Positions 1 to 35,827 of a stretch of 35,827 nucleotides of DNA are shown piece after piece. Made by a program: the position numbers and the translations under genes. The notes beneath the pieces are model-generated. The model saw only the letters and a list, made by a program, of their open reading frames with translations. It searched no databases and was not told where the DNA came from. The DNA comes from Alphaproteobacteria bacterium (GTDB taxonomy: Bacteria; Pseudomonadota; Alphaproteobacteria; ATCC43930; Allostellaceae), in assembly GCA_020852355.1 (NCBI GenBank), contig JADZBA010000354.1:1-35827 (forward strand), read 5' to 3'. Position 1 is the first letter of the stretch. Each line of letters opens with the position of its first letter.

Positions 1-1355
1 GACTTCGCCTCGATGGTCGGGCTGTCGGCGAGCCGCTTGATCTGGCTCGGCGTCAGCGTCCACGCCATGAGGTCGGCCTCGCCGCTCTGCAGCATGCCGA
101 GCTGGCTGTCGATCGCGGGCACGATCAGCCAGTAGACGTCGCTGAAATGCGGCGGCTGGAACCAGTCGGCGTTGGCCTGCATGCGCAGGAACTGGTCCTT
201 CTTCCACTCCGCGATCTTGAACGGCCCGTAGCCGACGGGCTTGTCGTTGGGCCAGTCGGCCGGCGACTTCAGGCTCTTGTCCTGGCCGACCTTCTCCCAG
301 ACGTGCCTGGGCGCGATGAAGGCGTAGCCCAGGATGTTGGTGACGAACGGCGAGTACGGTCCCTTCAGGCGGAAGCGCACCGTGCGCTCGCCGGTGATGT
401 CGACGCCGTCGATGTTGTCGTAGAAGCGCGCGAAGGACGGGAACTTCCACTCAGCGATGAAGTCGAAGGTGAACTTCACGTCCTCGACCGTGACCGGCTT
501 GCCGTCGGTGAACTTCATTCCCGCGCGGATCGTCACGTCGACCGTCTGCGCGTCGATCACCTTCCAGGATTCGGCGGCCCACGGAACCGGCTTCAAATTC
601 GCGTCGCGCATGATGAAGGGCGCGTAGGTCCATCGCAGCATCGAGCTGTTCTGCACCTCGCCCGTGGCGAACGGGTTCAGTGTCGCGATGTCGTACTGCG
701 TCGTCGCCCGGACGATCTTGCGGTTCGTCTTGGGCTTGCCGACGTAGTAGGTCCAGGGGATGTAGGCGAGCGAGATGCCGCTGCCCATCACCGGCACGAC
801 GCCCTCGATGCGGTCCTTGCGGTAGGGATTGATGTAGTCCGAGTAGTAGAGGACGATCCCCGGCAGCTCGCGGTGCAGGATCTGCTGCGCTTGGTGGATC
901 AGCGCGACCCGCTTGGCCGGGTCCATCTCGCCGCGCTGGGCATCGACGAGCCGGTCGTACTCCGCGTTCTTGAAGTTGCCGTAGTTGAACCCGCCCTTCA
1001 CCGCGCGCTTGGAGTGCAGCAGCTCGGTCAGGAAGAAGTCGGGGTCGATGCGGTCGGGGGCCCCGCCCCAGCCCATCGCCGTCATGTGCGGCGCGCTGCG
1101 GTCGGCGACGGCCTGCGCAAAGACGGTGTTCAGCGCCGCGTGCTGGACATTGACCTTGACCCCCAGCTTCTCCCAGTTCGGCCGCAGGATGCGCATCATC
1201 TCCACGGTTTCCGGCCAGTCCGGGGCGACCACGTTGATCGGCCCGACGACGCCGCCCGGGGTGCGCGCCTCCTGCGCCAGCGATGCCGTGGCCGTCGCGG
1301 CCAGCATCGCCGCCGCGAATGCCGTGCCGAGCCTGCGTCCCAATCCCATGTGCAT
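1..1355 (-). CDS. ABC transporter solute-binding protein, family 5 (peptide/nickel type), 3' end outside window
   Basis: Periplasmic binding protein for an oligopeptide-type ABC importer, incomplete because it runs off the left edge (about 451 residues visible). A Sec signal peptide is clear: MGLGRR, a hydrophobic stretch, then an ASLAQ-type cleavage site near residue 28. The body carries family-5 features such as a PTVDVTIR-like beta strand followed by KFTDGKPVTVEDVKFTFDF, and further on GYGPFKIAEW. An ATG at 1353-1355 is preceded by GGGAGG about nine bases upstream; a second in-frame ATG lies two codons inside. It sits 48 bp downstream of the amidohydrolase on the same strand, so the two are probably co-transcribed and permease/ATPase genes are expected to the left. 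Family-5 proteins also bind non-peptide ligands, so the substrate is unknown. Confidence 0.9.
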   Translation of the reverse strand, partial: MHMGLGRRLGTAFAAAMLAATATASLAQEARTPGGVVGPINVVAPDWPETVEMMRILRPNWEKLGVKVNVQHAALNTVFAQAVADRSAPHMTAMGWGGAPDRIDPDFFLTELLHSKRAVKGGFNYGNFKNAEYDRLVDAQRGEMDPAKRVALIHQAQQILHRELPGIVLYYSDYINPYRKDRIEGVVPVMGSGISLAYIPWTYYVGKPKTNRKIVRATTQYDIATLNPFATGEVQNSSMLRWTYAPFIMRDANLKPVPWAAESWKVIDAQTVDVTIRAGMKFTDGKPVTVEDVKFTFDFIAEWKFPSFARFYDNIDGVDITGERTVRFRLKGPYSPFVTNILGYAFIAPRHVWEKVGQDKSLKSPADWPNDKPVGYGPFKIAEWKKDQFLRMQANADWFQPPHFSDVYWLIVPAIDSQLGMLQSGEADLMAWTLTPSQIKRLADSPTIEAK

Positions 1356-1403
1356 GGTCGAGATCCTCCCGCGTCGAGTAGTAGGCAGCCTCACATCGCC
1401 CGA

Positions 1404-2849
1404 TCAGCCCATCGGCAGGGTCGTCGGCGCGATCTCCTCGGCCCGCCGGCCGGAATGGTCGCGCTCGGCCGCGCGCCGCGCGCCATAGTCCTGCATGCGC
1501 TGGACGTTCTGGGCCGCCTCCATCGCGTCGAAGCCGACGACGCGCCCGCCGTCGAGCACCTTGGTGCCGTCGACGAAGACGTCGCGCACCGCGCGATCGG
1601 CGGCGGTGAAGACGAGGCAGCGCAGCGGGTCGTAGACCGGCAGCATCCAGTTGTCGTCGGTGGCGATCAGCACGATGTCGGCCTTCGCACCCGGTGCCAG
1701 CCGGCCGAGGTCGTCGCGATGCAGGATCCTGGCGCCGCCGATCGTCGCCGCGTTGAAGACGTCGAGCGTGCGCCCGCCGGAGATGCGCCGCTCGGTCACC
1801 CGCGACATGATGATCGCCGTGCGCATCTCCTCGATCATGTTGTGCGGATGGGTGTCGGTGCCGATGCCCATGTTGATGCCGGCGCGGACATAGCCGCCGA
1901 AGCTCTCCATGGTGATGCCGTAGCGGCTGAACGGCGTCGGGCAGTGCGCCACCGAGACGCCCGCCTCGGCCAGGATGTCGATGTCCTCGCGGAAGTCCCA
2001 GCTCAGCCAGGAATGGTGGCCGAGGAACAGGCCGTGGCCGATGGTGACGCCCTCGGCGAGGAAGCCGATCTCCTTCAGCCACTGGACCTGCGTCTTGCCG
2101 TGCCGGCGCGTCATCTCCAGGAATTCCATGACGGCCTCGCCGGCATGGAGCTGGATCGGCCGCTGCCGGCGGCGCGCCTCGGCCAGCGAATCGACCAGCA
2201 GGTCGGCGTCGCAGGTGTCGATCGCCATCGGCGCGACCATGCCCATCATCCGGCCCGAGGGATGCGCCTCGGCGGCGTCGATCACCGCCATCGCGTCGGC
2301 GAAGGCGCGCCGGCCGCGGTCGGCCTCGGGGCGGTAGGTCAGCGTGTAGGCGTTGGGCACGTGCCAGTGCTGGCTCTCGTAGAGCGGCGCCAGGTAGGCG
2401 CGCAGGCCGCTCTTCGCCACGGCGTCGATCCATCCCGGATAGGGGAAGGACATGTCGACATAGGTGGTGACGCCGCTGCGCAGCATCTCGGTGAAGGCGA
2501 GCAGCGCGTTCCACGGCCGGTCGACGTCGTCGGCGGCGAACGCCGTGCGGCCGTCATAGAGGCCGCTCTGGTAGAAGTTGACGTTGCCCAGCTCCTCGCG
2601 CACGCCGCGGAAGCTCGGCATGTTGGCGGGGTGGTTGTGGACGTTGATCAGGCCGGGCATCACGAAGCGCCGGCGGCCGTCGATCTCGGTCGCGACAGGG
2701 CCTTCATAGCGGCCGCCGACATGGACGATGCGGTCGCCCTGGAAGGCGACGTCGCCGTTGCGCAGGTAGACGTGGCGGCCGGCCTTGCCGTCCCAGGCGG
2801 CGATCCAGTCGGCGGAGCGAATGCACGTGATTTTCGGGGCTGTCTGCAC
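1404..2849 (-). CDS. Amidohydrolase family protein (metal-dependent deaminase/chlorohydrolase-like)
   Basis: Cytosolic TIM-barrel metallohydrolase of the ATZ/TRZ/cytosine-deaminase-like branch, hydrolysing a C-N bond of a small, often heterocyclic substrate. With the GTG start used here (481 aa) the metal ligands are H71 and H73 (VHNHP), H235 (LHAGE), H272 (IGHG) and D332 (GTDTH). The C-terminal part carries the usual GRLAPGAKADIVLI beta-sandwich strand. The frame is also open back to an ATG at 2888. I prefer the GTG at 2847-2849 because it gives MQTAPKITCIRSADW, because the ATG has no ribosome site, and because the ATG lies inside an AT-rich putative promoter. Upstream of the solute-binding gene and divergent from the Mo-hydroxylase gene. 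The exact substrate is not predictable. Confidence 0.85.
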   Translation of the reverse strand: MQTAPKITCIRSADWIAAWDGKAGRHVYLRNGDVAFQGDRIVHVGGRYEGPVATEIDGRRRFVMPGLINVHNHPANMPSFRGVREELGNVNFYQSGLYDGRTAFAADDVDRPWNALLAFTEMLRSGVTTYVDMSFPYPGWIDAVAKSGLRAYLAPLYESQHWHVPNAYTLTYRPEADRGRRAFADAMAVIDAAEAHPSGRMMGMVAPMAIDTCDADLLVDSLAEARRRQRPIQLHAGEAVMEFLEMTRRHGKTQVQWLKEIGFLAEGVTIGHGLFLGHHSWLSWDFREDIDILAEAGVSVAHCPTPFSRYGITMESFGGYVRAGINMGIGTDTHPHNMIEEMRTAIIMSRVTERRISGGRTLDVFNAATIGGARILHRDDLGRLAPGAKADIVLIATDDNWMLPVYDPLRCLVFTAADRAVRDVFVDGTKVLDGGRVVGFDAMEAAQNVQRMQDYGARRAAERDHSGRRAEEIAPTTLPMG

Positions 2850-2874
2850 GAGACACCTGTGCCTGTCGTCGCGA

Positions 2875-2900
2875 TGTGATATATTCATAATACGTTAATG
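2875..2900. promoter_or_regulatory. AT-rich divergent promoter/operator candidate
   Basis: This is the only strongly AT-rich stretch for kilobases. It contains TATTCATAATA (2882-2892), an inverted repeat with 4-bp arms. Read rightward, CATAAT (2886-2891) matches five of six bases of a sigma-70 -10 box, which would place transcription start near 2898 and favours the 2931 start of the Mo-hydroxylase gene. Read leftward, TATTAT (2887-2892) is an equally good -10 box for the amidohydrolase gene. No convincing -35 box is visible, suggesting activator dependence. The GntR proteins encoded at 6214-7601 are natural candidates to bind here; that is inference. Confidence 0.4.
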
Positions 2901-2930
2901 CCGGTGCCGTCCACGGGGAAACGACAGGCG

Positions 2931-5351
2931 ATGACCCAGATCTCGGATGGCGGCGGGCCGGACAATCGTTCGGTGCGCCGCGTGGAGGATCGCCGCCTGC
3001 TCACCGGGCAGGGCCGCTTCACCGATGACGACGCGCCGGCCGGCGCCGTCGTCGCGGTCTTCCTGCGCTCGCCCCACGCCCACGCCCGCATCCGCGCGAT
3101 CGACGCGGCGCCGGCGCTGACGCGGCCGGGCGTGCTGGCGGTGGTGACCGGGCGCGACCTCGCGGCGGCCGGCGTCGGCGGCCTCGCCTGCGGCTGGCAG
3201 GTCGCCGACCGCGACGGCCGGCCGATGGTCGAGCCGCCGCGCCCGCTGCTGGCGAGCGAGCGGGTGCGCCATGTCGGCGATCCCGTGGCGGTCGTCCTGG
3301 CGGAGACCGCGGCGATCGGCCTCGATGCGCTGGAGAGCATCGTCGTCGACTACGAGGCGCTGCCGGCGGTGACCGACGCCGCGGCGGCCGTGGCGCCCGG
3401 CGCGCCGCAGGTCTGGCCCGAGGCGCCCGGCAACTTGTGCTGCCCCTGGGAGATCGGCGACGCGGCTGCCGTCGCGCGCGCCTTCGCCGCGGCCGCGCAC
3501 GTCGTGCCGATCGAGCTGCGCAACAACCGCCTGGTGGCGGCACCGATGGAGCCGCGGGCCGCCGTCGCCAGCTTCGATGCGGCGCTGGAGCGCTACACCC
3601 TCGTCACCACGACGCAGAACCCCCATGCCGTGCGCGCGACGCTGGCCGGCAGCGTGCTCGGCATCCCCGAGCACCGCCTGCAGGTGATCTGCCGCGACGT
3701 CGGCGGCGGGTTCGGGACCAAGATATTCATCTATCCCGAGGAGGCGGTGATCACCTGGTGTGCGGGTCGCTTCCGCCGCCCGGTGCGCTGGACGGCGAGC
3801 CGCATCGAATCCTTCCAGGTCGACGCCCAGGGCCGCGACCACGTGACCCGCGCCGAGCTGGCGCTCGACGCCGACGGCGGCTTCCTCGGCCTGCGCGTGC
3901 GCACGCTGGCCAATCTCGGCGCCTACCTGACCCAGGCGGCCCCCGGCATCGCCACCTTCTACTACGCGCAGCTCCTCTCGGGCGTGTACCGCATCCCGGC
4001 GATCCATTGCGAGGTGCGGCTGGTCTTCACCAACACGACCTCGGTCGACGCCTATCGCGGCGCCGGCCGGCCGGAGGCGACCTACGTCCTGGAGCGGCTG
4101 GTCGACAAGGCGGCGCGCGCGACCGGCATCGACCGCTTCGCGCTGCGCCGGCGCAACTTCATCCCGGAGGAGGCATATCCCTACGCCACCCCCCTCGGGC
4201 TGACCTACGACAGCGGCAACCACGCGCGCACGCTCGACATCGCGCTCGCCGCGGCGCGGCCGGTCCCCTCGCCCGCCGCCGCCCACGGCAGCCGCCGGCG
4301 CGGCTTCGGCGTCTCGACGTATGTCGAGATCGCCGGCGCGCGGCCGACCCGCGTCACCCGCGCCCAGGGGTCGCGCGGCGGGCGCAGCGAGTCGGCGCTG
4401 GTGCGCGTCCATCCCAGCGGCGCCGTCAGCGTCTTCACGCCGATGCAGAGCAACGGCCAGGGGCACGAGACGACCTTCGCGCAACTCGTCGCCGACCGGC
4501 TCGGCGTGCCGATGGACATGGTCGAGATCGTCGAGGGCGACACCGACCGCGTGCCGTTCGGCCGCGGCAGCGCGGCCTCGCGCTCGCTGGTGGTCGGGGG
4601 CTCGGCCATCGCCAAGGCGGTCGACCGCATCGCCGAGAAGGCGCGGCGGATCGCCGCCCACATGCTGGGCTGCCGCCTGGAGGACGTCATCCTCGCCGAC
4701 GGCCGCTGCACCGACCGCACCGGCGGGCGCAGCGCCACCTTCGCCCAGGTCGCCCGCGCCGCCCACGACGCCGTCGCCTTCCCGGTCGAGGAGATCGAGC
4801 CCGGGCTGGAGGCGACCGCCTTCTACGAGCCGGTGGACTGGAGCTATCCCTGCGGCTGCCATGCCTGCGAGGTCGAGGTCGACGTCGAGACCGGGGTCGT
4901 GCGCCTGCTACGGGTGATCGCCGTCGACGACGTCGGCAACGTCATCAACCCGATGATCGTCCACGGCCAGATCCACGGCGGGCTCGCCCAGGGCATCGGC
5001 CAGGCGCTGCTCGAGCATTGCCGCTACGATCCGGAGACCGGGCAGAACGTGACGTCCTCGCTGATGGACTACGCCCTGCCGCGCGCCGACGACCTGCCGA
5101 GCTTCGACGTGCACCTGAGCCCGACCGTGTGCCTCAACAATCCGCTCGGAGCCAAGGGCTGCGCCGAGGTCGGCAGCGTCGGCGTGCCGCCCGCGGTGGT
5201 GAACGCCGTGCTCGACGCGCTGGCGCCGCTCGGCGTCGAGCATCTGGAGATGCCGCTGACGCCCGAGCGCGTCTGGCGGGCGATCGCCGACGCCCGGGAG
5301 AGATCGTCGACCCGAGCCGCGCCCGAGCGCGTCGCCAACCTGGTGGAGTGA
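2931..5351 (+). CDS. Xanthine dehydrogenase/aldehyde oxidase-family molybdopterin-binding large subunit (CoxL-like)
   Basis: Catalytic molybdenum-cofactor subunit of a hydroxylase, 806 aa, full length for the family. Typical blocks occur in order: the N-terminal VRRVEDRRLLTGQGRF strand, the GGGFGTK loop near residue 258, the active-site loop AYRGAGRPEAT near 373, a GRGSAASRS cofactor-binding segment, and GAKGCAEVGSVG near 740-752, whose glutamate matches the general base of xanthine dehydrogenase. The loop lacks the cysteine of true CO dehydrogenase (AYRCSFR), so CO oxidation is unlikely. The ATG at 2931 has GGGGAA about ten bases upstream; an in-frame ATG at 2898 has none. No FAD (CoxM) or [2Fe-2S] (CoxS) subunit is encoded nearby, so its electron-transfer partners must lie elsewhere. 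An FGase-like gene follows after 6 bp. Confidence 0.93.
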   Translation: MTQISDGGGPDNRSVRRVEDRRLLTGQGRFTDDDAPAGAVVAVFLRSPHAHARIRAIDAAPALTRPGVLAVVTGRDLAAAGVGGLACGWQVADRDGRPMVEPPRPLLASERVRHVGDPVAVVLAETAAIGLDALESIVVDYEALPAVTDAAAAVAPGAPQVWPEAPGNLCCPWEIGDAAAVARAFAAAAHVVPIELRNNRLVAAPMEPRAAVASFDAALERYTLVTTTQNPHAVRATLAGSVLGIPEHRLQVICRDVGGGFGTKIFIYPEEAVITWCAGRFRRPVRWTASRIESFQVDAQGRDHVTRAELALDADGGFLGLRVRTLANLGAYLTQAAPGIATFYYAQLLSGVYRIPAIHCEVRLVFTNTTSVDAYRGAGRPEATYVLERLVDKAARATGIDRFALRRRNFIPEEAYPYATPLGLTYDSGNHARTLDIALAAARPVPSPAAAHGSRRRGFGVSTYVEIAGARPTRVTRAQGSRGGRSESALVRVHPSGAVSVFTPMQSNGQGHETTFAQLVADRLGVPMDMVEIVEGDTDRVPFGRGSAASRSLVVGGSAIAKAVDRIAEKARRIAAHMLGCRLEDVILADGRCTDRTGGRSATFAQVARAAHDAVAFPVEEIEPGLEATAFYEPVDWSYPCGCHACEVEVDVETGVVRLLRVIAVDDVGNVINPMIVHGQIHGGLAQGIGQALLEHCRYDPETGQNVTSSLMDYALPRADDLPSFDVHLSPTVCLNNPLGAKGCAEVGSVGVPPAVVNAVLDALAPLGVEHLEMPLTPERVWRAIADARERSSTRAAPERVANLVE

Positions 5352-5357
5352 GCCCCG

Positions 5358-6212
5358 ATGGAGCACGTACCCGGACTGCTGACTCTGGTCCCGCCGCGCG
5401 GCGAGCCGGCGCCGCTCGTCGTCGAGGTGCCGCGCAGCGGCCGCGAATACCCCAATGCGTTCCGCGTCTCCGCCTCGTTCGAGACGCTGCACGCCTATGT
5501 CTCGATGTATGTCGAGGAGATCTACGCGGGCGCGCCCGACGGCGGCGCGACGCTGCTGTGGGCGAACTTCCCCAACAGCTTCGTCGACGCCAACCGCCAC
5601 ATCGAGGACATCGATCCCGAGCTCCTGGCGGAGCCGTGGCCGGGGCCGATCAACCCCGGCGACAAGTCGTCGCGCCTCGGCACCGGCCTGATCCACAAGT
5701 GGGGCAGGAACGACCTGCCGCTCTACGACCGCAAGCTGTCGGTGGCCGAGGTGCGGCACCGCATCGAGGCCTACTACCAGCCCTATCACCAGCGTCTCGC
5801 CGACCTCATCGACGCGAACGTGCGCCGCTTCGGCGCCTCCTGGCACCTGAGCTGCCACTGCATGGCCTCGGTCGGACCGCGCTATTCCCACGACCGCGGG
5901 CTGCCGCGCGCCGACATCTGCCTCAGCGACCGGCACGGCACGACCTGCGATCCCGCGTTCCTCGACGCCGCGATCGGGGCATTCAAGGCCGAGGGATTCA
6001 CGGTTACGGTGAACGACCCCTTCGTGGGCCAGGAGTGCATCCGCCGGCATTCCGACCCGCCGAACCGGCGTCACAGCATCCAGATCGAGATGATCAAGGG
6101 CCTCTACATGGACGAGGAGACATTCGAGAAGACGCCGCGCTTCGCCGACACGCAGCGGCGGATGGGGCTGGTCATGGCCCGGATCGGTGCCTGGTGCCGC
6201 CAAGCGGCCTGA
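5358..6212 (+). CDS. N-formylglutamate amidohydrolase (FGase) family protein
   Basis: Zinc-dependent C-N hydrolase of the HutG/N-formylglutamate amidohydrolase family, 284 aa. Visible family marks are VVEVPRSGREYP near residue 21, the FVDANRHIEDIDPE block (residues about 74-87, equivalent to the family's VDLNR motif), LSCHCMASVG, a DRHGTTCDP segment and C-terminal SIQIEMIKGLYMDE. The ATG follows the previous stop by 6 bp, with GGAGTGA overlapping the end of the upstream gene, so translation is probably coupled. Classical members release glutamate from formylglutamate in histidine breakdown, but no hut genes are present here. In this setting it more likely hydrolyses an N-acyl amino acid produced by the neighbouring enzymes. 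Family assignment is firm; substrate is not. Confidence 0.88.
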   Translation: MEHVPGLLTLVPPRGEPAPLVVEVPRSGREYPNAFRVSASFETLHAYVSMYVEEIYAGAPDGGATLLWANFPNSFVDANRHIEDIDPELLAEPWPGPINPGDKSSRLGTGLIHKWGRNDLPLYDRKLSVAEVRHRIEAYYQPYHQRLADLIDANVRRFGASWHLSCHCMASVGPRYSHDRGLPRADICLSDRHGTTCDPAFLDAAIGAFKAEGFTVTVNDPFVGQECIRRHSDPPNRRHSIQIEMIKGLYMDEETFEKTPRFADTQRRMGLVMARIGAWCRQAA

Positions 6213-6213
6213 C

Positions 6214-6903
6214 GTGACGCGCGCCGCCTCCCGATCCGCAGCCGACCTTCCGGCGGACGGCGACGAGAGCCTGACGGCGCGTGCCTACCGGATCATCGAG
6301 CGCTCGCTCATCGTCGGCGGGCTGCGGCCGGGGGACGTGCTGTCGGAGCCCGCGCTGATGGCCGCCACCGGCTGCGGGCGTACGCCGGTGCGCGAGGCCA
6401 TCCAGCGGCTGGCGCGCGCCCATCTGCTGACCATCGTGCCCTATCACGGCGCCTTCGTCGCACCGGTCGACCCGCGCACGCAGATGAAGGTGCTGGAGAT
6501 GCGCCGCGAGCTCGATCCGGTGGTGGCGGCGGCGGCCTGCCGGCGGGTCGACGCGGCGGCCCGGCGGCGGCTGCATGGGCTCGCGGCCCGCCTGCGCCGG
6601 GGGCTCGCCGACGGCGACAACCTCGTCGTGGTCGAGGTCGACGGCGAGTTCAAGCGCCTGCTCCTGCGCCTGTGCGGCAACCCCCATCTGGCGCGCACCA
6701 TGGAGCCGGTCTACGCCGTCGCCCGGAGATTCTACTTCAGCACCGTCGTCGAGCCCGACCTCGAGGTCGGACGCCGGCACATCGCCCATATCGAGCGGGT
6801 CGCCGGCGGCGATCCCGCCGCCGCCGCCGCGGCGGCGAGCGACTTCGTGGCGGCGATCGACGCGCTGACGCGGGCCGCGATGATGACCAGCGCGCTGCGA
6901 TGA
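6214..6903 (+). CDS. GntR-family regulator with FCD domain, first of a tandem pair
   Basis: Cytosolic DNA-binding repressor/activator of the FadR (FCD) subfamily. An N-terminal winged helix is clear (ARAYRIIERSLIVGGLRPGD, then GCGRTPVREAIQRL), followed by an all-helical FCD ligand domain. The FCD metal site is atypical: the DxxFH motif reads DGEFK, while a later HIAH retains histidine. Start choice is uncertain. The GTG at 6214 follows the previous stop by one base; another in-frame GTG at 6187 would overlap it by 26 bp. The stop overlaps the start of the next GntR gene (ATGA). It is co-transcribed with the Mo-hydroxylase and FGase-like genes and so probably controls this catabolic unit. Confidence 0.88.
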   Translation: MTRAASRSAADLPADGDESLTARAYRIIERSLIVGGLRPGDVLSEPALMAATGCGRTPVREAIQRLARAHLLTIVPYHGAFVAPVDPRTQMKVLEMRRELDPVVAAAACRRVDAAARRRLHGLAARLRRGLADGDNLVVVEVDGEFKRLLLRLCGNPHLARTMEPVYAVARRFYFSTVVEPDLEVGRRHIAHIERVAGGDPAAAAAAASDFVAAIDALTRAAMMTSALR

Positions 6904-7601
6904 CGGCCATATCCGCCCCCGACATGCTGCGCCCGCCGGCCCGCGCCACCCGGGCGGAGCGCGCGTTCCGCCTGATCGAGGAGATGATCGTCACCGGCGC
7001 GCTGGCCCCCGGCGAGAGCGTGACCGAGCTGACGCTGAGCGATCGGCTCGGCATCGGCCGCACCCCCGTGCGCGAGGCGCTGCAACGCCTGGCCGCCAAC
7101 CAGCTCGTCGCCATCCGCCCGCGCCAGGGCGTCACGGTGACGGCCGTCGACTTCGAGCATGTCCGCACGCTGTTCGAGGCGCGGCGGCCGCTGGAGCGGG
7201 TGCTGGCGAGGCTCGCCGCGCGCAATGCCCGCGCCCCCGACCGCATCCTCATCCGCCAAGGTGCTGCGGCCCTCGTGGCCGCTGCCTGCACCGGCGACGG
7301 CCGCGACGTCATCGCCGCCGACGGCGCGCTCAAGGACGCGGCCATCCGGGTGGCGGACAACGAGTTCCTGGCGACCGCGCTGGGTCCGGTCCACGCGCTC
7401 TGCAAGCGCCTCTACTTCATCGCCGTGCCCGACCCCGACCGCGCCGTCGCCGAGGCCTATGCCCGCGCCTACGATGCCATGGCCGCCGGCGACGAGGACG
7501 AGGCGGTGCGCCTCATGGACGAGGCGGTCCGGCGCGTCGAGACGATGGTCTGCCGCGATGCGGCGAACGCCGAGCCGGGCGCCCGCCGCCGCGCTACTTG
7601 A
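6900..7601 (+). CDS. GntR-family regulator with FCD domain, second of a tandem pair
   Basis: Second FadR-type regulator, 233 aa, starting at an ATG that overlaps the preceding stop by 4 bp. The winged-helix motif is strong (RLGIGRTPVREALQRLAANQLV, near residues 40-62). The FCD domain follows but is poor in metal-ligand histidines: DGALKDAAIRVADN replaces D..FH, and the C-terminal helix reads AYARAYDAMAAGD where family members usually have a histidine. It may therefore bind its effector without a metal. It shares architecture but only moderate identity with its neighbour, suggesting an old duplication or recruitment of two regulators for two effectors. Its last 8 bp overlap the 3' end of the leftward permease gene. 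Confidence 0.88.
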   Translation: MTAISAPDMLRPPARATRAERAFRLIEEMIVTGALAPGESVTELTLSDRLGIGRTPVREALQRLAANQLVAIRPRQGVTVTAVDFEHVRTLFEARRPLERVLARLAARNARAPDRILIRQGAAALVAAACTGDGRDVIAADGALKDAAIRVADNEFLATALGPVHALCKRLYFIAVPDPDRAVAEAYARAYDAMAAGDEDEAVRLMDEAVRRVETMVCRDAANAEPGARRRAT

Positions 7602-8706
7602 GGAACCGCCGGAACCGGCCCAGCGCGAGCAGGAACAGCGTGGTGCCGATCGCCGCCAGCGCCAGGAACTGCGGCCAGACGATGGCGAAGCCGGCGCCGC
7701 GATAGAGGATGGCCTGGGCGAGCATGACGAAATGGGTGTTCGGCGCCGCCAGCATGATCGTCTGGACGGCCTCGGGCATGCTCTCGCGCGGCGTCACGCC
7801 GCCCGACAGGATCTGCAGCGGCAGGAGGACCAGCATCAGGAGCAGGCCGAACTGCGGCATCGAGCCGGCGACGGTGGCGAGGAAGATGCCCATCGACGTG
7901 GTGGCGAAGAGGTGGAGTGCGGCGCCGAGCAGGAACAGGCCGACCGATCCCTCGATCGGAACCGAGAGGACGCCCTGGACGACGAAGGTCAGCGACAGGG
8001 CCGAGGCGACCAGGACCGCGAGACCCATCGACCAGACCTTGCCGGTCATGATCTCGAAGGGCGTCACCGGCATGACGAGCAGATGCTCGATGGTGCCGTG
8101 CTCGCGCTCGCGGATGAGGGCGGCGCCGGTGAGGACGATGGACAGCATGGTGATGTTGTTGATGACGTTCATCACGGCGCCGAACCAGGTCTTGTTCAGC
8201 TCCGGATTGAAGCGCGCGCGCAGCACGAGATCGACGGTCGGCGTGGCGGCGGCGCGATGGCGCTGCACGAAGGCGTCGACCTCGCCCGACAGGATGCTCT
8301 GGATGTAGCCGCTGCCGCTGAAGGCCTGGGTCATGCGCGTGGCGTCGACGTTGAGCTGGACCGCGGGCGCGCGCCCGGCGAGGACGTCGCGCTGGAAGTT
8401 GGGCGGGACGTCGAGGGCGAAGGCATCGAGCCCGGCATCCATCCGCCGGTCCATCTCGGCATGGGCGATGATCTGGGGCGCGGCGAAGTACGGCGGATAG
8501 AAGGCGCCGGAGATCCGCGCGGAAAGCGGCGAGCGATCCTCGTCGACGATCGCGATGGGCGCCTTGTTGAGGGTTTCCGGAATGGCCGTCGCCGCGGTGT
8601 AGATCGACAGCGTGAAGGCGTAGAGGATCAGCACCAGCAGCATCGGGTCGCGGGCGAGGCCGCGCAGCTCCTTGATGCCGAGCTCCCGGATGTTGGCGAT
8701 CCGCAT
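7594..8706 (-). CDS. yhhJ: ABC-2 type permease, YhhJ-like
   Basis: Inner-membrane permease of 370 aa, close to E. coli YhhJ. The layout is that of ABC-2 drug/lipid exporters: one N-terminal membrane helix (MLLVLILYAFTLSIYTAATA), a large periplasmic domain (residues about 40-170), then five or six helices containing the conserved EREHGTIEHLLVMPVTPFEI coupling segment and a PLQILSGGVTPRESMP loop. It lies 3 bp after the RbbA-like gene and is the last gene of the HlyD-RbbA-YhhJ operon. Its stop codon overlaps the end of the convergent GntR gene, leaving no room for a separate terminator. The exported substrate is unknown. Confidence 0.92.
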   Translation of the reverse strand: MRIANIRELGIKELRGLARDPMLLVLILYAFTLSIYTAATAIPETLNKAPIAIVDEDRSPLSARISGAFYPPYFAAPQIIAHAEMDRRMDAGLDAFALDVPPNFQRDVLAGRAPAVQLNVDATRMTQAFSGSGYIQSILSGEVDAFVQRHRAAATPTVDLVLRARFNPELNKTWFGAVMNVINNITMLSIVLTGAALIREREHGTIEHLLVMPVTPFEIMTGKVWSMGLAVLVASALSLTFVVQGVLSVPIEGSVGLFLLGAALHLFATTSMGIFLATVAGSMPQFGLLLMLVLLPLQILSGGVTPRESMPEAVQTIMLAAPNTHFVMLAQAILYRGAGFAIVWPQFLALAAIGTTLFLLALGRFRRFLK

Positions 8707-8709
8707 GGC

Positions 8710-11487
8710 TCAGCCCGCCTGCTTCTTCAGGAGCGCGGCGCTGAGCGCGAGCAGCACCGGGACGGCGACGAGCAGCGGCAGGATCGCGTCCGACAGGTCC
8801 GCGAAGCCGAGCGCCTTGGAGAAGGTGCCGCGGGCGATCGTCACGAAGTGCGCCGTCGGGTAGAGCCGCCCGATCACCGCCCCGAAGCCCTCGAGCGAGG
8901 AGACCGGGTCGACCAGCCCGGAGAACTGGATGGCCGGGATCAGGGTGATGATGGCGGTGCCGAAGATCGCGGCGATCTGGCTCTTCATGAAGGTCGAGAT
9001 CAGGAGGCCGATTCCCGTGGCGGCCGTCACGTAGAGCAGCGCGCCGATGGCGAACGCGGCGAAGCTGCCGGTGAAGGGCACGCCGAAGACGAAGACGCCG
9101 AAGGCGGTGAGCAGCAGGAAGTTGAGCATCGCGAGCCCGACATAGGGAATCTGCTTGCCGAGCAGGAACTCCGCCTGGGTCACCGGGGTCACGTAGAAGT
9201 TGACGATCGAGCCGAGCTCCTTCTCGCGCACCACGCTCAAGGTCGCGAGCATGGCGGGAATGAGCATCAGCAGCACCGGGATCAGGGCCGGCACCATGGC
9301 GACCAGGCTCGCGATGTCCGGGTTGTAGCGAAAGCGCGTCTCGATCCGGAAGCTCGCGGCCGTGGCCGACGCGCCGAGCGCGATGCGGGCCTGCTCCTGG
9401 AGCCAGCGGGCATGCATGCCCTGGACGTACCCCTTGATCGTCTCCGCGCGCGTCGGCATGGCGCCGTCGATCCACGCGCCGACCTCGACCGCCCGGCCGC
9501 GTGCCAAGGCCCGGGCGAAGCCGGGCGGGATCTCGACCGCGAGGCTGATCTCGCCGTTCCTCATGCGACGATCGAGGTCCTCGTAGTCGGCGATCGGCGG
9601 CCGCTCGACGAAGTAGCGCGAGCCGGCGATGTCGAGCGCGTAGCTGCGGCTCGTCGTCGTCCGGTCGTGATCGAGGACCGCGAAGGACAGGTTCTCGACG
9701 TCCAGGCTGATGCCGTAGCCCATGACGATCAGCAGGATCAGGCTGCCGACGAGCGCGAGCGTCGCCCGGATCGGATCGCGGCGCAGCTCGATGGCCTCGC
9801 GCCGCGTATAGCTGAGCATCCGCCGCGGGCTGAAGAACGACCGGGCAGCCGGCGTCCCGCGGCCCGGCGGCCGCGGGGCGGCGATCGCGGGCGCGGCCGG
9901 CGCCCGCCCGCCGGCGACGGCGGGCTCCCCGATCGCCGCCTCCAGGTAGCCGACGAAGGCGTCCTCCAGGGTGGGACCCCGCGTCGCGACGATGTTCGCG
10001 GGCGTGTCGCTGACCAGCACCTTGCCCGCGTGCATGAGGGAGATGCGGTCGCAGCGTTCGGCCTCGGCCATGAAGTGGGTCGAGATGAAGATCGTGACGT
10101 CGTCGCGCCGCGAGAGGTCGACGAGGATCTGCCACAGCGCGTCGCGCGCGACGGGGTCCACGCCCGAGGTCGGCTCGTCGAGGATGAGCATCTCCGGGCC
10201 GTGGATCATCGCCACGGCGAGCGACAGCCGCTGCCGGATGCCGAGCGGCAAGGCGTCGGGCAGCGCGTCCATCACGCCGACGAGGTCGAAGCGCCGTGCC
10301 ATCTCCAGGATGCGTGCCGGGATGCTCTCCGGCGCCAGCCGGAAGAGCCGGGCGTGCAGGTCCAGGTTCTGCCGGACGGTCAGCTCGGAATAGAGGGAGA
10401 AGGCCTGGGACATGTAGCCGACGTGCCGGCGCGACTCGATGTCCTGCGGATCGACCTCGCGCCCGAACAGCCGGGCTCGGCCGTGGCTCGCGGGCAGCAG
10501 GCCGGTCAGCATCTTCATCGTCGTCGTCTTGCCGCAGCCGTTGGAGCCGAGGAACCCGAAGATCTCGCCGCGCCGGATACGGAAGCTGACGTCGTCGACG
10601 GCAAGGAAATCGCCGAATCGCATCGTCAGACCCTCGGCCTCGATAGCGACGTCGGACGCGGCCGCGGCGCCGCGCGGCGGGATCGCGACCGGGCGATATC
10701 CCTCCTTCCTGGCCGTCGGCAGCAGCGCGATGAAGGCGGCATCGAGCGTCGCGGCGCCGGTCTGCGCGAGCAGCCCCGCGGGGCTGCCGGTCGCCAGCAC
10801 GCGTCCGGCGTCCATCGCGACCAGCCAGGCGAAGCGGGCGGCCTCCTCCATGTAGGCGGTCGCCACCAGCACGCTCAGGCCGGGGCGGCCGGCGCGGATC
10901 TCGTCGATCAGGTCCCAGAACTGCCGGCGCGACAGCGGATCGACGCCGGTGGTGGGCTCGTCGAGGATGAGGAGGTCGGGATCGTGGATGAGCGCGCAGC
11001 ACAGGCCGAGCGTCTGCGTCATCCCGCCCGACAGCGTGCCCGCCGGCCGGTCGGCGAACGGTGCGAGGCCGGTCCGCTCCAGCAGGGTGGCGATGCGGCG
11101 CGCGCGCTCGTCCTTCCCATGGCCGAAGAGGCGGCCGAAGAAGTCGACATTCTCGAAGACCGAGAGCGTCGGGTAGAGGTTCCTGCCCAGCCCCTGCGGC
11201 ATGTAGGCGATGCGCGGGCAGGTCGCCCGCCGATGGCGCGCGATCGCCATGTCGCCGCCGAGCACCTCGACGGTTCCCTGCCCGATGACGTGCGCGCCGG
11301 CGATCAGCGAGAGAAGGCTGGACTTGCCGACGCCGTCGGGGCCGATCAGCCCGACCATGCAGCCGGCGGGCAGATCGAGGCCGACGGCGTCGAGCGCGCG
11401 CGTCCGGCCGTAGCTGAGGCCGACTCCGCGCAGGCGCACGACCGGCGGCGGGGGTGCCGGCGCCGCTTCGGGCGCGCGCCCGTTCAT
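8710..11487 (-). CDS. rbbA: RbbA-like ABC transporter: two ATP-binding domains fused to an ABC-2 permease
   Basis: Membrane ATPase/permease of 925 aa, near the length of E. coli RbbA (YhiH). ATPase 1 has Walker [10 protein letters not shown] (residues 49-57), signature LSGGMTQ and Walker [14 protein letters not shown]. ATPase 2 has Walker [10 protein letters not shown] (about 312-320), a divergent signature LGIRQR, and [13 protein letters not shown]. From about residue 558 there is an ABC-2 permease with an N-terminal helix, a large periplasmic domain and C-terminal helices with the [21 protein letters not shown] coupling segment. The ATG at 11485-11487 overlaps the HlyD stop by 4 bp. E. coli RbbA has been linked to ribosomes, but the HlyD/YhhJ partners here favour export. 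Operon position and architecture make the assignment firm. Confidence 0.93.
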
Positions 11488-12557
11488 GGCGCGAGCGTGG
11501 CCTGCAGGGCGGCGGGCCAGCCGGCGCTCGCGTCCAGCCGCACATAGGCCACGCCGGGCAGGCCGGTCTTGACCTGCAGGATATACCTGCGCAGCAGCTC
11601 GGGCGCGATCCGCGCCTTGGTCCGGAACATCAGCTTCTGGCGCTCCTGCGCCGTCTCGACGGTCTTCGGCGTGAACTGCGCGACGTCGGACACGAAGGAG
11701 ATGGTCGCGGGAATGACGTGCTGCGGAACGGCATCGAGGACGATGCGCGCCTCGGCCCCGTAGGCGACGCGCCCCGCCTGTTCGGTCGGCAGGAAGAAGG
11801 TCATGTAGACGTCGCCGAGATCGACGACGTTCAGCACGCGCCCCCCGGCCGCCAATACCTCGCCCGGCTGCGCCACCCGGTACTGGACCCGCCCGTCGCG
11901 CGGCGCCTTGAGGGCGCTGTCGTCGATGTCGACCGCAATGCGCTCGATGGTGGCCCGCGCCGCGTCGACGGCGGCCCTCGCGTCCACCACCAGGGACCTG
12001 GCGGCGCCGATCGCGGCATCCGAGGCCGCCTGTTGCGCCTTCGCCGCGGCGACCGTCGCCTTCGCGGCCTGCTCGCGGGCGCGATCGTCGTCGAGCACCT
12101 GGAGCGAGACATTGTCGGTCCGCGCCAGTTGCTCCGTGCGCCGGAGCTTCCGGTTCGCCGCATCGAGCTCCGCCTCGCGCTGCGCCACGACGGCGACGGC
12201 CGCCATGCGCTCGGCCTCGCGCTGCGTGACGATGCTCTGTGCGGTTTCCACGCCGATCTGCGCCCTCTGGAGCTGCGCCTCCGCCTCCCGCCGCTGCGCC
12301 CGAAGCTGCTCGGTGTCCATGTGGGCGATGACCTGACCGGCGGTGACGAAGTCCCCCTCGTTGACGAGGATCTCCCGGATGCGGCCGGCGACCTTGGTGG
12401 AGATGTCGATCTCCACTGCCTCGATGCGGCCGTTGCCGCGCGCGATGCCCTCGGGGATGCCGGTCGGCCGCAGCTTCTCCCACGCGGCATAGCCGCCGGC
12501 AGCCGCGACCAGCACGCCCGCGGCGATGGCCCATGACGTTCTCACCCGCACCACCAT
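11484..12557 (-). CDS. yhiI: HlyD-family periplasmic membrane fusion protein (YhiI-like)
   Basis: Adaptor that links the ABC exporter to the periplasm or outer membrane, 357 aa. One N-terminal membrane anchor ([19 protein letters not shown]), then the first lipoyl half ([34 protein letters not shown]), a long coiled-coil hairpin rich in A, E, Q and R (residues about 90-200), the second lipoyl half ([32 protein letters not shown]) and a beta-barrel domain. The ATG at 12555-12557 has GGAG about eight bases upstream; a GTG at 12587 is open but less likely. First gene of the operon, divergent from the TetR gene across a regulatory gap. E. coli YhiI is 355 aa and sits in the same gene order. Confidence 0.92.
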
Positions 12558-12642
12558 CGTCGCTCCGAATGCCGCCGCGCCGGCCACGCCCGGGGAAGGC
12601 CGCGCGGGCGGTATATTCCTGCCGCGATCGGCGGCTGCGGCA

Positions 12643-12656
12643 TTGATTCAGGTCAA
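12643..12656. promoter_or_regulatory. Fnr/FixK-type box upstream of the HlyD-RbbA-YhhJ operon
   Basis: TTGATTCAGGTCAA matches the Fnr/Anr/FixK consensus TTGAT-N4-ATCAA at nine of ten fixed positions. Its centre (12649.5) is about 34 bp upstream of a leftward -10-like GAATAT (12613-12618), close to the spacing of Fnr-activated class II promoters. This suggests oxygen-responsive activation of the exporter operon. The right half overlaps the inverted repeat at 12651-12668, so an Fnr-type activator and the TetR protein could compete. Sequence match is seen; binding is inferred. Confidence 0.5.
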
Positions 12657-12668
12657 CGGCGGTTGACC
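12651..12668. promoter_or_regulatory. Inverted repeat, candidate TetR operator
   Basis: GGTCAACGGCGGTTGACC has perfect 6-bp arms (GGTCAA/TTGACC) around a 6-bp spacer, the size of a TetR-family operator. It lies 23 bp upstream of the TetR ATG and about 94 bp upstream of the HlyD start, where autorepression and operon repression could both occur. Confidence 0.5.
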
Positions 12669-12691
12669 ATCGGGCGCGCTACAGGGATGCC

Positions 12692-13336
12692 ATGGGACGC
12701 GACGAAATCCCGGGGGCCCGACCGAGCACGCGCGGCCGCATCCTGCAGGCCGCCCTGCGGCGCTTCGCGCGGCACTCCTACGAGGACACGCGTCTGCGCG
12801 ACATCGCGCATGACGTCGGCGTCGACGTCGCGCTGGTCCATCGCTCCTTCGGCTCGAAGGAGCGGCTCTTCGCCGAAGCCATCGACGCGGCGTTCCAGCC
12901 GCGACGCCTGCGCGCGAGCGAACGCACCGACCTCGCCGCCGGCCTCGCCCGGCGGGTGCTGGAGCAGCGGCCGGAGCGGACCCTGCGACGGATCGATCCG
13001 CTGGACATCGTCATCCGCTCCCTGCAGAGCCGCGACGCGATCCCGATCATCCGCACGGCCCTCGCGAAGCACTTCGTCGAGCCGCTGGCGGCCGAGCTCG
13101 GCGACCCGACCGGGCGGCGCGCCGCGCTGATCGCCGCCTGCCTCGCGGGCGTCAGCATCTTCCGCAACGTGCTGCGGTCGGAGCCGCTGCTCGAGGCGGC
13201 CGGCGGCGATCTCGAGGCCCTGATCGCGCGCGTCGTCGACACCGTCGGTGGCGAACGAGGGCCGACGCGGGGCCTCGCGGATTCCGGCGCGCTGCCGGAC
13301 CGGATCGCAGCGCTGCCCTCGACCGGCTCGGGATAA
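12692..13336 (+). CDS. TetR-family transcriptional regulator
   Basis: DNA-binding repressor of 214 aa, divergent from the exporter operon it probably controls. The N-terminal helix-turn-helix is typical: RGRILQAALRRFARHSYEDTRLRDIAHDVGVDVALVHRSFGSKERLF, residues about 14-60. The rest is a helical ligand and dimerisation domain without recognisable specificity. ATG at 12692 follows an AGGGATG-like ribosome site. The last 25-30 residues (after DTVGGERG) are low in helical character, and the final codons (ALPSTGSG) lie in a short sequence resembling a dispersed bacterial repeat, so the natural C-terminus may have been replaced or extended. The ligand is unknown. Confidence 0.9.
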   Translation: MGRDEIPGARPSTRGRILQAALRRFARHSYEDTRLRDIAHDVGVDVALVHRSFGSKERLFAEAIDAAFQPRRLRASERTDLAAGLARRVLEQRPERTLRRIDPLDIVIRSLQSRDAIPIIRTALAKHFVEPLAAELGDPTGRRAALIAACLAGVSIFRNVLRSEPLLEAAGGDLEALIARVVDTVGGERGPTRGLADSGALPDRIAALPSTGSG

Positions 13337-13340
13337 ACGG
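13315..13340. repeat. Possible copy of a dispersed short repeat (PEPVEG-coding type)
   Basis: The segment gccctcgaccggctcggg followed by ataaacgg resembles a divergent copy of a short repeat scattered in many alphaproteobacterial genomes (core CCCTTCGACAGGCTCAGG). Its complement reads YPEPVEGSA. It spans the last codons and stop of the TetR gene. Assignment rests on resemblance alone, with several mismatches and one copy in view. Confidence 0.35.
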
Positions 13341-13471
13341 CCGGCATCGCCGCGCCGCGGCGGCGAGGGTGAGACGGGCGCCCGATCACCCCCGCCGGCG
13401 AATCCCCGCCTCGTGTGATCGAGCGGTCGCGGGATTGTCCGGCGCCGAGAGCGGCGCGGCCCGGGTCGGGC

Positions 13472-14215
13472 TCACGTCTGCCCGCCGCCATTGACCTGCA
13501 GCATCTGGCCGTTGACGAAGGCGCCGCCGTCCGACGCCAGCATGCGCAGCACCGCCGCGACCTCGGCGGGCGTGCCGAGGCGGCCGACCGGGATCCGCGC
13601 CACCGCGTCGCGGCGGCGGGTCGTCGCGAACGCATCGTCGTCGTCGGCCGCGATCGGGCCCGGGGAGATCGCGTTGACCGTGATGCCCCGCGGGCCGAAC
13701 TCCTTGGCCAGCGCCTTGGTCAGCCCCCAGACGCCGTGCTTGGCGACCGACACCGGTGCGTGGCCGGCGTAGCCGTGCATCGCGTTCATGCCGGTGAAGT
13801 TCACGATGCGGCCCCAGCCGCGCTCGACCATGCCCGGCAGGCAGGCCCTGGCCAGCCACACGGCGGCGTCGAGATCGACCGCCATGACGCGACGCCACGC
13901 GTCCTCGCCCATCTCGAGGAAGGGCGCGGCGGGTCGCAGCGCGGCATTGTTGACGAGGACGTCGACCGCGCCGAAGCGGGCGATGGCCGCGGCGGCGATC
14001 CGCGCGCATTCCTCGGGCCGGCCGACATCGCCCATTGCGACCAGCCCCGCGGCGCCGAGGTCCTCCGCCTCGCGGCGGACGGCCTCGCAGGCGTCGCGGT
14101 CCGCCGACCCGTTGATCACCACGTCGAATCCGTCCCGGGCCAATCCCAGGACGCATGCGCGCCCGATGTTGCGCCCGGCCCCCGTCACGAGGGCGGTCCT
14201 GCGTCGCTGCGTCAT
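13472..14215 (-). CDS. SDR-family protein with a degenerate catalytic tetrad
   Basis: Classical-length (247 aa) short-chain dehydrogenase/reductase fold. The nucleotide-binding TGAGRNIG (residues 11-18), NNAA (89-92) and the PGP segment after beta-6 are intact. The active site is not: the YxxxK tyrosine is V155 (VSVAK, with K159 kept), the serine position 13 residues earlier is G142 (FTGMN), and the usual NxxG asparagine in helix 4 is D114. Oxidoreduction by the normal mechanism is therefore doubtful; it may be a non-redox SDR or a binding protein. ATG at 14213-14215 overlaps the stop of a small upstream ORF (ATGA). It converges on the TetR gene across 135 bp. Closest in look to 3-oxoacyl-ACP reductase-like SDRs. 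Confidence 0.85.
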   Translation of the reverse strand: MTQRRRTALVTGAGRNIGRACVLGLARDGFDVVINGSADRDACEAVRREAEDLGAAGLVAMGDVGRPEECARIAAAAIARFGAVDVLVNNAALRPAAPFLEMGEDAWRRVMAVDLDAAVWLARACLPGMVERGWGRIVNFTGMNAMHGYAGHAPVSVAKHGVWGLTKALAKEFGPRGITVNAISPGPIAADDDDAFATTRRRDAVARIPVGRLGTPAEVAAVLRMLASDGGAFVNGQMLQVNGGGQT

Positions 14216-14379
14216 CGTCGGTCGCCCCGTCCGTCAGTTGGCCATGCGCAGGGGATGGGCGGCGAGGAGCTCCTGCACCCCCGGCGCCGCGTGGAGATCG
14301 CACGGACCTCGTCGGACGACGGCTCGAGCGGGTCCTCCTCGACGGCGACGGCGGCCACCGGTCCCATCCATCTCGACAT
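14212..14379 (-). pseudogene. Small ORF or frameshifted gene fragment upstream of the SDR gene
   Basis: ATG at 14377-14379 has a strong ribosome site (GGAAGGAAG, about 5-13 bases upstream) and opens MSRWMGPVAAVAVEEDPLEPSSDEVRAI, which looks like real coding sequence. After about codon 28 the frame becomes Arg/Ser/Pro-rich and ends at 14212, overlapping the SDR start. In the alternative frame the DNA continues as LHAAPGVQELLAAHPLRMAN and stops at 14234, which looks more protein-like. I read this as either a 55-residue leader-like peptide coupled to the SDR or a gene remnant with a frameshift near 14295. No family is recognised. This is the main content of the gap 14216-14534. Confidence 0.35.
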
Positions 14380-14534
14380 CGTGCTTCCTTCCGGACGTTC
14401 GCGGGCCGAGCCGACCTCCGGCCGCGGTGGCGCAGCATACAGGCGGAAGAAGGGCATTGCGCGCCCGCGCCCGGCTGCGGCCTGATGGGGCGTCGTCTTC
14501 GGAGCCCCATCCGAATGCATCCCCAGGGCGCGGC

Positions 14535-15779
14535 GTGAGCCCGCCGCCACGGACCTCGGCGCTCGCGCCGTTCCGGGTCCGCAGCTTCCGCTTCCAGTGG
14601 CCGGCCGATCTCGCCGCCTCCTGGGCGTTCGAGATGGAGACGCTGATCCTCGGCTGGTACGTGCTGGTCGAGACCGGCTCGGTGCTCCTGCTGACGGTGT
14701 TCGGGTCGCTGCAGTACGTCGGCACGCTGGTGGCGCCGATGTTCGGCGTCGTCGGCGACCGCATCGGGCTGCGCAACCTGCTGTGCGCCATGCGCGCGTG
14801 CTACGCCCTGCTCGCCGCGACGCTGATGGCGCTCGCCCTCGCCCGGATGCTGGCGCCGCCGCACGTCTTCGCGGTGGCCGCGCTCGCCGGCCTCGTCCGC
14901 CCGTCCGACCTCGTCATGCGCAACGCCCTGGTCGGCGAGACCATGCCGCCGGCCCACCTCATGGCGGCGATGAGCGTGTCGCGCACCACGGCGGATTCCG
15001 CGCGCATCGCCGGCGCGCTCGCCGGCGCCGGGCTGGTCGCCGCCCTCGGCATGGCGGCGGCCTACGTCGCCATCTGCGGCCTCTATGCGACGAGCCTGCT
15101 GCTGACGCTGGGCGTGGCGACGTCGGCCCCGGCGGCCGCGACCGCCGTCCGGTCCTCGCCCTGGCGCGACCTCGCCGACGCGGCCGCCCATGTCCGCGCG
15201 ACGCCGCACCTGCTGGCGGCGATGTGCCTCGCGTTCCTCGTCAACCTGACGGCGCTGCCCTGGATGGGCGGGCTGCTCCCCTACGTCGCGCGCGAGGTCT
15301 ACGGCATGGGGCAGACGGGGCTCGGCTGGCTGGTGGCGAGCTTCGCCCTGGGAGCGCTGGCCGGCTCCATCGTGCTGAGCCGGATCGGCGGCGCCATCCG
15401 GCCGGGACGCGTGATGATCCTCGCCAGCATCGCCTGGTACGGCCTGCTCCTGGCGTTCGCGGCGGCGGAGGAAGCGGCGGCCGGCTTCGTCGTGCTCGGC
15501 CTGGCCGGATTTACCCAGAGCCTCGCCCTGGTGCCGCTCGCCGTCATGCTGCTGCGCGGCGCCGGTGCGCGCCTGCGCGGCCGGATCATGGGGCTGCGGA
15601 TGCTCGCGGTCTACGGCATGCCGCTCGGGCTGCTGGCGGCGGGACCGACGATCGAGCGCTGCGGCTTCGCGCCCTCGGTGATGCTCTACGGATCGCTCGG
15701 CCTGGCCCTCACCCTGCTGATCGCGCTGCGCTGGCGCCGCCATCTCTGGCCCCGCGACGCGCCCGCGAACGCCGGCTGA
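14535..15779 (+). CDS. MFS transporter (enterobactin-exporter-like fold)
   Basis: Inner-membrane major facilitator of 414 aa with about twelve hydrophobic helices, beginning FRVRSFRFQWPADLAASWAFEMETLILGWYVL, as in MFS exporters of the EntS-like group. The cytoplasmic loop 2-3 motif is GVVGDRIGLRNLL (residues about 72-84), and a second-half equivalent is LSRIGGAIRPGR. The protein is proton-driven by family; the cargo is unknown. Start: GTG at 14535, just before the conserved first helix; the frame is open far upstream, but that part is Arg/Pro-rich noise. The ribosome site is weak (AGGGCG). It stands alone, divergent from the SDR gene. Confidence 0.88.
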   Translation: MSPPPRTSALAPFRVRSFRFQWPADLAASWAFEMETLILGWYVLVETGSVLLLTVFGSLQYVGTLVAPMFGVVGDRIGLRNLLCAMRACYALLAATLMALALARMLAPPHVFAVAALAGLVRPSDLVMRNALVGETMPPAHLMAAMSVSRTTADSARIAGALAGAGLVAALGMAAAYVAICGLYATSLLLTLGVATSAPAAATAVRSSPWRDLADAAAHVRATPHLLAAMCLAFLVNLTALPWMGGLLPYVAREVYGMGQTGLGWLVASFALGALAGSIVLSRIGGAIRPGRVMILASIAWYGLLLAFAAAEEAAAGFVVLGLAGFTQSLALVPLAVMLLRGAGARLRGRIMGLRMLAVYGMPLGLLAAGPTIERCGFAPSVMLYGSLGLALTLLIALRWRRHLWPRDAPANAG

Positions 15780-15815
15780 GACGGACGGCCGCAGGTCGCT
15801 TGCAATCGTCGGCGG

Positions 15816-15827
15816 TTGGTGGACCAA
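15816..15827. promoter_or_regulatory. Palindrome upstream of gfa, GntR-type operator candidate
   Basis: TTGGTGGACCAA has perfect 5-bp arms (TTGGT/ACCAA) with a 2-bp spacer, 33 bp upstream of the gfa ATG. The half-sites equal those of several FCD-type GntR regulators (for example PdhR, TTGGT-N3-ACCAA), but the spacer is one base shorter. Regulation is inferred. Confidence 0.35.
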
Positions 15828-15860
15828 TCGCCGGACAAACAACTCGGGAGGACGACCAGC

Positions 15861-16436
15861 ATGGCCAGCGTTTCCATCCATCCGGCGGTCGACGGCGGCG
15901 TGCGGCCGGCGGCGCCGGGCTTCGCCGGCGGCACGCTCACCTGCAAGTGCGCCGACCGCCCGGTGGAAGTCACCATCAGCGCGCAGAGCGCCTACAACCA
16001 TGTCTGCGGCTGCACCAAGTGCTGGAAGCCGGCGGGCGCGCTGTTCTCGCAGGTCGCCGTCGTGCCGCGCGATGCGCTGAAGGTGACCGCCAACGGCGAC
16101 AAGCTGAAGGTCGTCAACCCCGCTGCGCCGATCCAACGCTACGCCTGCACGGGCTGCGGCGTGCACATGTACGGACGCATCGAGAACAAGTCGCATCCCT
16201 TCTACGGCTTCGACTTCATCCATACCGAGCTGTCGAAGCAGAGCGGCTGGTCACCGCCGGAGTTCGCCGCCTTCGTCTCCTCGATCATCGAGTCGGGCGC
16301 GCCGCCCGAGAACATGGGCGCCGTGCGCGCCCGGCTGCGCGAGCTCGGCCTGGAACCCTACGACTGCCTCTCGCCGGCCCTGATGGACGCGATCGCGACC
16401 CACACCGCGAAGGCCGCGGGCGTCCTCAAGGCATAG
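15861..16436 (+). CDS. gfa: S-(hydroxymethyl)glutathione synthase (glutathione-dependent formaldehyde-activating enzyme)
   Basis: Catalyses condensation of formaldehyde with glutathione, feeding glutathione-dependent formaldehyde dehydrogenase (EC 4.4.1.22). 191 aa, the usual size. Both zinc sites are visible: CKC near residues 31-33 with CGCTKC near 50-55, and CTGCG near 95-99. The whole protein follows the family pattern ([86 protein letters not shown]). The ATG at 15861 has GGGAGGA upstream; an ATG at 15816 is open but lacks a ribosome site. No adhI/frmA dehydrogenase lies in the window. It suggests formaldehyde detoxification linked to methylated or C1-releasing substrates. Confidence 0.95.
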
Positions 16437-16467
16437 CCCTGATCGCCCGCTTCGCCGGCGGCGGCGC

Positions 16468-17466
16468 CTACCGCGCCTCGCCGGCGAACCCGCGCTGCAG
16501 CTCGGCCAGGCGGGCCAGCGCCGCCGGCGGCAACGGGCCCTTGCCGACCGCGGCCAGCGCGTTGTCGAACTGCTCGGGCGTCGCCATGCCGACCAGGATG
16601 GTGCCCACGGCGGGGTGGGAGATCGCGAAGCGCGTCGCCGCCTCGGTGAGGCTCGCCGCGAAGCCGTCGCCGACCAGCGCCGCCAGCCGTCGCGCCCGCT
16701 CCACGTCCGCCGCGTAGGTCGCCGCCGAGCCGATCGGCGCCGGCGGCGCGCCCGCGATCGGGTGCCGGTCCAGCGATCCGGACAGGGCGCCGCCCGCCAG
16801 CACGCGGATGGCCACCACGCCGACGCCGGCCGCCTCGGTGCGGGCGAGGAGGCGGCCATAGTCCTGTCCCGGATAGCCCGGCGGCACCGCGTCGCCGGCC
16901 GACGGGTTCAGCATGTTGTAGACCACCTGCGCGCTGGCGAAGGCGCCGCTGTCGACGACGCGGTGCAGCGCCGCCGTTTCGCCGACCGCCGTCAGGCCGA
17001 GGAAGCGCAGCTTGCCCTGCCGGCGCAGCCCCTCGAAGGCGGGCACCACCTCGTCCAGGACCTGCCGCACCGCGAGCGTGTCGCCGCCGCCCGCCGCGGT
17101 CACCGCGTTGTGCAGATGCAGGATGTCGACCCGCTCCATCTGCAGCCGCCGCAGGCTGCCGTCGAGCGACGCCGCCACGGCGTCGGCGATGCGGCCGAAA
17201 TCGGCCGCCGGCAGGCGCACCTTGGTGCCGACGACGGCGTCGCGGGCACCGAGCGCCCGCAGGATGCGCCCGAGGTTACGCTCCGACGCACCGTCGCCGT
17301 ACTGCACGGCCGTGTCGAAGTAGTTGATTCCGGCGGCCAGCGCGGCCGCCACCGTGCGCTCCTGGTCGCCCGGCGCGCCGCGCACCATCAGGCCGCCGAC
17401 GGCGCCGCAGCCGAAGCCGAGGACGGAGAGCCGCATCCCCGTACGGCCGAACGCGCGCATCTCCAT
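16468..17466 (-). CDS. Aldo/keto reductase
   Basis: NADPH-dependent carbonyl reductase of the AKR superfamily (TIM barrel), 332 aa. The catalytic tetrad is present: D51 and Y56 (NYFDTAVQYGDGASE), K82 (VVGTKVRL) and H119 (DILHLHN). The C-terminal cofactor region (AISHPAVGTILVGMATPEQFDNAL) is also typical. The start ATG GAG ATG at 17464-17466 has a strong AAGGAGGG site upstream. The same frame is open into the broken tail-sheath gene, but that is a different gene. It converges on gfa with 31 bp between stops. Resembles L-fucose dehydrogenase/galactose-dehydrogenase-like AKRs; the substrate is not assignable. Confidence 0.92.
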   Translation of the reverse strand: MEMRAFGRTGMRLSVLGFGCGAVGGLMVRGAPGDQERTVAAALAAGINYFDTAVQYGDGASERNLGRILRALGARDAVVGTKVRLPAADFGRIADAVAASLDGSLRRLQMERVDILHLHNAVTAAGGGDTLAVRQVLDEVVPAFEGLRRQGKLRFLGLTAVGETAALHRVVDSGAFASAQVVYNMLNPSAGDAVPPGYPGQDYGRLLARTEAAGVGVVAIRVLAGGALSGSLDRHPIAGAPPAPIGSAATYAADVERARRLAALVGDGFAASLTEAATRFAISHPAVGTILVGMATPEQFDNALAAVGKGPLPPAALARLAELQRGFAGEAR

Positions 17467-17519
17467 CTCCCACCCTCCTTGCCGCCGGCGCACCGGCCCG
17501 ACCATGGACACCCGCCTCC

Positions 17520-17961
17520 TCATGCCGGATCGCGGCGCTGACGGATGGTGACGACGACGAACTCCGCCGGCTTGAGCGGCGCGAACCCGACGACGATGGT
17601 GAGGCCGCCGCCGTCCCCCTCGCATCGGACGAACCAGGCCTCGCGCGGGCTCCGCCCCTGGAAGGCGCCCCGCCGGAAGAGGTCCTGCATGAAGAGATCG
17701 ACGTCCTGCCGGACACGCGCCGCCGGGCTCGAACGCGGCCCAGCGCGTGCCGTGGCGGATGCTCTCCTCGATGAGCAGCGCGAGCCGCCGGACGGCCACG
17801 TACCTGTAGTCGTCGGCGAGCTCGTCGGCGATCACCTCGACCGGCCCCGGCGGTGTCCGCCCGACCAATGCCGCGACCGACGTCGGCACTCCCGCGATGG
17901 CGTGCGCACCGGTCGCGTTCTCCTCTATGTAGACGCCGGGATAGGTGATCTGGGCAGCCAT
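17520..17961 (-). pseudogene. Remnant of a contractile phage-tail/injection-system sheath gene
   Basis: The first ~43 residues, beginning MAAQITYPGVYIEENATGAH and running through VPTSVAALVGRTPPGP, are the conserved N-terminus of contractile tail sheath proteins. They run straight into DDYRYVAVRRLALLIEESI and GTRWAAFEP, which belong to the C-terminal domain about 300 residues later in intact sheaths. The frame then shifts at about 17717-17724 and continues as VRQDVDLFMQDLFRRGAF, REAWFVRCEGDGGG and VGFAPLKPAEFVVVTI up to a TGA at 17520-17522. So a large internal deletion plus a second small out-of-frame deletion destroyed the gene. No tube, baseplate or ATPase genes are nearby. It is the scar of a prophage or an extracellular contractile injection system. 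Confidence 0.8.
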
Positions 17962-18265
17962 GAAGACGAGGGTGAACAGAGGGACCGCCGATCATTATCA
18001 CCGGGACTGGTGCTCGACAACGCGGGCGGCCTGCGAACGTGGGGACAATCTACGCCATTTCATCGGAGTACCGGGACGCAGTGAGGCTGCCGGGTTTTCG
18101 GTGCGCGACGCCGGCGGTCCCGCGTCGAGCCCGATGCGCGAGCCCGGACGCCGGATCGAAACTTGCTTGTTGATCGGTCTTTCCCGCGGGTGCTGTGATG
18201 GCGGCACCATCGGCCCCTCGGGTCGCGGGGAACTGAGCCTCGGCAGAAGGCAGGAGAAGGGGATC
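17962..18265. other. Gene-free interval upstream of the Liv-type operon
   Basis: About 300 bp between the divergent sheath relic and the solute-binding gene. No credible ORF, tRNA or long hairpin is seen. A GAAACTTGCTTGTTGATCGG stretch (18158-18177) is locally AT-richer and could hold the operon promoter, but I see no clear -35/-10 pair. The last bases hold the ribosome site GGAGAAGGGG for the downstream gene. Confidence 0.4.
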
Positions 18266-19438
18266 ATGGCAGGGATCAGGATGTGGACGTTGGGTCTGTG
18301 CGCCGCGCTGGCGGCCGGGCCCGCCGCGCTGGCGCAGACGCCGGGGGTGACCGCCGACTCCATCAAGATCGGCAGCTTCGGCCCGATCACCGGCGCCAAC
18401 TACCTCTACGGCAAGCTCGCCATGAACGGCGTCGAGGTGGCCTTCGACGAGGTCAACAAGCAGGGCGGCATCCACGGCCGCAAGCTGACCCTGGTGCGCG
18501 AGGACGACCGCTGCGACCCCGCCACCGCCATCGCCGCGGTGAAGAAGCTGATCTTCCAGGAGCAGGTCTTCGCGATCAGCGGCGGCGGCTGCTCCAACTC
18601 CGCCGTGGCCGCGCGCGACGAGGTCGAGCGCGCCGCCGTGCCGTGGGTGGTCTTCGCCGCGGTGCATGACGGCATCACCACGCCGCCGGCGCCGACCATC
18701 TTCTCGACCGCCCTGACCTCCTCGATCGAGAGCGCGGCGCAGGTCGAGTTCGCGGTCTCGCAGGGCGCCAAGCGCATCGCCATCCTGTCGATGCGCGATT
18801 CCTGGGGCCGCGCCCGCTACGCACCACTGATGGAGGCCTTCAAGAAGAAGGGCATCACCCCGGTCGCCGACGAGGAGATCTCGCCCGACGCCAACGACGC
18901 GACGCCGCAGGTGCTGCGCCTGCGCCAGGCCAATCCCGACGCCGTCATCCTGGTCGTCTACCCGAAGCCGGCCGCCATCTTCCTGCGCGACGCCACCAAG
19001 TTCGCCTTCAAGCCGCTGACCATCGGCCAGTCGGCGATCGCCGATCCCGCCGCCTTCGAGGAGCAGGTGGCGCTGCCCGGCGCCACCTCCAACTTCGTCA
19101 CCATCTCGCAGGTGCGCTTCTCGCCGAGCGACCCGGAGATGGAGAAGTGGCGCACGGCCATCGAGGCGAAGTTCCCGGGCGACCGGCTGTCGGTCTTCAA
19201 CATGTTCGGCATCGGCAGCGCCCAGGCGCTGATGGCGGCGCTGCGCGCCGCCGGGCCCGACCTGACGCGCGAGAAGTTCGTGGCGGCGATGGCCGGCCTG
19301 AAGGACGTCAAGACCGACACCTACGGCGGCCTGATCACCTGCTCGACGACCGACCATCGCTGCAACAAGGCGCCGGCCTGGCTGAAGAAGGAGCCAGGCG
19401 GCCCGGTGAAGCTGGTCGCGGTGACGCCGGTCGAGTGA
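18266..19438 (+). CDS. Branched-chain amino acid-type ABC transporter solute-binding protein
   Basis: Periplasmic LivJ/LivK-like (family 4) binding protein, 390 aa. Signal peptide MAGIRMWTLGLCAALAAGPAALA, cleaved before QTPGVT. The mature N-terminus GVTADSIKIGSFGPITGANYLYGKLAMNGVEVAFDEVNKQGGIHGRKLTLVREDDRCDP is diagnostic of the family, and the two-lobe pattern continues to VEKWR-like and YGGLITCS segments. The ATG at 18266 follows GGAGAAGGGG. It is the first gene of a full importer (LivH, LivM, LivG, LivF follow). Such proteins take up branched-chain amino acids but also urea, amides and aromatic acids. The convergent Hyu/molybdoenzyme operon suggests a nitrogen heterocycle or amide; that is inference. 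Confidence 0.93.
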   Translation: MAGIRMWTLGLCAALAAGPAALAQTPGVTADSIKIGSFGPITGANYLYGKLAMNGVEVAFDEVNKQGGIHGRKLTLVREDDRCDPATAIAAVKKLIFQEQVFAISGGGCSNSAVAARDEVERAAVPWVVFAAVHDGITTPPAPTIFSTALTSSIESAAQVEFAVSQGAKRIAILSMRDSWGRARYAPLMEAFKKKGITPVADEEISPDANDATPQVLRLRQANPDAVILVVYPKPAAIFLRDATKFAFKPLTIGQSAIADPAAFEEQVALPGATSNFVTISQVRFSPSDPEMEKWRTAIEAKFPGDRLSVFNMFGIGSAQALMAALRAAGPDLTREKFVAAMAGLKDVKTDTYGGLITCSTTDHRCNKAPAWLKKEPGGPVKLVAVTPVE

Positions 19439-19460
19439 GGCCCCGCGCCGGCGTACCGCC

Positions 19461-20336
19461 GTGCTCGGCTATCTGGTCCTGAGCGGAATCACGACGGGGG
19501 CGCTCTACGCCCTCGTCGCGCTCGGCGTGGTCATCGTCTTCAAGGCGACGGGGACGGTGAACTTCGCCCATGGCGACCTGTTCATGATCGGCGGCTTCCT
19601 CGCCTTCACCTTCCATGTCCTCATGGGGCTGCCCTACCTGGTCGCCCTCGCCCTGGCGGTGGCGGCGGGCTTCGGCATCGGCATCCTCACCGACCGCATC
19701 GCCTTCCGCCCGCTGATGAGGGCCAATCTCGTCAGCCTGGTGCTCGCCACCGTCGGCTTCTCGTTCATCCTGAAGGGCATCGCGCGGAGCGTCTGGGGCG
19801 GCAAGGCGGACCTCTTCGCCTTCCCGCCGCTGATCAGCCCCGACCCGATCTTCCTCGGCCCCCTCATCATCATCCCGCAGCAACTCGTTGCGATCGGCGG
19901 GGCGGCGCTGGTGATGGGCGCCTTCGCCGCCTTCTTCCGCCTCACCCGCATCGGCAAGATGATGCAGGCGACGGCCGACAACCCGAAGGCGGCGACCCTG
20001 GTCGGCATCCGCACCGACCGCGTCTACATGTACGCCTTCGGCGTCGGCGCGGCGGTCGCCGCCTCGGCCGCCGTGCTGATGGCGCCCCTGACGCTGCTCT
20101 ATCCCGACATCGGGTTCGTGCTCTTCATCAAGGGCTTCGCCGCGGCCGTCCTGGGCGGGCTCTCCAGCCTGCCGGGCGCCGTCGTCGGCGGTCTCGTCGT
20201 CGGTGTCGTCGAGGCGCTGGCGGGCGGCTACATCAACTCGAGCTTCCTCGAGGTCTCGGCCTTCGTCGTCATCATGGTGGTGCTGGTGCTGCGCCCGACC
20301 GGCCTGTTCGGCGCGACCGCGGTCCGTCGGGTGTGA
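19461..20336 (+). CDS. livH: Branched-chain amino acid-type ABC transporter permease LivH
   Basis: Inner-membrane permease, 291 aa, about eight hydrophobic helices. LivH marks: LSGITTGALYALVALGVVIVFKATGTVNFAHGDLFMIGGFLAF at the N-terminus, TRIGKMMQATADNPKAATLVGI in the cytoplasmic coupling loop (residues about 158-180) and GFAAAVLGGLSSLPGAVVGGLVVGVVE near the C-terminus. GTG start at 19461, 22 bp after the binding-protein stop, with no clear Shine-Dalgarno, so it probably depends on coupling. Its stop overlaps the start of livM. Confidence 0.94.
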   Translation: MLGYLVLSGITTGALYALVALGVVIVFKATGTVNFAHGDLFMIGGFLAFTFHVLMGLPYLVALALAVAAGFGIGILTDRIAFRPLMRANLVSLVLATVGFSFILKGIARSVWGGKADLFAFPPLISPDPIFLGPLIIIPQQLVAIGGAALVMGAFAAFFRLTRIGKMMQATADNPKAATLVGIRTDRVYMYAFGVGAAVAASAAVLMAPLTLLYPDIGFVLFIKGFAAAVLGGLSSLPGAVVGGLVVGVVEALAGGYINSSFLEVSAFVVIMVVLVLRPTGLFGATAVRRV

Positions 20337-21331
20337 TGTCCAGGCTGCTCGGACGGCGCACCCTGCTGGCCCTGGGCGTCGCCGCGCTGGCGGCGGTGCC
20401 GACCTTCGCCAACCCCTACGTCGTCTTCGTCGGCAACCAGCTCATGCTCTACGTCATCCTGGCGGTCGGGCTGAACATCCTGGTCGGCTATGCCGGGCAG
20501 CTCGCCTTCGCCAACGCCGCGATGTTCGGCATCGGCGCCTACGGCACCGGGCTGCTGCAGGTGCATTTCGGCGTGCCCTACTATGCGGCGGCACCGGCGG
20601 GCGCGCTGCTGGCAATGCTGATCGGGCTGGCCATGGCCTGGCCGGCGCTGCGCCTCTCCGGCCTCTACCTGGCGCTCGCCACGCTCGCCTTCGCGCAGTT
20701 CACGCTCTGGGTGTTCCTGCACTGGGAATCGGTCACCTTCGGGGCCGGCGGCTTCAAGGTGCCGCCGCCCTCCTTCGCGCCGCTGCCGCTGCCGTCCAAC
20801 CTCGGCATCTACTATCTCTCGCTGCTGGCCATGGCGGCGCTGGTGGCGATCGCCTGGAACGTCGTGCGCTCGCGCATCGGCCGCGCCTTCGTCGCCATCC
20901 GCGACGGCGAGGTCGCCGCCCAGGCGCTCGGCATCGACCTGTTCCGCTACAAGGCGATCGCCTTCGGCATGAGCGGGCTCTATGCCGGCATCGCCGGCGC
21001 GCTGCACTCCGCCCTCCTCAACTATGTCTCGCCGGAGGGCTTCGACCTGTTCCAGATGGTGCTGCACAAGGCGATGATCGTGGTCGGCGGCCTCGGCTCC
21101 CTGGCCGGCTCGGTGGTCGGAGCGACGACGCTGACCCTCATCCTTGAGGCGCTGCGCGAGTTCAAGAGCACGCAGGAGATCGCCTTCGGCGCGCTGCTGC
21201 TGGTCTTCGTCATCTTCATGCCCGACGGCATCGTCGCCGCCCTGAAGCAGCGCCTCCAGGGCTGGGAGGAGCCCTTGCGCCGGGTGCGCGGACGCCCGGG
21301 CGCGGCGGCCGGGGCCGAGGCGCGCCCGTGA
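20336..21331 (+). CDS. livM: Branched-chain amino acid-type ABC transporter permease LivM
   Basis: Second permease of the importer, 331 aa from the ATG at 20336 (TGATG overlap with livH); the GTG three bases earlier is an equal alternative. Family blocks: YVILAVGLNILVGYAGQLAFANAAMFGIGAYGTGLL (residues about 40-75), RIGRAFVAIRDGEVAAQALGIDLFRYKAIAFGMSG (coupling loop, about 180-215) and HKAMIVVGGLGSLAGSVVGA. The basic tail (VRGRPGAAAGAEARP) is not fused to an ATPase, unlike in some homologues. Its stop overlaps the livG start by 4 bp. Confidence 0.94.
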   Translation: MSRLLGRRTLLALGVAALAAVPTFANPYVVFVGNQLMLYVILAVGLNILVGYAGQLAFANAAMFGIGAYGTGLLQVHFGVPYYAAAPAGALLAMLIGLAMAWPALRLSGLYLALATLAFAQFTLWVFLHWESVTFGAGGFKVPPPSFAPLPLPSNLGIYYLSLLAMAALVAIAWNVVRSRIGRAFVAIRDGEVAAQALGIDLFRYKAIAFGMSGLYAGIAGALHSALLNYVSPEGFDLFQMVLHKAMIVVGGLGSLAGSVVGATTLTLILEALREFKSTQEIAFGALLLVFVIFMPDGIVAALKQRLQGWEEPLRRVRGRPGAAAGAEARP

Positions 21332-22090
21332 CCATGCTGGAGGCGCGCGGCCTGGGAATCGGGTTCGGCGGCGTCAGGGCGCTGGACGACGTCTCCTTCG
21401 CGGTCCGCGAGGGCGAGATCCGCGGCATCATCGGCCCGAACGGGGCCGGCAAGACGACGCTGCTGAACGTGATCTGCGGCCTGGTGCGGCCCGACGCCGG
21501 CGAGGTCCTGCTGGCGGGCGAACCGATCACCGGCCTCAAGCCCAACGTCATCGCCGGGCGCGGCCTGGGGCGCACCTTCCAGACCTCGCAGCTCTTCCGC
21601 GGCATGACGGTGCTGGAGAACCTGATGACCGGCCTGCACGGCGAGACCCGCGCCGGCCTCTTCGCCGCCGCCTTCGGCGGCCGCGCCATGCTGGCCGAGG
21701 AAGAGCGGGCCCGCGAGAAGGCGTGGAAGGCGCTGGAGTTCGTCGGCATGGAGCGGTTCTGGGATCGCCCGGCGCAGGCCCTCTCCTTCGGGCAGCAGCG
21801 CGTCGTGGAGATCGCCCGCACGCTCATCAGCGAGCCCAAGGTGGTGCTGCTCGACGAGCCGGCCGTCGGCCTGTCGCTCAACCGCCTCGCCGAGCTCGAC
21901 CGCCTGCTGCGCCGCATCCGCGACGAGCGCGGCGTCACCCTGGTGATGATCGAGCACGTCATCCGCCTGGTGATGGGTGTGTGCGACCGCGTCACCGTGC
22001 TCCAGGGCGGCGTCGTCATCGCCGAGGGCACGCCCGACGCGGTCATCGAGGACGCGCGGGTGATCGAGGCCTATCTCGGACGCCGGGTCG

Positions 22091-22113
<23 letters not shown>
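21328..22113 (+). CDS. livG: Branched-chain amino acid-type ABC transporter ATP-binding protein LivG
   Basis: Cytosolic ATPase, 261 aa. Walker A GPNGAGKTT (residues about 37-45), a Q-loop within GRTFQTSQLF, signature LSFGQQRVVEIARTL, Walker B VVLLDEPAVGLS and switch histidine in IEHVI. The long insertion after the Q-loop (GLFAAAFGGRAMLAEEERARE) is typical of LivG rather than LivF. GTG start overlapping the livM stop (GTGA); an ATG follows two codons later. Its 3' end overlaps livF by 23 bp. Confidence 0.94.
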
Positions 22114-22795
<682 letters not shown>

Positions 22796-22823
22796 GGGAC
22801 AGAACCGGCCGTGCCGCCTCGCC

Positions 22824-22851
22824 CCCTCTCCGCCCATTGGGGCGGAGAGGG
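22824..22851. terminator. Perfect 12-bp hairpin downstream of livF, probable terminator/dispersed repeat
   Basis: CCCTCTCCGCCC (22824-22835), loop ATTG, GGGCGGAGAGGG (22840-22851): a perfect 12-bp stem 29 bp after the livF stop. There is no T-tract, so factor-independent termination would rely on the stem alone. It is the first of three nested or serial hairpins between two converging operons. Confidence 0.6.
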
Positions 22852-22855
22852 TCGG

Positions 22856-22963
22856 GGTGAGGTGGGAATTCGCCGGCGGTCGCCATCGGGCGCCCGCCCA
22901 CCTCACCCTCCCATCGCTGCTCGATGGGCCCCTCCCTCTCCGCCCTGAAGGGCAGGAGAGGGG
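22856..22963. repeat. Hairpin-rich intergenic repeat between converging operons
   Basis: GGTGAGGTGGG (22856-22866) pairs with CCCACCTCACC (22897-22907) around a 30-base loop. A second hairpin pairs CCCTCTCCGCCCT (22934-22946) with AGGGCAGGAGAGGG (about 22949-22962). Together with 22824-22851 this forms a mosaic of related palindromes, as in dispersed alphaproteobacterial intergenic repeats. It lies 11 bp before the stop of the leftward molybdoenzyme gene, so it may terminate both operons. Confidence 0.55.
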
Positions 22964-22973
22964 AAAGCTCTCG

Positions 22974-25049
22974 TCACTCCTCGATCGCCGCCGCCCGCAC
23001 CCACACCGCGGTGTCGTGGAACGCCACGCCGCCCGCCGGCGGCACCGGGTCGGCGCCGACGAGCTGATTGATGCCGAAGCCCTCGGGGAAGGCGGCGTTG
23101 GGCCAGATGCCCTCGACCACCACGGTGCCCGGCCGCAGGCCGGCGAAGCGGCGGACCTCCAGGGTCGCCGCGCCACGGCGGTTGCCGAGCGTGGCCGCGG
23201 CGCCGTCGGCGAGCCCCAGCGCGTCGGCGTCGTCGGGATGCATCAGGGCGGTCGGCCGGCCCGCGCGGCCGCGGCTGGCCGGCGTCTCGGTGAAGCTCGA
23301 ATTGAGGAAGCTGCGCGCCGGCGGCGTCACCAGACGGAACGGATGCTCCGGGCTCGCGGCCTCGATCAGCATCGCCTGGTCCGGCAGGGACGGCATCAGC
23401 GCGTGGGCAGGACCGAGAGCCGACCAGTCCGGCCGGAAGCGGAAGCGGCCGTCGGGCTGCGGGAAGCCGTCGAGGAAATGCGCGCGCTCGAAGGGCAGCG
23501 CCATGTCGACCCAGCCCTGCGCCGCGGCCGCCTCGAAGCCGCCGAGGCCCGAGCCCCGCAGCGAATGGTCGATCAACTCGCGCGCCGTCATCGCGAAGCC
23601 CGGATGGTCGGCGCCCAGCCGCTGCGCCAGGGCCTGGGTCACCGCGTGGTTGGGGCGCGCCTCGCCGCAGGGCTCGATCACCTGCGGGCCGATCGTCAGA
23701 TGGGTCTGGCCGTAGGCGAGGTACATGTCGTCGGCTTCGAGGAAGGTGGTGGCCGGCAGCACGACGTCGGCCAGCTTCGCGGTCGGCGTCGGGAACTGCT
23801 CGTGCACGCAGACGAACAGGTCATCGCGCATGAGGCCGCGGCGCACCGTGCGGCTGTCCGGGGCGACGCTGGCGGAGTTGGCGTTCTGGATGATCATCGC
23901 CGTCACCGGCGGACCGCCGAGCAGCGCTTCCTCCTCGCCGCACAGGACCGCGCCGATGCGCGACTGGTCGAGCGCCCGCACGTCGGGGCGGAAGCGGTCG
24001 CTGCCCTGGGCCACCGCGAGGTCCAGCCGCTCGCTCCACCAGTTGATGAAGAAGGCGCCGCCGCCGCGGTGCTGCCACGCCCCGGTGACCGCCGGCAGGC
24101 AGGAGACGGCGTGCATCGCCGCGCTGCCGTTGCGCGAGCGGGTGAAGCCGAAGCCCAGGCGCAGGAAGCTGCGCGGCGTCGTGCCGTAGAGCCGGGCGAG
24201 CGCCACGATCTCCGCCTCGGGGACGCCGGTGACGGCCGACGCCCAGGCCGGCGTCCGGGTCGCGATATGGGCGGCGACGCCGTCGTCGAAATCGGTGTGG
24301 CGGGCGAGGTAGTCGCGGTCGGCCAGGTCCTCGGCCAGCATGACGTTCATCATCGCGACGGCCAGCGCCGCGTCGGTGCCGGGCCGCACGATGACGGCCA
24401 CGTCCGCCTGCTCGACGGTCGGCGTGCGATAGCAGTCGACCACCACCAGCTTCGCCCCGCGCTCCTTGCGGGCGCGGGTGATGTGGGCCATCGCGTTGAC
24501 CTGGGTCGAGACGGGATTGCCGCCCCACATGACGACGAGGTCGGATTCCGCCATCTCGCGCGGATCGACGCCGCGCAGCGCGCCGACGCCGGCCCGCCAG
24601 CCCATCTCGGCCGGCATCATGCAGATGGTCGAGCGCTGGCGCGAATAGCCCATGACGTTGCGCAGCCGCTCCAGCCCGTAGCGGCCGATGAGGCCCATGG
24701 TGCCGCCGGAATGGTAGGGCCACACCGCCTCGGGGCCGTGGCGCCGGGCGGAGCGGATGAAGGCGTCGGCGACGAGGTCGAGCGCGTCGTCCCAGCCGAT
24801 CGGTTCGAACCGCCCCTCGCCCTTGGCGCCGACGCGGCGCAGCGGCCGGGTGAGGCGATCGGGATGGTGCACGCGCTCGGCGTAGCGCGCGACCTTGGCG
24901 CAGACGACGCCCGCCGTGTAGCCGTTGTCCTCGGCCCCGCGGATGCGGCCGATGCGCGAGGGCGACAGGCGCTCGACGACGAGCGCGCAGCCGCTCGGGC
25001 AGTCGTGCGGGCAGGCGGAGCGCAGGCGCAGGATACCTTCGTCGGGCAT
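22974..25049 (-). CDS. Molybdopterin-dependent oxidoreductase with N-terminal [4Fe-4S] site (DMSO reductase family)
   Basis: Catalytic subunit of 691 aa. The N-terminal iron-sulfur motif is ACPHDCPSGC (cysteines near residues 13, 17 and 21) with the fourth cysteine in GVVCAKVARY. Then come the family domains: LTRPLRRVGAKGEGRFEPIGWDDALDLVA, the molybdopterin-guanine-dinucleotide-binding core with WGGNPVSTQ and VVVDCYRTPT, ADVVLPATTFLEADDMY, and the C-terminal beta-barrel (LMHPDDADALGL, NQLVGAD). No twin-arginine signal, so cytoplasmic. No ferredoxin-like, FAD or membrane-anchor subunit is encoded nearby, so its electron partner is unknown. Last gene of the operon, ATG 7 bp after the SDR stop (AGGTG site). 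The substrate is not predictable. Confidence 0.9.
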   Translation of the reverse strand: MPDEGILRLRSACPHDCPSGCALVVERLSPSRIGRIRGAEDNGYTAGVVCAKVARYAERVHHPDRLTRPLRRVGAKGEGRFEPIGWDDALDLVADAFIRSARRHGPEAVWPYHSGGTMGLIGRYGLERLRNVMGYSRQRSTICMMPAEMGWRAGVGALRGVDPREMAESDLVVMWGGNPVSTQVNAMAHITRARKERGAKLVVVDCYRTPTVEQADVAVIVRPGTDAALAVAMMNVMLAEDLADRDYLARHTDFDDGVAAHIATRTPAWASAVTGVPEAEIVALARLYGTTPRSFLRLGFGFTRSRNGSAAMHAVSCLPAVTGAWQHRGGGAFFINWWSERLDLAVAQGSDRFRPDVRALDQSRIGAVLCGEEEALLGGPPVTAMIIQNANSASVAPDSRTVRRGLMRDDLFVCVHEQFPTPTAKLADVVLPATTFLEADDMYLAYGQTHLTIGPQVIEPCGEARPNHAVTQALAQRLGADHPGFAMTARELIDHSLRGSGLGGFEAAAAQGWVDMALPFERAHFLDGFPQPDGRFRFRPDWSALGPAHALMPSLPDQAMLIEAASPEHPFRLVTPPARSFLNSSFTETPASRGRAGRPTALMHPDDADALGLADGAAATLGNRRGAATLEVRRFAGLRPGTVVVEGIWPNAAFPEGFGINQLVGADPVPPAGGVAFHDTAVWVRAAAIEE

Positions 25050-25056
25050 GGGGCAC

Positions 25057-25833
25057 CTATCCGATCACGTAGCCGCCGTCGGCGATCACCGTCTCGCCGG
25101 TGACGTAGGATGCCGCATCCGACGCCAGGAACACCACCAGCTTGGCGACTTCCTCCGCACTGCCCCAGCGGCCGAGCGGCACGCGGTCGAGCCCGCGGTC
25201 GCCGCTCGGCCCGGCGACGACATGCCGGGTCATGCGGGTGATGGAGCGGCCCGGCGCCACGCATACCGCGCGCACGCCGTGCGGCCCCCATTCGACGGCG
25301 GCCGCCCGGGTGTACTGGGCGATCGCCGCCTTGGCCGCGGCGTAGATGCCCCTGCCCTCGCCGCCGCAGAAGGCGGTCTGCGAGCCGATGTTGACGACCA
25401 CGCCCCGGCCGCGCGCGACCATGCCGCGCGCCAGGAGCGGCGTCAGCACCATGACGCCGACGAGGTCGACGTCGATCAGCCCGCGGATCTCCGCCGCCGA
25501 GGTCTCCAGCAGCGGCTTGGTCAGCAGCCGGCCGGCATTGTTGACCAGCACGTCGACATCGCCCGCCGCCGCCGCCAGCCGCTCGACCGAGGCGACGTCG
25601 GCCTGGTCGTAGACGATGGCCGTCGCCCGTGGGCCGATCGCTGCCGCCTTCGCCGTCACGGCGTCCGCCTCCTGGTCGGCCAGGACCAGCGTCGCGCCAT
25701 GCGCGGCGAACAGGTCGGCGATCGCCGCCCCGAACCCGTTCGCCGCCCCGGTCACCAGCACGCGGCGGCCGGCGAAGTCGAGGTCGGCGGTGAGCGGGCT
25801 CACGCGCGGCGGCGGTGCGAGGGCCGTGGTCAT
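25057..25833 (-). CDS. SDR-family NAD(P)-dependent oxidoreductase
   Basis: Classical short-chain dehydrogenase/reductase, 258 aa, with an intact active site: TGAANGFG (residues 28-35), NNAG (98-101), S151 and YxxxK (Y164, K168). D52 at the end of beta-2 (LVLADQE) points to NAD rather than NADP. The helix-4 asparagine is D123, a common variant. An N-terminal Ala/Pro-rich leader of about 20 residues precedes the fold. The ATG at 25831-25833 has only a weak ribosome site. It lies 88 bp downstream of the epimerase gene, with a degenerate hairpin between, and 7 bp before the molybdoenzyme gene. Probably oxidises a hydroxyl intermediate in the pathway of this operon. Confidence 0.9.
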   Translation of the reverse strand: MTTALAPPPRVSPLTADLDFAGRRVLVTGAANGFGAAIADLFAAHGATLVLADQEADAVTAKAAAIGPRATAIVYDQADVASVERLAAAAGDVDVLVNNAGRLLTKPLLETSAAEIRGLIDVDLVGVMVLTPLLARGMVARGRGVVVNIGSQTAFCGGEGRGIYAAAKAAIAQYTRAAAVEWGPHGVRAVCVAPGRSITRMTRHVVAGPSGDRGLDRVPLGRWGSAEEVAKLVVFLASDAASYVTGETVIADGGYVIG

Positions 25834-25883
25834 TGCGGGCGAGCGTCGGCGTCGGGCCGCAGGGTTGTCAAGTTGGGGGCGCG

Positions 25884-25912
25884 CCCTCTTCCGCCCCGAT
25901 GGCGCGGAGAGG
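25884..25912. repeat. Degenerate copy of the CCCTCTCCGCCC hairpin repeat
   Basis: CCCTCTTCCGCCCCGATG followed by GCGCGGAGAGG forms an imperfect stem and matches the hairpin at 22824-22851 with a few changes. It lies inside the operon, between the epimerase and SDR genes, where it may act as an attenuator or mRNA-processing site; that is inference. Confidence 0.45.
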
Positions 25913-25921
25913 ACGAAGGAT

Positions 25922-26839
25922 TCAACCTGCCATCCACGCCGCATACCGCCGCGCGCCCTCGGCCAGGTCCACCTTCGGGGACCAGCCGAGGTCGCGGCGG
26001 GCGGCGGCGACGTCGAGGGGGCCGACGGCGTAGGTGCCCCAGATGGGCAGGCCGGCGGCGGGCTCGATGCGCACGCCGGGAACAGTGGCGGCGACCGTCG
26101 CGACCGCCTCCTCCGTCGTATAGGCGACGCCGCTCGACAGGTTGTAGGCGAGTTCGGGGATTCGCTCGGCGTCCAGCGCGGCGAGGATCGCGTCGACGAC
26201 GTCGTCGACGAAGACGTACTGGCGCAGCCGCGCGCGATCGCACAGGGCCGGCGTCGGCCGGCCGGCGCGGGCGTTCTCCAGCAGCGTGCGCACGAAGCAG
26301 CTCGTGGTGCGGCGCGGGCCGTAGGCCGAGGCGACGCGGAAGGCGACGCCGTCGAGCCCGTATTCCGCGCGGTAGGCGCGCAGGATCGCCTCGCCCGCGA
26401 CCTTGGTGGCGCCGTACAGGCCGGTCGGGCGCAGCGGCCGGTCCTCGGCGACGGGGCCGAGGTCCGGCAGGTCGCCATAGGCCATGATCGAGGAGAACCA
26501 GACGACACGGCGGACCTTCGCAAGCCGCGCCGCCTCGAAGACGTGGAGCGTGCCGTCGACGTTGGTTTCGACGATGCGGGTCGGATGGTCGCGGGCGATC
26601 ATCGGCCCGGAGATGCCGCCGGCATGGACGATGGCGCCGACGCCGTGGCCGAGGATCGCCTCGTAGAGCCGGTGCGGCTCGCGCAGGTCGGCGACGAGCA
26701 GCGGGAAGGGCAGCGCGCCGGCCGCGGGCACCACGTCCATGCCGACGACCGGCCGGCCCATGGCGGCCAGGCGCTGGGCGGCGGCCTGCCCGAGGAAGCC
26801 GGTGGCGCCGGTGACGAGGACGGCGTCGCCCCCGATCAT
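25922..26839 (-). CDS. NAD-dependent epimerase/dehydratase family protein (extended SDR)
   Basis: Extended SDR of 305 aa, UDP-glucose-4-epimerase-like. Rossmann motif TGATGFLG (residues 10-17), acidic D35 for NAD(H), SSIMAYG (116-122) and YxxxK (Y142, K146 in GLYGATKVAGE). The substrate half carries RTTSCFVRTLLENARAG and QYVFVDDVVDAIL. The ATG overlaps the HyuB stop by 4 bp, so it is translated with the hydantoinase pair. No glycosyltransferases or nucleotide-sugar genes are nearby, so the substrate may be a non-sugar hydroxy acid as in some family members. That is inference from context. Confidence 0.9.
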   Translation of the reverse strand: MIGGDAVLVTGATGFLGQAAAQRLAAMGRPVVGMDVVPAAGALPFPLLVADLREPHRLYEAILGHGVGAIVHAGGISGPMIARDHPTRIVETNVDGTLHVFEAARLAKVRRVVWFSSIMAYGDLPDLGPVAEDRPLRPTGLYGATKVAGEAILRAYRAEYGLDGVAFRVASAYGPRRTTSCFVRTLLENARAGRPTPALCDRARLRQYVFVDDVVDAILAALDAERIPELAYNLSSGVAYTTEEAVATVAATVPGVRIEPAAGLPIWGTYAVGPLDVAAARRDLGWSPKVDLAEGARRYAAWMAG

Positions 26840-28893
26840 TCCGCGGCCTCGCGGCGCAGCGCCGAGGCCGACAGCAGGCCGCGGGCGAGCAGGCGGACAT
26901 GGACGCGCGCGCCGAGGGCCGCCTGGATGACCCGGCGGCCGAGCGCATCGAGCGGCAGCGTGCCGGCGCCGACGGCGGGATCGAGCACGACCCAGGCGCG
27001 CAGCGGTGCTGCGGTCGGCGACATCAGCTCGACGATGTCGTCGGCGCGCAGGCCGGCATCGCGCGCGCTCGCCGGGTTGATGCGGCAGATCCGCCGCCGG
27101 CTGACGCTGCCCGCCTCGTAGCAGTCGGCGCCCTCGACCACCGCCAGCGTGACGCGCGCGGCGCGGATCGCGGCGCGCGCCGCCTCGCTCGCCGGGACAT
27201 CGATGCCGCCGTCGGCGGCGAGCACGAGGCCGTAGTCGCCGTGCGCCGATTCCGGCGAGACGTAGCCCTGCTCCAGGTCGTCGAGGACGCGCGCCAGCGG
27301 CCGCTCCAGCGGGTCGCCGTACCCGCCGCCGCCGGCCGAGCGGATGACGACCGCGTCGCCGGCCCGCAGCGGGTGGCCGGCGACCTTGCCCGGCATGTCG
27401 AACGCCTCGGCGACGCCGTCGCGCTCGACATGGCTCGAGACCGGCGCGCCGGCGAAGCCGCCGAGCACCCCGAAGGCCGGCAGCACCGCCCCGTCCGACA
27501 GCAGCGAGTAGGCGGCGCGCGGCGACGTCAGCCGCAGGCGCCGGCGCATCGAGAGGCCGCCGCGCGTCGTGCCCGGGCCGCCGGAATCGGTCGCCTGCAG
27601 CGAGAAGTCGATCATCAGCGGCATGCGCGTCTCCAGCACCTCGGTCGGCTGGACCGTGGTGAGGTCGCCCCAGTCGATGGTCGCCATGGCGCTCGGCCCG
27701 TCACCCTCCAGGAAGGCGCCGCTGCCCCCGGCCGACCATTCGTAGTGCACCCATTCCTTGCCGGTGCGCGGATGGATGCCGCCGATCATGTTGTGGAAGG
27801 AGGTGCGGCAGAGATCGCCCGCCACCAGCCTGGGGGCCACCTGGGCGAGCGCCCCCACCATCACCGCCAGCACGCGCTTGCGAATCTCACCGTGCGAGCC
27901 GGCCGGCGCGGGCGCCTGCACGTTGACGATGGTGCCGGGCGGCGCCACCACCTCGATCGGCCGCAGCGAGCCCTGGTTCAGCGGCGCGTCGGGATCGAAG
28001 ATCGACTTGACCGCGATCAGCACGCCGCCGGCCGAGACGGCGAGCGTCGAGTTGACCGGGACCGGTACCTGCGGCGAGGCGCCGGTCATGTCGGCGACCA
28101 TGCCGTCGCCGGCGATGGTCAGCTTCATCGGCAGCAGGAGCGGCTCCAAGCGCCCGTCCTGGAAGGTCTCCAGGTAGTCCTCGAAATAGTATTCACCATC
28201 GGGCAGCGCCGCGATCTTCGCGCGCATGCGCGCCTCGGAGCGGTCCATGTTCTGCGCGATGGCCGCCAGCAGCGTCTCGACGCCGTAGCGCCGGCACAGC
28301 TCATGAATGCGCCGCTCGGCGGTGCGGCAGGCCGACAGGCTGGCGTGGAAGTCGCCGAGCCGCTCGTCGGGCACGCGCATGTTGGCGAGCAGCAGGTCGA
28401 TGGCGGCCTGGTTGATGCGCCCGCCCTCGACGATCTTGATCGGCGGGATGCGCACGCCCTCCTGATAGATCTCCGTCGCCTTGCCCGACATGCTGCCCGG
28501 CACCATGCCGCCGACGTCGGCCCAGTGCTCGCGCACCGCGGGGAAGAAGATCAGCCTGCCGTCGGCGAACACCGGATAGATGACGGTGACGTCGTTGAGG
28601 TGGGTGCCGCCGCGATAGGGATCGTTGGTCAGGATGACGTCGCCCGGCGCCAGGGTGGCGCCATGCTGCTCCATCGCCGAGCGCACCGACCAGGGCAGCG
28701 GCACGACGTGCGAGCCGATGTCCTCGGACTGCGCCACGACGTTGCTGGCGGGATCGAACAGGCCGCAGGAGAAGTCCTTGGCCTCGTAGATCGCGACCGA
28801 GCGGGCGGTGCGGAACACGGTCGCGCGCATCTCGCGCACCACCGAGATCAGGCCCTCGGTCAGGACCTCCAGCGTGATGGGGTCGAGGATCAT
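26836..28893 (-). CDS. hyuB: Hydantoinase B/oxoprolinase family protein
   Basis: Beta subunit of an ATP-dependent cyclic-amide hydrolase or carboxylase, 685 aa. The conserved core begins MILDPITLEVLTEGLISVVREMRATVFRTARSVAIYEAKDFSCGLFD and includes VILTNDPYRGGTHLNDVTVIYPVF (residues about 85-108) and SGGPGTTRGGLSMRR. Relative to the usual 520-600 residues it has a C-terminal extension of about 90 residues (RRRICRINPASARDAGL, IVELMSPTAAPLRAWVVLD) seen in some subfamilies. Starts within the HyuA stop (ATGA) and ends within the epimerase start. HyuAB pairs include N-methylhydantoinases, 5-oxoprolinases, caprolactamase, and acetone or acetophenone carboxylases; which one cannot be told here. Confidence 0.93.
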   Translation of the reverse strand: MILDPITLEVLTEGLISVVREMRATVFRTARSVAIYEAKDFSCGLFDPASNVVAQSEDIGSHVVPLPWSVRSAMEQHGATLAPGDVILTNDPYRGGTHLNDVTVIYPVFADGRLIFFPAVREHWADVGGMVPGSMSGKATEIYQEGVRIPPIKIVEGGRINQAAIDLLLANMRVPDERLGDFHASLSACRTAERRIHELCRRYGVETLLAAIAQNMDRSEARMRAKIAALPDGEYYFEDYLETFQDGRLEPLLLPMKLTIAGDGMVADMTGASPQVPVPVNSTLAVSAGGVLIAVKSIFDPDAPLNQGSLRPIEVVAPPGTIVNVQAPAPAGSHGEIRKRVLAVMVGALAQVAPRLVAGDLCRTSFHNMIGGIHPRTGKEWVHYEWSAGGSGAFLEGDGPSAMATIDWGDLTTVQPTEVLETRMPLMIDFSLQATDSGGPGTTRGGLSMRRRLRLTSPRAAYSLLSDGAVLPAFGVLGGFAGAPVSSHVERDGVAEAFDMPGKVAGHPLRAGDAVVIRSAGGGGYGDPLERPLARVLDDLEQGYVSPESAHGDYGLVLAADGGIDVPASEAARAAIRAARVTLAVVEGADCYEAGSVSRRRICRINPASARDAGLRADDIVELMSPTAAPLRAWVVLDPAVGAGTLPLDALGRRVIQAALGARVHVRLLARGLLSASALRREAAE

Positions 28894-30917
28894 GACCGCT
28901 CCTTCCGCTCCAGCACGAGGCAGCCGAACCGTTCCAGGCGCGCGGCATAGCCCGGCGGGACGACGGTGGTCGAGCCGCTCTCCTCGACGATCGCCGGGCC
29001 GTCGAACGCCTCGTCCACCGGCAGCGCGTCGCGGCGATAGATCGCGGCCTCCACGGGCCGCGCGTCGAAGGCGACCGCACGGGTGCCGATGCGCGCCGCC
29101 GCGAGGCTGCGCCCGGCGCCGTCGACCGGTACGAGCTGCGGCTTGCGGCCGATGCCGTAGGCCGAGAGGCGGAAATTGACGATCTCCGTCGGGTCGTCGG
29201 GTGCGTGGGTGTAGCGGTCCTCGTAGACGCGGCGGAAGGCGGCGTCGATCGCCTCATGGTCGGTCGGCGCCAGTGCCACGGGAACCGACAGCTCGAACGC
29301 CTGGCCAACATAGCGCATGTCGAGCCGCGCCTCGAAGCGCATGGCATCGGCAGCGAAGCCGGCGCCGGCGAGATCGGCTTCCGCCTCGGCGCGCAGGTCG
29401 GCCAGCAGCTCGGCGATGGCGGCGGTCGGCATGGTGCGCGTCACCGTCACCCGGGTGCGCACGAAGTCGCGGCGCACGTCGGCGACCAGCAGCCCCAGGG
29501 CGGAGAAGTTGCCCGGAATGGGCGGCACCACGACCGCACGCATGCCGAGCTCCTCGGCGACGAGGGCGGCGTGCAGCGGGCCGGCGCCGCCATAGGCGAA
29601 GAGCGCGAAGTCGCGCGGGTCGCGCCCGCGCATGATCGAGATCTCCTTGATGGCGCCGGTCATCCTGGCGACAGCCACTTTGACGATGCCGTCCGCCATC
29701 ACCAGCGGATCGAGGCCGAGGCGCCCGGCGACGCGGTCCACCGCCGCCCGCGCCGCGGCACCGTCGAGCCGCAGCGAGCCGCCGAGCGGCGCATCGGTGC
29801 CGAGCCGGCCGAGCACGACATTGGCGTCCGTCACCGTCGCCTCGGTGCCGCCGCGCCCGTAGCTCGCAGGCCCCGGCGCCGCACCGGCCGAGCGCGGGCC
29901 GACCGCGAGGAAGCCGCCGTCGCCGACCGCGGCGATGCTGCCGCCGCCGGCGCCGATCGAGTTGATGTCGATCTGCATCATGCGGTTGGGCAGCGTGCCC
30001 ACCGCACCGTCGCTGGTCATGGCGAAGGCCCCGCCCTCGATCAGCGAGACATCGGTGCTGGTGCCGCCCATGTCGTAGGTGATGACCCGCTCGAAGCCGA
30101 CCGTGCGGCCGACGAAGGTCGCGGCGATGACGCCCGCCGCCGGGCCCGACAGCATGGAGCCGACCGGCAGCCGCTCGATCGCCTCCGAGGGCAGCGTGCC
30201 ACCGTTGGACGCCATGATGGCGACCGGCCGGTCGTAGCCGCGCTCGGCCAGCCGGCCGCGCAGCGAGGCGAGATAGCGGCGCACGCGCGGAGCGACGTAG
30301 GCGTTGAGCGCGGTGGTGGCGAAGCGCTCGTACTCGCGATACTCCGGCAGCACCTCGGCCGAGGTCGAGACGAAGACCCCGGGCAGGCGCGCCTCGATCG
30401 CCGCCCGCGTGCGACGCTCATGGTCGGGGTTGGCGTAGGCGTGGAGGTAGCACACGGCGACCGCCTCGATCCCCTCCGCCTCCAGCGTCGCGACCGCGGC
30501 GTCGAGGTCGGCCGCGTCCAGCGGTTCGGCGACCGAGCCGTCCTGGCGCATGCGCTCGCCGATCTCGTGGATGCGCCGGCGCGGCACCAGCGGGTCCGGC
30601 CGCGCAGTCTTGATGTTGTAGAGGACGGTGCGGTTGCCGCGCCCGACGATCAGCACGTCGCGATGGCCGCGCGTGGTCAGCACTGCCATGCGCGCGCCGT
30701 CGCGCTCCAGCGCGGTGTTGGTCGCGACCGTCGTGCCGTGCGCCAGCTTCGCCACCTGACCCAGGTCGACGCCGAGGGCGGCGATGCCGTCCATCATACC
30801 CTGGGAATGGTCGTGGGGCGTCGACGACGCCTTGACCACGCGCAGGCTGCCGTCCGCCTCGTCGTAGAGCACGAGGTCGGTGAAGGTGCCGCCGACGTCG
30901 ACGCCGATCCACTGCAT
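28890..30917 (-). CDS. hyuA: Hydantoinase A/oxoprolinase family protein
   Basis: ATP-binding alpha subunit of the HyuAB complex, 675 aa, normal length. Actin-like ATPase marks: GVDVGGTFTDLVLYDE (residues 5-20), HGTTVATNTALERDGARMAVLTTRGHRDVL, the MSGPAAGV-type LSGPAAGVIAA near 255, and YDMGGTSTDVSL near 280. The C-terminal swivel domain ends with FDGPAIVEESGSTTVVPPGY. The gene has GGAG nine bases before its ATG and follows the crotonase gene by 9 bp. The nearby molybdoenzyme, SDR and crotonase favour a degradative cyclic amide or ketone pathway over glutathione-cycle oxoprolinase. Confidence 0.94.
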   Translation of the reverse strand: MQWIGVDVGGTFTDLVLYDEADGSLRVVKASSTPHDHSQGMMDGIAALGVDLGQVAKLAHGTTVATNTALERDGARMAVLTTRGHRDVLIVGRGNRTVLYNIKTARPDPLVPRRRIHEIGERMRQDGSVAEPLDAADLDAAVATLEAEGIEAVAVCYLHAYANPDHERRTRAAIEARLPGVFVSTSAEVLPEYREYERFATTALNAYVAPRVRRYLASLRGRLAERGYDRPVAIMASNGGTLPSEAIERLPVGSMLSGPAAGVIAATFVGRTVGFERVITYDMGGTSTDVSLIEGGAFAMTSDGAVGTLPNRMMQIDINSIGAGGGSIAAVGDGGFLAVGPRSAGAAPGPASYGRGGTEATVTDANVVLGRLGTDAPLGGSLRLDGAAARAAVDRVAGRLGLDPLVMADGIVKVAVARMTGAIKEISIMRGRDPRDFALFAYGGAGPLHAALVAEELGMRAVVVPPIPGNFSALGLLVADVRRDFVRTRVTVTRTMPTAAIAELLADLRAEAEADLAGAGFAADAMRFEARLDMRYVGQAFELSVPVALAPTDHEAIDAAFRRVYEDRYTHAPDDPTEIVNFRLSAYGIGRKPQLVPVDGAGRSLAAARIGTRAVAFDARPVEAAIYRRDALPVDEAFDGPAIVEESGSTTVVPPGYAARLERFGCLVLERKERS

Positions 30918-30926
30918 GCGCTGCTC

Positions 30927-31715
30927 CTATCGCCCGCGGAAGACCGGCGGACGCTTCTCGACGAAGGCGCGGGCCGCCTCCCGGTAGTCCTCGCTGTCGA
31001 TCGCCCGGTCGACGATGGCGGCGATCGCCTGGGCATGGCGCTCGGCGTCGCCTTCGGCGAGGAGCTGCAGCACTTCCTTGCTCCCGGCGAGCGACAGGGG
31101 CGCGTTGGCGATCAGCTCGCCCGCCAGCCGCCGCGCACCGGCGACCGCGCCGTCCTCGGCGACCTGGTCGAGCAGGCCGATGCGCATGGCCTCGGCGGCG
31201 CCGAAGCGCCGGGCCGAGTAGAGCACGAGCTTGGCGTTGGACAGGCCGACGGCCGACAGCAGCAGCCGGCTCTCCAGCAGGCTGTAGACGATGCCGAGCC
31301 GGGCCGCGGGGATTCCCATCTGCGTCGTCGCGTCGCCGACCCGGAAGTCGCAGCCGAGCGCCAGGCCGCAGCCGCCGCCGACCCCGAAGCCGGAGACGGC
31401 CGCGATCACCGGCTTGGGGCAGTCGAGCATCGCATGCACGGCGCCCTCGGCCACCTCCTCGTAGTGCCGCGACTGCTCCGCCGTCGCCCGCACCATGGCG
31501 AACTCGGAGATGTCCGCGCCGGCGCAGAAATGGCCGCCCGCACCGGTGACGACGATCGCGCGCACTGCGGGATCGCCGCCCAGGGTCGCGGTCCACTGGC
31601 CAATCTCGCCCCACATGGCGAGCGTCACCGCATTGCGCTTGTGCGGCCGGTTCAGGGTCACCAGGGCGACACCGTCGGCGTCGACCTCGACGATCACGTC
31701 CTTCGCTTCCGCCAC
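30927..31715 (-). CDS. Enoyl-CoA hydratase/isomerase (crotonase) superfamily protein lacking both classical glutamates
   Basis: Crotonase fold, 262 aa. The oxyanion-hole segments are intact: HFCAGADISEF (residues 62-72, backbone NH near A66) and GFGVGGGCGLAL (109-120). The two catalytic glutamates of enoyl-CoA hydratase are absent: the E144 equivalent is G117 (GGGCG instead of GGGCE), and the E164 equivalent, twenty residues later, is A137 (IPAARLG instead of xPExxLG). It is therefore unlikely to hydrate enoyl-CoA by the standard route; a hydrolase, isomerase, decarboxylase or C-C lyase role fits better. GTG start with a GAGGG site. First gene of the six-gene leftward operon, and the only CoA-ester-type enzyme in it, which hints that a CoA-bound intermediate is involved. 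Confidence 0.9.
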   Translation of the reverse strand: MAEAKDVIVEVDADGVALVTLNRPHKRNAVTLAMWGEIGQWTATLGGDPAVRAIVVTGAGGHFCAGADISEFAMVRATAEQSRHYEEVAEGAVHAMLDCPKPVIAAVSGFGVGGGCGLALGCDFRVGDATTQMGIPAARLGIVYSLLESRLLLSAVGLSNAKLVLYSARRFGAAEAMRIGLLDQVAEDGAVAGARRLAGELIANAPLSLAGSKEVLQLLAEGDAERHAQAIAAIVDRAIDSEDYREAARAFVEKRPPVFRGR

Positions 31716-31856
31716 CCCGACCCTCGCCGATTGCCTGCCGCGACTGTAGCGGCGCCGCAGCCCGGCGCAAGGCGTAGCGACGGCGTGGCGATCCGGGGGG
31801 GCTGGTCAACGCGCCGGCTGCCATGGTCCACTTCCCGCCCCGACGGGAGGATGAGC

Positions 31857-32738
31857 ATGCCCCACGTGACCACCGACGACGGCGTGAAGCTCTACTACGA
31901 GGAAGGCGGCAGCGGGACGCCGGTCGTCTTCGTCCACGAGTTCGCCGGCGACTGCCGGAGCTGGGAGCCGCAGATGCGCGCCTTCGCCCGGCGCTACCGC
32001 TGCATCGCCTTCAACGCGCGCGGCTTCCCGCCCTCCGACGTGCCGACCAGCCCGGCCAGCTATTCCCAGGCCCGCGCCCGCGACGACATCCGCGCCGTGC
32101 TGGACGGCCTCGGCATCGCCAAGGCGCACATCGTCGGCCTCTCCATGGGCGGCTTCGCGACGCTGCATTTCGGCCTGGCATATCCCGAACGGGCGCTGTC
32201 GCTGCTGGTCGGCGGCTGCGGCTACGGGGCCGAGCGCGACCAGCGCGAGATCTTCCGCAGCGAGGCGGAGAAGATCGCCGGCCGGCTGCGCAACGAGGGG
32301 ATGGCGAAGTTCTCCGAGACCTACGCGCTGGGGCCGACGCGCGTGCAGTTCCAGAACAAGGACCCGCGCGGCTGGCGCGAGTTCGCCGCGCAGCTCGCCG
32401 AGCATTCCTCGGAAGGCTCCGCCCTGACCCAGCTCGGCGTGCAGCGCGAGCGGCCTTCGATCTTCGATCTCGAGGACCAGATGCGCCGGCTGACGGTGCC
32501 GACATTGATCATCACCGGCGACGAGGACCATCCCTGCCTCGTCCCCAACATCTTCATGAAGCGGACCATCCCGTCGGCGGCGCTGCAGGTGCTGCCCAAC
32601 GCCGGGCACGCGATCAACATCGAGGATCCGGACCGCTTCAACGACGCGCTGGCGGACTTCCTGGCCCAGGTCGACGCCGGCCGCTGGCCGACGCGCGACC
32701 CGCGCTCGGTCAGCGCCAGCATCACCGGCATCCGCTGA
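31857..32738 (+). CDS. Alpha/beta-fold hydrolase
   Basis: Cytosolic alpha/beta hydrolase of 293 aa with the triad visible: nucleophile S96 in GLSMGG, acid D222 or D224 in TGDEDHPCL, and H251 in NAGHAINIE. The oxyanion loop is VHEFAGDCRSWEPQM (residues 26-40). A cap insertion spans about 130-200. The ATG at 31857 is chosen because GGGAGG lies at correct spacing; an ATG two codons earlier is too close to it. Divergent from the crotonase gene (about 140 bp gap) and 26 bp before the CphA-like gene. Resembles carboxylesterases and 3-oxoadipate enol-lactonase-like enzymes; the substrate is unknown. Confidence 0.9.
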   Translation: MPHVTTDDGVKLYYEEGGSGTPVVFVHEFAGDCRSWEPQMRAFARRYRCIAFNARGFPPSDVPTSPASYSQARARDDIRAVLDGLGIAKAHIVGLSMGGFATLHFGLAYPERALSLLVGGCGYGAERDQREIFRSEAEKIAGRLRNEGMAKFSETYALGPTRVQFQNKDPRGWREFAAQLAEHSSEGSALTQLGVQRERPSIFDLEDQMRRLTVPTLIITGDEDHPCLVPNIFMKRTIPSAALQVLPNAGHAINIEDPDRFNDALADFLAQVDAGRWPTRDPRSVSASITGIR

Positions 32739-32764
32739 GGGAGGCCGATCGCGCGCCGCCCGGG

Positions 32765-34561
32765 ATGCGCATGATTCCGCCGCCTCCCGAGCGATTGCGT
32801 GCCTACCCCGGCCCCAGCCTGTTCGCGGCCGGGCGATGCGTCCTGCTGCACGTCGCCGGGATCGACGGGGTGGACCTGCCGGAAGACTGGGCCGCCGCGC
32901 TGCGCCGGCATCCCGCCCTGGCGGAAGCCGCGTCCCCACCCGCCGGTGCCGCAGCGGCGGTCGCATGGCTCGCGCAGGAATTGCAGCGCGCGCTCGGCCA
33001 TCCCGTCCCCGACGGTACCGGCGGCGGCACGGCGGCGGACCACGTCGTCGTGCCGGTGTGGGACGCCGAGGTCGGCGCGGCGGCGGCGCGGACCGCCTTC
33101 GCCATCGTCGCGGCCCCGGGCAGCCAAAGGGGCGAGGTCGTCGCTCATCTCAACCGCTTCTTCGCCACGGCCAACGTCATCGACTACAGCGAGAGCGAGG
33201 CGCGGGTGATCCGGGCGGCCGAGCGTCGCGGCATTCCGTGGAACCGTCTGGTTCCCGGCCACCGCCTGCTGCGGCTGGGCCAGGGCGCGTGGCAGATGCA
33301 CGTGCAGCACACCTTCACGCCGGCGACCAGCCGCATCGCGACCTACATCTCGACGCACAAGGACATCGCGGCGGCCCTGCTCCGGGCACAAGGCCTGCCG
33401 GTACCGGCGGGTCGCCGCGTCGGCTCGGCCGACGCGGCGGTCGCCGCCGCCGCGGCGATCGGCTATCCGGTGGTGGTCAAGCCGACGGCGACCGACTACG
33501 GCACCGCCGTCTCGCTGCATCTGCGCGACGAGGCCGACGTGCGGCGGGCCTATGCGGCGGCGGCGCGCCACGGCCCGGTCCTGGTCGAGCGCCAGCTGCC
33601 GGGCGACCACACCCGCCTCGTCGTCATCGACGGGCGCTTCATCTCGGCGGTGCGCCAGGACCCGGCGCAGGTGACCGGCGACGGCCGGCGCTCGGTCGCC
33701 GGGCTGATCGACGCGGTGAACGCGGAGCGCACCGACGACGTGTCCGCGAGCTTCAAGAAGATCGCGATCGACGCGGAGGCGACGCTGCTGCTGGAGCGCC
33801 AGGGGCTGGGGCTCGCGAGCGTGCCGGAAGCGGGCCGCCGGGTGGTGCTGCGCCACACCTCGAACACCTCGCGCGGCGGCACCGCGCGCAACGCGACGGC
33901 GCTGGTGCATCCCGACAACGCGCGGCTGGCCGAGCGGGCCGCGGCGGTGGTCGGGCTCGACGTCGCCGGCATCGACCTCATCACGCCGGACATCACGCGG
34001 TCGTTCCGCGAGGTCGGCGGCGGCATCTGCGAGATCAACGCCACTCCCGGCTTCTTCATGCGCGAGCCGGGCTATCTCATCGAGGACGCATTCCTCGACG
34101 GGCACTTCCGTGCGGGCGACCGCGGCCTCGTCCCCATCGTCGCCCTGCTGGCCGAGCCGGGCGAGGGCGCCGCCGCGGCCGAGGAGATGGCGCGCGGCCT
34201 CCGCGCCCGCGTCCGCGGCGTCGCGGTGGTCGCGCCGTGCGGCGCCCGGATCGACGCCCGCATCGACGACTGGCCGATCGCGGAGAGGACGATCGCGGAC
34301 GCCACGGCCACGGTGCTGAACGATCCCGCGACGCGGGCGGCGGTCGTCTGCCTCGACCGCCGCACGATCGCCGAGGATGGGATCGGCTTCGCACGCTGCG
34401 CCGTCGCGCTGATGCCGCCGGACGCGGCGGGCGCGGCGGCGGCGCTGCTCGCCGCCCACGCGGACGAGCGGATCGACGCGGCGGATCGGGCGCGCGTCGC
34501 CGCGGCGCTGGATGCGGTGGCCGCGACGGCGTCGCGCGCCGCACCCGCCCGCCGCCGTTAG
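32765..34561 (+). CDS. Cyanophycin-synthetase-like ATP-grasp protein with degenerate, truncated Mur-ligase region
   Basis: 598 aa, versus about 870-900 for CphA1. Residues 90-190 match the CphA N-domain (GIPWNRLVPGHRLLRLGQGAWQMHVQHTFTPATSRIA). Residues 197-450 are an ATP-grasp ligase: VVVKP (K239), VLVERQLPGDHTRLVVIDG, VTGDGRRSV, AGIDLITPDI (D404), and CEINATPGF (E423, N425, probable Mg ligands). From 455 on, VPIVALLAEPGEGAAA aligns with the CphA Mur-ligase P-loop VAVTGTNGKTT but has lost the GKTT residues; TIAEDGIGFARCAVAL resembles GILRRGLGFDRCD. The rest of the Mur domain is absent. It probably joins an amino acid to a carboxylate via acyl phosphate but cannot carry out CphA's second ligation. 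ATG at 32765; an in-frame ATG lies two codons later. Confidence 0.85.
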   Translation: MRMIPPPPERLRAYPGPSLFAAGRCVLLHVAGIDGVDLPEDWAAALRRHPALAEAASPPAGAAAAVAWLAQELQRALGHPVPDGTGGGTAADHVVVPVWDAEVGAAAARTAFAIVAAPGSQRGEVVAHLNRFFATANVIDYSESEARVIRAAERRGIPWNRLVPGHRLLRLGQGAWQMHVQHTFTPATSRIATYISTHKDIAAALLRAQGLPVPAGRRVGSADAAVAAAAAIGYPVVVKPTATDYGTAVSLHLRDEADVRRAYAAAARHGPVLVERQLPGDHTRLVVIDGRFISAVRQDPAQVTGDGRRSVAGLIDAVNAERTDDVSASFKKIAIDAEATLLLERQGLGLASVPEAGRRVVLRHTSNTSRGGTARNATALVHPDNARLAERAAAVVGLDVAGIDLITPDITRSFREVGGGICEINATPGFFMREPGYLIEDAFLDGHFRAGDRGLVPIVALLAEPGEGAAAAEEMARGLRARVRGVAVVAPCGARIDARIDDWPIAERTIADATATVLNDPATRAAVVCLDRRTIAEDGIGFARCAVALMPPDAAGAAAALLAAHADERIDAADRARVAAALDAVAATASRAAPARRR

Positions 34562-34806
34562 GGCCGCACCGCCGGCGTCTCGACCGGCAGGCCGTTGGCG
34601 CGCACCGCGAGGTAGAGCTCCAGCGCCACGCTCTCCGGGCCGCCCGGCGCGAACGGCTCGGCGCGCATCACCTCCTCGCCGTTCCACGAGCAGACATGGC
34701 CCCTGAGCCGCCCGCTTTCGATGGTGATCTCGCTGTAGAGCAGCGCGCTCGGGCCGTAGACGAACGAACCGTCGACCTGGGTAACGACTTGGTCGGGTAG
34801 CGCCAC
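34558..34806 (-). CDS. Small hypothetical protein (82 aa)
   Basis: Unrecognised. The frame reads VALPDQVVTQVDGSFVYGPS and later ITIESGRLRGHVCSWNGEEVMRAEPFAPG, a balanced composition unlike the Arg/Pro-rich shadow frames around it, which argues for real coding. The GTG at 34806 has CGGAG about 5 bases upstream; further in-frame starts upstream are weaker. No membrane segment. The stop TAA (34558-34560 on the complement) shares bases with the TAG of the CphA-like gene, so the two genes converge with a 4-bp overlap. Divergent from the secreted protein gene at 34879. Could be a regulatory or structural small protein; function unknown. Confidence 0.5.
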   Translation of the reverse strand: MALPDQVVTQVDGSFVYGPSALLYSEITIESGRLRGHVCSWNGEEVMRAEPFAPGGPESVALELYLAVRANGLPVETPAVRP

Positions 34807-34878
34807 CCGCTCCGGTTTCGCCAAATCGGTGCTAGGATGCCGCCGGTGGGTCGCGACGCACGGCGATGGGGGAAGTGC

Positions 34879-35769
34879 GTGAGGAAGGCAGCAACGACGA
34901 TCGCGGCGCTGGCCGCGGTGATCTTCGCGACCGGCGTCTGGGCAGCGCCGGTACGCGCGGCCGACGGCCATGTGCAGATCGCCCAAGCGGCGCCGCCCCG
35001 CCCGCAGGTGATGGCGGAGAAGCAGACCTACCAGCCGTTCGAGCCGATCCTCGTGCGCTGGACCGGGATGATGGCGCCGACGTTCTACGTGCTGCTGAAG
35101 CGCCCCGACGCCGAGCGGCCGATCACCAGCTACATCGCGACCGGCGGGGCCGTCGGCGAGCGCTACCGCGACGGCAGCTACCAGTTCCCGGGCCAGCTTC
35201 CCGGGGACTACATGATCGAGGCGCGCGCCGGTAGCGACGACAAGGGCTACCTCCGGGCCCGTGGAAGGGTGACGGTGGTCGACCCCAACGAGGAGCCGCC
35301 GGCCACGCAGGGTGCCGGCGCGCCGCAGCCGGGCGCCGCGCCGCCGTCGCCGCAGGCGGCCGCGACGCTGCCGCCGCCCACCCTGCCGGTGGCGGGGGGC
35401 CGCTTCGGCCTCAAGTTCACGGACCCGCCGACGCCGGTCGATTTCGGCCAGTTCACCAGCGTCCTCGCGGTCGTGCAGCAGGGCACCAGCCGACGCTGCG
35501 CCAGCGCCGGCGAGGGCTTCGGCTGGAACGTCTCGGTGCGCGAGGACGCACGCATCCGCCGGCTCTACGCCGAGGCCGCGGACGCGATGATGGCCCGGCG
35601 CTACACGCTGAGCCAGCTCGCCCTGCAATATCCCAACGCCTACGCCTACCGGGCGGAGAACGCGGCCGCCCAGGGAGCGGACCGGGCGCTGCTGCTCGCC
35701 TGGTATTTCGCGGCCGCCGCCGGCAGCGAGACCGGCACGCTCTATCTCGTGGTCTGCCCGACGGAGTAG
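34879..35769 (+). CDS. Secreted hypothetical protein with Pro/Ala-rich linker
   Basis: 296 aa with a clear Sec signal peptide (VRKAATTIAALAAVIFATGVWAAPVRA, cleavage after ARA). The mature part has an N-terminal beta-rich domain (YQPFEPILVRWTGM through LPGDYMIEARAG, residues about 47-115), a Pro/Ala/Gln linker (about 137-178), and a C-terminal domain (FGLKFTDPPTPVDFGQFTSV through GTLYLVVCPTE) with two cysteines that could pair. The first domain is reminiscent of small periplasmic immunoglobulin-like folds, but I do not recognise a family. GTG at 34879 with GGGGGAA upstream is preferred over an ATG at 34837 because it gives a canonical signal peptide. Followed 5 bp later by another exported protein start, so likely an operon. 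Confidence 0.75.
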   Translation: MRKAATTIAALAAVIFATGVWAAPVRAADGHVQIAQAAPPRPQVMAEKQTYQPFEPILVRWTGMMAPTFYVLLKRPDAERPITSYIATGGAVGERYRDGSYQFPGQLPGDYMIEARAGSDDKGYLRARGRVTVVDPNEEPPATQGAGAPQPGAAPPSPQAAATLPPPTLPVAGGRFGLKFTDPPTPVDFGQFTSVLAVVQQGTSRRCASAGEGFGWNVSVREDARIRRLYAEAADAMMARRYTLSQLALQYPNAYAYRAENAAAQGADRALLLAWYFAAAAGSETGTLYLVVCPTE

Positions 35770-35774
35770 CACGG

Positions 35775-35827
35775 ATGGCACGCCGGACGCGCCGGGCGGC
35801 CGTCGCGGGCGCCCTTCTCGCAGCCTC
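35775..35827 (+). CDS. Start of an exported protein, cut by the window edge
   Basis: ATG at 35775 preceded by GGAG; only MARRTRRAAVAGALLAA is visible. The basic residues followed by a hydrophobic run look like the beginning of a signal peptide. It is 5 bp after the previous stop, so it is probably co-transcribed with the secreted protein gene. Nothing can be said of its function. Confidence 0.5.
   Translation, partial: MARRTRRAAVAGALLAA

Follow-up and report, generated by a model that had tools for sequence, protein, structure and literature searches.

A conserved HyuAB gene cluster with a Liv-type importer and a candidate role in the catabolism of lactam-type compounds

What does a HyuAB pair do when it is encoded together with a crotonase, two SDR-fold proteins and a molybdoenzyme, opposite a complete importer? 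HyuAB genes often occur in multiple copies, usually annotated merely as hydantoinase or oxoprolinase, and about 30 HyuA-like loci were found in the source assembly alone. The locus described here lies in an alphaproteobacterial contig, and the window is the whole stretch of DNA that was analysed, 35,827 nucleotides. The enzyme families are known, but the gene combination and an extra domain of HyuB match no described pathway that we could find; literature searches for the combination, covering open-access literature and annotation models, yielded nothing on point.

Layout of the locus

The following features were assigned.

18281-19438, plus strand: Liv-type periplasmic substrate-binding protein, SBP (PF13458, E 1.8e-59)
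19461-20336, plus strand: LivH-type permease (PF02653; LivH family, 146 bits)
20333-21331, plus strand: LivM-type permease (PF02653)
21328-22113, plus strand: LivG-type ATPase (PF00005 and PF12399)
22091-22795, plus strand: LivF-type ATPase (PF00005)
22796-22973, no strand: dyad in the gap that separates the two convergent operons (z -5.0 for the fold, z -6.3 for the dyad as a whole)
22974-25049, minus strand: [4Fe-4S]/Mo-bisPGD oxidoreductase, DMSO-reductase family, single subunit (profile matches, tree)
25057-25833, minus strand: SDR dehydrogenase, 258 aa (TGxxxGxG and YxxxK intact)
25922-26839, minus strand: extended SDR, NAD epimerase/dehydratase fold (nucleotide motif and YxxxK intact)
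26836-28893, minus strand: HyuB, beta subunit, 685 aa (PF02538, E 1.3e-167; metal ligands D40/H98/D101/H123)
26836-27180, minus strand: predicted C-terminal double-psi beta-barrel (DPBB) domain of HyuB, outside the Pfam family match
28890-30917, minus strand: HyuA, ATP-binding alpha subunit, 675 aa (motifs DVGGTFTD, DMGGTSTD and GAAPGP)
30927-31715, minus strand: crotonase-fold protein, without the catalytic Glu of enoyl-CoA hydratase at both positions
31857-32738, plus strand: alpha/beta-hydrolase, PcaD-like, divergent (orthologs inside the cluster in 7 other loci)

The six leftward open reading frames and their families were confirmed by coordinates and profile matches as originally predicted, and the measured gaps of +9, -4, -4, +88 and +7 bp bear out the claimed tight spacing with one 88-bp exception. 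The five-gene importer on the plus strand, facing the six minus-strand genes, is likewise complete: one SBP, two permeases and two ATPases, the composition of Liv/HAAT systems. The alpha/beta-hydrolase gene had been overlooked in the first reading of the window. A hairpin proposed for the 88-bp gap was no better than shuffled sequence (fold z -0.98; equalled by 31 of 200 shuffles). The significant structure lies between the two operons, where a 178-bp gap contains a perfect 12-bp inverted repeat (arms 22824-22835 and 22840-22851), and this dyad is probably a bidirectional terminator. Searches for T-tract terminators and for sigma-70 promoters found none.

Residues and domains of HyuA and HyuB

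The ATP motifs of HyuA (DVGGTFTD at 7, DMGGTSTD at 282 and GAAPGP at 345) and the Asp-His-Asp-His metal site of HyuB (D40, H98, D101 and H123) are invariant in the orthologs and correspond to residues whose role in caprolactamase was probed by mutagenesis (PMC8453981). Hydrolases of the family have A and B subunits only, in the order A-B, whereas acetone and acetophenone carboxylases consist of three to five subunits (PMC5214803). In the window and in the ortholog loci, HyuAB has A and B only, in the order A-B, and no gamma or epsilon subunit or second HyuA was recognised beside it. From the intact ATP and metal residues and the two-subunit layout, hydrolytic ring opening is therefore favoured over ketone carboxylation, and the assignment of HyuAB to the ring-opening branch is supported, at the sequence level, by both composition and residues (PMC5214803, PMC8453981). 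The best scores of HyuA were obtained with N-methylhydantoinase (463 bits) and CapA (412), followed by ApcC (296); with the NCBIfam models, CapA gave 524 bits and ApcC 311. The NCBIfam caprolactamase equivalog cut-off of 1000 bits each was missed by HyuA (523.8) and by HyuB (308.9). Met135 of HyuB aligns with the active-site Tyr136 of CapB, which is likely the acid/base residue of caprolactamase.

HyuB has 685 aa, compared with a guide length, not a strict one, of about 570 aa for a beta subunit of the ATP-dependent hydantoinase/oxoprolinase (Hyd) branch, and the extra length is due to an added domain. The C-terminus gave a weak PF01568 match in 25 of 25 orthologs and a CDC48_N match in 19. 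Together with PDB profile matches, an AlphaFold model (pLDDT 87) and Foldseek similarity to DPBB/Cdc48-N structures (E 8e-7), this predicts that HyuB ends in an unannotated DPBB domain. Among the matches listed in a plasmid search, HyuB relatives reached only up to about 42% identity, and their alignments stop before this domain.

The conserved gene set and the molybdoenzyme

The same HyuAB was found in 27 further loci (28 with the window), alongside a shared gene set, in Stella, Reyranella, Enhydrobacter, Acetobacteraceae, Hyphomicrobiales and a few Betaproteobacteria and Rokubacteria. Genes in these loci were called with a caller trained per locus, as a window-trained caller missed genes in loci of lower GC. 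Wherever a HyuB ortholog locus includes sequence upstream, a crotonase gene is present there. The SDR is present in 17 of the 28 loci and Liv orthologs in 15; the epimerase (13/28) and the molybdoenzyme (linked in 5/28) are optional. In 14 loci this HyuAB adjoins an SBP ortholog, at 56-72% identity. Further recurring members in the relatives are genes for GntR, an alpha/beta-hydrolase and CaiB, and seven relatives carry a linked type III CoA-transferase that is nearest to dicarboxylate enzymes; the window has none. A gene order not conserved elsewhere had been named as a refuting outcome, and the result is mixed: the content is kept across loci, but order and orientation vary. The HyuAB gene set is thus a conserved module and not a chance assembly, and import, HyuAB chemistry and redox processing is a fair reading of it, with the molybdoenzyme and the epimerase reduced to optional parts. 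The copy in the window differs from that of Stella to an unusual degree, and the same assembly also carries a Stella-like cluster fragment; the window copy has therefore either been acquired or comes from a contaminating contig.

The crotonase has Gly and Ala at the positions of the two catalytic glutamates (E144 and E164 in the rat enzyme), and both glutamates are missing in 20 of 20 aligned proteins. It is therefore not a standard enoyl-CoA hydratase, and the family name originally used does not imply hydratase activity in this cluster.

The molybdoenzyme contains PF00384, PF01568 and PF04879, the domains of the DMSO reductase superfamily, with Cys143 at the metal-ligand position followed by Met144 where formate dehydrogenase has its catalytic His. 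No export signal was seen, and all NCBIfam cut-offs were missed. The protein represents an uncharacterised branch of the family. A biotin or biotin-sulfoxide substrate was also considered, because a BisC-type gene follows another HyuAB pair, and was rejected as the window enzyme is not BisC-like.

A molybdoenzyme, an SDR and a Hyu-family carboxylase are the classes used, in that order, in anaerobic ethylbenzene catabolism (cf. PMC5214803), where hydroxylation, oxidation to a ketone and carboxylation precede CoA transfer and cleavage. The same route here would fit the length of HyuB (685 aa; ApcD, 684), and a crotonase without the glutamates could cleave the beta-keto product. We nevertheless regard ketone carboxylation as improbable: a second HyuA and gamma and epsilon subunits were not recognised in the ortholog loci, HyuA is nearer to the hydrolases, and the molybdoenzyme falls outside the ethylbenzene dehydrogenases (88.3 bits against a cut-off of 2000; Cys ligand site), being a single gene without beta and gamma subunits and without an export signal.

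Membership of the molybdoenzyme in the pathway, as originally assumed, is suggested by the 7 bp that separate it from the SDR gene in the window, but it is linked in only 5 of the 28 loci. It could instead be an unrelated neighbour of a module consisting of crotonase, HyuA, HyuB, sometimes the epimerase, SDR and the importer, which is possible though doubtful. In three Stella genomes no copy is linked to the Hyu cluster, and the family is also found as a general paralog among other neighbours. However, the linked copies all fall into one supported clade (nine rows in the tree; 96/97), the tail-to-tail pairing with LivF recurs in the window and in loci L025-L027 while the remaining gene order is rearranged, and other DMSO-reductase branches lie near the related HyuAB loci L041, L058 and L059. 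Among about 48 fetched loci with DPBB-tailed HyuB, 8 have a molybdoenzyme-family member in reach, compared with about 1.5 expected from 11 PF00384 matches per 5.74 Mb. With only about four independent events, this is suggestive of a linkage to the subfamily above chance. An extended, rather unlikely reading is a hitherto undescribed pathway that needs no oxygen: a cytoplasmic molybdoenzyme of the DMSO reductase family would prepare the ring for ATP-dependent opening by DPBB-tailed HyuAB. In this reading the DPBB domain would dock either a partner enzyme or a substrate bound to CoA or a carrier, and this one HyuAB subfamily would have recruited molybdoenzymes from several unrelated branches.

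Candidate pathway and related systems

On balance, we lean towards the cluster being a catabolic module for a cyclic amide, imide or cyclic urea (lactam-type), or for a compound converted into one. The compound would be taken up via the Liv-type ABC importer. Two-electron steps that need no oxygen would then generate or uncover a ring carbonyl; they would be catalysed by the SDR and the extended SDR and, in the window copy, also by the cytoplasmic molybdoenzyme. HyuA would phosphorylate the imidate form of this carbonyl with ATP, and the metal site of HyuB would hydrolyse the phosphorylated form, opening the ring to a carboxylate. The resulting acid may be processed by the alpha/beta-hydrolase, by the type III CoA-transferase in relatives and by the crotonase-fold protein acting as a non-hydratase, with a GntR/FCD regulator presumably controlling expression in relatives. 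If the molybdoenzyme were an unrelated neighbour, this lactam-type scheme would lose one step and otherwise stand. Counted against the scheme are the HyuB length resembling that of the acetophenone carboxylase subunit, the replacement of Tyr136 by Met135, the missed CapAB cut-offs, the lack of a substrate-naming gene and the linkage of the molybdoenzyme in five loci only.

As for the ligand, no gene of the cluster names a substrate, and PDB sequence searches with the SBP, epimerase and crotonase returned general family matches only, indicating no substrate. The SBP has a Ser aligned to Glu226 of LIVBP, the residue that binds the ligand amino group, which fits a ligand other than an alpha-amino acid. 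The PcaD-like hydrolase and a muconate-cycloisomerase-like gene nearby in three relatives could mean that HyuAB opens a ring of lactone-like type or another activated cyclic ester, or HyuAB might act on a cell-made metabolite of the 5-oxoproline type rather than an imported N-heterocycle. Both seem quite unlikely, as the characterised two-subunit members of the family act on cyclic amides (PMC8453981) and a dedicated importer is conserved.

The subfamily can be recognised by the DPBB tail together with the conserved importer, SDR and altered crotonase, which form a defined, purifiable protein set including an SBP suited to ligand screening. The ligand, once found, would reveal the function of this whole HyuAB branch and whether molybdoenzymes serve there.

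Several known systems share parts of this set. Mo/W enzymes of the formate dehydrogenase/acetylene hydratase type have the same [4Fe-4S] and bis-PGD domains and Cys ligand position as the window molybdoenzyme, although the His after the ligand Cys in formate dehydrogenase is Met144 here. The anaerobic indoleacetate (iaa) pathway of Aromatoleum combines genes for a lactam-making molybdoenzyme, of the xanthine oxidase family, with those for a Hyu-type gamma-lactamase, a CoA-transferase, a GntR regulator and an SBP. Among the genes annotated in the window and in the conserved clusters, neither a mutase nor an acyl-CoA dehydrogenase was recognised. The iaa gamma-lactamase is mentioned in PMC5214803. 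Acetophenone carboxylase (ApcA-E) belongs to the same superfamily and has a HyuB subunit of similar length, but differs by its second alpha, gamma and epsilon subunits and by weaker HyuAB scores. CapAB/OplAB from Pseudomonas resemble the window HyuAB in their A and B subunits, ATP motifs and Asp-His-Asp-His site. CapB, however, has 581 aa, no C-terminal DPBB domain and Tyr136, while the window HyuB has the domain and Met; the neighbouring genes differ, and with 524 and 309 bits the window proteins stay below the curated cut-off of 1000 bits each. Together with N-methylhydantoinase, CapAB/OplAB are the best solved relatives of the HyuAB described here.

Layout and conservation of the cluster

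All eleven genes, six leftward in the Hyu operon and five rightward in the Liv importer, were located where the original prediction had placed them, and the relevant features are as follows.

18281-22795, plus strand: Liv importer (SBP, two permeases, two ATPases, LivF last)
22974-31715, minus strand: Hyu operon (crotonase, HyuA, HyuB, epimerase-type extended SDR, SDR and [4Fe-4S]/molybdopterin oxidoreductase, hereafter molybdoenzyme)
31857-32738, plus strand: alpha/beta-hydrolase
32795-34561, adjoining the hydrolase: ATP-grasp protein like the synthetase part of cyanophycin synthetase (well under the cut-off, at 343 bits)

The gaps within the Hyu operon are +9, -4, -4, +88 and +7 bp. A hairpin had been claimed in the 88-bp gap, but the fold was no better than those of shuffled sequences (z -0.98). 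Within the 178 bp that separate LivF from the molybdoenzyme gene lie a perfect inverted repeat of 12 bp and a dyad of very high stability (z -5.0 and -6.3), as expected at a point where two operons converge.

A genome-wide HyuB scan yielded 68 loci, 26 of which encode a HyuB with an identity of about 65% or higher; these and the third Stella locus, L114, made up the 27 orthologous loci besides the window. Gene content was determined by tblastn with the window proteins and gene calling at each locus, and the window itself is counted for each gene that it carries. A crotonase gene lies upstream of HyuA wherever the 28 loci have upstream sequence. The SDR was found in 17 of the 28, orthologous Liv genes in 15, the epimerase in 13, a GntR/FCD regulator in 11, the alpha/beta-hydrolase in eight, a type III CoA-transferase in seven and the molybdoenzyme in five. 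Liv and Hyu are divergent in Stella and Reyranella, run in the same direction in Siccirubricoccus, Caldovatus and L042, and are convergent in the window and, tail to tail, in L031 (Betaproteobacteria). The gene content recurs, but neither the order nor the orientation does. The HyuB ortholog is rare (3/241 alphaproteobacterial genomes), and therefore the cluster is patchy. The locus is a catabolic gene cluster, ordinary in kind, yet conserved and apparently so far undescribed.

An allantoinase PuuE-like gene lies directly 3' of the cluster at three loci (L026:14495-15388, L027 and L029). In Reyranella (L021:14467-18353), a sulfonate/taurine-type ABC importer and a TauD-like dioxygenase are situated between the regulator and the alpha/beta-hydrolase; this importer type also occurs in L030, L031 and L037, there adjoined by a muconate-cycloisomerase-like gene.

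Origin of the window copy

The window makes up a complete contig (C354) of the source assembly, which is high-GC and, judging by its nearest genomes, belongs to the genus Stella. In the rpoB region, the assembly has 87–88% identity to three Stella genomes, compared with 89–92% among those three. The window proteins, however, share 50–73% identity with their Stella orthologs, as compared with mostly 75–95% between Stella species. Contig C6 of this assembly, 3.1 kb long (L134:764-3149), carries SDR, GntR and alpha/beta-hydrolase genes with 83–86% DNA identity to Stella, and is a fragment of a second, Stella-like cluster copy; no second HyuB or SBP ortholog was found in the assembly. From this divergence and this fragment, the window copy has one of two origins: it was acquired in addition to a vertically inherited copy of which most is absent from the assembly, or its contig is a contaminant. 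The estimated contamination is 4.57%, and the tetranucleotide composition of the window fits the assembly (0.945), which is compatible with both origins. The conservation argument is independent of this choice.

Importer, crotonase and molybdoenzyme

Alignment of the SBP with LIVBP revealed Ser in place of Glu226, the residue that binds ammonium, and Val in place of Thr102. Judging from these replacements, an alpha-amino acid is an improbable ligand. In the crotonase, the first hydratase glutamate is replaced by Gly (Leu or Ala in some) and the second by Ala in 20 of 20 aligned proteins, and the same residues are missing from the more distant crotonases (32–37% identity) of three Betaproteobacteria. 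The absence of both glutamates identifies the crotonase-fold protein, at the sequence level, as an altered enzyme with a predicted chemistry other than that of a hydratase.

The molybdoenzyme belongs to the DMSO-reductase family and consists of a single subunit; it has four Fe-S cysteines, and no export signal was found ahead of them. Cys143 is at the metal-ligand position, and the site has Met instead of the His of formate dehydrogenase. In a maximum-likelihood tree, the five linked copies and four unlinked ones from Reyranella and Acetobacteraceae genomes formed one supported clade, separate from the general paralog carried elsewhere in Stella genomes. The convergent LivF neighbour was observed again in L025-L027. 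A different branch of [4Fe-4S]/molybdopterin oxidoreductase adjoins the HyuAB operon of L041 (Alcaligenaceae), fused with an FAD/NAD and 2Fe-2S reductase into one 1137-aa protein (2029-5439), and a transhydroxylase-like molybdoenzyme is encoded 5 kb from HyuAB in L058. These branches, including the reductase fusion, suggest that NAD(P)H-coupled redox chemistry is attached to the HyuAB subfamily with the DPBB domain described below, the independent cases being too few for proof.

Other gene combinations were also observed. The L058 region (4090-21308; Burkholderiales) contains HyuAB-SDR with UbiD-like, homocitrate-synthase-like and pyrogallol-transhydroxylase-like genes. Dethiobacter (L083:387-16928) has UbiD, UbiX-like, TRAP transporter, molybdoenzyme, HyuA, HyuB and full Liv importer genes in the same direction. 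Contig C345 of the source assembly (L131:1678-7818) carries a second HyuA-HyuB pair with a BisC-type S/N-oxide reductase (1002 bits) 8 bp downstream, a divergent TauD-like dioxygenase gene and, upstream, the end of a possible hydantoin-racemase-like gene.

HyuB extra domain and HyuAB activity

HyuB residues from about 575 to 672 lie outside the Pfam family. This region weakly matched the molybdopterin-dinucleotide-binding DPBB family in all 25 aligned orthologs (best E 5.6e-8) and CDC48_N in 19 of them. A profile search of the PDB found DPBB proteins, and the AlphaFold model (pLDDT 87) resembles designed DPBBs and Cdc48/VCP N-domains. Matches to the domain profile totalled 49 proteins, including the L058 molybdoenzyme. 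Almost every locus from L021 through L066 has a HyuB-type protein with the domain, as do L068 and L087. In the window's own genome, with about 30 HyuA-like loci, only one other HyuB has the domain. The DPBB domain marks a HyuB subfamily and was previously unrecognised; docking is our guess for its role. The 5.7-Mb assembly has about 31 HyuA-like matches (31 places), all but one at most 50% identical to the window HyuA.

The HyuA motifs DVGGTFTD, DMGGTSTD and GxxPGP and HyuB D40, H98, D101 and H123 are kept, and are essentially invariant in orthologs with complete sequence. Their caprolactamase counterparts are mutation-tested ATP and metal sites (PMC8453981). Caprolactamase itself was rejected as the identity of the window HyuAB, because Met replaces Tyr136 of caprolactamase in HyuB and both caprolactamase cut-offs are missed.

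Two-subunit A-B clusters are assigned to hydrolases and those of three to five subunits to carboxylases (PMC5214803), and neither a gamma nor a second alpha subunit is present with HyuAB. By sequence scores, N-methylhydantoinase and caprolactamase rank above the carboxylases. The two-subunit composition, the kept ATP and metal residues and this ranking favour hydrolysis, and HyuAB likely opens a cyclic amide-type ring in an ATP-dependent manner.
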